From the NCBI GenBank assembly GCA_018902385.1, contig JABSSW010000025.1, positions 248,001-312,000 on the forward strand: 64,000 bases of DNA. Direction: 5' to 3'. This DNA comes from Physcia stellaris. Taxonomy: Eukaryota; Ascomycota; Lecanoromycetes; Caliciales; Physciaceae. This document shows positions 1-64,000 of this stretch, piece after piece. Position numbers and translations under genes: made by a program. Every line of letters begins with the position of its first letter. Position 1 is the stretch's first letter. The notes beneath the pieces were generated by a model. That model made no database searches, was not told where the DNA came from, and was given only the letters and a program-made list of their open reading frames with translations.

Positions 1-280
1 CGGGGGGTAGCGTTTGAGGATTTCGGCGATGAGCTTTTGGTTGATTTCGTTGAATTTGAAGGGGATGGAGGGGTTGTTTTTTGGGGAGTCGCGGTGCTAC
101 GGTGGTATAATCAATATTACTTGCGATTGGGAGATTGGGGGAAGGAGGACGTACGACTTGGAGGGCTTCGCTTGCTGCGCGGGGGGTTGTTGTGAGGGTT
201 CGGCATTGGGGTGGAGGTGGGATGCGTTGTTGGCGTGCAATGCGTCTTGATAGACAGGTAAGCGACTTGGAGGCCATCAT
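1..280 (-). CDS. nuo-24: NADH:ubiquinone oxidoreductase 24 kDa subunit (NDUFV2 type), 5' part
   Basis: This is the N-terminal part of the complex I [2Fe-2S] 24 kDa subunit of the mitochondrial matrix arm; the rest lies beyond the window. Exon 1 (280 down to 155, 42 codons) encodes an Arg/Ser-rich, acid-free leader typical of mitochondrial import. A 58 nt intron (97-154) opens with GTACGT and closes with TAG. Exon 2 (96 down to 1) reads [20 protein letters not shown] and ends in EILKRYPP, which matches the conserved start of the mature 24 kDa subunit just before its helical domain. The iron-sulfur cysteines lie outside the window. The first of two adjacent ATGs is taken as the start; the second, one codon on, is equally possible. 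Identification is from family knowledge of this conserved stretch, and the phase-correct splice supports the model. Confidence 0.9.
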
Positions 281-916
281 GAAGAGGTTTCTGGCCTTGA
301 AGTAATGTCGTTGAAGCTCAGAGCGCATGAGATGCGAAATCAATGACCCAATCCGTACTAGCTCGCGTCGATTTATCACTTCTCGATTTCTTCACGCTTG
401 CTTTGCTCCCAACTTTCAACGACGCACCATGAGCCTTACGAGTGTTTGCTCTCCGTCCACCCTCCACCACTGCCGTGAAGATAGTTCGGCATCTGGATAA
501 CGAGTTCAGCAAGCCTCATGTACTCGTGTCTCTGCTACGCTACCGTCAATGAACCCCAAGATGAGGATTGAGGAATGCCAAGATGTTGTCCATCTCATCG
601 ACAACCGCAATAAAAATCATACAGTTTCCGCTTTTCCCTTCCCGATCCGCCTTCCTATCTTTTCTAACCCTCGCAGGGCAAGCTTTCTCTTAAGAATGAG
701 ATATTTGTTTAAGGTCAGTGGGAAAGTGGAGCACGGCTTACCTTTTCTTTGACTTTAATCCTTCACACCCTTTAATTCACTCGAATGGTTTGTATGAACG
801 TCTTATATGCAGCGAATGGTAGCCTTTAAGAGGTTTTTATTAGGGGCTAAGGGCTGGACCGTGTAACTCTCATTTAGTGGAAATCACATAGAGGTCGCAT
901 GCGCGAGACTATCCCA
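281..916. other. Intergenic region upstream of nuo-24, no gene seen
   Basis: About 640 bases with only short open frames in several directions and no recognisable protein. It should contain the promoter of the minus-strand complex I gene that starts at 280. Confidence 0.5.
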
Positions 917-1085
917 TAGTCTAGTGTGGTGCTACTTTGCCTCTCAGGCATCGTCACTGCTATAATCCATTGTGACAAAATGAATACCTGCTCTTGACAC
1001 AAAGCATATGAACATAACATGAAAGAAACATCATCTTCTGGTTCCGTCCGAAGTCGGGTAATCGTATGGTCAGTGGCCCCTCTTT
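917..1085 (+). repeat. Dispersed ~200 bp repeat, copy 1
   Basis: Shares ordered blocks with copies near 11160, 17735, 18361 and 46061: a GTCTAGTGTGGTGCTACTTT start, an ACAAAGCATATGAACAT block, and a CATCATCTTCTGGTTCC block followed by GTCCGAAGTCGGGTAA. The right end has diverged more than in the other copies. No open frame is conserved among copies, so it is probably a short non-autonomous element. Confidence 0.65.
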
Positions 1086-1112
1086 ATCGTATGCGCGAGA
1101 TGATGACATTGA

Positions 1113-2316
1113 CGTAGGAAACATCGACTCCAGTATGACAATTCCTATCCCGTCCCTGAAGGGTTGTACGACGAATTGGAGTTTGATGCTGCCACGGATC
1201 CACTTGCTGCCGACAAGATCGCTGCAGTAAAGACATTTCGTGAGATCACGAAATCCATAGATGTTCGCGTTATCATTCATATGAAAGGTAATCTTGTCCA
1301 CGAGGCCCTGGAAATGCTCAAGGAGAAGTTAAGCTTCGAGCATCGATTCTCAATTTTTTGCGAGCATCTATCGAAGCAGAATAATCACATTTACACTTGA
1401 AACAATTCTCATTTCGATCCTGTACTTGAATCCCACAGTCTATTATTTGTGGCTCAATTCTGACACACGTGCAGGCTAGAGACAAAGGCGACCGTCTACT
1501 TGTTGATACTTTCAGCGATGTCAATCCGTTTTCTCTGGCTCCTGACTATGATGTTATGCGAAACTCTGCGCTCGAGATCCAAGACACTAGAGAGCCGTGA
1601 GCCTTTAGAAGCCTGGTTAGTCTGAGTCAGAGAACGTTCCGGGATAACATCATTCATAATTTGCACAGGTGCAATGCGTCAATGAAACGTTGAATCGTTT
1701 ATGTTAGGACTTTGAAAGCAAAGCAATCATCAGCTTCACTCGATCTGTTAATGATTTTGGTCCACTTGATTGAAATGATCGAATTCATCCTTCAATTCCT
1801 CTCAACGATCTTCTGGAAAATCTAGTCTTTGAAATCAGACGTCGCAAAGGAGACACTCGAAAGATCACAACTTTCAAATATCCAAAGCTCGATTCGAAAA
1901 GGATTCAGGTCTAGGCCTGTCCTCAGTTTACCGATCTTGCAAGCCGTCGTTTGATGGTTTGCGCCAACAAAATCCGATGCCTCGGAGATGTCGCTAATGA
2001 ATTGCACCGCTATGTCCTTGCTCGCGTTCTTGCACCGTCATCAAAACCTAACGATCTCTTCGAGGTCTACAGAACCCCGGAGAAAGCAACAGAGTTTCAC
2101 TTGATCCTCGAGAGGGTTATTGCGAATCTATCGAAAGCCCAGAAGAGGGCGGTGCAATTTTGCTCGGACTTAGTCAAAATCCCATCGCAAAACAGGTCTG
2201 GAAAACAGGTTACCCGACTTCAGAAGCAAAATGCATTTGCGTTCCATGGCATATGCCAGATTTTCTCCCATATTCACATGCGGACTCTCACGAACCACGC
2301 GCAGCCAATCTTTTAA
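1113..2316 (+). pseudogene. Remnants of one or more unidentified genes
   Basis: Three plus-strand stretches look coding by composition but do not join into one frame: 1113-1400 (acidic/hydrophobic, contains TDPLAADKIAAVKTFREI), about 1474-1600 (contains DTFSDVNPFSLAPDYDV, preceded by a possible acceptor GTGCAG), and 1951-2316 (contains ANELHRYVLARVLAPSSKP and HLILERVIANLSKAQKRAV). I do not recognise the family. They may be exons of one gene with undetected introns, or the debris of an old gene. They sit directly downstream of repeat copy 1. Confidence 0.3.
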
Positions 2317-2560
2317 CCACGTCCTTGGCACCTCAGATCTCCCAGTCTCATTCTTAATCCTATTTCCTATTTCATTTCATTTTCGGTCACTGCATTCACA
2401 GACGCTTCCTTGCCACTTCCTCAGGCACATCCCTACGGTATTCCCTACTGCTTCCTTTTCGCTTCCCTTCGGCTTCCCTCTGTCGCTAAGTATTCACCTT
2501 TGGCTCGATTGGGAAGGAAGCGACATTCGTTGCATACTTAAACCCTTCTTCTCCACCATT
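2160..2560 (+). repeat. Duplicated promoter-proximal block, copy 1
   Basis: Shares two well-separated segments, in the same order and orientation, with 3520-4000. One runs from CCCATCGCAAAACAGGTCTG through CAGGTTACCCGACTTCAGAAGC. The other contains GGGAAGGAAGCGACATTCG followed by CATACTTAAACCC. The second resembles a core promoter region just upstream of a candidate start at 2754. The spacing between the copies is about 1.4 kb. Confidence 0.55.
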
Positions 2561-2753
2561 CCTCTCTCTTTCCTACCTATCTCCACATCCACATCCACAT
2601 TCACCACACCAGCATTGAGCATTGAGGATCCTCTCTTCCTTTCTAGCTCAATTAAATTCATCTATCTATTGAGCTTGGTTCTTGCCTTGTCTATCAGCTA
2701 CTTGTTGGTACGAACATCATCCTCTTCTGACGTTGAACTATCTAGAAGAGATG

Positions 2754-3528
2754 CCAAGTATGAATTCCAATTCGAGTTCCAGGAAGCCCTCGACGCAGAT
2801 AAGGCCGCTGGGAACTCTCCCTAAATCAAGAATGATACCTTAGATAGCAGCAATGCTTGATGATGTCGCGAGTATGGAAGACTCACCGCATGGGTCATTA
2901 CAGCTCCCTCCCACGGTCCTTGTACGAAAAATATCCGAATCCGTTAGTTCTACCGTGTTGTCGATTATATACCGATCGCGCAGATCAGTCTGATACTGAA
3001 GATAGTGATTCCGATGAAGAGGCAATGAGTAAGTCAGGTAATGCGTAAAAGTAATGCATAGGCTAACAGATGGAAGAACGTCAAATGAAGAAAGCGGGTC
3101 GTATGGATAAGGGGAAGGGGCGAGCCCAAGCCAAAAAGCCAGCAACGCTGAAGCTGACTGCGCCTAAGCCCCCCCGTAAGTCGGGTAATGCATAAAGGTA
3201 ATGCATAAAGGTAATGCATTAGCTAATGGATATTAGCCACCGCACGCAAAACAGTTCCTGTGACGAAAGTAAATCGCTCAAAGACGAAAAAGCCATTGGC
3301 AAAGCGGTTGGGTCCCTGAGCAAAACAGAGAGTGGCGAACGTATCAGTAATGCATTCAGGTCATGCGCTATTGAGTATTGGCTAACACATCAATAGAAGC
3401 GCCGCTATGCGAAAAACGTAATGGCAGCTCAGAGAGAGATACGTCGCTTCCTTAGCCGGCTATCCATTCGTCATGTTACGAATTCAGCAGCAAAGAGAAT
3501 CCCAATCACCAAGAAATCAGAGACATAG
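2754..3528 (+). pseudogene. Basic/acidic low-complexity hypothetical gene with three look-alike introns, probably decayed
   Basis: A candidate ATG at 2754 (MPSMNSNSSSRKP) lies downstream of the duplicated promoter block. Later segments encode an acidic run (DTEDSDSDEEAM, about 2990-3028) and a Lys/Arg-rich run (MKKAGRMDKGKGRAQAKKP, about 3070-3175). Three clear GT-AG introns are visible at 3029-3069, 3176-3236 and 3341-3396, and they resemble one another. The frame does not carry cleanly through the first and second junctions, and a stop interrupts the 5' part, so the gene is either broken or carries base-call errors. One break lies at a run of seven C (3169-3175). The composition suggests a nuclear or chromatin-bound protein, but no family is recognised. 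Confidence 0.35.
3029..3396 (+). repeat. Sequence-related introns with GGTAATGCATAAA units
   Basis: Introns at 3029-3069 and 3176-3236 start almost identically (GTAAGTC, then A or G, then GGTAATGC) and contain one to three copies of a 13 bp GGTAATGCATAAA unit. The third (3341-3396) contains CAGTAATGCATTCAGG and GGCTAAC. Unrelated introns of one gene rarely look this alike, which suggests duplication or an introner-like origin. Confidence 0.5.
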
Positions 3529-4000
3529 TCCAAATTCCATCCATCGCAAACCAGGTCTAACACAGGTCGCCCGACTTCGGAAGCAGGATGGTTTTCTACG
3601 GAAAGTGGGTTTTTTGGTCAAATTTTGACATCATATAATTCTGAAAACTGAGCATTGTAGGTGTCCATCCACAATCGTCTCGCCTAGCTTCTTACCATCT
3701 CACTGGTTAGATCTATTTGAAGTCTAGATTTTGTCTCAGTCACTAATGTGAGATGCTCCAGGGAACCAGCTGAATCACAATTATCTCGTCACCTCTCAGA
3801 TCATATATGATCCATTGGCCTTCCACTGCGGAAATTGCAGTGAGTCTCTTACTTTGCGTGAGATCACTTCGCCTGGACTGCGGATTGGCTAATTGACGTA
3901 CCAATGACCTGCGAGTCTACTCAAGCTACCTATTCACCTACAGACCCGATCTGGAAGGAAGCGACCATTCGCAACTACTTAAACCTCCTCTGCCCCCAAT
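3520..4000 (+). repeat. Duplicated promoter-proximal block, copy 2
   Basis: Second copy of the block at 2160-2560. It carries CCATCGCAAACCAGGTCT with CAGGTCGCCCGACTTCGGAAGC, and further on CTGGAAGGAAGCGACCATTCG with ACTACTTAAACC. It lies upstream of the decayed coiled-coil gene region that starts near 4560. Confidence 0.55.
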
Positions 4001-4565
4001 CAAATCTTCCCCTTTACATATATTTTCCCTATATACATCCAGTACATAAGTACAACCACAATCAACCAGCCTTATAGGTTCCTCTCTATATCCACTATTC
4101 CGCTATCGTCACCTGTTCCCCACTCTCTTGAACTTTAGTTCTACTGCGACCCCGAGCACTGATTACATTTCTGCATCTACATTCAACCTATTCGGCTACA
4201 AAATGGCATTTTCATCAACACATGTATACCTCTATCTCTATTCTCACCTCTATACCCGCACCTGCATACCATCATCTCTATAATCTCACCTCTATAAAAT
4301 CATCTCTATATCTTCACCTTCTCCACATACCAACTCTCCATCAGCTCTTCCAGATGTCCCCCTTACAATGCGCGGTGCAGCCAACCATTAGACATCCTCG
4401 ACAGATGACTGTCCCGCTGCAAAGCCTCCCGGACAAACAATCCACGATTCTGGAAAATGAGGTTAAATATGACATCTAAATATCGGCATCGCGGGACATT
4501 AACTGGAAGTTTACTAGAAAACAATATTAGGTGTTCTCGACGGATCTGACCCAGACTGTGCGAAA

Positions 4566-5910
4566 ATGGAGAAAGTGAGAGGAATGCTTATGGGCTTAAG
4601 CAAACATGACAAGTATACTTCCGCCGCTGTTGAGGCCCTGAAGAGACATGAAAAAGAGATGGACCCGCGAGCTGAAGAAATTGCAAACCGCGTTCGCGAG
4701 GCTACACGCTTAGACCGCGGTCGGGTCTTTGTCAAAGGCTATCTCAAAGGCTACGAAGATGGCAGAGTGAAATTTTGGTAAGCCACCATACCCTGCAGCA
4801 GAGGTTGGATGAGATTGACCGCCGCGATAAACCCGTCGAGACGAGCGATTCCTCGACACTCCATGCAGCGATCATTGCTCAGCTTCGTCAGAAGTTGAAG
4901 ACTAAAACGGTCAATGAGAATACACTTCAGTCCGAATTGAACGAAACGAGGCGTGATCTATTGACAAAGAACAATGTCATCAACGCTCATAACGACGTAT
5001 CAACAGCAAGAACTAGGCGCTCAACAAATCGAACGAAAATTTCAACACCACGAAGAAGAAATTGAAGTCAAGTGATAAAACAGTCAAGAATCAAAATGAA
5101 AAGCTCAATTCGCTGAAAAAAAGTCCGCGAAGAAGAACAAAACTATTGAAGATCAAAAACGGAATCTAGCCTTTTATCTACGAAAATACCGTGAAGAATC
5201 TTCCAAATCAACTCACTGCGAAGAATGACGCTTTCTCAAAGCAAAATGAGAAATTAAACTGTATGAAGAGCGATATACAAGCTAAAGACACAGATTTCGA
5301 AGCCAAGGATAGCACTATCGCGGATCAGAAACGTGCTCTAGAAACAGATGACGGCGGTGAAGGGCAGGCTGACCCAAACGATGGAGCAGATCTAACTCAA
5401 CGTCAACCCAGCAGCAGATCGCCGTACTGTCTTCTCCTGTTAACTCTCCCGCATTGGGAGCAGCAGTACTGACAGTACACCAAGCCACAACTCGCTCTCA
5501 AAACCCTGACATTGACTGAGAGTCCGCCGAGCTCAACTGTCTGTCTAGGCGTGGCCGCAGCACAACCAAAGAACCCGCAATCGCAGTCTTGCCCATCAAA
5601 GGTCTTAGCTAATTTCGTGACTCGACGACATTCAGAAGCCCACTCGAAAGAAAGCGAAACTGAGGTGACTGGAAACAGTGTCGCTCCCAAGATTGGCGAC
5701 GCAACTGTCGCGAGATTGAAGAAGTTGCTAGTCGAAGACGGCTTGATCGAGACGGATCGTGCTGATTGTGTGTATCGTGTCCATCTTGGAAATCTCCCAG
5801 TCATGTGCTCCTTGATCGTGTTCAAAAATGACCGAGGATTACAAGATCATCTGCGTCAGGCGCTCTATCGACGACTTGATTGCGCCGATGTCCTGATGCA
5901 TCGAAGTTGA
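4566..5910 (+). pseudogene. Decayed coiled-coil protein gene of unknown family
   Basis: Plus-strand segments read as one type of protein but in shifting frames. 4566-4781 encodes a 71-residue charged stretch (contains EALKRHEKEMDPRAEEIA). About 4799-5065 encodes a heptad-like stretch (AAIIAQLRQKLKTKTVNENT). About 5191-5400 is more coiled coil (QNEKLNCMKSDIQAKDTDF). 5512-5910 is a Ser-rich and then folded-looking 3' part (KIGDATVARLKKLLVEDGLI, ending ALYRRLDCADVLMHRS). Possible introns do not restore all junctions. The family is unknown; the predicted coiled coil is the only structural statement I can support. Confidence 0.4.
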
Positions 5911-7170
5911 CAATAGTCATAAAGGGTCTTCCTCTATCCCGAGCCCGCGGTTGATTCTACAACCATCGTCCCTTCAACCGAAACGGTCGACCGCTTGGCA
6001 ACTGAGAGCCTGTCTCGATCTCGCCCCTACGACGAACTAATGACGGTGGCCACAGGCATCGATGCTCATATAGCCAGGAGATCCTGAAGATCGCAATGAA
6101 ATCCGACCATGGGATGGCTTTCATCTATCTAGGAGACGTCGAACCAACAGTTCAGCTTGTCACCATCACACTGAATAAGAAAGACTTCCCAGATCCTACC
6201 AGATCCGTGCGGAGGCCTTGGATATCTCAGTGAGATTGACGTCAACCAACACTCACACAACCCATTCCGACAGCTTGGAACCCGTGAGAGACAGCTTCTT
6301 CGGTCTGCACGAGTCATCGAACACAGTGACAGCATAGGCGGGAACGTACACGGAGGCATGCGCAAAGTCAAGGCTGAGTCCCCGTGAACCGCGTCTGCCA
6401 GGCTTATCCATGAGCGAAAAGAATCTTAAGCAACCCAATCTGTTCAAAAATCACGACAACATGATGTCAAATCGCTGAGCGATGTTTGGCGCGAGAGAGG
6501 CGAAGTCAGCCAACAGTGAGAGCGACAATTATCACATGGCAAAGGGGATCCCAGCCGCCGTTCCTTGCATGAGCGATTGATATGGCGGCTGTTCTTGACG
6601 CATGTGATGAAATGGGTTTTGGACAAGACTGTTTCCGCTCTAAGTTTCATGGTTAAACAGGCGTATCGTCATGAAACGACTCGTCCAACAGCAACGACCG
6701 CGATGGCACCCACGTTGTCTATATACAACGTGCAGTTTTCCATTCTCGATCTCTCCAAAGAGCTTCCAGATCACATCGTCCGAATCGTGCCTCCTTTCGA
6801 CCTTCCATCACGCTCGCTCTCTGTCCAAAAAGTGCTTACATGCTTTGGCGGAGAAAGTCCTCAAGCAGCATCTCGCATCTCAGAAAAAGTATTCTGTCTT
6901 AAGCTTTTGTATCGACATCGCGGTTTATCTCCACCCCGTGCAAATTGGTACGAAGCGAAACGCATCATTCAAATCCTTGCATCGCTTTGGAATCAAGGAC
7001 AGTATCCATATCGATGGAGACGAAAGCATGTGAGATCATGATCACGAAGAAATTGTTGCCAGACGAGAGGTTGTCATCCAGAATTACTCGGCAGAGTTGA
7101 AGACCATGTGGCGTTCTACGATTACAAAGTTTGCTGCCGATGATCGAATGAAGAAAGGAATGAAGCTATA
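5911..7170 (+). pseudogene. Further coding-like debris downstream of the coiled-coil gene
   Basis: Short plus-strand stretches with coding-like composition occur in mixed frames, for example around 6094-6200 (contains DHGMAFIYLGDVEPTVQLV) and 6670-7040. They may be 3' exons of the gene above or another decayed gene. No domain is recognised. 7040-7170 ends in stop-rich sequence. Confidence 0.25.
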
Positions 7171-7551
7171 GAACAGTATGCTGGGTGTAAATTATATGGA
7201 TTTACGAACTTATTGAAATAGCATGATCAATCAATCACTCCGTCAAAGGTTATAAAGGGTGAGAAGCAGTTTCCTCAAGGTACATTAGTCGTAATTGTCT
7301 CTAGGTGAATGCCGTCTATACTTGATACTTAGCCCCTATGTACCCATTACGCCTGGCCAACAAACGAACCCCGGCCATATTTTCTACATCACATCACCCC
7401 TTGTGCCTAGAAAAGGATCGTCTCCCCATACCTTATTCCCCCTTTCCCCATTTTCCCACTCATAACAATCTACCGTTTCCTTTTCCCTCTCCATGCAAAA
7501 TTTCTTAAGCTCGTCTGGCAGTAACACGAGCATGGCCCCTCTTATCCGTCT

Positions 7552-9636
7552 TCAGAGTCGCGTCACCGTGATCCCCTCCCCGTGGTCGTTACAGGCTACC
7601 ACCTTGACAATCTCCACCTCCTTAGCGATGGCCCCTCCTGACGCAATAGTGGTGGTGGAGGTGACGAAGCCCGTGCTTGGGCTTCGCGTGCCGGCAGAGG
7701 TGCCCTCGGTGGTCTGGGTTTTTGAGAGGGGGGTGTTAGCTTATTCTAATGGCAGATAGGGTGCTTGTTCTTAGACAAAGCTAAGAGCTGAGAAATAGGA
7801 AAGGTAGTTCTTTGTGAGATCAATCTTCTCCATTTCTGGGACGTAGATGGGCTGTGTTTATATATGAATGGAATTCCGGAATTGAATTTTTCCCCGCTAG
7901 GTGGGCCTACCGGTTCTCAACGAATTGGTGTTCAATCTTGAATAGGGCAAGTGGGGGGAGGATGAAGTGAGAGTTTTTTTCTTTCTCTACGAGGCGCTGT
8001 TGGGGAGGGAACAGCGAAGAAGGGAGGCAGAGTGGGGAAGAGGAAAAGAGACAGGGAGCTTACAGTTGTGGTAGTGGTGGTTGTGGTGGTGGTCGTGCTC
8101 ACTGAAAAGCTTTCCGGGGTTGTTGCAGATGCGGATAGCGAAGAAGCAGATGGTGAGGGAGCCGATGACGAAGAAGCCGATGTCGAAGATGCGGATGGGG
8201 TCGAAGCGGTTGGCGAAGATGCCGGGAGGGAGGTTAGAAAAATTGTGGTGGTGGTGGTTGTGCTCACTGAAAAGCTTTCCGGGCTTGTTGTAGATGCGAA
8301 TGGCGAAGAAGCCGATGGCGAAGAAGCCGATGACGGAGAAGCCGATGTCAAAGATGCGGATGGCGAAAATGCGGATGGCGAAAATGCGGATGAGGTCGAT
8401 GCGGATTGGGTCGAAGCGGGTGGCGAAGATGCCGGGAGGGAGGTTATAAAAGTTGTGGTGGTGGTCGTGCTCACCGAAAAACTTCCCTGGGTTGTTGCAG
8501 ATGTAGATGGCGAAGTCACAGATGTAGTGCTCGCAAAAGTAGTTGGTTCAGTCGACGAAGGCACAAAAGTGAAGAATGAGCTCGTAGATGTCCCTGTCGA
8601 GCTTGGGACTAGCGTCGAAGTCGAAGGCTGGACAGATGAAGATGGCACTGGTGTCGTAGGAACCGGGGAAGGAATTGGACTTGACGGCGCGACAGATGAA
8701 CTTGATACTGGACTTTGAGTTGATTGTTCGACAGAACTAGCAGCTGGCGAAGAGGCCGTGCTGACCGAAGTAGAAGGAGCAAATGTCGTGAAAGTATCAA
8801 AGGATGTTACTGGCTGTAGCGAAGTCGTACTGTTGGCTGAACTATTCACGGATGGTGAAGAGGCCGTACTATTGGTCGAAGTAGTTACGGATGATAGAAC
8901 GGTCGTACTACTCGACGAGGTAATGATGGGTGGCAGGGTGGTCGTACTATTTATCGGAGCAGTCAGGGACGGTAGGGTTGTCGTGCTATTCGCCGAAGTT
9001 GTCGACGATGATACAGTAGCCGTACTGATGACCGAATTGGTTATGGAAGGCAGAGCCGTCGTACTGTTTATTGGAACAGTCGAAGACGATGGAACAGCTG
9101 TACTATCAAGCGACGAAAAAGTAGAAGACGGTAGGGCAGTCGTGCTGTCGAGCGAAGTTATCGAGGATGACTCAGTAGTCGTACTAATGACCGAAGTTGT
9201 TATGGACGATATAGAACCTATCAATAATTTGGAGTCAGTTTTCTTACTCTTGAGTAAATGGAGTATAAAACATGCTTTTTGAGCCGACTGCTCTCGCCAT
9301 ACGTCTTGACATTCGATAAAGGGGTTAGACAACGAAGAAAAGGCTCAAATGACACGCACTTATTGAGTTAATTGTAGATGTTGTGGGTAGGGAAGAAGAA
9401 ATGGAGTCCGCCGATGTCGTTACAGATGAAGACGATGACACACTGGAATCGGTTGTGCTAGGTAAGATAAGTGTAGTTATGTTATCAAGTTGCCGTCCGT
9501 TGAGGTGCGCTCCGGCGAAGAATGGACCTCGCAGCCCCCCTGGGTAATGGGGCTGGCCTGGAGCGGCAATAACGACATGTGAGACAAAGAGCCCAAATCC
9601 GGCAGCCAAGCTGACGAGAGATGACTGGATATGCAT
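7552..9636 (-). CDS. Secreted Ser/Thr-rich low-complexity protein
   Basis: Three exons (9636-9360, 9217-8064, 7713-7552) join in phase to 530 codons plus stop. The ATG at 9636 starts a classic signal peptide: MHIQSS, then a hydrophobic core (LVSLAAGFGLFVSHVVIA), with cleavage likely before APGQP. The mature protein is almost wholly Ser, Thr, Ala and Pro and contains poly-Thr runs. Three imperfect 160-200 bp repeats share the unit ESFSVSTTTTTT followed by a TSLPASSP motif. Intron 1 is 142 nt. Intron 2 (7714-8063) is 350 nt, long for this genome, and could hide a small exon. Such proteins are usually heavily O-mannosylated cell-wall or secreted proteins. No GPI-anchor tail is obvious, since the C-terminus (NDHGEGITVTRL) is not hydrophobic. 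An upstream in-frame ATG at 9729 would place the signal peptide internally and is less likely. Confidence 0.75.
8084..8470 (-). repeat. Coding minisatellite in the Ser/Thr-rich gene
   Basis: A GTGCTCACTGAAAAGCTTTC block recurs three times (near 8094, 8262 and, slightly diverged, 8467), separated by tandem 9-12 bp units of the GAAGCCGATGGC type. Copy number is likely to vary between strains. Confidence 0.8.
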
Positions 9637-11159
9637 TGTAAATACTTTAGATGTATATTTGTGGAAAGAGTGTTGGTCTAAAAAGCAGAAGTGATGCTTT
9701 GACGAGAGACTGGAAGACTGTTTGTGCAATGGGAATACGTGGACACTATATACTTATTTACCTTCTATATGAGAAAGTTGAGCCGCAGGATTCGACAATT
9801 GCCCTTTTACTCATCGTCCTATTGTTTGAAAAGCATCTGCTTGATTGACTTACTAAGTATTCCTTAGTATTCCGAGTGGAGAAAAGCCATGGAGCTTGCT
9901 GATATGTATAAAGTAAGCTATGATTTTTGCAAATCGGAGGAAGAGCCGGGAAGGAATTGCTTCAAAAAATTGTTCTTGAATAGTGGCTTGAAGGGTAGAG
10001 TGGAAATCGTTCTGACTGATCCGGAAATCGTTACTTGCTGAACCACCTAGAAATCTTAGCTAAAGAAGTGAGCGCGCAGCCACGGCTCGGATGCAATCTC
10101 GATGGAGCCTAGAAGATATGGCGAATCACGGTTTCTGAAAGTCTAAAATCGATAAGATACCACGTGGAAAAGCCATACTTCTAACGAAGCCATACTTCTG
10201 AGGAAGCCATACTTCAAAGGAAACCAACACCAGGTGAGGCACACGAGTGGATTCAGTTCTCAATGGGCTTGGACTCACCCAAGCGTCAAGGTGATGGTAT
10301 TTCGTTAGATTCCGCACACCGACACTACAAACACATTACTAAAACGTTACTAACGAGTAATAGAAATATTGGGAAGCTGGAAAGCCCCCTCAGCGCGGTA
10401 AATGGGTCACTGGAGACGAGTCTGTGACGTCCACGATGGAAAGCTGCGTCACAAGTTGGTAAAACATGGTGAGGCCAGTTCCTCAAAATGCCGGGTAGCC
10501 TTCTCCAGAATCCAGAGTAGCTGTTGATCCGGCAATTTCGGATAGCAGTGAGGTTCTACTCATCCTATTTTGCCATGGATTGTGTGCAATATGATGAGAC
10601 TCAGTCAAGAGCCCGCAGCAGTAATTTTGATCATTTCTAGGTATCATAGTTGGATCTCTGTGTGCAAAGTGCGGCGCCACCACTGAATTTGACTTTCGGC
10701 GGCTCGCGCGGCAAAAGCCGTTGAAAAGCGACAAAGTTACACTTTACCAATGAGCTTGCTTCCTCAGCCCATCCATCCCTCTCACTAATTCTTCCTTGAA
10801 GTGATCAATGCCGGTCAATCCCGCACAAACATGTTGAACCCCGTGCCCTTATTCGCATAGCTTTCGGTCAGTCGAGCGAAAACGCTTTCGATATACTTCA
10901 CTTAACCTCTCTTGAAGAGACGACAGAGAATCGATTAATCCAATCGAAACTCACCAGGACAGGCGACTTCAAAGATGGCTCTGAATAAATGCACCAATTA
11001 GGAATTGTGTTGTACTTGTACTTGTGAACGACACTCGTCAAAGCGTCGAATGGTACAGCCAACCATGGTCAGGCTAGGTGGAGCATACGAGCTCAAAAGT
11101 GCTATCAGAAGATTCGCCGGTGCCCTTCTGGGGATATCCGATATTCTGGGATAATGCGA
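9637..11159. other. Intergenic region, no convincing gene
   Basis: Upstream of the Ser/Thr-rich gene. It holds a three-copy 17 bp tandem repeat at 10170-10220 and no recognisable coding sequence on either strand. Confidence 0.5.
10170..10220 (+). repeat. 17 bp tandem repeat, three copies
   Basis: Three consecutive units beginning AAGCCATACTTC and differing only in their last five bases. No function is apparent. Confidence 0.85.
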
Positions 11160-11360
11160 TTTTGACTTGGATTCATCGCCACTGATATACTCATTGTGAC
11201 AAGACGCGGATCCATCCTTGCTACAAAGCATATGAATATGCCATCAGTTAAACCTCATCTTCGGTTCCGGCCGCAGTTGGGTAACCGGAGGTCTGTCAAG
11301 ATACGCACAAAAGTCGCAATACTTAGTACCAGTCATGGGATAATCTGGAACGGTCGGGAA
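11160..11360 (+). repeat. Dispersed ~200 bp repeat, copy 2
   Basis: Matches the family by GCTACAAAGCATATGAATAT, CTCATCTTCGGTTCCGG, GCAGTTGGGTAACC and, at the right end, CTTAGTACCAGTCATGGGAT, which is shared with the copy at 17735. Confidence 0.7.
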
Positions 11361-11479
11361 TCTGGCCAGACTGACCAAGAAAAATTTGGATTCAAGATGA
11401 TGCTGGAGGAATGCGTGACGCGACGGTCGCTCATTTGACTTACGAAGGTCGACCGAGGACGCGGTGGTATACTGCCAAC

Positions 11480-12030
11480 GATAGCCTGCAGATCCTTGCA
11501 AGCCCCTAAGTTCGGTGATATTGACAATCCCTCTTTGAACCTTCTACCATTGGATAACGGCATATCTACCATCTCGAATGGTTCTTCTGAGACTCCGAGC
11601 ATTATTCTTGTCCGAGACGGCCTTCCCATGTTTTGCGTTCAAAGATTTTTGCCCTTGGTCAAGATAGTGCAAGTCGGCTTGATCCTCGTTGAATAACGGG
11701 TCGAAGCACAACTAATCTTCGTTATCATAGGAAGACTGACGCAACTTGGCCTCGCGTTCGTTGTAACAGTCACAGACTTCGGCTTCGTATTGTTCCATCT
11801 CTTAAGTCCCGCGTTCGTTGTCATGTTGGGAACGATTGATCTTTCCGCCCAGTCTCGGGAGCCTTATCGACGGCCGATTGAATCTCATTCAAGGGCGGGA
11901 TTTCCGAAGCCTGATCCTTGTCTGCCCGTGGGGCAAAGCAATGTGATTTTGATGAGCATCTGATGTCAGTAGGAAGGTCCTTCGGTTCGAGTGATATGAA
12001 AAGGGAATCTGAGGCGGCCCGTTCTGCCAT
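11480..12030 (-). pseudogene. Decayed unidentified gene
   Basis: Reading down the minus strand, a start at 12030 opens a 69-residue stretch (MAERAASDSLFISLEPKDLP). It is followed in another frame by an acidic stretch with coding-like composition (EMEQYEAEVCDCYNEREAKL) and FNEDQADLHYLDQGQKSLN. Stops fall between the segments and no family is recognised. It lies just downstream of repeat copy 2. Confidence 0.3.
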
Positions 12031-12571
12031 TATGAATTAGCCTCCAGGTAGAGCGTAGGCAGTAGCGAGTTGCTCTTGCTAGGAAATGATGGAGATCACG
12101 TACAATGTCACGCTCCTAACCGGCAGTTAGAAGGCATCCACCAGTTCCAGAGGGATAATGGTTTGATGGATCTCGCCCTCTCAGAATGCTTCACGGTGCT
12201 TCGACCCTCTCAAGACTTATTGACTTTAATACGTAAGTTATGAATAGAGACACTTGATATTGACTGATACAGCAATTGTGATACTAAACAGTACATATGA
12301 TGTGAAAGAAGAGTTGATAGATCGGGTTAGCCTCGCTAGTGATACCAATAAGGTTAGCCTGTTGTGTAATAAAAACTTAGATGTGTATTTTTCACCAGGG
12401 TAAAGCCCCCTAGGGAGCACTTCCGAATCTTTTATCGCGTTCCGGAGGTGTCTCCATCATCTCGATGGTCTTCGGTGATTGAATCAATTGTCCAGACGAC
12501 GATTGTCGTCTTCACTTTTGTAGCTTCTTCACTACGCGCAGTCCCTTGACTCTGGGGCCGGTGCCCCAGTT
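12031..12571. other. Promoter region of the Zn2Cys6 gene
   Basis: No gene seen. It should contain the promoter and 5' leader of the factor that starts at 12572. Confidence 0.4.
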
Positions 12572-14651
12572 ATGGCGTTCCCCCAACGAGATCCGCGACA
12601 ACAAGAACACCCTTCAGTAACTCCCGCTTCATACCAGCACTCACCACTATCGAACCACGTGCGAACACCTCGGAGCGGCTCCGTTCAATCTTCACAGACC
12701 ATGAACACCCCACAGCATCAGATTCCTCAAGGCGCCGGTCCCGCTTACCCCGACGACATGATACAACAAGAACAGCAGTCAATATACCGTGACCCTACCG
12801 CGCCCGAGCTTAATGATTATGGTGGAGAGGAATATCATAATCCTAATCCAAGAAAGCGTGGGAATACAGACAATAATGAGAATCCGAAGAAGCGAGCAGC
12901 CGTCGCGGTGAGTGATTTCAGAAATCCGTCATCATTTTGGCCATCTCAAGCACACTGACCCCCGATAGTGCAATATTTGTCGCGGCAGAAAGTCGAAGTG
13001 CGATGGTGGTAAACCACGCTGTAGATTGTGTACCGAGCTCAACGCGCAGTGCATCTACCAGGAGCCGGGAATCAAGCTTGACGCAGGTGACAGAATGATA
13101 TTGGAGCGCCTTGATCGCATTGAAGGCTTTCTTCAAATCAATTGGAATGGGGCAGCAAGCGTTGCCGGCTCGGCCATGCCCCATCCTCCGTCGCGCAACA
13201 CGACACTTGTAGGTAGCGAGGGCATGGCCGACAATAGGATCGTACCTGGCCAGCCAAGTAATTTTGCGGCGCGGACGGCAGTGATGTATCCCCAAGACGG
13301 AGAGCCCGTGACACTAATGCGGCCAGTTGTTGCCTGGCCTAAAGTTCAAGACCTCATATCAGCTCCATTTAGCCCACAAGTTCTTCTTGAGCTAGAGGTT
13401 GATCGCAAAATCCTAGATCCTAAAGCGAGTTTAAGCCTAGACTTTTCATCGAACACGAATTATATCCGTGCTTTTTTCGAACACGTCGCGGTATGGAACG
13501 CTTCCGTCAACCCCTACGACTGGCCTGATTTCTACGAGCGAGCCTCACGGTCCGAGTTCCGAGAGGGACCAGAGAGCTGCTTTGTCTTGTTTGTGCTCGC
13601 TCTGGGCGCAGCAAGCTATGAGCAGCTTGCCCCAGATGCTGAGCCGCCGGGTATGCCATACTTCTCCGCCGCATGGGGTCTGCTTCCATCGCTGATTGCA
13701 AGCCACAACATCCTCTCCTCGCAATGTGCCATACTCGCCTGCAACTACTTGCTGTATCTGGTCCGACCACTCGAAGCATGGACCCTACTCAGCAGTATCA
13801 TACCAAGGCTCCAGGTGCTCTTGGGGAAGCCGGCCAGGATCCCTCGTGAAGTCAAAGAGCTCTGCAACCGCGTTTACTGGAATGCTATCCTACTTGAATC
13901 GTCCTGCCTTGCGGCACTAGATGTTCCAGCTTCGACTCTACCCAAGTCATCACCATCTGCAGTCCACTTGCTTCCTGCGCGCTTCCAACCAGAACTCTAC
14001 GGTGTGTTCCAGGAGATCAGAGATGACCATCCTTGGTTCCTCACTGCGTTGGTCACCTTGCATCAACTCAACGAACAGATCAACATCCAAACAGCTCTTC
14101 CAGACGCCACCCAAGGCCCGATCGCAACCAACCTCAACACGCGCTTGACGGAGTGGTATGGCGATCGTGCGTTTCCCAGTTCGCCAGCTTTGCCACCTTC
14201 CCGAGGGCACCTTAGTGAGCCAACTTTGGAATATCTACGGACGCAGTACTTCCTGGCCCGTATGCGGATTTACCGACCTTACATCCTATCTGTGTTGACT
14301 GACGAATCGATGACGCTTTCACCACTTCCACTATGTCACGATTCGTGTCGCGCCTGTCTGGACAGCGCTGTGCGCGTGCTTGAAGATTTACATTTGACTC
14401 TAAGCAGCAGTCCTTGGCACAAATGGCAATCAGCTTTTGCTGCCGTCGACGCGGTTTTGATCGTCATGGGCGCAAGCCTGAGTCCGAACTTGAGCCTTTT
14501 GCTGCCGCAGACTGAGGAGGTTACTACTACGATTGAAGGTGCGGTGCAGATCATCCAGAGTCTTGCAACAAACACGAGCACGCCGAGCTTAAAGAGAGCT
14601 GCCGAGATGCTCAAAGTGGCGGAGGAGAGAAGAAGGGAGCTGATCGCTTAA
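12572..14651 (+). CDS. Zn2Cys6 (fungal binuclear cluster) transcription factor
   Basis: Exon 1 (12572-12907) and exon 2 (12969-14651) are separated by a 61 nt phase-0 intron (GTGAGT...GATAG) and encode 672 aa. The first 112 residues are Pro/Gln/Ser-rich and end in a basic stretch (NPRKRG, PKKRAAVA) that may be a nuclear localisation signal. Exon 2 opens with the zinc cluster CNICRGRKSKCDGGKPRC followed by RLC and QC; its six cysteines have the family spacing, and the intron falls directly before the first of them. A short linker and dimerisation stretch (ERLDRIEGFLQ) follows. The remainder is a helical middle-homology-type region (NYIRAFFEHVAVWN, then LEAWTLLSSIIPRLQVLLG), as in fungal-specific transcription factors. 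Its targets cannot be told from the sequence. Confidence 0.92.
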
Positions 14652-15120
14652 CCTTAATTGAGACTGAGAGTGTTGTAAGATACTTGAGTGTATTGTAAAA
14701 CAAGCTTGCGTGGTATCTCGTGGGATATGGTTCGAGGAGTGAGTTAGGTATCTAAGGCCTCCTGCAGCTCAAATAACATGGATGACGATTTACAAATATC
14801 GGCTGGAAAAATTAAATGAAGAGATGTGTCTACTACTTTCTACTTCGATAGCCATATCGGTATTTTCTGATCTCTGACCTCACAGCTTAGATTGACCCCT
14901 ATCACAAGCAATGTTGATCAGAACAAAATTTGCTAACTGACGCCCTTCCCAACTATTGGAGAGGACTGACTTCTGTAGAAGGCAAAACACTATTAATACC
15001 AGAAAACCTCGCTTGAGACGATCAGCCGGCTTCCCACAGCCTCCCAACAACCGAATACTCCCAGAAAAGACACGGCCAGCCATATACATCCTCGATCCCT
15101 TCTTCCAGATTTCCGTCGTA
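14652..15120. other. Short convergent intergenic region
   Basis: 3' flanks of the Zn2Cys6 gene and of the minus-strand small gene ending at 15121. Nothing else seen. Confidence 0.5.
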
Positions 15121-15496
15121 TTACTTGCCTGCGCGCCGACTCTTTAACACCATCTCCGCATTCGAGATCCCCTTCCGCTGCAACTCCATCTCTACGCGCT
15201 GTACAAGATTCTCCTTCAAAGGGCTGACATCTGCTTTCACGCTTTTGAAATCTCGTTGCACAGCCTTGGACTCGGTGACGTTTCTCTCCTGCGTTTCGCC
15301 AGAGGAATCCTCCACCTTTTTCCTTTTCCCAAAGGGATTTGTGAAGAGCGCTACGACGACCAGCGCCGAAGTCAGCGTGACGCCTAGTTCTATAAGCACT
15401 GTGGTATTTATGTATCAGCAAATGGTTCTCAATTTCGGGATCGAAGGCCAAGTTACGCCAAGGTAGGATGGGGTGCTGAGAGCCTTTGTGCCCCAT
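15121..15496 (-). CDS. Small single-pass membrane protein, unknown
   Basis: Exon 1 (15496-15457) and exon 2 (15398-15121) join across a 58 nt intron (GTAACT...CACAG) to give 105 aa. Residues 11-35 (PWLLIELGVTLTSALVVVAL, then FTN) form one hydrophobic helix followed by the positive stop-transfer run GKRKK. The rest is charged and probably helical (DFKSVKADVSPLKENLVQRV) and ends in SRRAGK. The layout suggests an organelle or ER membrane anchor with a soluble C-terminal coil. The family is not recognised. Confidence 0.6.
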
Positions 15497-15808
15497 CCAG
15501 TTTGTTGCTCGGATATGTCTTGCTGGGATGTTTGAGGTACCGGTCCTTGACCATTCCTATTTCCTTACATTCATCTGTGTAGACAATCCTTTTATATGCA
15601 AGGTGCTAGTGATAAAATCACTCAATTCGGCTGCCTGCTCGCCCTCGATGCTGGACGCCTAACCACTCACTACTGCACCTCTACCGTGCATTAGCGACTG
15701 CTCCAGTATCGTAAATCAGCCAAACTCAGGCGTGAAAAGGTTGCCTAGGCAATACGATTATACATACTCTTTCTATACTGGAATCTACATGTGCCGAGAC
15801 AGAGGCTA

Positions 15809-15952
15809 TCAAGATCTCCTCTTCTTTCCCCTCCCCTTCTCTCCAGGCCTATCGAACAAAAGCGGCGCGGGCGAGAGGAATCTGTCGAGGATGTAGAACG
15901 GCAACACGATCTGGAGCGCGAGATAGAGCATGATCCAATCGTCGTAGGACAT
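15809..15952 (-). CDS. 47-residue predicted membrane micropeptide
   Basis: A continuous frame from ATG at 15952 to TGA at 15809 encodes 47 aa. Residues 6-26 (WIMLYLALQIVLPFYILDRF) form a single hydrophobic helix and the tail is strongly basic (EKGRGKKRRS). The size and layout match small organelle-membrane or respiratory-accessory proteins. No family is recognised, and an upstream or downstream exon cannot be excluded. Confidence 0.45.
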   Translation of the reverse strand: MSYDDWIMLYLALQIVLPFYILDRFLSPAPLLFDRPGEKGRGKKRRS

Positions 15953-16431
15953 GCTGCCTCTATTTCAAAACTGAAACTAATACCAATAATGTGATGGGTT
16001 GTTCCCTTGAGTTCTCGATGCAAGAAGTAAAGTCTGCGAAAGACGACAGTAGATGGTTGATATTCGGTTCGGATGAGGCGAAGAGGAGAGGATTACGTGT
16101 TGAGTCGAGACCGGAGATGGCGTTGAAGTAAGTGGAGACAACGCCACTGCCACTGCCATCCTCAGCCGAAAACCCTCAACGGGATACTCAACCGCGGCTT
16201 TCCTCTTCTGCAGCCTCCGTTTAAGTTTTCCATTCTTGGATTGTCCAGCCCAACGGGCTTGATGGAATGACGGGGGTTGAGGATGAGGGAAATTCATAAA
16301 GCGTACAGTTTCTATCTTCTCTCGATCCGATATATGCAACTTCTCTTCCACAACGGCCCAAAAAAGAAAAATAAAGAAATCTCGAAACACTAGGCCCAAG
16401 GACCCTTGATTGTTCCATCATTCCGCAGAAA
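15953..16431. promoter_or_regulatory. Divergent promoter region between two small genes
   Basis: 479 bases between the minus-strand 47-residue frame and the plus-strand gene at 16432. The long minus-strand open frame here (15977-16399) has no coding character and is treated as chance. Confidence 0.4.
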
Positions 16432-16874
16432 ATGGCATCCCACAGGATTTTCCAAAGAGGTAAGATCCCATCGCTATCCTCTTCCCCACCCGCTTCCCCT
16501 TCCTGTACCCCTATCAACTCTCCCCTCCCCTCTTCCCCCTCCCCTCCCCCTCAAACCCCCAAACCCCCAACCCAAAAACTAACCACCCCCTCACCCTCAC
16601 AGCATCCCAAACCCTCCGCCCCCTCTCCTCCTCCACCATCACTACTCCCAGCATCACAATCGCAGGGAGAACGAAAACCGGTGTGCTGCAAACGTACCTT
16701 GGGGTCGCTGGTTGGATTGTGTTGAGCGGGGCTTTTGGGGCTTGGAAGATGGGGAGTGGGGAGGGGGAAGGGGGGAGTATGAGAGGGTTGCTATTTAGGT
16801 TTTTCAGAGGGGGAAGAAGGGGGAGGGGGAGGGGGAGGGGGATGTTTGGTGGGGATGGAGATGGGGTGGGATAG
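16432..16874 (+). CDS. Small predicted mitochondrial membrane protein
   Basis: Exon 1 (16432-16459) and exon 2 (16603-16874) are joined across a 143 nt pyrimidine-rich intron with branch CTAAC at about 16579, giving 99 aa. The N-terminus (MASHRIFQRASQTLRPLSSS) is basic, hydroxylated and free of acidic residues, as expected for a mitochondrial presequence. Residues around 38-58 (GVLQTYLGVAGWIVLSGAFG, then AWKMG) form a Gly-containing transmembrane helix. The C-terminal Gly/Arg tail (GRRGRGRGRG) is purine-repeat encoded and may be variable. The family is not recognised; a small inner-membrane or respiratory accessory role is an inference. Confidence 0.6.
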
Positions 16875-17330
16875 GAGGAGGTGAAAGGGAACGGTTCCTG
16901 TCTTATGTACTATTGCATCTCTGGCGTATCCCGGTTCATTTTTCTTTTTGTTGGATGCTGATAGACAGAGCGTCATCCTGAGGTGTAGGTGTCCAGGCGC
17001 AGAAGGACTCCGGGCAGAAAACTCCTGCCACCATGTGTACCGACAAGTATACTGATAGGGAGGCTAACGTAGTCCCATCGGACGCTTGGTCCAGGGTGAA
17101 AGCTCGCAGAAGGGCTCCCAAGAACCGATCCAGTACTTACGGCATGTTCCGTCCGAAGAGAAATGGGGTTGTATCGACACCACGATGACGCCAAGATGAG
17201 AGCACCGTGACTTGGACAACCCGGTATGAAAGACATCCGGCCGTACATGAACGAAGTCTCGGTCACACGCTATAAGGAAAGCAAATGGCGTGACAAGATC
17301 CCGGATTCGCCATTCGGTACCTAAATAAAG
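16875..17330. other. Intergenic region
   Basis: No coding sequence recognised. Open frames on the minus strand (16936-17266) lack coding character. Confidence 0.45.
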
Positions 17331-17623
17331 ATGATGGCGACGGGCTACAGGGTGCTCTTGTTGATTTATGCACTTGTCGGATCTTGGAGCATGGGGCTAA
17401 TCCGGGCAGCTTTGGCGAGAGGATTGCAAATAGTAGTGGTAAGGCTCCCGCTAGTGATATCGCACAAAATGCTCAGAGTGATTCGGCTTTGGGATTTCAT
17501 TAATAAAAACTCCAGGCCTTGGCGTCTCATTTTGCAACTGATTATCTGTTGGGTTTCAGTGCTTTTCTACCGGCTGAGATCTTGCAGCTGTTTCTGGTAT
17601 CGCTTTCATTATTGGTTTTGTGA
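17331..17623 (+). CDS. Possible 71-residue hydrophobic protein
   Basis: ATG at 17331; exon 1 (17331-17438) and exon 2 (17516-17623) join in phase 0 across a 77 nt intron (GTAAGG...CTCCAG) that contains a CATTAAT branch-like site. The product has two hydrophobic segments (VLLLIYALVGSWSMGLIRAA and LQLFLVSLSLLVL). It could also be the start of a longer gene, since a repeat copy begins about 110 bases downstream. No family is recognised. Confidence 0.35.
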
Positions 17624-17734
17624 ACGTTTTCAAGGAGATAGGGGGGAAGACCGCATGAGATTGATAGGATATCTGCCTGTTGAACCTTTTTTTTGGGCAT
17701 CATATGTGTGATTTGGAATCTTCCATTGCCGTCG

Positions 17735-17930
17735 TGGTCTGGTGTGGTGCGATTGTGCTATTCATGTCCTCGCCACCGGTATCCTCATCATAGCAAGACG
17801 TATACCCGTTCTTGGCACGAAGAAGATGAACGTGAGGATTCGATTCCAAATCTAGGGGTAAGGTATTGTCAAAAAAATTGCACCACTTAGTACTAGGTCA
17901 TGGATTAATCCTTGGATTGAGAACAGATAT
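17735..17930 (+). repeat. Dispersed ~200 bp repeat, copy 3
   Basis: Starts with GGTCTGGTGTGGTGCGATTG and contains ATACCCGTTCTTGGCACGAA. Its right end, CTTAGTACTAGGTCATGGAT, matches copies 2 and 5. Confidence 0.75.
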
Positions 17931-18305
17931 CTTCATAGAAAAGAAGCAGCGCGTTTGCTCCTCTACTTAAGTTTCTCGTTCCCTCTCATAGCCCGGATCT
18001 TCCGCGGTTCGAAAGGAATGGTTGGGGTAGAGCCTGAGGCCAAGCCTGAGAACTGAAATCGAGGACCGATGGGCCGAAGGAGACGTTCATCTGCGTTTGT
18101 TGAGTCGTTACTTTCCCAACACCTAGATTTTAGGCATCTCATAGTCAGCCACTCGACAGTCTCAACAAGAAGGCTTTTAAGCAAAGTTATGAAGTGGTTC
18201 TGTCCATCTACCATTCCTAACTCGGAACATCTGTCCATTTCCGAAATTAAGTCTTCCCACAACGGACCTGATAACAATAATCAAAAAACAAAACATATCA
18301 TTACC

Positions 18306-18976
18306 ATGCTCCTTCAAGGTGCCAAAGGTAAGATCCCCTTCCCTTCCTCCTGCTCTCATCCCATGGTCTGCGATTGTGGCTCTCATGCATCGTCATTTCT
18401 TCGTTATGGCAAGACTGGTACCCGATTTTGGCGCAGAACAGACGAACTTAACATGCAGAAGGTATCAGGTCTTGAATCCGTCCCAATCCGGGTACCCGGG
18501 GATCTGCAACATGGGCTAAAACGGACGATGCACGACGCTGAACTAATCGTGAACAAATAGCTCTCCTCCACACCCGTACTGCTCCGGTTTCCCTCCTCTC
18601 GATCTCTCGTCGTGCGCACTATAGTCGAAGAACCCGAAATGCCGACTATGAATTCGTTCCAGAATATAAAATCATCTCAGACTATAAATATAGTCCAGAC
18701 TATAAATCCATTCCAGATTATAAATCCATTCCATCGGACAGCGAGGCCTCCAACGACGCACATACATACAATTACCGGAAGACCTTCGGCTTAGGTTTCA
18801 TTGCCGGTATGGCCACCTATGCGTTCGCACAGAAGTACTTTGCGAATGCACGGAGATTTGAGGAGCTGGAGAAGGAAAAGAAGTTGGAGGCGAAGAGAAA
18901 GCGTAATGAAGGGAAATCCATTGAACAGTTGCAGGAGGAACGTTCGAGAGAGTATTATATCGAGCTGCAGAAATGA
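18306..18976 (+). CDS. Predicted mitochondrial membrane-anchored coiled-coil protein, unknown
   Basis: Exon 1 (18306-18327) and exon 2 (18561-18976) encode 145 aa. The 233 nt intron (GTAAGA...AAATAG) is much longer than its neighbours because it contains a copy of the dispersed repeat. The N-terminus (MLLQGAKALLHTRTAPVSLL, then SISRRAHYSRR) looks like a mitochondrial presequence. Residues about 45-70 are a short tandem repeat of EYKIIS/DYKYSP/DYKSIP units encoded by 18 bp repeats. A hydrophobic segment (FGLGFIAGMATYAFAQKYF) is followed by a highly charged helix to the C-terminus (ELEKEKKLEAKRKRNEGKSI), which should form a coiled coil. This layout resembles small inner-membrane assembly factors, but I cannot name a family. 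Confidence 0.65.
18361..18525 (+). repeat. Dispersed ~200 bp repeat, copy 4, inside an intron
   Basis: Contains CATGGTCTGCGATTGTGGCT, CTCATGCATCGTCAT, GGCAAGACTGGTACCCGATT and a right part with GAATCCGTCCCAATCCGGGT. It lies wholly within the intron of the gene at 18306-18976, in the sense direction. Confidence 0.7.
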
Positions 18977-19449
18977 GATTGAAGGAATCGGAATCAAGAT
19001 AGTGCGGATGCATTATGAGTGAAGTATTCCGAGATGGTTGCTTGACAAAAGGTTGACAGAAAGAGGTTGAACGCGAAGGGATGCCGTTGTAAAGAACATT
19101 ATATGTAGATTACTCGCCACGAACAAGACTGAGTGCCGATCTCATCCCTAAATCACTGTTCCCATAATCTTCCAAAAGCACTTGAAAGAGAACCGAACCA
19201 ACGATAGCCCGATTTGGGAAGAACGCTGAGTCCAAGATTCACGCATATCACTCTTCCTCTGAGGACTAATTCATACCTTCTATGGGCATCCAACTTTGTC
19301 CAGGGCGAGTAAATATGCAATGTGTGGTGTATCGGAGGGGGGTTGGGGTTCATGAGTTCTCTTCTTGTGAAAGGAGAAGAACATGGGGCGTGTGTGTGTG
19401 TGCGGATACCATCAAGGCTAGAACCCAGTCCTACTGCATGATCTGAAGT
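18977..19449. other. Intergenic region left of the mobile block
   Basis: No gene seen. Contains a short GT dinucleotide run near 19389. The right edge is the MULE target site. Confidence 0.5.
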
Positions 19450-19458
19450 TTGTTGAAT
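19450..19458. repeat. 9 bp target-site duplication, left (TTGTTGAAT)
   Basis: Identical to 30460-30468. Nine bases is the hallmark duplication size for Mutator-superfamily insertion. Confidence 0.95.
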
Positions 19459-19626
19459 GAGTAAAATACTCTTTTACCCACGCCAACGCTAAAAAATACT
19501 GAAATAACAAGCGGCCCGGCCGCATTGCGCATGAGACAGATTGACGTGAGAATGATCAGTGACCTTATCTTGTATGGATGCGCCACCAATTTCGAGGTAT
19601 TTTTCTATCTTTCGACTATCCTTTCC
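19459..19626 (+). repeat. MULE left terminal inverted repeat
   Basis: Matches the reverse complement of 30293-30459 over about 167 bases at roughly 90 percent or better. The differences are almost all C/T or G/A transitions in CpC or CpT context. Confidence 0.93.
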
Positions 19627-20160
19627 CTCCGCATCTGTTGCTCACACCGTATTTTCGTCCGAGCCGAAATCAACGTTTCATCGCATTCTCCGTTCTAAAC
19701 AAGGATCAGGTCAATTTGACGATCAAAGATACTTAATTATACTAGCTACTGCCATCAAATTTCAAGTCACACGAGCCGCTGCGATGTCGTCGTCGGCGAC
19801 TGGTCGAAAAATCGTTGAGATGCGCAATGATCTCAAAACGAGCTCTCTCGAAGTCGACGACGACGAGACAGTCTTTTGATAGAGTATACTTCCATTTGCT
19901 AGCTGTCGCCATCAACATGAAGGTCTCTTTGACCGCCAAACGTCTCGTCGTCGTCGAGCAAGCGGAGAGTTCGAACAAATTTCCCAAACAACGTCGTTCA
20001 CAGTCATTGAGAACGAGAACGAGTTCAGATCGTTGTAGCGTCTGTACAATTCATCGTTGATCTCAATTTGCATTCAAATCTGAAGTCATTCTGACGCTCG
20101 ATCGACCTCTAGCTGTAGAATAGTCTCCAAATCAATGTAAAATGAAATTGAATTTTCAGA

Positions 20161-21320
20161 TTTTTTCGCTCGTCGACGACGTGATCGTGATTCAAACGCT
20201 GTTCGAAACGTTCATTCGATTCAACAATGCACGTAAATCGAAATCAAAAATGAATTGTACAAACGTCGTTTTGATTTGATGTTGCATAACTTCAATATTC
20301 TCGTGCGAAAATTCAAAAAAAATTCGTAACAAAACGATGAGTGATTTTTCGAGCAAAAATCGAATCGAGATACGATTCGAAAAATCTCGTTTTTGAACGA
20401 TTCGATTTATTGCGAAACACACGTCAAATCGTACGATTTGATCATGTACAGAACAATTGTTGTAATATATGTATGCTTTTTTTTTTTCAATAAAATCAAC
20501 AATTTTTCTTTTGCAATATTTTTTTTTTTGTCGAAACATCATTGCTTGTTTGATTTTTTTTTTTTCGCATTTTCAACTCGTTTATCGTATTCGTCTTGAA
20601 AATGTTCAATTGATTTGCGCGTCATGTTTCGTCGTCTCGACATTCTGTCGCGAATCTGAAATTTTTGAAACAGAAATGACAAAAATTTCATGTGAACATG
20701 ATGTTTCAATCGTGAAACACATTCAAAAAAACTATTCAAAACTGATCAATACTCGATAAATTCAATTACAAAATGCACAAAAAAAACAATATTCGAATTC
20801 ATTATGTTTGCGAAATTGTTGAGTGTTTTTGAAAAATGAAAGCGACAGCGAATCATGATACACTTATTGAAAACAATTATTCATGTATTATGAAATTGCA
20901 TTCAACTCATCAATGTTTTATTGTTGAAAATATTGACGCATCAATCGTCAACAAACAAAAATGAATTCAACACGCAATTTTCAAATTCATGAAAATGAAA
21001 TCGAATATCAAGTCTGTTGTCATTAAACGTTGTATTGTTTTCAATTATCACGAGAATATTTTTTATCAAATAATTTTACGCGTCAAAATAATTTTCGTCG
21101 ACGATAGTTTGAATGCTCATCGTTATGCGTTTCAATTATTGTTCGATTATTTGAACATATTGCAACGAATCGATTCAAATGATCATTTTCATTTGCAAAT
21201 GAACGCATACGATCACATTTTTTTACGATGTTTCGTTTGTTTTTTCTCAATGAGCAAAATTTACGTCAATTGTCGTCGTTTCGTTGCTGTTGACGACGTT
21301 CATTTGACGAACAAATTCGC
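20161..21320. other. Hypermutated tract without any CC or GG dinucleotide
   Basis: Line-by-line reading of these 1160 bases finds no CC and no GG, while CA, TG and CG remain frequent and CT/AG is scarce. A similar tract lies at about 28840-29680. This is not the loss of CpA expected from standard RIP. Confidence 0.9.
21316..21320. repeat. 5 bp target-site duplication of the retrotransposon, left (TTCGC)
   Basis: Identical to 28754-28758, directly abutting the LTRs. Confidence 0.93.
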
Positions 21321-21514
21321 TGTTAAACGTGATGTGTGAATTGATTGATTTAGGAACTATGAGCGACAGAGTGCCAATTTATGTACAGTAACTGCGAACC
21401 AGTTGTCTGACCACCACCCATTTAGTATGGGGTGGCGGCAAAACCCTTGCCAAAAGCCATGCCAAAATATTTGATCTAAATCCATACCACCTAATCTGAC
21501 CTTGTGCCATAACA
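21321..21514 (-). repeat. LTR of the Ty3/gypsy element (3' LTR in element orientation)
   Basis: 194 bp, colinear without gaps with 28560-28753. Confidence 0.96.
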
Positions 21515-24500
21515 ATCTGCCAATCAAAAAAAAAAGAAAGACCAATGTCTTCACTGAGTCCCATGTTCTATCACCATGCGTAACCATACCATGCATCAAC
21601 CTATTTTCTTCTCGTCTTTCGTCTGCCGTTGCGATCATCAGAGTTTGCGAATGATTGAGTTCGTATTGTTCAATGAAATTCTGAAAGTTCTGTAGTCCGA
21701 AGATGAATCGCCATTCGTCATATTTCGATTCATAGCCGATTCACCTGACTAAATATTGAGTTACGAGGGTTTTGTTGTACTTTCTAATCCGCTTTCCGAC
21801 TAGCTTCTCAACTTCATAAGACTTGTACTGGTTCGTATCGCCTTCGACCTCAATGGAGTCAGGATAATGAAAACGCGGGCGATTGTAAGAATCAGCTTCG
21901 GCAGGAGTTGGTTCGAGCTGTGCAATAGACACAACGAAATGAATTCGCCATGCTGGTGGCAATTTCAGTCTGTACGCGAAACGTCCGATGCGTTCAAGAA
22001 TCCGGAATGGTTCGCAGCGTTGTTGGGATAGTTTCGGGTTTGGCCTGCCAGACAGCTTGTAACCTTTGTTGAGCTGTAGATAGGTCTTTTCACCTTGCCT
22101 TAGTCGAATAGGAGTATGACGTGAGTCATAGTATATCTTGACTTTGGCAGCCGCAAAGTCCGTGACATCGACAGTTTCTCGCTGATACTCCATGCGTTGC
22201 GCTGGCAAGTCCTGTACATCTGCTGTGTTAGTTCCGGTGAGGCTCGATATCGCGTCTCTGACTTTGAACCCGTATATGACCTCATTGGGTGATAGGCCTG
22301 TAGCGGTGTTAGGCGTGTTGTTTAGCTGAGCTTGAATTGCAGAAAGAGCTAAGATGTAGTCGATGTCCGGGAATTCGATGACGAAATATCTGATAGCAAT
22401 CTCAACAGTCTGGTTGGTTCGTTTTGACGAGTCATCCGTTTGCGGATGATATGCCACTGAGACTAGCAATCTCGTGCCTAACTTGGTGAAGAACACCTGC
22501 CAGAGATTCGACATGAATTTTGGATCACGATCGGAGATTATAGTTTCAGGCACTTCTCAGTCGGCGATCAATAGCCTGTCCAGTAATGCGTTGACTCATT
22601 TCTTCGCTTCATAAGTGTCTTTGCCGAGGATCAATGAGACTCGACGAGAGTGTTTACAGATTGCGGACATAACAATGTTCATTTCGCCAGGCATAGCTAG
22701 AATGAAATCAATGGCAATGATATGAAACGGACGCGGGGCGAATGTGATAGGCATCAGTTCTCCGTAAGATCGATGACGCTTGATTTGTGCTAACTGACAG
22801 GTAAAGCAGTGCTCGATGTATCTCCTGATCTTTCGCGAGAGTCGAGATATGTATAACGTACTGGAAATTCTGTCATAGCATCGGTGGACTTCCGAGTGGT
22901 GATTTTGATCGTGGGCTAAACGGAATATTTCGCGTTCCACAGTGGCAGATATACACGGTCGGCGCGAGTCAATGCCAACGTGATATATAATGCCATTCGT
23001 ATCTATCGCGAAGTTGATTCCTGTCCTGAGCTTCTTTGGTATAGGCTCCGTATCGTCATTTTCTTGCTCACTGACGTTTCGCTCCGCTACGTTGTCTCCG
23101 AGCGACGATGAGGTTTGGGGATTTCGAGCCGACAGCTCCTGTTCCTCCTCTTGCACTCGGACCGTCAGCGATTTTAGCATCCTGATCATGTTTCGTCATG
23201 CCTTTTTCTTCTGGTATCCGTCCTTGATCTCCTTCTTTAGATCTTCCGACATGGCAATAAGGGTGCCTTGAAGAGCGTAGCAGTCGGAATTATTCGAAGG
23301 ATCGATTATCCCGCCATGATACGTGTTCAGATCAAATCTATCTTCTGGACTCTTGCCGATCTGCCCATTTCCAGACGCTAACCTTGATAGCGCATCCGGG
23401 ACAACATGGTCTTTCCCTGATCTATATTTCACCTTCAATCTAAACTGTGACAGGTAGACTGAAGCACGAACAAGACGAAGATTGAGCTTATCGGTGTTGC
23501 TCGAGTTCATCGTGATCTGCTTAGCGATGGAAGTATTGGCGGCATGATCTGTGAACACAACAATGATACCCTTGACCGCTTTTATCATATGCCGGACTCT
23601 TCTGACAATTCATACTAAACCACACATTTCGAGTTCGGTGGGCCAATACTTGGTTTCGGCTTCGTTCAGCATCCGACTTAGGAATAGGATGAGCTCGATG
23701 TCGCTACGCTTGGGTTTGTCTGGGTTACTGTCTGTCTTGAGATGATAAATCATCGCGCCGAATTCGCGTCGTTTAGACGCGTCGATGTCGATGTACAATT
23801 CCCGATCGGAACTGAAATGTATCAGAAATGAGGCTTTGCTAAAAGTCTTTTGCAATAGCCGGTATGACTCTAATTTCTCAGCTGAAGGACTGTCCACTAC
23901 GATTTTTTGCGAATAGACCTTGCGAATGGTGTTTTTGTTGAAGGATGACTGACGTAAGAGTAGAGTTTTGCGGCGTTTAAGTAACGCGTTCGCTTTTTGA
24001 GCATAGAACGCGACGAATCCTCGTAGTCATTCTGTTAGACCTAGATAGACCTCCAGATCCTTCAGAATATAAAAAAATTCAACTTGACTATTGCCTTCAA
24101 CTTATCGATTGCGATAGTGAAACCAAAAACGTCAATTTTTTGATCAAAAAGTGCGACCGTAGAATAGTCGAGAAATGACTTCTTCGGCGACAAACTAACT
24201 TCATAAATATTCAGTCGTTCGAATATCGAGTGTAGATGAATCATATGTTTTTCAAAAATATTGAAAAAAACGACAATGTCGTCTACGTAAACACGAGCAA
24301 ACTCGCGAAAATCCCGAAGAATGGAGTCGATTCGTCGCTGTACGTATGGTGGTGAGTTTTTGAAACCCATCACGACGACGTTAAACTGTTTTTGCTCTCT
24401 ATGTGAGACGACGGTAAGCTTATGTCTGTCTGCAAGCTTTACCAATCATTGATGAAAGAAACTCGCTGCGTCGAAGACGGAGATGAATTTGCATCCGACG

Positions 24501-27500
24501 ACAGCTGAAGTAATGTCTGATTGAAAAAGCATAGAATAGGAATCGGTTAGAGTGATTTTGTTTAGTTCGCGTATATTCACGACGACGCGTTCTTTGCGTT
24601 TCTGATTCATTTGATCCAAACACGATTCGCCAAACTGCGAATACTGAATAATCGTGCGACGTAAATTGAGTAGTGTATTTCATACGTTTTTGTGCATGTA
24701 GCTTGTCAAAGATTTCGTCTACAAACTTTCTGTCTGCGGGATCAAACGAATACATCTTTGCTGTTTCAATTTTGACGTCAGATTTCAACTTTATAAACAT
24801 TCATTTTTTCTCAAAAATTCGCACGATTGATTCATTATCGTTTCATAATTCGAAATAATGTTCAATTACATTTGCAAGTTTGATTTTAATATTATCATCG
24901 TCATAAATTGTGATTTCAGCGAGTAGAATTTGCTCAGAAGCTGCTAAATTAATTAAAAAATTGAATTCAGAATCTGTTGAATTTGCATCGACGAAATTAG
25001 TCGCGACCGCATTCAGATCCCCATAGCTAGTCGCCATAGCCGCGCCAGCTGCCATGATCGAAACATCAAGTTTCAACGCTTGTTTGAATCAATTTCTAGA
25101 AGCAAACTTATGAGCATTAGCAACTAAATGAGCGTATTCCGAATTAACTAAATAGCATTCTTTTCCTCGTATTTTTGTACGAATTTCAAGACGCGTATTT
25201 TTGAAAATGTAAACATTCTCAAAAGTTGATGTTGTGAACTTGAACGACCCCTGTATGTGCATCGATGATATGAGAAAGTACGTTTTCATTTTGATCTAGT
25301 CGTTCAATTCGTGAAAGCGTGAACATAAAATCGCGTCCAGTAAATAAACTATTCTTTTCGCGTAACTTGAAAAGAATTGTAAAGCTGATTTAGCTGAAAT
25401 TTTAATAATTTCGCTGACACGGGCAACGCGTTTGACTTGCGATTCAAGCATTAGTGACATTTAATTTAACTCGAATATTCTTGCAATTTCCTATAATAAC
25501 GACCTGCTTGTTTACGTCTATATTCATTTGCTCTGAACCCAGTATATCATTGCCTAGAAGAATCTTTGCTTTCAATTCTTTCACTATGTAAACTTGTCGC
25601 GTAAATGTGACGATCGCATCGTCGCCATCAGTCGAGGTTCCAGGAACACGAAAGGTTAATGAGATATGGTCAGTTGTTGTGACGACGGCATTCTCGATAT
25701 CGCGAACCTTGAGAGGTTCCATGATTTGTCGCGCATGAGTTCTGTAGTCAAATATTTCTTGCATCAGGAATTTACGATCGATTAGAGATGCATCGCATTC
25801 GGTATCGACGCACATATCAGTGAGAGACTGTTCTATGTTTGCCTTCATCGTGGCGTAGCGCCATGAGCGAAATTCGAGGCTGGGTCGTGTATCTGCTTTG
25901 GCACTTGATTGTATGGTAGATGCCTGATAACTATGAGCATCTTTCGCCGGCGATGTGTCAGACTTAGCCGAAACTGCCTGGCACGAGCGCAGATGTCGAT
26001 GAAGTTTGTTATTAAAATAGAATTCCGATTGGCAACGTCTGCATGCATAGACCTTTGTCTGTTTGGCTGAAGTATCCACAAAATATCCGAGTGACTCATG
26101 AACCACATAGTTTTCATTAAATCCCTGAGCTTCGAAATGCTTTTCGCCATGATATCCATCACTTATCATAAATATCTTTGACGCGTTCTCAGTATTCATG
26201 CTGTGATCATCTTGATAGCTTTTCTCATCGCTTGAGTAACTGTTCTCTGCTTCTTCTTCCGCAAAGTACGCCCGCCGATATGACGTTTCCATTTTGATTA
26301 AACGCTTCATTCTGATTAGAATAAGTATCTTGCTTAAACGAAAACGGAAATGAATTTGAAAAATCAGCAGAATATTGACTAAAACGTAAAAACTGCGAAT
26401 ATTGAGATCGCGAATCGAACGTGTTTCGATTTTTTTGAACTTCGTCTTGCTGCGTTTGTTGAAGTCGATATTGCTGATTTCCGTATGGGCGTCCTTGCAT
26501 ATTTTGTGTCGGCTGTTGTCGATTTGGATAGCCTGGCTGATACGAACGTTGCTTGTTGTTGAAAAACGTAAACGTTATTCTGCTTGCCAAACTGATACGA
26601 AATTGAATATTGCGTCTGCCGTGATTGCGGAAAAAATCCATTGAGATTCCCGTAACCACTACGCCCATTGATGAAAAGAAAAGTATTATACGAATCGGAT
26701 GAAACTGAAACTTGAGAACGATAAATGAATTGAGAACGACGATCGTCTCCGAATGGATGATAAAAGCGATATCGATTCCCAATGTCCCATCATATTTCCT
26801 TTTTATCATCAAGTTGCTGAAAAAACTCATTCATGATAATCTTTTTTGTCGATTTAGCCAAATCTCGTCGAAACTCCAATTCCAACTCATTGTAAATTAG
26901 ATACAATTGCGAAGTAAACTGACATCATTGCCGATTTAACTTTTTTGATTATAATTTCAGCGAAGTCGAATGACTCGCGATGTCGACGAGCATTTTTTAT
27001 CGTGTACTTTTCTTCGTGATGATCGCCAGCGCTGTTGATGACGATTTTTGTATCGTTTCAGCAACAGACGTTTTCATTCTTTTACGCCATCTCCGAGTTT
27101 GATCAATCGTTTTTGATCATCGTTGATTACTTTTGTGTATCAACGTAACGCGTGATCACGCATGCAACTATAAAGATTTGCTCGAATTATATCAACATCT
27201 TTGAGCAATATCATATTCTTAATTTTTTCAATGTAGAAATGAACATTTCGAAAATATGTATTTTTGCCCGAATGCTCGATCGGATTGCCGATGATAACGT
27301 TCTTCTCTTCGTACCACGGGTCGAAGAATTCTGTTTCTTGAGCATTCCACTTGACGTCATCGTCATTGCCAGGAGGTCCGGCTGGATCTGGTGATCCGAC
27401 AGGGCCTTGAGATCCTGTCTGAGCATCGTTCCGGACACCTGTAATCAATGTCTGAAGGGTTTGCCATTGCTGCTGCGTGAATCCCGTGTTCTGCCAGTTG

Positions 27501-28559
27501 TTATTTTCGCCTGCCATGTCTGGATTGGATGCGGAGATAGGTTCGATATTTTCTGTGTTTCGAGGGGTGGTGTTCAGCGGGGCTATGGTGCTGTTCCGCC
27601 GTTGAAAAAACGACGCCGACGAGGTGGCTTGAGATTTACGGCGTAGATCCTCCGAGGAATGGGCGTAGAAAGTATCAAGAGGGGTATCTGCAATCGTCGA
27701 TTTTAGGCCAAAAGTGAATGGCGTAGCTCGATCACTAATTCAGTCGAGGAATGGTTGACTGCTTCGATACGCTTCGGTGACGATCACGAAAGCTTTAAGG
27801 TTTTTGCGGAAGCGAGTTCTGTCGACGACTCACTCTGCTGAGTAGGCAATGTTTGCCGAGACTGAGTGACTAGTAATTGACAACGATGTTGATCTAAAAC
27901 AATTAATTACGATATTGTTCACAATAGTTTCTGCAAATGTATTGACAAAATAAACTGAGTCAATTGTATCGATGTAATCGAATAACTCAAACGCAATGCG
28001 AATGACTTGTGGTGTGAGAAAGCAGTCAGAATGATTTAAATGAAAATGATGTGTCGTACTGAAATCTGAAATAGAGTGATGATAAACAAAACAAAAAAAA
28101 AAGCGAGCTGAAATTCTCAAGGTAGTTGAGCAAGTTTTTGTTGTTGAGAAAACAGATGAAATCGTTGAACTGAAACTGCTCGAATCAGACAGGAATTCAA
28201 ATGTGAATTGACACCCAAATGCGTCGTCACTGAGCGATGACAATGCGAATTTTCACGAAAAATCGAGATGCTTTGAATATTTGAATGAAAGACCAGTCGC
28301 CTCTGCTGAAAATTGTAAAAAATTGAGAAAATCTGATTGAAGTCCTCACCTTCAACTGAGTGTCTGTTGCTGATGATTGACTTCGATCGATACGTCAGAT
28401 CGAAAAAACAGTAAAGCTTTCGACGACGGTGACAGCGACAACAATGATGAGTAGCTGACATTTTTAGAATCGTGTGCTATCTCGAAAACTGATACGTCAA
28501 GAGCAGTTGATGATGCCGACTTGTTTACGTACGATCATCGCTTGAATGATGCTATCAAT

Positions 28560-28753
28560 TGTTAAGCGTGATGTGTGAATTGATTGATTTAGAAATTATG
28601 AGCGACAAAGTGCCAATTTATGTACAGTAACTGCGGGCCAGTTGCCTGACCACCACCCATTTAGTATGGGGTGGCGGCAGGACCCTTGCCAAAAGCCATG
28701 CCAGAATATTTGGCCTAAGTCCATACCACCTAATCTGACCTTGTGCCATAACA
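28560..28753 (-). repeat. LTR of the Ty3/gypsy element (5' LTR in element orientation)
   Basis: 194 bp; 181 of 194 positions are identical to the other LTR. It is flanked on the right by the TTCGC target duplication. Confidence 0.96.
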
Positions 28754-28758
28754 TTCGC
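28754..28758. repeat. 5 bp target-site duplication of the retrotransposon, right (TTCGC)
   Basis: Matches 21316-21320. The MULE transposase reading resumes here. Confidence 0.93.
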
Positions 28759-29681
28759 GTTGATCTTGCTGCTGACCGTGGGATTCGATGCCAACAATGA
28801 GATGACGATACTGACCTGAGCGATCGTTCAAGAGGAAACTTTTGTTGCTTGATTTTATTTTTTCAATCATTTCAAAATTGTTATATCGAAATTTGTTCGA
28901 CAAAAAGACGTTTTGATATCAAATCGAATCAAAAAATTCGATGAATTTCACACGAAATTAAAATTGAATCAATAAATACATCATGTAAAATGTTGTCGAC
29001 ATATTAAAAAAAACGTATCGACAAATCAATAATATTCATTTTTGCGTTTTTAAACATTATTAATCGTTTCGTTTTGTAAACAATGAAATCAACGTCGTCA
29101 ACAATCATTTTTGAATCGTGATTCGAGCGAAAACTTTTGCGCAATTCGATTTGCATATGAAACGATTTCGTAAAAATTTTTTTGAAATCGCTGTTAAACT
29201 CGAAACGATAAATTCGATTTTTTATGTTGTTGCTTATGTTTTTCATCATCGTTGAAACAAAAATACGAACAATGTGATCGAAATGATCAACAACATGTTG
29301 TTGAAAACACGTTCAATGAACGTGTTGAATTTGCTGTCGCATTTTTGAAATCGTATCATGTCGATGCGATTTAATCGTTGAATTATTGCAAAGCAAATGT
29401 ATCGAACAAAAGTTTTGTACATTTTTTATGCTAATATTTTACTTGACGAGTCAAAAAAACATTTCATGAAATTTGCGATAAAATCTTTTAATTTCAACGA
29501 AATCAAAATAATCATTTCGCACGATTATGTTTATGATATTCGAATAAATTTCAACAACTATTTGATCGAATGCAATTGTCGAAAATTTCAAGTTTTGAAC
29601 GTTTTTTGCGATCACGTTTTGAGCTTTTTTCGACATCAAGATATTAATTTTCAGCATTTCATGTCGTGAAATCTTTTTATT

Positions 29682-29882
29682 GGAATTTGGGCAGCACAAC
29701 ATCGAACCTTCGTGCCCGTTGTACGGGCTGATCGTTGCAGGCCTGATTCACATCGCCCTTGTGATCCTTCCTATACGAGATCGTCTCCTGAACGGCCACG
29801 CAAGCAGAGAATTCGATCTGGCGAAGAAGAACGAGGACGTAGAGGATTGATGGCCACAGATCTTCAGCTTACTGTTCAGGCT
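29682..29882. other. Island of non-hypermutated sequence inside the MULE
   Basis: About 200 bases with normal GC content and many CC/GG dinucleotides, bounded sharply on both sides by sequence with none. It encodes the Pro/Arg-rich linker of the transposase. Confidence 0.75.
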
Positions 29883-30292
29883 CAACAGCAAATCGCGAAA
29901 CAACGAAATCGAAAACGATGTGAATTATGCGATAATTTGAAACACAACAAAAAATTCTGTAAACGTTTTCACAATTAACAAAAAAAAAGATGAAATTCAA
30001 AACGTATACAATATATTCACGATTTCGAAAAAGTAAATAAATTGAAATGCATTCAAAAACGCGTTTTACAAAATTTATTACGTGATATGATTTTTAAAAC
30101 AATTGAATTGTGTCAAAAACACGCTCTTCGAATTCATAAAGCACGATATAATTGCTTAACGCGTGTGCAAATGTCGATGCGATAATTGTTTGACGAAAAT
30201 ATGTGTAAATATTGAAAATGAATGATTGAATTGAAATTTTCAATCTCTCGATCAAAGATTAGGGCTGACTCGCAGTTGGTCGGACAACGCAG

Positions 30293-30459
30293 AAGAAAGG
30301 ATAGTCGGGGGTAGAAGAGTACCCCGAAATTGGTGGCGCATCCATACAAGGTAAGGTCACTGATCATTCTCACGTCAATCTGTCTCATGCGCAATGCGGT
30401 CGAGCCGCTTGTTATTTCAGTATTTTTAGCGTTGGCGTGGGTAAAAGAGTATTTTACTC
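30293..30459 (-). repeat. MULE right terminal inverted repeat
   Basis: Reverse complement of the left end; its outermost bases read GTAAAAGAGTATTTTACTC on the plus strand. Confidence 0.93.
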
Positions 30460-30468
30460 TTGTTGAAT
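30460..30468. repeat. 9 bp target-site duplication, right (TTGTTGAAT)
   Basis: Second copy of the MULE target duplication. Confidence 0.95.
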
Positions 30469-30852
30469 CAAGCCCCTTACTAGTCCAGTATTCCAAGCTA
30501 AGTTCCCAGCAAGATTGCCCCAGCAATCGGGGTGGTTGGTAGAAATCTTGGGATGCACTCCATCCACGATCGGATGCCCGGACGAAACGGTACCAATTAC
30601 ATGGCACTTGAGAGCTATTCTTCTCCATGCATCGGTAAAGGAGGCCTTCGATAGCTCATAATTTTCATCCCTGGAACGGTTCATTGGACGAGTGCACAGC
30701 TGAAATTGGATAAAATGCTCTATGGTTCGACGGACTAAGCAAATAACTAGCGTATGCAGAACGCTGTGGAATCTCTTGGCATTAGAAAATCAACTTTCCC
30801 CCACCCCGCACTACTCGTACACGTACATACTCTCCTCTCTTACAGTCTTAGA
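30469..30852. other. Short intergenic stretch between MULE and the oxoamine synthase 3' end
   Basis: No gene seen. Confidence 0.5.
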
Positions 30853-33723
30853 TCAATTCTCTTCCCTCCCAGACCCCTCTTGGAGCAGCTCGATCGCTCT
30901 ATCCGTCATGCAAGCCTGCAACGGCATTGGCGGGGTACTGAAGAAGTACGCCTTCGCATCCCACGTCAATGCCTCTACGCTGGCCGCATGCCCCGTCACA
31001 TAACCTCCCTGGTGCCCAAATGCATCATACCAGCTCCCTGCCACCATCACCCTTACCTTCTTTGCATTGCCAAAGGCCGAAAAGGTGTCGGTGAGGAATG
31101 AAACCCCATGACGGGATTCCATCGCGTCCAGGTAGCCCAGTTTGCGAGGGCCGATTTTGCCGAGGCCGTTGCGGTCGTCCAGGAGGATGGTGATAGAAGA
31201 GATGTTTTTCCTGGCCTGTGGCGTCTTGAATGCTGGGTGGCTGAACAGGGAAGCCAGGTCAAGGATTCCGCTTCCGTCTTTTTGCGCGGTCAGGAAGTAG
31301 AATGTTAGGTGCGTCGGTTTGCGCAGGTCTAGCATCTCCGGGATGGCCGAGACCGAATCATAGTAGTTGCGTACCACACGCGGGTTGGGCTTATCCATTG
31401 CTACGCCGGAGAGAACACCGTGAGGCGCGCTACTCGAGACGAATACGGTGTTTGTGGTGGTGGTAGAGGCAGTGGGAATGACAATCGCCGAGAGGGTGGA
31501 GCCAATTGTTACTTCGGCGTCGCCGCAGACCATTGCTGTCAAACGCCAGTCAGTCTTGAGAGCGAAAGTGGATACGGAAGAGAAAAAAAATGTAGAGGGG
31601 AAGTTGACGTACAGCGACAGAGACCTGACTGCTTGACGAGTGAAGGGTACAAGTTTGCCAGTCGTCGCTCCAAGTTGATGAAGGAATCGAATGAGCCGTA
31701 GAACCAGCGAGCAGAACATGGGCCAATGCCATATTTCTCCAGTCCATCGACACCAGCCTGGATCACCTGACTTGACCGGCCGACAATGCTATCACCATGT
31801 ATATCAGTGTCCTGGAGCGTCGAAATATATTCGAGAAGCTCTTCATCAATGGCATTACATTGCTGCTCGACGACTGCATCACACAAATCTTCTTTCAGGA
31901 GAAGCTTGTCGTCGAAGGCGGTAGCCTGAACGCCACGGACACCAATGGAAAGGCAAATGCTGATAGTCGTGTTGAGAAGCCGGTGGATGTCGGGCCAAGT
32001 GGTGGTTGCGAAAATGCAGAGTCGGACACGACATCCCCTGATATATGTTATTGCATTGGACAAGATTGGATCGTCAAGGAATTACTCACCACATCGGCGT
32101 TGCTGGTGGTACGCCACCAACTATGGCCATACCCTGCTTCATCGCTTCGCCGTGAAACAGAGCTACTTGACGCACCGTGCCTGATAAATTTAGTATCATA
32201 TTCAGACAAGCTCCATTAAGAATTCCGACTTACCGACTGGGAAACAGATGATGGCGGACCCGGTTGAGCTAAGGACCTTGCAGCCAGCCGCCTTAAGTGC
32301 CCTTGCTACGTAACCAGCTTTCTCATGCACGAGCCTCATACGGTGCTGGATCAACAGGGGTTTCCTTAGCAAGCCGAGAATGCGAAGTAACACAATCGTG
32401 GATAGCTTCTCGATCCCTTGAGTGGTCAGAACCTCACCTCGACGGTTAAGCTCAGCCGCAAAGGGACCATTGGCTAGAACAAAGCCACCGGTACATCCGA
32501 CAGATTTGGAGAACATGCAAGACATGACGTCGACTTCACTCAATGGACAGTAGTAGCCGGCGTCTTGCCAGTGGTTGAAAGATCCTCTACCGTTAGACCC
32601 AAGGGCCATGAAGGAATGCGCTTCGTCGACGAGAAGGCAGAATTTATAAACTTCTTTCAAAGCTAGGATTGCCGGACCAGGCGAAATGGACCCTTCCATA
32701 CTATAAAGGTCACCATGAGCATTGCCCCGGAAGTACAGGAACTAGGTTGATACTCACCTGTAGATACCTTCAATGGCTACACAAATGAAGGCAGAAGGAT
32801 CCTGCTCGCGGTACATACGAAGCTTGAACTCCAGATCGTTGAGATCGTTATGATCGAACTTGTGGATCTTTGCGCCCTTATTGTAGAAAGCTCCTGTGAA
32901 CATGGAATTGTGACAGTCTCGGTCCATCAAGAACACAAGATCACGGCCTTGGCTTCGAGCCACACCGGCTACGGTACCAAATGCTAAGATGTTGGTACTG
33001 AAACCTGAAGGCGCAGTGAAGGCGCTGTCGAAGCCCATGTAGCTCGCACATTGCAAGCGTACCTCCTCCTCGAGTGCGGCTGGGGGTGGGCAGAAAGGGA
33101 GCTGCCGAAGAGCGGCTTCGATCACGCGCTCGCTGCCAAACTCGAGGCGTGAAAATCCACCATAGTTGTTTGAAGCGCAATTTACGACTTCGGTTTTCTC
33201 GAAAGAGTCCAGATCCCCGACTTCTTCGTATTGTCGAGACGCCGAATCTGGAATTTTTCGAATAGTCATGCGGTTATGGGGGCCACTCGTAACAAGACGG
33301 GGATCTCTGCGGCCAACTGGAATATACTGCGACACTGCGTCAGCTTCTTGGAATATAAAAACAGTCAAAAGTACAGCTTACAAAGTAATGTGTCATGAAG
33401 TCAGTCTTCAGGAGAGGCACATATAACCTTCGCGACCTCACGTCCCGCCAAGCCTGGATGAGAATCACAAGCAGACTCCAATAGACGAACTTGAGTATTT
33501 CCAGATACGTAACCGGTGGCTCGACAGGCCTGACAAGATCAACGATCTTTTTCTTGGCTACCTGTGCTGCAACTTTTAGATCATCGACAGCATGGGCCAT
33601 TGACTCCGGTTTGTCGATTAAATCGTCATATGAAGGGGGTGTGGGCGGAGCATTGGCTGGGGCCTTTGATCCATGTTTGAGTCGAGTAAAGGCTGCGGTG
33701 GGTGGCAACAGAAGTCCGGACAT
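30853..33723 (-). CDS. Fused LCB2-LCB1 alpha-oxoamine synthase (serine palmitoyltransferase-like, Fum8-type)
   Basis: Six exons (33723-33382, 33326-32758, 32700-32234, 32180-32090, 32037-31613, 31535-30853) join in phase to 858 aa. The N-terminal part has a membrane helix (about residues 77-92, LKFVYWSLLVILIQAW). An LCB2-like PLP domain follows: NCASNNYGGFSR, AIEGIYSMEGSISPGPAI, the DEAHSFMALGSNGRG aspartate/histidine region, and the PLP-lysine motif CMFSKSVGCTGGF. It closes with MKQGMAIVGGVPPATPMW. A second module resembles the LCB1 subunit: KYGIGPCSARWFYGSFDSF, LERRLANLY, ITILLDDRNGLGKIG and AYFFSTPPMPLQ. It lacks a PLP lysine, as LCB1 does. Enzymes of this family condense an acyl chain with an amino acid, releasing CO2, to give a 3-keto sphingoid base, normally at the ER. 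Size and two-module layout resemble the fumonisin synthase Fum8 (about 840 aa as I recall). The exact fifth splice junction is the least certain. Confidence 0.87.
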
Positions 33724-34139
33724 GATGTTCGAAGTCTCAATGCCGGAAAAACTCTTGAAAGTAGTCGAGTCAGAAGAATCGATTTGGTAAAGAGTTTGGG
33801 AGTCTATGAATGGCGAAAGAAGACCCTCGGTGGAGGAAGTTGTTTTATAAACTCAGAGAAAAGTCTTTCGCTGACAAGGTTGAATGATAGCTTGATTATA
33901 TCAGCAGCTGAGCGAGGTGATGCGAAAGGATACCAAGAGCTAGGTAAGGACTATATAAAAGAACGATGCAAACAGAGATGGAAGCCCATTTATAAATACA
34001 ACAGCACAACGCTGACGGCACAACACCAACTTGATATCTCTATGAGGTCACGTTCGGCTTTTCCCTAACCCCCAGTTGCTGATTACGGCGTATGAGCTCG
34101 AGACGTGAGAGCCTCGGAATGAGCTCTGCTCCTCCAGGA
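33724..34139. promoter_or_regulatory. Promoter region of the oxoamine synthase
   Basis: 416 bases between the synthase start and the 3' end of the reductase gene transcribed in the same direction. No gene seen. Confidence 0.45.
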
Positions 34140-35245
34140 CTATGGACCAGACCCGGCATTACGAGTTTGACGCTCAAACATGAGTCTGAAAAAGGGCCAG
34201 ACAAGGGAGGCAACGAGGCCGACACACCATTCCAAGATCCCATTATTGGGAGGGCTGGGTCCTCGCATGTTGTTGAGCAACAACCATGTTTGATAGTCAG
34301 TAGTAATCAGGTAGTGATCCCTGCAGAGACCGGCAAATATAGACTTCGATACAGCCCCTGCTGTCATACCGTCGGTGGGATTGTCAGATCCTTCAATTTG
34401 CTTGGTCAGCGCTGGTTTCTGCTGCTGTTCCTCGTAAAATGAGTCCGTGAAGATGGTGCCTGGGAAGGAGCAGTGGACACGAATATCCTGGCGGTACATC
34501 AGGACCTCCTGACGAACAGTATCAGCCAGAGCACGCAACGCCGCCTTGGTGGGGGTGTAAGCAGCGTAGCCTGGGACGGCAACGAAGGCTGCCGTGGATG
34601 CCGTAAACACAATGTGACGTTGTTGATACTTGGTTTCAGGAGGCTCCTTCAGCCATCGGCGAAGAAGAGAATGAGCAATCAGGGCGGCCGAAAAGTAATT
34701 TTTCTGAAAACAGCTGTGCAGCTGAGTCGAAGTAAGATCGGCAAAGAATCCCAATTCTCCATTGGCTCCACCGGCCACACAAAAGAGCATTGAAGGAAGC
34801 GGTGAGAGATTGACAATCAAGGCCTCGACCTGTTTCGGATGAGCTATTGTTAGAGACTAGGACGACACAATGATTCATACCGCCGCCTGGTCGGTCAGAT
34901 CTACCGAGTGAGTTTGGATTTTCTGTTTGGAGTCGCGACGACGTGGCCAGAGCTCGTCATGTGTCTTGCGTAGGGCATCTCGCCCGCGAGCAACGAGGTG
35001 GACCGAGGCACCTGAAACGCATTGACCACGTTACATGGCTGTATGATGTCAAGATCATTCAGATCGTGGGGGCTTACCACGTGCGACGAGTTCCGAAGCG
35101 ACGGCCAACCCAAGTCCTTTGGATGCTCCAGCAACGATGGCTTCCTGTGACTCCTCTTGTCAGTTACTGGATCGACGCGGAGTCAGAAAGCCAGAAGCTT
35201 GCTCACCTGGCCAACCAGGTCATTCCAGAAGTCACTATTACCCAT
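34140..35245 (-). CDS. 3-ketodihydrosphingosine reductase (Tsc10/KDSR type; Fum13-like)
   Basis: Four exons (35245-35207, 35153-35078, 35011-34881, 34829-34140) join in phase to 311 aa. It is a short-chain dehydrogenase: the Rossmann motif AGASKGLGLAV lies near residue 20, FCVAGGANGELGFF corresponds to the family's NNAG-like region, and the catalytic Y-x-x-x-K is AAYTPTKAALRAL. The C-terminal part (SFPGTIFTDSFYEEQQQKPA, ITTDYQTWLL) and a hydrophobic tail helix (LEWCVGLVASLVWPFFRLMF) are characteristic of the Tsc10/KDSR branch rather than generic SDRs. The reaction is NADPH-dependent reduction of 3-ketosphinganine to sphinganine at the ER membrane. It lies directly upstream of the oxoamine synthase in the same orientation, the enzyme expected to act just before it. 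A paralogue is likely elsewhere in the genome for primary metabolism. Confidence 0.92.
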
Positions 35246-36119
35246 GGCTGTAGATGGGATGGATTGGAGCTATAGTTAGGATGGGTGGAATACGGAATGA
35301 AGGACTCTTGCTTATGAATTGAGGTATTCCTTGAGGTTTCACACACATAAAAGCAACTTGAAAAGAAAAACGTCTAGTAAGCTGACCTGCCACGTGCTTA
35401 TACTACACAGGTATGGCTGCGCCGCACGAGCCAATCCCGTGAAACTTCCGACGGAGAATTGATATGCGGTTCCTGCATGCGGCTCCTGCATCCCAACAGA
35501 CGCCCGAGAGTGCTAAGCAGTAATAGCAGGATTACTGTATACATGACTTGTCAAGGATTATGCTGTCAGCAACCGCATATTCCTATCTTGAACGAAGGCT
35601 TTTCGTAAATAAGCCTTCGGCAATCCCCTAATGCTGACGAAACACGCGATGACTGCATCCCGTAAGCTTTTCTGCCATTCGGGTAATGTCTGACTGCCAG
35701 CTGTGATGGTAACTGGTATATCATTCATGAACAGATTCGATTCCTTTGACCAAATATGGTGGTCATACGGTCATATTAAGAAGCTGCGCCGACTTTGTGC
35801 CCGTAGAACCGATTGATACTCTGCACACAGCCACTATCCCCCTTTTTTTCTCATCTTTCGCGCCGCTTTAAGAGCCATACGTGTCCATGTTTCGGATGAT
35901 TCAGCTAGCTGCTATCAAATCCTTAGCGGTACGGTATTTCCTCCGACATGGTAACATTTGTTGGAAACGAGGGAAGGGGAGAGATCTTCAGACTGTAGCG
36001 GCGTAGAGCGTGACTGCCTGTATTCTCTTTTATCCTTTTCATATTCCCTGCCTTCCAAACGAAAAAAAGGGCGCTCTTTCTCTCTCTCGTCCCAAATCCG
36101 CAATAGACAAACCACCACA
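35246..36119. promoter_or_regulatory. Divergent promoter between the reductase and the C4-hydroxylase
   Basis: 874 bases between the divergent starts at 35245 (minus) and 36120 (plus), consistent with co-regulation. No gene seen. A pyrimidine-rich leader with CT runs precedes the hydroxylase start. Confidence 0.5.
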
Positions 36120-37225
36120 ATGACTCCCAACACCACCATCCCAACGAACGACTTCCACAGCATGTCTCCCTCATGCACAGAGCGCCCAATGCAGCCCCTC
36201 CTCTTCAACGTCCCAGACAAATACACAATCGTCATCCTCCCCGTCGTCGCCTACTGGTCCCTCTCGCTCCTCTTCTTCGCCCTCGACGAAGGCGGCTACC
36301 TCTCCAAATACAAACTGCACACCCCCGCCGAGTTCCTGAAGCGCAACCGCGTCTCCATGCGGCACGTCGTGCAGGACGTGCTGATCCAGCATCTCTTCCA
36401 AACGCTCCTCGGCTCCCTCCTCGCGTGGTACGAACCCGACAGCGTGACCGGGTGCGAGAGCAGAGATGTTCTCGCGTGGGCGCTCTGGGTGCGGAAATCG
36501 GTGCAGCAGCTCCCATTCGCATTACCCCTTCAAATCAGTGACGCCCCAAGCGCATTCGAGCAGCTAGCCGCGCGCGCCCTCTACTGGCTCCTCATCCCCG
36601 CCACCCAGTACCTCCTCGCGATCTTCTTCGTCGACACCTGGCAGTACTTCATCCACCGCGCGATGCACACCTCGCCCTACCTATACCGCACCTTCCACGT
36701 GCGCCACCACCGCCTCTACGTCCCCTACGCCTTCGGCGCGCTCTACAACCACCCCCTCGAAGGCTTCCTCGAGGACACCGTCGGCTCGCTGCTGGCGTTT
36801 AAGTTTGCGCGATTGAGTGTGCGGCAGGGTATTTGGTTTTTTGTGGGCAGTACGCTTAAGACGGTGGATGATCATTCTGGGTTCCGGGTGCCGTGGGATC
36901 CGTTGCAGTGCTTGACGGATAATAATGCGTATTATCATGATATCCATCATCAGAGTTGGGGCATGAAGGTTGGTTATGTCCCTTTCCATTTTCCCCCAAA
37001 AGAGAAAAAAGAAACAGCGAGAAGAAAAGAAATAATGGAGTTATGAGAGTGTTGAAGAGAGAGAATTGCTGACGTAGGCGGGCACGATAGAGTAATTTCT
37101 CGCAGCCCTTCACATCCTTCTGGGACCGCCTTTTCGGCACCATGTGGACGGCCCCGGAGGCGGTTACGAATGAGAAGTATGAGAAGGGGAGGAAGGGCGC
37201 GGTGGTGGTTTATAAAGAGGAGTGA
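36120..37225 (+). CDS. Sphinganine C4-hydroxylase (SUR2 type, fatty-acid-hydroxylase superfamily)
   Basis: Exon 1 (36120-36968) and exon 2 (37091-37225), with a 122 nt intron, encode 327 aa. The ATG at 36120 follows a pyrimidine-rich leader. Transmembrane segments are visible near the N-terminus (YTIVILPVVAYWSLSLLFFA) and mid-protein (ALYWLLIPATQYLLAIFF). The three di-iron histidine boxes are present: HRAMH, HVRHH and HDIHH (in YYHDIHHQSWG). The segment joining the exons (SWGMK, then SNFSQPFTSFWDRLFGT) is typical of SUR2. The enzyme hydroxylates C4 of sphinganine to phytosphingosine in the ER. Choosing the acceptor at 37090 rather than the later CAG restores the conserved NFSQPF motif. It is adjacent to the ketoreductase across a shared promoter. 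Confidence 0.93.
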
Positions 37226-37229
37226 AGGA

Positions 37230-37390
37230 GCTGGGAGGGGAAGGGGGAGGGGGGGGGAATGTAGAAGGGCGGGAGGGGGCGGGGGCAATGGAGAAGGGCG
37301 GGAGGGGGAGGGGGAGAAGGAGAAGGACAGATCTTGGAAAAGAGAATGTCTGGGGTTTTTGGAGGGGGGGAGGGGGAGGAGGAGGGATGG
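37230..37390 (+). repeat. Purine/G-rich simple-sequence tract
   Basis: A G-rich purine tract of GGGAGGGGGAGG type, directly downstream of the hydroxylase stop. It could affect 3' processing. Open frames here on both strands are compositional artefacts. Confidence 0.8.
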
Positions 37391-38215
37391 AGGGAAGGCA
37401 TTGACTTTTGCTGCCTTTTTGCGGGATAAGCTAGATTGTAAGAATGTAGAATGTAAGAATATTGATAGTGACATACCTATCCTATACCCATTTCCTTCCA
37501 CAAACCTCTCGTATTTCTCCTTTTACTCCATCCTCCATTACCATCACAATAAAAACAAGAAGAGAGCGAACGTACTCGTACCTATCCCGTAGCCATTTAG
37601 CCTTAACAGAAGCCTTAGGGATGAATTTTCCGTTTGAGTAGCTTTATCAAGGTAACCCGTCGATGCCTATCCTCTTTTTTTTTTTTTTTCCTTTCGGGTT
37701 TTCTCCGTCTGAATACCTTCCATACTGCCTAGATGGAGGTGAACAAGTCCCCGGTACCGACCGCTTATGTAACTCTTCACATCATCCCCAGAGAATGGTG
37801 AAGTTTCAAGGTATTGTTTACTTTTCCCATCTAGATGCCCCTGTGACCGTCCTCTATTATTAACCCAGGGAGAGAGAGGTGTCAAGTAAAGGAATCTGAA
37901 AATGAACCGTCCGACATGTGCTTTCTGGGCTGCTCAATTCAACGCCTATTTTTCGCACATAGAGTGTTTTTTTTTTAAATTGTATCGGAACAGCGAACAT
38001 TGCAAATGACTTCGGCTAACCCAACGGTGCGAAAATGACAAAACCTCGGCGCTATGAAAATACAATCGCAATACTTTTATGCGAGCAGTCTAGTTACCAA
38101 CTTTCCAATCACTTTATCCGAATCTAGCCTCTAAGTCCTCATCTATTTTGCCGAACGTCATCTCATCACATGTCATGCGTCCGCCGACAGACCCTGCGAG
38201 TTTCGGCGGACTGTA
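37391..38215. other. Convergent intergenic region
   Basis: 3' flanks of the hydroxylase and the RTA1-like gene. No coding sequence seen. Contains poly-T runs near 37677 and 37967. Confidence 0.5.
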
Positions 38216-39194
38216 CTAGTCCGTCTCATTCAGTTCCATCTTGTCACTCTCCGAGCTCTTGGGCGCCGTTCTCAGTAGCCACCCTGGGTTCAGGATATTA
38301 AAGATCCCCACCGCGGCCACCATCAACGCTCCATCCAGCACGACGAAGTAAACCTGGTGCGTGATCAGGAACCCGCTCCACCCCTGCAAGAGCTCCACCG
38401 TGCGGTATACGCTTCGGGCATAGATCATCGCAACGCTGAAACAGGACGCCGCGACCAGGAGTTGCAGTTCGCGGGGCAGGACCTGGCGGCGGACACGTTG
38501 CAGGAAGACGAGGAGTAGGTATGTGAAGACGGTGATGGAGGCGAGCTGGAAGACTATCCCCGCGACCATGGTGTCGGTGCCCGGTTTGGTGTCGCCGTTT
38601 ACTTCGCTGGAAGCTTCCGAGGCGAGGCCGCCGCCGACGGCTTGGATGACGAGAGACAAGACGTCGCAGGTACAGAATATCCAAAGGTACATTTTGGGCT
38701 TGATGGGTGAAGAGGAAGGGCCCATGATTTGGATGAGGCGGCCGAGGATCACGTAGATGCCTGCTGTGAAGAACGTTGGGGCTGCACGGAGAGGAAATGT
38801 CAGCTTTCCTAAGACGACTAAGGGTTGAAAGGGTGCTGTTGCAACGCACCGATGATCAAGGTCGAAATCTGCATTAGGAAGGCATTGTTGTTATAGGGAC
38901 ATTTGGCGGACCAGGTCCTGCCTGCCCATCCGATGACTTCGGTCAGGGCACCAAGAACGAACAGCTTAATTGAATTAGCATAGTTGGAAGGACATTCCAA
39001 ATGTCTGTATAACGACGTACGAAACCCCACCATTGCCGCGTCCAAATGGACTGCGCGATGTGCACTAATCCAGAGAGACCAAAGAGGGTGCAGAAGATGA
39101 TGCCCGCCGAAAGCCACGGGGTGTAGCCATATGAGGTCTCATAGTCTGGACGGTAATCGTAACATCCGTTCTGGATCCACTGTGGAAGAGACAT
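38216..39194 (-). CDS. RTA1-like seven-helix membrane protein (Rsb1 family)
   Basis: Exons 39194-39021, 38964-38850 and 38781-38216 join to 284 aa. The start is taken at the ATG at 39194 (MSLPQWIQNGCYDYRP), where the protein aligns with family N-termini; an upstream in-frame ATG at 39215 exists. Family signatures are EVIGWAGRTWS, ISTLIIAPTFFTAGIYVILG, FCTCDVLSLVIQAVGGGLA and RSVYRTVEL, with seven hydrophobic segments and a charged cytosolic tail. RTA1-family proteins include yeast Rsb1, linked to release of sphingoid long-chain bases, and Rta1, linked to aminocholesterol resistance. Its place among sphingoid genes makes a long-chain-base exporter or protector a reasonable inference. Confidence 0.9.
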
Positions 39195-39967
39195 TGTTCG
39201 ACGCCTAGTGCTCAAAGCGAGAGGAATGGACTGAAATTTGTGATTGGCTTAGATGTGTGGAAATAAGTGAATGTTGATGTCAAAGCTTCAGGACGAACTG
39301 ATGAGAAGGCTCGAAGCTTTACTAATTTGAATCGAAAAGTCACACCGTGTTCACTGAGAAAATGGAGTTGAAGGAGTTGTCCAGCGTGCAAGCGAGAGCT
39401 GAGGACGGAGGGAAAGAGCGATGTGCTTGCTCGCAGCTTATCAAGCATCAGCTCAGCTAGCGGTATTGAAAGTAAGCGTTTAAAACAAGGTAATTTACTG
39501 TAAGACCGAGCTCCGAGTCACTGTGTCATGTCAGACTGGAAGGATGAGTTGGATGAGGCGGTCAGATTCAAGCTGTGTGCCAAACGTGTCAGCCCCCGAA
39601 GAGTGACTGTGCATGAGGCGCTGACGTCGTACAGTCGGACATCCTTCCTGAAACACTTCCCAGTGCTACACGGCGGAAACCCACGTGTGAGATGCAGGAT
39701 CCGTGTTGAATGATTTGAAATCTCCGACCGGAAAGTCCCTGCACCTCGTTGTTCTTTCTTCGGGATTAGGAGCCGCACTAGGTCTTCCATCATCTGACGA
39801 ATCGCTATGGCCTTGCTTCTTCGCCAGCTGTCGGAGCGCAATGGACTCGCTCGACTATCTCCATCTTACATCGGTGGCCGGTTAACGCTGCTTGTATCTT
39901 GCATTATCTCCACTGCACCGAGAACAGACCAAAACATCACTGAGAACCAGATCATACTGCACCAAAC
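39195..39967. promoter_or_regulatory. Divergent promoter between the RTA1-like and MFS genes
   Basis: 773 bases between divergent starts. No recognisable protein. Open frames on both strands lack coding character. Confidence 0.4.
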
Positions 39968-41743
39968 ATGTCCGCCATGCCAGACCGGAGACGGTCCATT
40001 CTGCCGCTTGACTCCAGACAGCGGAATTCCATCCTCGTGCTGGATCAACTGGGCAAGAAAAAGACATGGCGTTTCCACCTTGCTTTCCTCGCTCTTGCGG
40101 TCGTCGCATATGCGAGCGCCCTGGATGCCACCAGTCTATCCATTGCGTTACCTGTAAGCAATTCTATTCCATGCTTCGATGGCATCGCGCCTTGACTGAT
40201 GATATCAGGATGTTGTCAAGGAGCTTGGGGGCACATCGTTGCAGTCTTTTTGGGCTGGCATCTCATTTCTTCTCACAAGCGTCCTCTTCCAACCGATCCA
40301 TACCATATTCTCCGATATCTTCGGGAGAAAGCCGGTCTTGTATGTCGCCCTTCTCTTCTTTGGACTCGGAGCCATCGTGTTCGGGTCTGCCAAGAACATG
40401 ACTGTTTTGATCATCGGCCGCACCTTTCAAGGTATCGGTGGTGGGGGCTGGAAGCCTTGGTTGAGATCATCTTGACCGATATGACAACACTCAAGGAGCG
40501 CCCACTATGGGTGGGACTTCTGGGCTTCGTATGGGCGGCCGGATCGGTGTCAGGACCTCTTGTTGGTGGCGCCTTTTCGCAATATGTAAGTTGGCGGTGG
40601 ATAGCTTGGATTAATCTGCCATTGATTGCAGTGGCCATTGTCTTGATACCGCCTTTCCTGAAGCTCCAGACTCTGACACAACCGCTCAAAGCCAAGTTGA
40701 GAGCGGTGGACTGGCTAGGAATCTCTCTATTCCTGGCTGGTATGACCAGCTTTGTCCTTGGCATAACATGGGGCGGCAGTCTGTATTCCTGGAAATCTTG
40801 GAAGACCTTGCTGCCGCTCATAATTGGAATAATTCTTCTCATAGCCTTTGTTGCATGTGAAGGATTGACTACGAAAGAGCCGATGATCCCATACCGTTTA
40901 TTCCAGACCAGAACAGGCGCTGCTTCGCTTCTCGGCGCTTTTCTTCATGGCATAATCGTCTTCGGCGTTCTCTTCTATCTGCCAATATACTTCGAGGGTG
41001 TGATAGGCGATTCACCACTGAGAGCTGCGGTGGAAGCGCTGGGACTCGCACTTGCCGTCACGGCTTTTGCCATTATCGCTGCACTTGCCATCGATGTTGT
41101 TCGACGGTACGCGTGGAGTGTCTGGATGGGATGGATAACAACCGCTGTAGGAATGGGCTTGATGATTATGCTCAATACCACAACCGGGCAGTCCGCCAGA
41201 GTTGGCTACCAGATATTGGCCGGCGTTGGCTTAGGGATGCTGTATCCATCCCTTGGGATACCGCTGCAGGCTGCCGTAGACCTAAACGACAACGGACTCG
41301 CCATGGGAACCTTTGTTTTTGCACGACAAACAGGCGCTGTCATTGGTCTGGCGCTAGGTGCCGCCGTATTCAGCAATACATTCACCTCGTCTCTTCCCCA
41401 ATACTTACCGTCATCTCTCGAAACACTCCGTACCAACAATGCCGCTGTGAGCCTTATCTCGGAGCTCAGACATTTAAACCTTGATGCAGCAACGCTGAAG
41501 CCGATCCTAGATGCTTATAGTAAGGCGCTAGAATGGGTCTGGGTGGCAATGGTAGTGGTAGCAGGATTAGGCTTCGTTGCAAGCTTGGCGATCCGAGATA
41601 TTACACTAGAGAATGAGGAGAGAGGGAGACAGGCGTTCGTTGAGAGTGATGACTCGGACATCACACCGCTGGTCTTGCAGCAACTGAGCAGGATCGAGAC
41701 CGGCCCTGAGAGAGACCAAGACTGCCACCGGGATCCACGGTAG
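39968..41743 (+). CDS. DHA2-type MFS transporter, with one frameshift in a G run
   Basis: Exon 1 (39968-40153) and exon 2 (40209-41743), with a 55 nt intron, would give about 573 aa with 14 predicted helices. Family motifs: LDATSLSIALPDVVKELGGT, DIFGRKP (motif A), GRTFQGIGGGG, and GSVSGPLVGGAF (motif C). A one-base shift is needed at the G run 40443-40447 to go from the RTFQGIGGGG frame to the EALVEIILTDMTTLKERP frame. Everything else is intact, so this is either a recent loss of function or a homopolymer base-call error. DHA2 transporters export drugs and secondary metabolites at the plasma membrane, which fits export of a cluster product. Confidence 0.85.
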
Positions 41744-44138
41744 CGACGAACGGCGAATCATCCTACGCTGGTCGTTCCGAATGCCCTAGGGACGTCGGTG
41801 ACACGATTATCGAGAGGAAGTTGAGGTGTGGGATTGCGCTGGCTGAGGGATTAAATTATGGCTAACGAGGTCCTATGGGTGGGGTGCGCCCTCCACTGCA
41901 TGCACGGTAAGCCACCTCGTGACTGCATGATCTTTCAATCATTCATGCATTCAGGAGCTCCATGACTGACTCACTGAAGCAGAACGGCACAATAGGATTT
42001 GTTGGGCACTTGACTTTCTCCGCTTCAAACATCTCATTAGTGCCTGTGCTGCCAAAGATTCAGATACACACGAACAGGCCAGCCGCCGAACAGACGCAAG
42101 TCACGCGTATACACCCCGTGGCATATCAAGAGCTAGTCTCAAGCACCGAGGGAATCTGAACGACTATATCGATAGCTTCGTTGGCTGAATGGCCCACAGA
42201 ATTTTGGCAGGTGCCTGACGTTGTCCTCACAGTGGGCATGTTCGTCAAGGACTTTGAGGCTAAGTACTATGCCAGTGCCTCGGCGCCGAAATCTGACATG
42301 CGATCGGGGCGGCACCCTCTATAGAAGACTCGCATTGCTGGAAGATCGTCTGAATGGAGGACCTCTTGCCCTATTCTCGTCCCCCGCCCAACACCACAAC
42401 TAGGATAGGGAGTTCTCAATCTGTTATTAAGCCGCATAGCGATTTTCAGCGTCAATAATAGGGTTCATTGCCCTTCGACATCGTATAGAGTGAAAGATCC
42501 ATCCTTAACCATTGTAGAAGCTCATCTCTTGAGAAATGCTTAGGTAGCGCCCTCTCATCCGTATCCTCGTCCCGTGCTGATGGCGGCTGCAGATGTTATG
42601 CCTATTTGCTTGGGCGATATCCTCCAGCCTAATCGCAGTTGTTGGTTGGCATGCAGCCTATTGTCCGCTTGAAACTCAAGCTCTTCTTGCACTTTCTATT
42701 TAGACAAGCTCAAGATCCAGCCGAGTCTGTAAAGCGTCTGTATTTTGAGATCAAAGAACGACATGGACCGAGCGGCTTCAAAAGCGGTACCGGGTGTAAT
42801 CGACTGTGAAGGAAGCTTTGCCCGTCATAGTACGAACTACATTGGCCGAAATGTATCGATGAGCTTAACTCGCTTGCTAACAGTATGATTGACAGACAAT
42901 AATGAGGCCTGTGTGATAATCAGCTCAGGCGCTTGTCGCAAGTTTGACTCTCGCTAATTCAAGGCTATCAGTAGACAGCTTACTATCACTACACTTCCTT
43001 CTCCTAATATTCATCCCTAGCCTTCTCCAAGGCTTATAGGCAGGCGAGGGTACAGGGCCGGCGATACAGCACTCAAGTCCAGGGCTTCCATTGTCTTGTC
43101 TCGAGCCCCATATCGCTCGTCGGGCAAGTTAACTTTCCTGCTCTTTTCGCCGTTATGTATCCCGACCCGTGTAGTTGCCCGGCAGAGCTCACGTGGAGGA
43201 AGCTCCAAGTCTCAAATCTCCAGTCGTCCAGCGTTTCCAGGACTGCAAGCTTCATCTTGCACAGCTAGAGAGATGGGCAGTCAATGGTCGTGTCTTAAGC
43301 AACCCACGGTTGGCTCTGCTTGTATCGCCGGATCCTGTTGAGTCGAGGACTCCTATTCGCTCGAGGCGTATCCAAATTGCGCGTCATATCTTGACCCTGC
43401 TCTTGGAGGCCTTGGGCCGGGATGGGCGGGAGGACACGTAAGTAAGCGACTGGGTAGTGAAAATGGTCTGGATAGCACATCAAGGTCTGCGCGCTCTAAG
43501 GTTCTTGGAGGTTATGAAGCATAGTATTGATGATTTGATAATTATTCCATTGTTATACTCTCGTAGGAGTGCAATTACGGGAGGAATTATTTTGACCCCG
43601 GGTGCGCATATCGGCTATTACGCTTGGTGCCGAGGCGCCCGTGGACCTACCTTAAAAGAACACAGGCACGTGATATCTGAACGCAATCAAAGGTCTTAGT
43701 AGTACTTCGCGGGTAAAGTATTCTTCAGCTTCTGTGACCGCTCTCAGAAGTCGGTGTTACCAGAACGACCGTAAAGCATATGCAATGGAAAAGCTATTGG
43801 GAAGATTGCCTGGAGTACTCCGTGTTTCCGGAGCAACGAAGATAATCAGAGAGGGTTCTGTGAGCTTTAATCTATTGGTCACTGCTCGGAAGGCTTGAGC
43901 TATTTGAGCTCCGGGGACTTGATATCGGAAAACTTGGGCTCGAGCTCGGAGAACCTGAGCTCGTGAGCTTCGTGGATTTCGCGAGTTCAGGATCTCAGCT
44001 CCACGTTCCCACTTATGGATTGCACTAGTGCTTACTGAACTACAAACCATTCCTCTACCAACGGCAACGATCTCCAAGCTTGCAGAATACTCAGAAACAT
44101 CGTAGAAACTGGTGCTCTTACCCATTCGGAAAACCACA
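41744..44138. other. Gene-poor stretch with coding-like fragments
   Basis: 2.4 kb between the MFS and ceramidase genes. Coding-like but unassignable pieces on the plus strand occur around 42180-42320 (contains VVLTVGMFVKDFEAKYY) and 43175-43440 (contains QIARHILTLLLEALGRDGRE). Both run into stops. They may be remnants of a lost cluster gene. The interval also includes the ceramidase promoter, with several GAGCTC motifs at 43890-43990. Confidence 0.35.
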
Positions 44139-45291
44139 ATGTTTCCGTGGTCCTTACCATATCGCGACGAGCAGCGGCCGTACTACTGGGGAACGCCCAC
44201 ATCAGCCCAAAAGTAAGCCTCAAGATGCCATTGCAACAGAGAGCGGGACCTCAAACCTTAACTTCTCTCTATACTAACAAAAATGCCTCCAGTTTCTGCG
44301 AAGAGGATTATATCATACACCCCCAGGTAGCCGAATTCATAAACACGTTAAGCAATGTGCCGTACAGTCAGTCGCCTGCAACCCTCAACATCCAAACCCC
44401 CGACGTAATTTACTCTTTTGAGTCCAAGCTGAGCTCAGTTCTCAGTCCTCTTCGCTCTCCACGGCCTCCACCGATCGCGCCAACGGGGTGACCCTTGGCA
44501 GCGCACTCTTCCCTACCTGGGCCTGCTCAGCGTCGGTATCGGCTCTTCTCTCTTCCACGCCTCCTTGCAACTCTATCCCCAACTCCGTCAGTCTCCCTCT
44601 TCCCCATCATGAACCCTAGCACAACCTCTGATCGTATCTCTTTCTTCCGGTATCAGTGGATTCACTATCCATGCTGTACGCCACCGCCTTCGTCATGCAT
44701 CAACTCATAACCTGCAATCACCCGTCTGAAGAAGCATCCCAGCGCTCCGCGATGCTTGCCGTGGCGGTGCTGCTCTTCTCTGTGATCCATTGCGTGCTCA
44801 ATGATCTCAATCTGCATTCTTTGGTCTTCGCCTCCATGATCGCCTATATCGCCGTGAACACCTCGAAAATGATAACGAGCGTCCAAGACCGTGATTGGCA
44901 GAGGCAGGCGCGGAGGTGGGTAAAGTTTGGTTCCGGTAGGTTTTCCCAGTCGAGATCATCTATTCATCTCCCCAGCATCTCAATAAAACTAATGTGATTC
45001 CTCATCGTTGTCTTAAAGGCTGTTGTGCACTCGGCTACGCATTATGGCTCATCGACACCTTCTTCTGCCCCACATTACGGAGCTGGCGCAGGCAAATGGG
45101 CCTACCTTGGGGGTTCCTGCTCGAATTACACGGCTGGTGAGTTTTCGGGGGTTGTAGTATCCGCATACGGAGGTTGACGATCGCTTAGGTGGCACTTCCT
45201 GACCGGCGTTGGGGCATACACATTCATAGTCCTTGTTCAAGTCTTGACTGCGAGGCGGACGGAGGAGGGACTGTATGCCAAGGCTAAGTAG
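44139..45291 (+). CDS. Alkaline ceramidase (Ypc1/Ydc1-like)
   Basis: Six short exons (44139-44212, 44293-44366, 44446-44586, 44657-44935, 45019-45136, 45189-45291) join in phase to 262 aa. The N-terminus reads YYWGTPTSAQNFCEEDY, the hallmark ceramidase start, followed by VAEFINTLSNVPYILFALHG. LSVGIGSSLFHASLQLYPQL then leads into LLDSLSMLYATAFV, corresponding to the catalytic His and the D-E/S-L-P/S-M segment. The C-terminal LWLIDTFFC and ELHGWWHFLTGVGAY contain the remaining zinc-binding histidines. The enzyme hydrolyses (phyto)ceramide to a free sphingoid base plus fatty acid in the ER/Golgi membrane. The intron density hides the gene from simple reading-frame scans. Within a sphingoid cluster it could feed free bases into the pathway or undo ceramide formation from a toxic product. 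Confidence 0.92.
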
Positions 45292-46060
45292 CTTTGTACG
45301 CTTTGGTCGTTCCTAGCATAATATTATGGCGGCTGCTGCACTGACATCCCCCATTTTACTCATCTGACACCCTCTACTCGAGCGGGGCGTGATTTCGATT
45401 CATCCGCTATTGATCTCCTTGCCTTCACGTTCGTCTCTATTCTCTTCCCACCGACTATCTGAAGAAATCCACAGACTCGGCGACAATTAACTATTGAGTA
45501 TATGAACAAAAAAATTTACACCATCAAAACTATGGCACAAAAAGGCGTACACATCAGATTCCATGCCATCTCAGGCTGAAATCCTATCGTACAGTACGTA
45601 AATCGAAATCTCGCCGAAAGAACTTGCACGTTTCCCATCCAAAATCAATGATTTTCTCAAGTAGACTATCCTTTGCTGAGATTTTCGTCCATTTTTGACG
45701 TAGAATAGGAAATCTTTTCGGCTGATCGGAATGTTGCTGGTGAGTATATCCATTCGAGCGAGGATGGATATCAGAATAGTGAGAAGGGGTGTCGGTGTAG
45801 TAAAAGCCAATATTTAAACACTCATTGCATATCCTCGCTACCAGAGCACGGGGTGATTGAAGTCCTCTGTGGCCTGCTCTATCAAATAACATCCCCGGGG
45901 AGTGGCTCCGAAAGAGATAGTACTGATCACCAGTCCTGGGTTCAGCGTTTTGTAATCTGCTGATCGTCGTCGGGACTTGCGTGGCTTTCCTTCTATCGCG
46001 ATGTTGTTGGCGTTTGTGATTCATCTCGTGCTGTTCCTCGGTCTTCCAAGATTAGCTCAT
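45292..46060. other. Intergenic region
   Basis: No recognised gene. A minus-strand frame at 45584-46024 (146 codons, Arg/His-rich) has no domain and no clear coding bias. Confidence 0.4.
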
Positions 46061-46265
46061 GGTCTGGTATGGTGCTATCTTGCCTCCGATGCATTGCCAT
46101 CGATATACCCAATAATATGAAACCACGCTTACCCGTGTTTGGCACAAAGCATATGAAGACAACATCATCTTCTGATTTCGCCCGAAGCCGGATCTGTCGG
46201 TGTATCCTATATAAGAACCACTTATTACCAGACCATGGGTTAGTATTCAGATATGCTCATTATTA
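46061..46265 (+). repeat. Dispersed ~200 bp repeat, copy 5
   Basis: Contains GGTCTGGTATGGTGCTATCT, GGCACAAAGCATATGAAGAC, ACATCATCTTCTGATTTCG and a right end CTTATTACCAGACCATGGGT. This is one of the best-preserved copies, together with copy 3. Confidence 0.75.
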
Positions 46266-46549
46266 TTAGGTACAGGGATCAGATCACCAGAACCCTAGAC
46301 CTATGCGGAAACCGTCACTGTGGTTTTCATTGAGATGATTGACTTTCTTTGAGGTTCTCTCTCGGGTATAGCTGTTAAAAAAAACATCAAAAAGGTGAGG
46401 CGGGAGGGATAGATAAGTAAGAACAGCATCAATTGGTATCACTAATTCTAAACGATCCAAAACACTCTATGGTAAAACTCCCATCGCAATGCAACAAAAT
46501 ATATACAGCCCCCCTCACCCCCTAGTTCAAGTCCCCCAAGAACCATACT
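46266..46549. other. 3' flank of the second RTA1-like gene
   Basis: No gene seen. Confidence 0.5.
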
Positions 46550-47506
46550 CTATCGCCTCTCAGGCTGATCCATAGCCGTATACACGCCGCCAGGCGCCTC
46601 GACATCCTCCGTCTTCTCACTCGCGTACAACCCGCCCGCCTTCTTATCAGCCTTGTAAGTAGTCATCGGCTTGAAGAAGAGGCCAGGATGGAAGACCGTC
46701 AGGCACAGCGAAGCAACAGTGACCATCACGCCATCCAGCACAATGAACTCAGCCTCATCCTGCATGATAGGATTCGCCCAGCCGCCGGCCATCTCGGCGA
46801 TACGGAAGACGCAGCGGGTGAAGATGACGAGGAACGAGAGGACGATGGACGCGGCGAAGAGCTTGAAGTCGCGCGAGGCGAGCAGGTTGACGGTCGCTTG
46901 CGTGAAGCTGTTGCGGCTGCTGTAGGCCCTGTAGACGTAGTCCGCGACGAGGATCCCGAAGACGAGCAGCGTGGCGACTTGCCATGAGATACCGGCCATC
47001 ATGAGGTTGTTTCCGATATCCTGAGTGGCCGTGGTGTTGGCCGTGGCGGCGATGCCTCCGCCGGCGCCTTGGAGAATGAGGGAGAGGAGATCGCAGAGGA
47101 TGAAGATCCAGGTGTAGAATTTGGCGCGTATCCGGGAGTAGTCGCGGCCGACGGTCAAGACGAGGTATTTCAGGGTCAGGTAGACGCCGGCGGTGATGAA
47201 GGCGGGAGCGATGATGAGACAGCAGATTTGGATGTTGAACCCCGTGTCATCGAATGGATTGTTGTGTAGCATGATGCGGCCGACGTATCCCAGGGTTTCG
47301 GCAAAACATCCGACTCCCACGGCGATCATGTAGGTCCATGTCTTGTACTTGATGCCTAGGAAGATGTTCGCAATACAGCAGATACCGAATATGGCGGCGA
47401 AGAAGGCGTTAGCGCCGAGGTTGGGATAATAGCCGTAAACGGAGTCTTCGAGGCGGCACCCGATGATGTTCGGGTCCACTTTTGTGCAAATTGGTCCATC
47501 AGACAT
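46550..47506 (-). CDS. RTA1-like seven-helix membrane protein, second copy
   Basis: A single uninterrupted frame of 318 aa. Family motifs: AETLGYVGRIM, NIQICCLIIAPAFITAGVYL, WIFILCDLLSLILQGAGGGI, RCVFRIAEMAGG and FIVLDGVMV. It has seven predicted helices and a charged C-terminal tail (EKTEDVEAPGG). Unlike the paralogue at 38216-39194 it has no introns and is clearly divergent in sequence, so the pair is not a recent tandem duplication. A role in lipid or long-chain-base efflux is inferred from family and neighbourhood. Confidence 0.92.
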   Translation of the reverse strand: MSDGPICTKVDPNIIGCRLEDSVYGYYPNLGANAFFAAIFGICCIANIFLGIKYKTWTYMIAVGVGCFAETLGYVGRIMLHNNPFDDTGFNIQICCLIIAPAFITAGVYLTLKYLVLTVGRDYSRIRAKFYTWIFILCDLLSLILQGAGGGIAATANTTATQDIGNNLMMAGISWQVATLLVFGILVADYVYRAYSSRNSFTQATVNLLASRDFKLFAASIVLSFLVIFTRCVFRIAEMAGGWANPIMQDEAEFIVLDGVMVTVASLCLTVFHPGLFFKPMTTYKADKKAGGLYASEKTEDVEAPGGVYTAMDQPERR

Positions 47507-49005
47507 AATGACTGGGTGGGGAAGGTGGGGAGCAAGTTTGAAAGAAGGAGAAGGAGTTTGGAAGGCTGACGATTAGGTTCTGACTGAGCAAAAATCGAAA
47601 CGATGAAGAATGAGAGGTAATAGGGGCTGATGTCTATTGTGCTGAGGGACTGATAGACTTGTGACTTGAGGAAGAGTAAGTTCACAGTAAGAGATAGACC
47701 ACTGATCTTATATTTCTCCTCTGCTGACGGACGAGATGAAGAGCCTTACAACTTTATCTTTACGATTTACGAAGGAGCCAATCAGAGAAGAGTAGTTGAG
47801 GCTGGTGTTTGAGAGTTGGACTGCGTGGTTCGCACGTTGTACCCGTGCCGGACAGTGCGCAAAGTCGTCTGGAAGAGGCTAAAAGGTTAAAAATGGGGGT
47901 GCTAGGCGAGATTGTTCGACCGTGTCACCGTTGCACCGCCTTCCCGACTATGGGCGGTGACTCTTAAGACAAGGCGACTGGCCAAATTCTGCCATGGTCT
48001 AATGCCAAGCATCAGGCCATATCCGCCCAAGGACCAGGGTACCTATGACTTAAAGCAGGCAACGAGTTCGAGTGGCTTGGTGATTCGTCCCAGGGTCCTG
48101 TTAGGCTTTCACTGTTGTCCATTACACCGTTTGGACCAGGGGGCATTCACGAGCAAGCCAATCAGAGTCGAGATAGCCGGCTAGTGCTGATCCTTAATTC
48201 ATCGACCGCCTTCGAATCCGAGTTCGCTGTCCTAACTCCTAAGTAGTACAACTGTAGTGGGACGCGCGTATGCTTGATTGTTCTTTTCAAAGAGCGGTCG
48301 GGTAGTTCTTAAAATACATCTACTCAGTAGATGTTGTCGAGGTAACATCTTTCGACGCTTGACTCTTAATTTGACTCTATGCTCTTGTGGATCAGTTGAG
48401 GACAGTACCGAGTATGCCTCCGACCGAAGGATCTGCTCTATCATCGCGCATCAAGTAACTGATAGTGTAAAGACTTAACAAAATCAATGACTTCGCAGCA
48501 CGTTCGCTGGAACAATGCCTTGAGTATAGGAGTAGTAGAACTGGAATAGGTGAGTGGTCGTTATAGGGGAGAATCAGATCTTAAGAGGAGATTTCGGATT
48601 TCGAGAGATAAGATAGGGAGAGAAACGGGTTCGGTTAAAAGATTAAGTCCAGATGCTTGGCACTTCTCTCGCAAGCCTAGCTGTCTTTGGAATAGTGGGT
48701 GAGAGCAGAAGGCTGATTGTCATCGTCCCATGCATCTATCTCACTAGGATTGCGCCGCATGTACGCGCTTCCCGTGGCTCAGAGGAGTCGATCAAGATGG
48801 ATCCAAGTGCGAAATAACAAATGGATGGCATGCAATACCTTTAGCAATAAACGATCCCTCATCGCGATTTCCTCGCCTTCGATGGATATATCGTACGCTG
48901 AGCATTGGAACTTCGAGTTCGCATGAATCCATCTATCTTCGATGGGCGACACATCCGAAACGAAAGAATCTTCGTTCAGAACCCCCGATAATGCAGTGAG
49001 ATACC
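47507..49005. other. Intergenic region between the RTA1-like and Zn2Cys6 genes
   Basis: 1.5 kb with the divergent promoters of 47506 (minus) and 49006 (plus). Contains a short perfect palindrome CATCTACTCAGTAGATG near 48317. No gene recognised. Confidence 0.45.
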
Positions 49006-51381
49006 ATGGTCTACCCGGGAAAACCAAGCTCGGGATGTCAGATCTGTCGGACTAGAAAGATCAAGGTGAGCCAACGAGAACGTCGCTTCGCAAGCTAGCT
49101 GCTGTCCATCGAGATCTGCTGCGAGAGAACTTCGGCTGAGATTACTCATTCTGTGCAGTGTGACGAAGCAAGGCCTGCATGTTCTCATTGCCTCAAGTCC
49201 AAGCGGACATGTCCTGGCTACACAGCGCAGTTCGACTTGATTTTGCGTGATCAGACCCGGAGTACTCGACGAAGAGTTCAACGGCAACAGAATCAGCTGG
49301 CCAAACCAACAATTCCAGAGGAAGACGGACTCTCGAGGCTAGATGCTGTCCAGGAAGCATTCATGACCTGGAGTGCGGCAAACCTATTGTCGACCTCTCC
49401 TCTCCTGCTTGGGCCTGATCCATCTAACATAGAGGACCTTGCTATATGCAGGTTCTTTACTAATTATGTTCTCCTCCCTCGCCATCACGAGGCCTTCCGA
49501 GGCTTTCTGGACGCCCTTCCTCCTTTATTCAACAGAGCTCCCAACGGATCAGTATTGTCTCTAGCCACTTCGGCAGTTGCTCTAGCCATCATTGGCGGAA
49601 ATCCTTCCCATCCACGAGAGGCCATACTCGCACAAAAGAGATTAGGAAAAGCCCTAACCATGGCTCATGAGGCTGTCGCGGACCCAGTAGACTCTCTCAA
49701 AGACGAAACTCTTATGGCGGTCCTGGTGGGTTATCTCCGCGCGTTCTGTTATTTACAGCTTTTTCCTGTAGCTGTGCGACGCGTCTTGCAATCAATGCCC
49801 AAGGTATCGTAGGATGAATAATGCTGACTCCGCAATCACAACAGATCTTGGGTCTGCACGAGGTGAGCAAGCTTGTTCAAATAACTCTCTCGATCTTATG
49901 GCGGTCTTCGCTCGCAACTTATCCCAACTTATCTCAACATTGCTTCTGCCACCCCAGTAGCTTGAGGCGAAGTAGACTTAACCAAAGTCATGCCTTATCC
50001 GAGCAATTGAACTATCTGACAACGATTTCAAAAGATTTATGTCTCCTGGCCGAGGCCTTATGTGCTCATATGACCCAAACAGATTTCAGTCTTACATAAC
50101 TTGGAACTTGACATGCATTTAGCAGTCATTCCTTGTCGAGAGGCTGCTGAGGATAGACAATTTTCCTAAACTGCGGAAGCGGATTCCTTGTTGTATACAT
50201 TGCTAATACGAATAATAGCGTCTTACTGCCGGTGCTGCAGGACCTTCAATGGCCGTCGCTCACGATGCTGGAGCTCTTGCTCTACTCAAGCATAGAGGAA
50301 GACAGATCAATACCCATTCAGATATTGCTATCCTTCTACTTCAGGCAGTCAACACTCGTATCGTAAGTCAGAAGCAGGTGGATGGTCGCCTTCAACTTAG
50401 CTTATCCGAATAGGTCGATAACGCCTTCGATACTTTGATGGAATCGAGAAATAATTTAGGCGAATGCCTTGAGATGCTAGTAGACGTACCACAGGACACC
50501 TCAAGCCGCTTGACACTCATACATGCAGAATCGGCTTATCTACGGAGAGACGCGGAACAGCTACTCAGGGCTGAAGCTTCTAAGAAGGATCTTTTCGAGT
50601 TGCTTAGCCGGGCTACGCAGCTGGACCAAAAGCTTGCTTCTTGGGCCCTTTCAGTTCCTGACGAGTGGGAGTTCGTTCCCGCGGCTGAGTTCGAGATACC
50701 AAAATCAGTCCCAACCGAGGACTTAATGTATGGGACCCGGGTCGACGTGTACTCAGATTTGTTCGTCGCTGGCATTTGGAATTCCTACCGTGCAACTCGG
50801 ATCAGAATCCTCTTGATTATCTGCGATTGCATATGTGCATTACCACAGCCACCGACTGGTTTACTCGAGGTAGGTCTCTCCAGTATATCCTTACAGGAAT
50901 CGATCTTCAATCCCTTCTGTTCACCACTACCGGCGTTATTACACAATCTACAAAACCGTTCACAGCTATGTGTAGCTCGTGAACCGTGCACTCTCCAGAA
51001 TGTGTAGATACTGACTTGGATTATTCACATCAGGGCCGCAGAGATCTTGCGAGGGTTACAATGCAGAAGCTTGCGGACGATATCTGCGGTTCTGTACCCT
51101 TCTACCTGGGAACTAAAATACGACCAGGGACCGATGACAAGCCGGATGTGGAATATCCTTACACCACCACGAAAGCGACCAAAGCTTTTCGCCGAGGCGC
51201 AGCTGGATCTGGAGGATACAATTTAGTAGAACCTTACCACGCACCGCTGGGCAGTGTCTTGGCAGTACAGACGCTTCGGCCGGGGCAAAAGGAATGGGTC
51301 TTTGGACAACTTGCAAGGATTGCTCGCTTATACGCCTTGAATTGGAGTGCTACAGAGAAGCTGACAGGGCGACCCCAATAG
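49006..51381 (+). CDS. Zn2Cys6 transcription factor with an 18 nt microexon
   Basis: Six exons (49006-49065, 49159-49803, 49845-49862, 50219-50362, 50414-50869, 51034-51381), all joined in phase 0, encode 556 aa. The binuclear zinc cluster starts at residue 11: CQICRTRKIKCDEARPACSHC, split here in the description after CDEARPAC, with SHCLKSKRTC completing the six cysteines. The first intron interrupts the cluster directly after IK, a conserved position in this subfamily. Downstream helical repeats (AHDAGALALLKHRGRQ) match the fungal-specific transcription factor II type region. Exon 3 encodes only ILGLHE and fits the usual family continuation into RLTAGAAG. Intron 3 is unusually long (356 nt). 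It lies at the edge of the sphingoid cluster and convergent with the dehydratase gene; either could be its target. Confidence 0.88.
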
Positions 51382-51456
51382 AGAGCAGGCTCCAACTATC
51401 CCTCTTTGGATTTGCAAGGTATATGCTAGCTAAATTATAAATTTCCGACGCAACAC

Positions 51457-52563
51457 TCACTCTTCTGCCGATTTGTCTAACAAGTCGTTATGGGAGATCA
51501 TCGCTTTCTTGGTGTATCCTGGCATATCATCCCATTCTTGGCTCGAACCATCTGGTCCTCCGTCAAAGACCTCCATGGAAAACCATCCGCGGAATCCTGT
51601 CCTCAAAACAGCTTTCGTCACATCAACGACTGGCAGGTAACCGCCATTGAAGGGCACCGGCCGCAGGCACGAGCTCCATCTGCCCCTTGGCCTGAGACCG
51701 CTCTTGTCGGGTTTCGGATCGAGTGGCTTCTTCGGTTTGTACGCATCGGATATTTGGAGGATATATATCTTCTCCGCAGGGATGGTCTTACTCAAATTCT
51801 CGAGGCTGGCCTGAAACCTCTTCTCCAATACTGCTTTGTTCTCCACGTTTTCGATCAGGCCAGACTTTGTCGTCGGATCAGCCCACTCCCCTCCAGCGGT
51901 CTGGAAAGTGTCGAGACAAAGGCCGATGTTTGGTCGATCGACTTTCTGCACGAGAGCCCAGACATCTTTCCAATCTGGCGCATGCGTGGACCAGCACCAA
52001 TTTTCGTACGCAAGCCGATAGTCGTGCTTAGCTAGAATGTCGCAAAGCTCTCGAAGATCCGAGGCAAGCGCGTCGGGTGAGGTGTTGATGTTTGGGGTGT
52101 CCGTTGATCCAACCTAGAAATAAGTGGGGTCAGTTAGTGAGAGAAATATTCTACGAGCGATCGTCCAACAGCATACTTGGAGCATGTCGCATTCCAAGGA
52201 CTTCATGATGGTTATCCAACCCTTGGCTCGCCTGAACGCGTCTTTACGCTCTTCCGAATCTGCTGGCCACCCCTCGAAGTTGCTAAACGGCTGCAGCATG
52301 ACAACTTTCAGATTATGTTTCTCGCACCATTTCCTGACTACTTTGGCGGCATCACTCAATGAAGTCCAATCGTGATCGTCAACTTCCCTATCGTGGTACT
52401 TGCACGCCCAATTGAGGAGATCCGGGAAGCCGAGCTCGATGCCTTGGAAGCCGGCATTGGCGATGGCCTCAAGCTTCTCACGCAGCGATTGCTGGGTGGT
52501 TCCGACGGAGACGGTGGCATAGCATGTAGGGATTGAAGCGAAGGAGGATTTGGTGAGAGACAT
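51457..52563 (-). CDS. 3-dehydroshikimate dehydratase-like TIM-barrel protein (QA-4/QutC type)
   Basis: Exon 1 (52563-52177) and exon 2 (52113-51457), with a 63 nt phase-0 intron, encode 347 aa, close to the roughly 350-360 aa of fungal 3-dehydroshikimate dehydratases. It belongs to the xylose-isomerase-like AP-endonuclease-2 fold: KLEAIANAGFQGIELGFPDL, VVMLQPFSNFEGWP, YRLAYENWCWSTHAPDWKDV, NIGLCLDTFQTAGGEW and GWFSMEVFDGG contain the expected Glu, Asp, His and Glu metal ligands. The quinate-pathway enzyme converts 3-dehydroshikimate to protocatechuate in the cytosol. No other quinate genes are in the window, so a different sugar or aromatic substrate is possible. It ends 75 bases from the end of the convergent Zn2Cys6 gene. 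Confidence 0.85.
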
Positions 52564-53110
52564 CTTCGCGATGGGCTAGAGATTAGCTGGGAAAATTGGG
52601 AGAGATGATCAAGCATGTGGTTTCGAATCGTCTATCTGTAGTAGGAAGACGCGTGCAAATGGTCTTCCCGTCCCATTCTGATCCATTCATCGTGAATGTT
52701 TTGCAGCAAACGACGTCATTCTTGCGGCTCTACCCAGACGTCACAGCGCGGCAAACAAGCGCCAGCATGTGAAAATGAAACTCGTTGAACGGAGCTTGGC
52801 AGCTTGGAAGATGGGAATCTGCCTTTGCAATCCATAGTGAAACCCTTGACTAAGATCCCCTTTGGACGAGACCATTGAATGACTATGCCGTCGTCGAAAA
52901 TGATTAGCGATTCTGTCTCTTTGGTGTCACGGCACGCAGCAATCAACCTGTCAAGCCTAGCGTACAGTCATCGCCACTTCCGTCCTCCATGACGTACAAG
53001 AAATGAGGAGGCCTCCAGGTCGAGAACAACGCCTTTTCACTGAACATTCTTTCCCATCCGAGTAATCCTCTACCACAGACTCCCTCTCCCTCCAACAACA
53101 ATCTACCATA
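52564..53110. other. Divergent intergenic region
   Basis: Promoters of the dehydratase-like gene (minus) and the HHE gene (plus). Nothing else recognised. Confidence 0.45.
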
Positions 53111-53837
53111 ATGGCTCCCCTCACCATCTCCGAGGCAATCGGCAACGACCACAAAGCCATCGAGACCTTTGCGCAGAACATCAAGAGCGCCACAACCCTC
53201 GAAGACAAGACCAAGTGGCGAAACCAATTCACATGGGCGCTTGCGCGCCACGCCGTCAGCGAGGAGCTGACTATGTACCCGGCGATGGAGAAGCATATGG
53301 GGAAGGAAGGGCTGGAGTTGACGGAGGTTGACAGGGAGCAGCATCAAGCAGTTCGTGGTTCCCCTCCCCTTTCTCTCTCTATCCCATCTCCCTCCACGAT
53401 CCCCCTTACGCCTTCCCTACATCCCTTCCCAGCATCCCCTCCCAACCCATTCGCCCCCATTTACCCCCAATTCCCAACCCCTAACAACCCCCACCCAGGT
53501 CAAAAACGACCTCTACGCCCTCCAATCCCTCTCCCCCTCCTCCCCCACCTTCCTCCCCCTCCTCGACCGCCTCCTCAAAGACCTGCACACCCACATCGAG
53601 CACGAATCCACCGAAGACATCCCCCGCCTCGAGAAACTCCTCTCCCGCGAAGAGAGCCAGGCGCTGGCGACCAGCTTCGAGCGCACGAAGGGCATCGTGC
53701 CGACGCGCAGCCATCCGAGTGCGCCGAATAGACCGTATTTGGAGAATCTGGCGGCGCTGTTGGCTGCGCCGGTGGATCGCGTGGGGGATTGGGTTAGGGG
53801 GTTTCCGAGTGCGGAGGAGGTGAGGGGGAAATTGTAG
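53111..53837 (+). CDS. Hemerythrin-like HHE cation-binding protein
   Basis: Exon 1 (53111-53350) and exon 2 (53499-53837) with a 148 nt intron encode 192 aa. The HHE pattern is visible: ISEAIGNDHKAIETFAQNI, ARHAVSEELTMYPAMEKH, then DREQHQAVKNDLYAL and DLHTHIEHESTEDIPRLE, which supply paired His and Glu ligands on a four-helix bundle. Fungal members are small soluble proteins that bind iron or other metals, and their physiological role is mostly unproven. The donor is GTTCGT, weaker than usual, but the join restores the conserved helix. Confidence 0.88.
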
Positions 53838-54965
53838 GGTTGGGTGGGGGAAGGGGGTTGGGGGATGAAAGGGGGATCAATGAAAGTCGACGTAGGTGAG
53901 TGAATGCTCGATAAGCGGGAAACAAAATGGAGCTGGAGTGATATGGTGTTGGCGTAGGGCATTGGAAAAAGCTGCGATATGACATTAGCGGTTGCATACT
54001 TGTTACCATTTCAGCCTGTGTGCTTTTGGGGAAATTGCCATTCCAGCATCACCCCACGACCCCTCTCTCTTCCCTAGCGGTAACTCTATCACCCTTTATC
54101 GATGCGCTGACGACTGAGTGGATATTATATACGAGAACCCCTACCTAGACCCAAGCAAGAGGCAATTGGCAGACTTCGGCAATTTTCATTCTGTTCCATA
54201 CCGTCAACGCAATCCTCCTCTTTTTCATTTTGTCATTTTCCACCTACTCGTATTTCCCTATCTCATTTCTTTCTCTCAATACTTTTATCTTTCTTTTGGA
54301 TTCTTGCTTTTTCTCTTGCTCTTTCATTGGTTAGTTTTTTGACAAGCGGAGATTCAACATCTCAAACAAGTTCCTTTTTAATAAACACTGAAGATCTATT
54401 TCCTCCCCTTCAATAATAAAAAGATGAAATGAGAATGAGTCTGGCGAATCTCATTTCCTTTTCTCGAGGAGGTCGGGAGATGAATGATAAAAAGTGAAAA
54501 TGAAGATGGAATGAAAGGATACAAAGAAAAGAAGGGAAGAAATACAGGTTACAGAGTAAGCAAATATGCGAAAGAGAAAAAGTAATCGAGGATATTGGGC
54601 ATGTGATTTGGGGAGGATTGTTGAGAGGAGATGAGATTGAGAAAGTGGGAGAGAGAATTATACGCGTGGAATGAGATCGAGAGTTGTTTGATATAGATCA
54701 GAGAGGAAGATTCATTTCAAATAAGCAGGAGAATGAGCGAGGGCGAGAAGGAGTGAGCTAGACCCTCAAGATGCATCGACTCTGACGTCTTTTGCACCAT
54801 AATCCGAACCACCAGTCTTATATCTTAATGAGTTGAGGAAAGCGGGAACGAAAGAAGGAAAGCATGTGCATGTCAATTGAGCTTTCACAGTTTCCATTAG
54901 AGGAGGCTGATTCTGCAACCTCGTAATATCTGCTCACGAAAATAGCAGGCGAGCACTCCATCTCC
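53838..54965. other. Convergent intergenic region
   Basis: 1.1 kb of 3' flanks, with purine-rich and pyrimidine-rich stretches (for example AG-rich 54420-54720). No coding sequence recognised. Confidence 0.5.
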
Positions 54966-57881
54966 CTACTCCAACAACCCAACCACAACCCCCAGCACCC
55001 CCTCAACGCCCATCTCCGCATTCCCCGGATCCTTACTCACACCCGCCCACACCTCGCCATGCTTCGGTTCACTAAGCACACACTTCGCGACCACATCCGC
55101 CCTCTTCTCCTCCGTCCCATGCTGCCCCAAAAACTTGACATACCACCCCCATGTATCACCCAAATCCGCATCCAGCAAAATCGCCTTCTCGAACCAACTC
55201 GCCGCCTTCTCAAGCCTCCTCTCGCCCCAAAACACCCGCGCGACGGTGACGAACAGCACGGGGTCATTGTCGACCTTCTTGATGGCCTCGAGGCTGCGCG
55301 GCTTGCGCTGCGTGCGCGCCTCCAGGTGCCAGATGGATTCGCTCCAGAGCAGGCCGCTGGCGGGGCACTCCTGCAGCGCTTTGGCCATGAGGACTTTCGC
55401 TTGGGGGAGGTTGTTCGCGCGGCGCTCCACGCGGACGGATTCGGTCCAGAGCTGCGGGTTCTTGGGGCACGCGAGGCGCGCGCGGTCGAGGACGCTGCGC
55501 GCTTTCACCGTGACGCCCATGCGCTCCTCCAGTCTTGCGGCGAGAAGCCACAGTGGCACGGAGGATGGGCAGGCGCGCGTGCCGGTGGTGTAGGCTTCGC
55601 GGGCTTGCGGGAGCTTGGAGAGGGATTCGTAGATTTGCCCCTTTTGCATCCAGAGCTTGGCGGCTTTGGGGTACAGCTGAAGGGCCTGGGTGACGAGGTC
55701 GAGAGCTGCGGTGGGGTTCTGCTGCACCCGCTCGAAGGCGACGGATTTGATCCATACGCGGTCGGTGCCGGCATCTTGGCGGGCGGTGGCGAGGAGTTCG
55801 CGCGCTTTGTCGATTTCGTGGTGAGAGGATTCGAGCGCGATCGCCTGGAGGTAGATGTTTTCGCTGTTGGGGTTTTGATTGAATGCCAGGGCGAGGACGC
55901 GGCGGGCGTCGTTGAGATCTCCCGAGAGGCGAGCGAGGCGGAGCCAAAGGCTTTCGGCTTGGGGCACGGCTTCGACGGCTTTTTGGAGGACGGTACGTTC
56001 GGTGTCTTGCGTGCCGTGGTTGCGTTCCAGGTCCGCGGCTTGGGACCAGGTCTTTTTGGAGGTCACAAAGATCCGGAGACTGGTTGCTAGGATTGCCCGG
56101 GCGGTTTCGTAATGGCCTTTGGCGATGCTGGCTTTGGCGTCTTCGATAAAGATTTCTTTGCGATCGTCGTCTTCGTCTAGGCCGTAGCCGAGGGTTTCGC
56201 GGATGATTGCGCCGCAGGTGAGAACGGCACCCTCTTCTTCGCATTGCTCTGCTTCTGCTATCCATTCTTCTCGTTTGAGCATGGCAGATTCTCGGGCGAG
56301 TGACTGAACTGCACGCTTCATAAGCATACTGACTCTGTCGTTGATACCTAATTGCTCCTGCAATCTTGTGGCTTGTATCCAGATTTTGTGATTCTTAGGC
56401 AAAGCTTGACGAGCTTTGTTCAGCACTTTCTGAGCATTCTCAGGGGTTTCTAGCCGGGCTAATGCCAGCCATAGGTCTTCAGACAACGGTATCTCTTCAG
56501 TAGCTCTGGCAAGTAGTAAACGAGCATCTGCCTCGGACGCCTCTAAGTTAACAGCAAGTTTCCACAAAGCCACTGACTTCGGCATGATATCCAGGGCTTT
56601 TCGAACGACACGTTTCTTAGATGCTGGATCGCTCTCTAGATCCATAGCGGCCTCCCACAGCCTGACGCTGTTGGGATTTCGTTTGATTGCGTCGGCCGCT
56701 ATAACTTTAGCATTGTGAATCTGCTCGCGGGACATTCTTATTGCTTCGAGGAAGATGTCTTCGCTATTCGGACACATTTCGATACCTTGAGTCAGCAACT
56801 GCCTCGCCTTGCCCATTTTGCCAGCAACCTCTTCAAGTCTAGCAGCGGCAATCCAGCCAGGAGCATGTTTCGGGTTCGTCTTAATGACCGATTCAAGTAG
56901 GACTCGTACTCGGTTAATATCCCCAACCTCTGCCTGACCTGAAGATATCTCGGACTTGGACAAGCTGGTTAAGTAGCCTTTGGGATCGATATTCGTTGCA
57001 GTGCCTGCAGTAGAATCTGTGCCTGAACCTAGAGCCGCTTGATCGAGCCTGACCTGTAGCACCTTGTCCCGAGCAGCACCGATGTCTGCAAAGTTTGTCA
57101 GTGTCCCATCAGCAGTATCGCCACCTGAGCCATTTGGTGCGCCATCATCCTGAACGTTCGTATCAAATTGCCCAGAGTCCCTTGCTCCTGCTATGACGCT
57201 ATCAGGTACAGCATAGAATCGCTGTCGCAGGTTCTGCTTCGTCCTTCTGTTTTTTCCTGTAAGATCTCCCACCTCCGGTAGGTTTGCCCAATCTTCGTCG
57301 GATACACTTGCAAGGCTTCGTTTCAAATCGGCGAATTGCTGTTGGATTTTAGGGTTCTCCGCTTCGTGTCTTCGTCGCTCTTCTGCTTCACGAGCTTCCC
57401 TAGATGAGGCGAAGGGGTTCAAGTCGGTAATCTGTTCGTTCAAAACCAGGGTATATGATAAACCATATGCTTCAAGACCGGAAGGGGATGGGGAGGTCTT
57501 ACGAAAATAGGGAACTAACCTTCTATGTTTTCTTCGTCGCTCCATCTTCTCATCCACCTCCTGATATATCCTATCCGCTTCATCATCGTCTCTGTCGTAT
57601 GCGCCGTTGGCGAAAAGCCCAACTTCATTCTCCGGATCCTGAAACCGATCATCATCCTCGTCATTCTCCTCTTTCTTTTCGGTTGCCCCATATGCTGTCG
57701 GAGGAGCTGCACCTAACTGTGCTGCTCGTTTTGCAAGAGCATCCTTGATCTGGTCTTCACTTGGTCCTGACCTAGCTGGACCTAGATCGGATCTTGTTGT
57801 GAAGCCAGTAGCACCACGACCAAGACCGGCTACGTAGTTTTCAGGCGCCGCCTGATTCAGAAATGACTGACGTCCGGACAT
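54966..57881 (-). CDS. PRP6: Pre-mRNA splicing factor PRP6 (U5 snRNP, U4/U6.U5 tri-snRNP)
   Basis: Exon 1 (57881-57520) and exon 2 (57399-54966) join across a 120 nt intron to 931 aa. The N-terminal PRP1_N signature is APENYVAGLGRGATGFTTRS followed by DLGPAR, then NPKIQQQFADLKRSLASV and WANLPEVGDLTGKNRR. The rest is a long array of HAT/TPR helical repeats (for example LWLALARLETPENAQKVLNK and SENIYLQAIALESSHHEIDK). The intron length is a multiple of three and its frame stays open, so a naive reading retains it; splicing restores the charged helix KHRREAREAEERRRHE. The ATG at 57881 (MSGRQSFLNQ) is chosen over the upstream ATG at 57998 because family proteins start here. The protein scaffolds tri-snRNP assembly in the nucleus. 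Confidence 0.95.
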   Translation of the reverse strand: MSGRQSFLNQAAPENYVAGLGRGATGFTTRSDLGPARSGPSEDQIKDALAKRAAQLGAAPPTAYGATEKKEENDEDDDRFQDPENEVGLFANGAYDRDDDEADRIYQEVDEKMERRRKHRRLVPYFRKTSPSPSGLEAYGLSYTLVLNEQITDLNPFASSREAREAEERRRHEAENPKIQQQFADLKRSLASVSDEDWANLPEVGDLTGKNRRTKQNLRQRFYAVPDSVIAGARDSGQFDTNVQDDGAPNGSGGDTADGTLTNFADIGAARDKVLQVRLDQAALGSGTDSTAGTATNIDPKGYLTSLSKSEISSGQAEVGDINRVRVLLESVIKTNPKHAPGWIAAARLEEVAGKMGKARQLLTQGIEMCPNSEDIFLEAIRMSREQIHNAKVIAADAIKRNPNSVRLWEAAMDLESDPASKKRVVRKALDIMPKSVALWKLAVNLEASEADARLLLARATEEIPLSEDLWLALARLETPENAQKVLNKARQALPKNHKIWIQATRLQEQLGINDRVSMLMKRAVQSLARESAMLKREEWIAEAEQCEEEGAVLTCGAIIRETLGYGLDEDDDRKEIFIEDAKASIAKGHYETARAILATSLRIFVTSKKTWSQAADLERNHGTQDTERTVLQKAVEAVPQAESLWLRLARLSGDLNDARRVLALAFNQNPNSENIYLQAIALESSHHEIDKARELLATARQDAGTDRVWIKSVAFERVQQNPTAALDLVTQALQLYPKAAKLWMQKGQIYESLSKLPQAREAYTTGTRACPSSVPLWLLAARLEERMGVTVKARSVLDRARLACPKNPQLWTESVRVERRANNLPQAKVLMAKALQECPASGLLWSESIWHLEARTQRKPRSLEAIKKVDNDPVLFVTVARVFWGERRLEKAASWFEKAILLDADLGDTWGWYVKFLGQHGTEEKRADVVAKCVLSEPKHGEVWAGVSKDPGNAEMGVEGVLGVVVGLLE

Positions 57882-58177
57882 TGTGCTTAGCTGTAAGTAA
57901 AGGAAGGAGTAAGGTCTTTTGAAGCCTTGCGATTTGCTCGCGTTAGACCTGAAGTACTTTCCGCAATGACTGACGAAACCTTTAGAGATGCTTGGCATGA
58001 CATTTAGGGCTGCAGTATGATTCTTTAGCGCCCTTCTTATCGATAAGCATTTTCACCATGCCCACGAGTCACGAGGCCTAAATCGAAGATTGTGTACGGA
58101 TCGTCTCCGAGGTGCACATCAAGAAGCGAAAGTCGAACGCAAGCTTTGAAGGCGGTTACACCTCCAAGAAAAGAAAG
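57882..58177. promoter_or_regulatory. Compact divergent promoter between PRP6 and DIM1
   Basis: 296 bases separate the two housekeeping starts (57881 minus, 58178 plus). Confidence 0.5.
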
Positions 58178-59316
<1,139 letters not shown>

Positions 59317-59449
59317 TGAGGGGGATTTCCTCAAGCTCTTATGGGAATTCAACCAGGAAGGAATCCACTTCAATTAAGTCAGCTGAAATCAGTATGCCAT
59401 ATTAGCGAGGCGTTGGTGATGGCAGATCAATCATTAGGTCGGGCGGATC

Positions 59450-61165
59450 TTATGTACTATTAATTATACCGCCGGCGTCTCTCAAATGAGCGCTAGAGCC
59501 TTTGAAAAGACTTTGCCAGATGAATGCTTCACTAAGTAGGAGTTCTACGTCCTTCTCCGTCCAATTTCGCGTTGGTAGCGCTTGTAGAAACATCATGATT
59601 TCCTAAAGGTGTTTAGTATTTTTGGTTCAGTAAGAAGCATTCATAGAACAAGACAAGCACAAACCTGAAAATCCATTCTGAGCAACTCAACAGACCATTT
59701 CACCAGAAATGCAGCGCAAACGTAGAGGTGGAATTCGGAAAATCCTTGTTCTTCCGCCATGTATGTATCCCACATGCGGATGATGCATTTGACATTTACT
59801 TCTCGCATCAATAAACAGTTCATCCAGCGGAAGCTGAATTGCATGAACTCGATCCCCTCGGTCTCGAAATGTTTTGCCAATCCAGAATCGATGCGCGTCG
59901 TAAGGTCACGTAGGGCGCTGACTTGCCTAACGATGCCAGGCTGCGCAAAGATATAATTGTCCTGTATTCCATCCAGTAGTTTAGTAAGACACCAGAACGA
60001 ATCTGCCTCGACCGCGTCAAGAACGGGCTTCGGCAGCTGTCCAGGGTCCATCCCGCTCTCTATATCTGAGTCCGTGATGTAGCTGCCTAGAAAGACTTGC
60101 CAGAATGGTGTCACAAGATCATTTATTCCCTGCACGTATCCACTGGCGGGATGTCGTATGGCCCAAACATATAATATTCGTTCCAAAGAGCGCTGAGTTG
60201 CCTCGTAACCGTATAATTTTAGGTGCGGGGAAGTTCGGGGGACGTCGATTGAGATCTGATGCCATAGCGTTTCGTCAAGGCCCCTTGAGCGTGCATGACT
60301 TGCTGTAGAAGTCCTAGCACTAATCGAAGCTGAAGCCGAGTTACCACGTTCGAACGCTTGCTTGACGCCATCAAGGTACTCTTTACGCTTCCTCTCAAGA
60401 GTTGCAACTCTGCGTTCACTACTTGTTGGGAGATAGCCTAGCAGAAGTTGCCATGACATGGCGCGGACCTCTTCAGGTATGCCAGACCATGCTAAATTCC
60501 GCAATTCCGAAAGTGAGATCGAACTCGTCTGCAGTATGCGCTTGAACTTATTGATCCTCGTAATGCGAGTTGAATGGGCTTCAGCTTCCTTAGGCGTAGC
60601 ATTTTGAGCTAATGATGGATGGCTGATGAGATGTAGAGAATTTGCGGGATCTGTCAATCGCTCTTAGTACGAATCTTGCGTAGAAGTTTAGTCGAACCAA
60701 CCGCGTAATATGTCCTTGTACTGTGGTCTCAGAATCTTGCCTTCGCTTTTCTGGGCAGTTGGGTATGTCGGAGGTCCGCGCTCTTCAGCAATGTCGGAGC
60801 TATTTGCTCTTCTCCGACCTTCCGGAGGAGAACTGACTTTGAGAGCGCCACCAGGATCAAAAGACTTGTCATTGGGTATTCTCTTGGCTTTTCTCCGGGC
60901 AGTCATCAGGCTTGGTAAACCGAATTCATCTTCATCCAAGTCATCGTACACGTTGTTCGGTCCGACATCCGCTTCATAATCATCGTCCGAATCGTCAGCC
61001 GTCCAATCATCCTTAGTAAGTGACATGTGATTGTTGTACGAAGGTCGTGTAGCCGGAGAGGTTAATACGGAGGTGGTTCTCGGGGAGGCAGTACGTGGGG
61101 TTCGGCCATTACTTCTGCCAGCAGAATTCGGAGTCTGTGGCCTCGAGGTGGACGGAGTCAATGAT
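59450..61165 (-). CDS. GYP1: TBC-domain Rab GTPase-activating protein (GYP1/TBC1D22 type)
   Basis: Four 3' exons are resolved: 61165-60702, 60650-59665 and 59602-59450, preceded by at least one 5' exon that I could not place securely (candidates between 61250 and 61650, for example a short MFSKKSSQK start near 61625). The N-terminal half is Ser/Pro-rich and disordered. The TBC domain starts at LRNLAWSGIPEEVRAMSWQL. It includes the arginine-finger motif IDVPRTSPHLKLY (IxxDxxRT equivalent), the glutamine-finger motif SGYVQGINDLV, and FMQFSFRWMNCLLMRE. The C-terminus (ALPTRNWTEKDVELLLSEAF) matches Gyp1. It accelerates GTP hydrolysis by Golgi Ypt/Rab proteins. Confidence 0.88.
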
Positions 61166-62070
61166 CTACAAGAACATTCAAACTTCAATAAGCTGGTAGC
61201 TCTTTTGAGACAGGGTCCTAGCACGTACAAGGAATCGAATTTAAGCATATCAGCATGGGAGTACGAAGCCCCGACAACCATGTTCGGATCTGAGCCCCTC
61301 GAGGAAGCATTTCTGGTGATTGAGGGGCGGTTGCGCCAGAAAGCAGATGTTGACTTGCTGGCAATTTGTCAACAGATTCCTCAGTCGAGTTGCGGGCTTC
61401 GGGATCAAGGAAGAGTCATACTCATCGGAGCCTGTAAGCATCAGCATGGGACTTGAGCACAGCTCGCAAAGCTCAATGTAAGTCGAGTCGATGTGAGGAG
61501 TCCAGCAAAAGAGTACGAACCGACCTGAACCATTTCCTGGGGCTGCAGCTGAATTAACTTGGAGTCTGGGCAACTTTTAGGAAGGAGAGGCACTGCTGAC
61601 CTTCTGCGACGACTTTTTCGAGAACATTTCGACCTTGCAAGTCTAGAGTAACAGGTCTTCTTACCTGCAACAAGCAAGGTCTCGAGACTGAGACATTCGC
61701 TGCAAAGCAGACACAGCTTGAGCTTGTCAACTCGCCGCATTCAACCGGTACCATAAACGGCCTAGCGTCATTTCCAAAACAGCCTAATTTTAGCCTCAGC
61801 CGCGACTTCTACCTCCTCCCGTCTTTGACCTCACTTCAACTTCATCTTTCTCCAAATCACATCAGTACTTGTGGTTCCAGGATATCCGACTTGAAGCTCT
61901 TTATTCAGTGCCCATTTGTTGACCTGACTTACTGTAAGGTTCACACTGATTCAGACTCTCCTTACCACCACCGACTTTATCACGTTGAGAGATTTACTAC
62001 CGTGTCCTTTGAGGAGACCTCACTTCTAGTTACGGGAAGTCTTATTCTTTCTACGTCCTGATTAGAAGTC
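61166..62070. promoter_or_regulatory. 5' exon(s) of GYP1 and divergent promoter with HRP1
   Basis: Probably contains the first exon(s) and promoter of the minus-strand GAP gene and the leader of HRP1. Several minus-strand pieces look coding (for example ATAPQSPEMLPRGAQIRT near 61270-61330) but I could not fix their splicing. Confidence 0.4.
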
Positions 62071-64000
62071 ATGACTGAGCCGGAGGATCTTGAAGATGAC
62101 CTCTTCGCCGATCTGTAAGTGTTTTTCCAGACTGTTTTAGCTTGCAGGAGTATTGCCGGACTGTAGTTGACATCGAGCCATAGCTACGAAGCAGACGAAT
62201 CGTCTTCAAAACCACAAATATCCACCGAGATATCGACCGAGCCTTCAGCACCTCCAGCACCTTCAGCACCACCTCAGACCGACGGTGATCCAAATGATGT
62301 AAAAATCGAAGTACCTCCCGAACAAGCGCCAGAGGCCTTCAATCACGGACAAAACGACTACGCACAGAATAATGGTGATAATGATATGAATTGGAATGGT
62401 GCAAATGGTAACAATAATCAATACGGAGACGGAGGTGAACAGGAATCGCATGGAATCGGCATCAAAGAAGATGGGTGAGTGCTTAAGCGTGCTATTTCTT
62501 TCTATACATAGTATTCCTAGGTGGCGGTACAAATCCCGCTAGCCTGTCTGGCTTCTTGATGGCCTTGACACAGGTGCTGGACATTAGATGGTCTCATTTC
62601 CACGCCTGGCGCCCGCCTTGGAAATGCCTCGTTGTAGCTGGAGACGGCCAGGTGTTTTCTAACGCAGGCTATTTTCGATGCGAGGGCTTTCAAGAAGGAG
62701 TAGTTGTGCCGAACGAAGGAGCCTTGCTGAGAAATCAATCGCCGGTTGTTGCTCTATCTAACGTATAATGCTGGATTCGACATGCGAGCAAAAGCAGACG
62801 GAAGGTGGTAATACTGCAATAATTCAAGTGTAAAAAGCTCAAGGATGAAGTTGTATCCGAAAACAGGAGCGAGGGCTCGAATCAGGGAAGCACGAATAAA
62901 TCTGGGTCTTCCAAGTTGGCAAAGTGAGCGAGTTGCAATTGTCATGAGGAAAAATAAGGGGGGTTCGAAAGGTCGGAAAATGGGGTCGGTATATCACCTT
63001 ACACAACATCACTGCTGGAGCTAGCTACTGCGGAATAGCTTGTTGTTGATAATGATCTTCATAGAGCAAAGCGGAGCAGGAGATACACGCCGCTAGATTG
63101 GAAACTTAGCTTCAGCGACTTATATCACTCGAGAAGACCAGATACTAGCATACGACTAGGTCTATAGCAAAAGACGAAGATCAACACGTACTATGACCGT
63201 CCCTGTTACCTCATGGTCCGCGGTTGATGCTGGTGCAGAATCTTGTCTAGCGGCATACATGTCACGGACTGATCCATCATCAAAGTCACCATTTGGTCGC
63301 ACTGCAGTAGGGTGTGGCTGCAGAGTTTCTGTGCGGCTGCTAACCGTGGGATGAGGGCATGGGACTGGTTTATGACTCTTATCGAGACCTTTACCCCCGG
63401 CAGTCCTCCATGCTGCATTCTACCATCCAAGTTTAACGGACTGCCATGAGCCAAGGACACAATACTGCTCTACACCAATGCTCAGCCAGGATCTGGATCG
63501 CCACTTTCCTCGTTTCGTTGGCTAACATTTCATGTCGCTACGAATCTTAAGGGTACAGACACTTAGTAGATATGAAGCTAACGTATGGTCACGTGATGTA
63601 GGAAGATGTTCATTGGCGGACTGAACTGGGAAACGACTGATCGTATGTAGCCTTATCATATCATTCCTGTAGCTTTTGCTTTTCTAATCGTTCAAGTAGA
63701 ATCACTCAAAGAATACTTCTCCAAATTCGGTGAGGTGCAAGAATGTACCGTAATGCGAGATGGTGCCACAGGGCGCTCTCGAGGATTCGGGTTTCTCACG
63801 TTCAAAGACCCACGTACCGTCAACGTGGTAATGGTCAAGGAACACTGGCTTGACGGCAAAATCGTAAGGGTTCTTATTTCTACTTCTACCAAGGCTCCCT
63901 CCAGGCTCTCCCGTCCAAGACCAGAACCCGAGCTTACATCTTCCAAGATCGACCCTAAGCGGGCCATTCCCCGAGACGAGCAAGAACGTACCAGCAAAAT
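62071..64000 (+). CDS. HRP1: HRP1/Nab4-type RNA-binding protein (cleavage factor IB), 5' part
   Basis: Exon 1 (62071-62114, MTEPEDLEDDLFAD), exon 2 (from about 62178 or 62184 to 62474; Pro/Ser- then Asn/Gly/Gln-rich), exon 3 (63602-63642), exon 4 (63700-63863) and exon 5 (63948 onward). The first RRM is clear: KMFIGGLNWETTD (RNP2), SLKEYFSKFGEVQECTVMRD, SRGFGFLTF (RNP1), VVMVKEHWLDGKI and DPKRAIPRDEQ, as in Hrp1, which binds UA-rich efficiency elements in 3'-end formation and shuttles between nucleus and cytoplasm. The second RRM and the tail lie beyond the window. The second intron (62475-63601) is 1127 nt, about ten times longer than the other introns here. Confidence 0.92.
62475..63601 (+). 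other. Unusually long (1.13 kb) intron of HRP1
   Basis: GTGAGT donor and GATGTAG acceptor; the join gives KEDGKMFIGG in frame. No conserved coding sequence is recognised inside on either strand, although short open frames exist. Confidence 0.75.

What the first reader, a model, noticed from the sequence alone, without database searches (positions are those of the whole stretch)
30853..47506. Putative sphingoid-base (sphinganine-analogue) gene cluster without a PKS
Five enzyme and transporter activities of one pathway lie side by side: a fused oxoamine synthase, a KDSR-type ketoreductase, a SUR2-type C4-hydroxylase, an alkaline ceramidase and RTA1/Rsb1-family proteins, plus a DHA2 MFS exporter. 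In most fungi the housekeeping copies of these genes are unlinked as far as I know. The arrangement (tandem synthase/reductase, divergent reductase/hydroxylase, divergent RTA1/MFS) looks like a co-regulated metabolic cluster. Fumonisin and related clusters share a Fum8-like synthase and a Fum13-like reductase but are built around a PKS; here none is visible in 64 kb. The product might be a modified phytosphingosine made from ordinary acyl-CoA.
Basis: partly seen in the sequence, partly recalled or inferred. Interest (0 to 1): 0.92.

Follow-up and report, generated by a model that had tools for sequence, protein, structure and literature searches.

The report
Sphingoid-base gene cluster lacking polyketide synthase
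A lichen fungus carries a second, dedicated set of genes for making sphingolipid backbone molecules side by side in its genome, built around a fumonisin-type synthase but without the usual polyketide machinery, and the core genes also sit together in other lichen fungi and in the human pathogen Coccidioides.

Summary
On a contig that matches Physcia stellaris, positions 30853-47506 hold a fused (LCB2-like plus LCB1-like) oxoamine synthase, a KDSR-type reductase, a SUR2-type C4-hydroxylase, two RTA1 proteins, an MFS transporter whose frame changes near 40440, and an alkaline ceramidase. Separate LCB1, LCB2, KDSR-type, SUR2 and ceramidase genes lie elsewhere in the genome, so these are paralogues. 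No ketosynthase match was found on the 602,947-base contig. The order synthase-reductase-hydroxylase recurs as CIMG_01207/01208/01209 in Coccidioides; Candelina has the three genes on one contig; Candelaria, Thelocarpon and Xylographa have synthase and reductase, Xanthoria reductase and hydroxylase, with neighbouring tags. The synthase stands outside the fumonisin/AAL clade; the hydroxylase belongs to a paralogue clade apart from housekeeping SUR2. A published table lists CIMG_01209 as 17-fold up in the parasitic phase. Best reading: a polyketide-independent pathway to a free 4-hydroxylated sphingoid base. The residue that separates alanine from glycine users in Fum8 is of the alanine type, so a 1-deoxy base is possible; serine is not excluded. 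Product, expression in the lichen, and membership of ceramidase, RTA1 and MFS genes are untested.

The parts
30853..33723 (-). Fused alpha-oxoamine synthase (Fum8-type, LCB2-like then LCB1-like domain), 858 aa, 6 exons
   Evidence: PLP lysine K369 and DEAH (329) present, residue A599 equals Fum8 position 580
34140..35245 (-). 3-ketodihydrosphingosine reductase (KDSR/TSC10-type SDR), 308 aa, 4 exons
   Evidence: best solved relative is TSC10 8jat_A; GASKGLG and YTPTK motifs
36120..37225 (+). SUR2-type sphingoid C4-hydroxylase, 327 aa, 2 exons, three histidine boxes
38216..39194 (-). RTA1-family membrane protein a, 284 aa, 3 exons (Rsb1-like role inferred only)
39968..41743 (+). MFS drug/H+ type transporter gene; reading frame changes near 40440, its two parts searched apart
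   Evidence: MFS_1, TRI12
44139..45291 (+). Alkaline ceramidase, 262 aa, 6 exons; residues aligned with the ACER3 catalytic site kept
46550..47506 (-). RTA1-family membrane protein b, 318 aa, one exon; highest-scoring RTA1 match in the genome
49099..51381 (+). Span of open frames of a Zn2Cys6-like regulator (Pfam hit below the cut-off; no gene model made); membership of the cluster uncertain

Best explanation
This is a dedicated, polyketide-independent sphingoid-base cluster. Its core is an ordered three-gene unit: a fused oxoamine synthase condenses an acyl thioester, most likely an ordinary fatty acyl-CoA, with alanine or serine; the KDSR-type enzyme reduces the 3-keto group; the SUR2-type enzyme adds a 4-hydroxyl. 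The result would be a phytosphingosine or 1-deoxyphytosphingosine-like amino alcohol. In Physcia an alkaline ceramidase would keep or set the base free (or act in reverse), and RTA1 and MFS proteins would move it across membranes. Shown here: gene identity, paralogy, recurrence of the core in other fungi, no PKS match on the contig. Inferred: substrates, reaction order, product, accessory roles.
For: Families confirmed. Copies elsewhere in the genome: LCB2 C65, LCB1 C3, SUR2 C20, KDSR-type C5 and C26, ceramidase C13. Core linkage: 10 of the 33 synthase hits with a contig length share that length with one of the 120 listed reductase hits, 5 of them with consecutive locus tags; 6 hydroxylase-reductase pairs share a contig length; CIMG_01207/01208/01209. 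The hydroxylase is in a 21-row clade apart from 25 other rows, the own C20 copy among the latter; the reductase stands likewise apart from the own C5 and C26 copies. Catalytic motifs kept. No KS match on the 602,947-base contig among 57 matches genome-wide. Ala at the Fum8-580 position in 11 of 13 rows of the clade, 2 unreadable.
Against: No product, expression or enzyme data from the lichen. A PKS elsewhere could supply the chain: the genome has many KS matches. Ceramidase, RTA1 and MFS linkage outside Physcia was not tested. The MFS frame is broken in this assembly. No convincing shared promoter motif. 23 of 33 synthase hits have no listed reductase on a contig of the same length, and most listed reductase relatives, many from Aspergillus, have no listed synthase. 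The hydroxylase clade in the tree holds no Aspergillus row, and for Candelaria and Thelocarpon the only listed hydroxylases are of the housekeeping clade, so the full three-gene unit was seen in few fungi. The 13-row synthase group has 93/95 support, just under the tree tool's star.
Confidence: 0.6

Rival explanations
1. Split sphinganine-analogue pathway: the fused synthase offloads a polyketide made by a PKS encoded on another contig, as Fum8 does with Fum1, and the product is an ordinary sphinganine-analogue metabolite.
For: The synthase is related to Fum8/ALT4 (43-52% identity), which take a polyketide chain; all 57 KS matches, whole or in exon pieces, lie on other contigs; the published P. 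stellaris draft lists 20 type I PKSs (passages of PMC7513301).
Against: No KS match on the 602,947-base contig; the core genes are found together in distant fungi, though the neighbourhoods there were not read and a PKS beside them is not excluded.
Confidence: 0.15
2. Auxiliary membrane pathway: the unit boosts or alters normal phytoceramide supply under stress or in a developmental phase, and its product ends in ordinary membrane sphingolipids.
For: All three core steps are those of normal sphingolipid synthesis; the Coccidioides hydroxylase is 17-fold up in the parasitic phase and its authors group it with cell-wall structure (PMC3401177).
Against: The synthase is of the Fum8 type with an alanine-type signature, unlike own LCB1 which has proline there; a ceramidase and transporter genes beside it point to free base rather than ceramide.
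Confidence: 0.17
3. Only the synthase, reductase and hydroxylase form a unit; ceramidase, both RTA1 genes, MFS and the regulator are unrelated neighbours. This can be true together with the best explanation of the core.
For: Only the three core genes were looked for and seen linked elsewhere; the regulator sits next to a xylose-isomerase-type TIM barrel; RTA1 is a large family (12 loci); a 2.4 kb stretch without clear genes separates MFS and ceramidase.
Against: The ceramidase is a second copy in the genome beside the C13 gene, and the two best-scoring of 12 RTA1 loci both lie here.
Confidence: 0.3

Closest known systems
Fumonisin (FUM) and AAL toxin (ALT) clusters
   Same: Fused LCB2-LCB1 type oxoamine synthase (43-52% identity to the FUM/ALT-clade hits) and a KDSR-type reductase (role of Fum13)
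   Different: No PKS match on the contig, and of the 11 shared FUM genes only counterparts of FUM8 and FUM13 were recognised among the genes scanned; has a SUR2-type hydroxylase and a ceramidase; synthase falls outside the FUM/ALT clade
SAM1-SAM5 clusters, including the sphingofungin and AOD clusters (PMC7376913)
   Same: Oxoamine synthase, often with a short-chain reductase
   Different: Those were defined by a PKS near the synthase (within five genes for non-Fusarium fungi) and use single-protein-type synthases
Housekeeping de novo sphingoid pathway (LCB1/LCB2, TSC10, SUR2, YPC1, RSB1)
   Same: Same reaction types
   Different: Here a clustered second set with a fused synthase; the other copies lie on separate contigs
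Coccidioides immitis CIMG_01207-01209
   Same: Same three gene types in the same order; 57% synthase and 54% reductase identity
   Different: Whether ceramidase, RTA1 or MFS genes lie there is unknown; neighbours not read

Membership tests
Fum8-type fused oxoamine synthase | One chain of about 800-870 aa with LCB2-like then LCB1-like domain and PLP lysine in the first | tested here: met
   858 aa; 43-85% identity to 23 named homologues, two of which are shorter models; SKSV lysine kept
FUM/ALT cluster | PKS gene in the cluster | tested here: not met
   No KS match on contig C25, 602,947 bases
FUM/ALT cluster | Synthase inside the clade of known FUM8/ALT4 proteins | tested here: not met
   FUM/ALT rows form a 10-row clade (100/99) without the query
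FUM/ALT cluster | The shared 11 FUM genes | tested here: not met
   Among the 20 frames and models scanned by Pfam only FUM8- and FUM13-type genes were recognised; no PKS; gene list from PMC12821873. FUM genes themselves were not used as queries
SAM1-SAM5 cluster | Single-protein-type synthase next to a PKS | tested here: not met
   Synthase fused, no PKS match; definition from PMC7376913
KDSR/TSC10 reductase | Closest to TSC10, SDR cofactor and YxxxK motifs | tested here: met
   8jat_A TSC10 best, E 2e-24, next 9e-11; motifs
KDSR/TSC10 reductase | Reduces 3-ketosphinganine | not testable with these tools
   needs enzyme assay
SUR2 C4-hydroxylase | FA_hydroxylase domain with HxxxH, HxxHH, HxxHH | tested here: met
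   63% identity to the own housekeeping SUR2 over residues 146-319
Alkaline ceramidase | PF05875 and zinc/catalytic residues of ACER3 | tested here: met
   Pfam E 9e-72; the alignment with 6g7o keeps the aligned Ser, His, Asp and HxxxH; the residue roles are recalled
Sphingoid-base exporter (Rsb1) | RTA1 family and export of long-chain bases | tested here: inconclusive
   RTA1 domain met; function not testable here

The most novel reading that the evidence does not exclude
Fungi of at least three classes share an ancient PKS-free cluster that makes a free 1-deoxy, 4-hydroxylated sphingoid base from alanine and ordinary acyl-CoA. It is a sister lineage of the fumonisin synthase, used by lichen fungi in symbiosis or defence and by Coccidioides in its parasitic phase.
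Probability: 0.3. Interest if true: 0.88.

Novelty: new variant of a known kind. Interest (0 to 1): 0.72.

Why it matters
The published screen for sphinganine-analogue clusters outside Fusarium required a PKS near the synthase (PMC7376913) and would pass over this type. If real, it shows that the Fum8 enzyme lineage exists outside PKS-based toxin clusters, gives lichen fungi a candidate lipid product, and offers a genetic handle on a hydroxylase already known to be strongly induced in the parasitic phase of Coccidioides; the searches by locus tag and by name turned up no paper linking it with its neighbouring synthase and reductase.

Tried and rejected
Promoter motifs: no word of 9 or 10 bases was shared by three of five upstream regions; three words of 8 bases were, and CGG-N-CCG sites were scattered; no control was run and no claim is made. 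Literature for a PKS-less cluster: searches (open-licence papers only); from the listings and the parts of six papers opened (PMC12821873, PMC7376913, PMC7513301, PMC3401177, PMC3693894, PMC11796371) I saw none describing one. In PMC12821873 Coccidioides, Teloschistes, Lecanoromycetes, SUR2 and ceramidase do not occur in the main text. Structure prediction of the Teloschistes homologue could not be run, so nothing rests on it. Cys at the SPTLC1 C133 position (recalled) was considered as a sign of serine use and dropped: the A. niger row P0013, in the FUM clade, has the same residue, and A. niger uses alanine according to PMC12821873. Rows dropped before trees, my choice: the SUR2 tree used 44 of 120 listed hits (2797 in all) plus query and own copy; KDSR 36 of 120 listed (164 in all) plus query and two own copies; synthase 27 of 35 plus query.
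Full report
WHAT IS THERE. The window is G000:C25:248001-312000 of a 44 Mb fungal assembly. Contig C25 is 602,947 bases long, the same length as the contig given for a Physcia stellaris protein named sphingosine hydroxylase (P0156). That protein is 98% identical to the window's SUR2 model and 100% over the 318 columns compared in the tree; it lacks five residues at the splice site. So the window is most likely Physcia stellaris, a lichen fungus (inference). The published draft is 46.57 Mb in 184 scaffolds from Nanopore plus Illumina reads (passages of PMC7513301), while this copy has 43.97 Mb in 147 contigs, so it may be a filtered version.

Gene models with GT-AG introns of 51-122 bases give uninterrupted proteins for six of the seven genes. 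Pfam confirms Aminotran_1_2, adh_short, FA_hydroxylase, RTA1 twice, Ceramidase, and MFS_1/TRI12. The MFS gene is the exception: its two parts lie in different frames, changing near 40440. In a Nanopore-based assembly this may be an error; it may also be real decay.

PARALOGUES, NOT THE ONLY COPIES. They do, on separate contigs: LCB2 at C65:74894-77026, LCB1 at C3:222016-222865, recognised by eye from its YGVGPCGPPGFYGT motif, SUR2 at C20:51314-52342 with 63% and 42% identity in two parts, two KDSR-type genes at C5:384674 and C26:403467, each 38%, and a ceramidase at C13:502753-503711. Of 12 RTA1 loci counted (a lower bound), the two best-scoring are the ones in the window.

NO PKS ON THE CONTIG. 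A search for the ketosynthase domain gave 57 matches in the genome, many of them exon pieces, and none on C25.

CONSERVED CORE. In the synthase search (35 hits) the nearest relatives are from lichen fungi (Teloschistes 85%, Heterodermia 79% over 37% of the query, Candelaria and Candelina 67%), then Coccidioides immitis (57%) and some aspergilli. The tool gives no gene context, so I used contig lengths and locus tags. Of 33 synthase hits with a contig length, 10 share it with a reductase hit (120 of 164 listed): Candelaria, Candelina, Coccidioides, Aspergillus spectabilis, Thelocarpon impressellum, A. oleicola, Xylogone, A. sclerotiicarbonarius, Xylographa and one metagenome contig. Five have consecutive tags: M1812_006202/006203, M1836_006047/006048, CIMG_01207/01208, M1832_004676/004677, MMC11_008504/008505. 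For Xylogone (9.1 Mb contig) and A. sclerotiicarbonarius (1.6 Mb, its synthase in the FUM clade) the shared length says little. The other 23 synthase hits show no listed partner, the Teloschistes and Heterodermia contigs among them; since each row stands for a 90% cluster, a partner may be hidden behind another strain's name. Six hydroxylase hits (120 of 2797 listed) share a contig length with a reductase hit: Candelina, Xanthoria aureola (LQ349_004208/004209), Emydomyces (a 9.6 Mb contig, so weak evidence) and three metagenome contigs. PMC3401177 (passages and section 8) names CIMG_01209, next in number to the Coccidioides synthase and reductase, as sphingosine hydroxylase; that it is the same gene as the C. 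posadasii protein of that name in the tree (P0178) is inferred from the name. So the order synthase-reductase-hydroxylase of the window is kept in Coccidioides, by tag numbers. Against a universal unit: for Candelaria and Thelocarpon the only listed hydroxylases belong to the housekeeping clade, and most listed reductase relatives, many from Aspergillus, have no listed synthase.

TREES. SUR2 (46 rows, quick method): the window gene, Physcia, Xanthoria, Usnochroma, Candelina, Coccidioides posadasii, Emydomyces and 14 metagenome rows form a 21-row clade; the 25 others, among them the own C20 copy and the second Usnochroma copy, form another. All six contig-linked hydroxylases are in the first clade. 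KDSR (39 rows, quick method): the window gene is with its lichen relatives; the own C5 and C26 copies are far away in a five-row clade with Lepraria, Alectoria and Nemania. Synthase (28 rows, careful method): a 13-row group of lichen, Coccidioides, Xylogone, Aspergillus and two metagenome proteins (93/95, just under the star) stands apart from a 10-row FUM/ALT clade (100/99, starred). Roots are midpoints and several rows have long branches. The name fum8 given to an A. filifer protein outside the FUM/ALT clade is therefore loose.

AMINO-ACID SUBSTRATE. Two papers (sections read of PMC12821873, and PMC7376913) report that Fum8 residue 580 is alanine in alanine users and valine in glycine users. 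That position is the A of SSARW in Fusarium Fum8 (residue 580 of P0015) and A599 in CSARW here. The motif was readable in 25 of 28 rows: 20 Ala, 4 Val (ALT4, Bipolaris, Cylindrodendrum, F. oxysporum), 1 Pro (Xylographa copy 1). By the published rule the substrate is alanine, which would give a base without the C1 hydroxyl. Serine is not excluded: own LCB1 has Pro at this place and the rule was made for Ala against Gly only.

EXPRESSION. In Coccidioides the hydroxylase is 17-fold higher in the parasitic phase, mean of two species, one of the top 15 genes. CIMG_01207 and 01208 are not in that top-15 table; their values were not seen. I looked for no expression data on Physcia beyond one paper search on its genome.

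MECHANISM. Shown: gene types, kept catalytic motifs, second copies, core genes together in other fungi. Inferred: acyl-CoA plus alanine or serine to 3-keto base, reduction, C4-hydroxylation, release or recycling by the ceramidase, and movement by RTA1 and MFS proteins.

NOVELTY. Known sphinganine-analogue clusters, as described in the two papers, are PKS-based; SAM1-SAM5 use single-protein-type synthases and were sought outside Fusarium with a PKS within five genes (PMC7376913). PMC12821873 describes FUM clusters in three classes and its main text does not mention Coccidioides or Lecanoromycetes (abstract, sections and term search). I found no paper on a PKS-less cluster in the ten searches made, which cover open-licence papers only; most results were seen as listings. 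I rate it a new variant of a known kind. The classes of the fungi with the core (Lecanoromycetes, Candelariomycetes, Eurotiomycetes) are recalled.

Noticed in passing
window 20195-28476 (mostly -): AT-rich stretch (35-47% GC per 2 kb) with gag-, reverse-transcriptase- and integrase-like reading frames of an LTR retroelement just left of the cluster (identified by eye).
   Followed up: no
window 40440: Reading frame of the MFS transporter gene changes; damage or long-read assembly error.
   Followed up: partly
window 49099-52575: Zn2Cys6-like regulator beside a xylose-isomerase-type TIM barrel (two frames, minus strand); the regulator may serve that gene rather than the cluster.
   Followed up: partly
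window 12969-14648 (+): Another Zn2Cys6 regulator, 560-codon open frame.
   Followed up: no
P0016, P0017: Xylographa trunciseda has two different fused synthases, one with proline at the substrate-selecting position.
   Followed up: no
own genome C5:384674 and C26:403467: Two KDSR-type genes besides the cluster copy, in a clade far from it.
   Followed up: partly
P0010: Aspergillus filifer protein named fum8 that falls outside the FUM/ALT clade, so the name may mislead toxin surveys.
   Followed up: partly
window 41744-44138: 2.4 kb between MFS and ceramidase without a convincing gene, only short frames.
   Followed up: no
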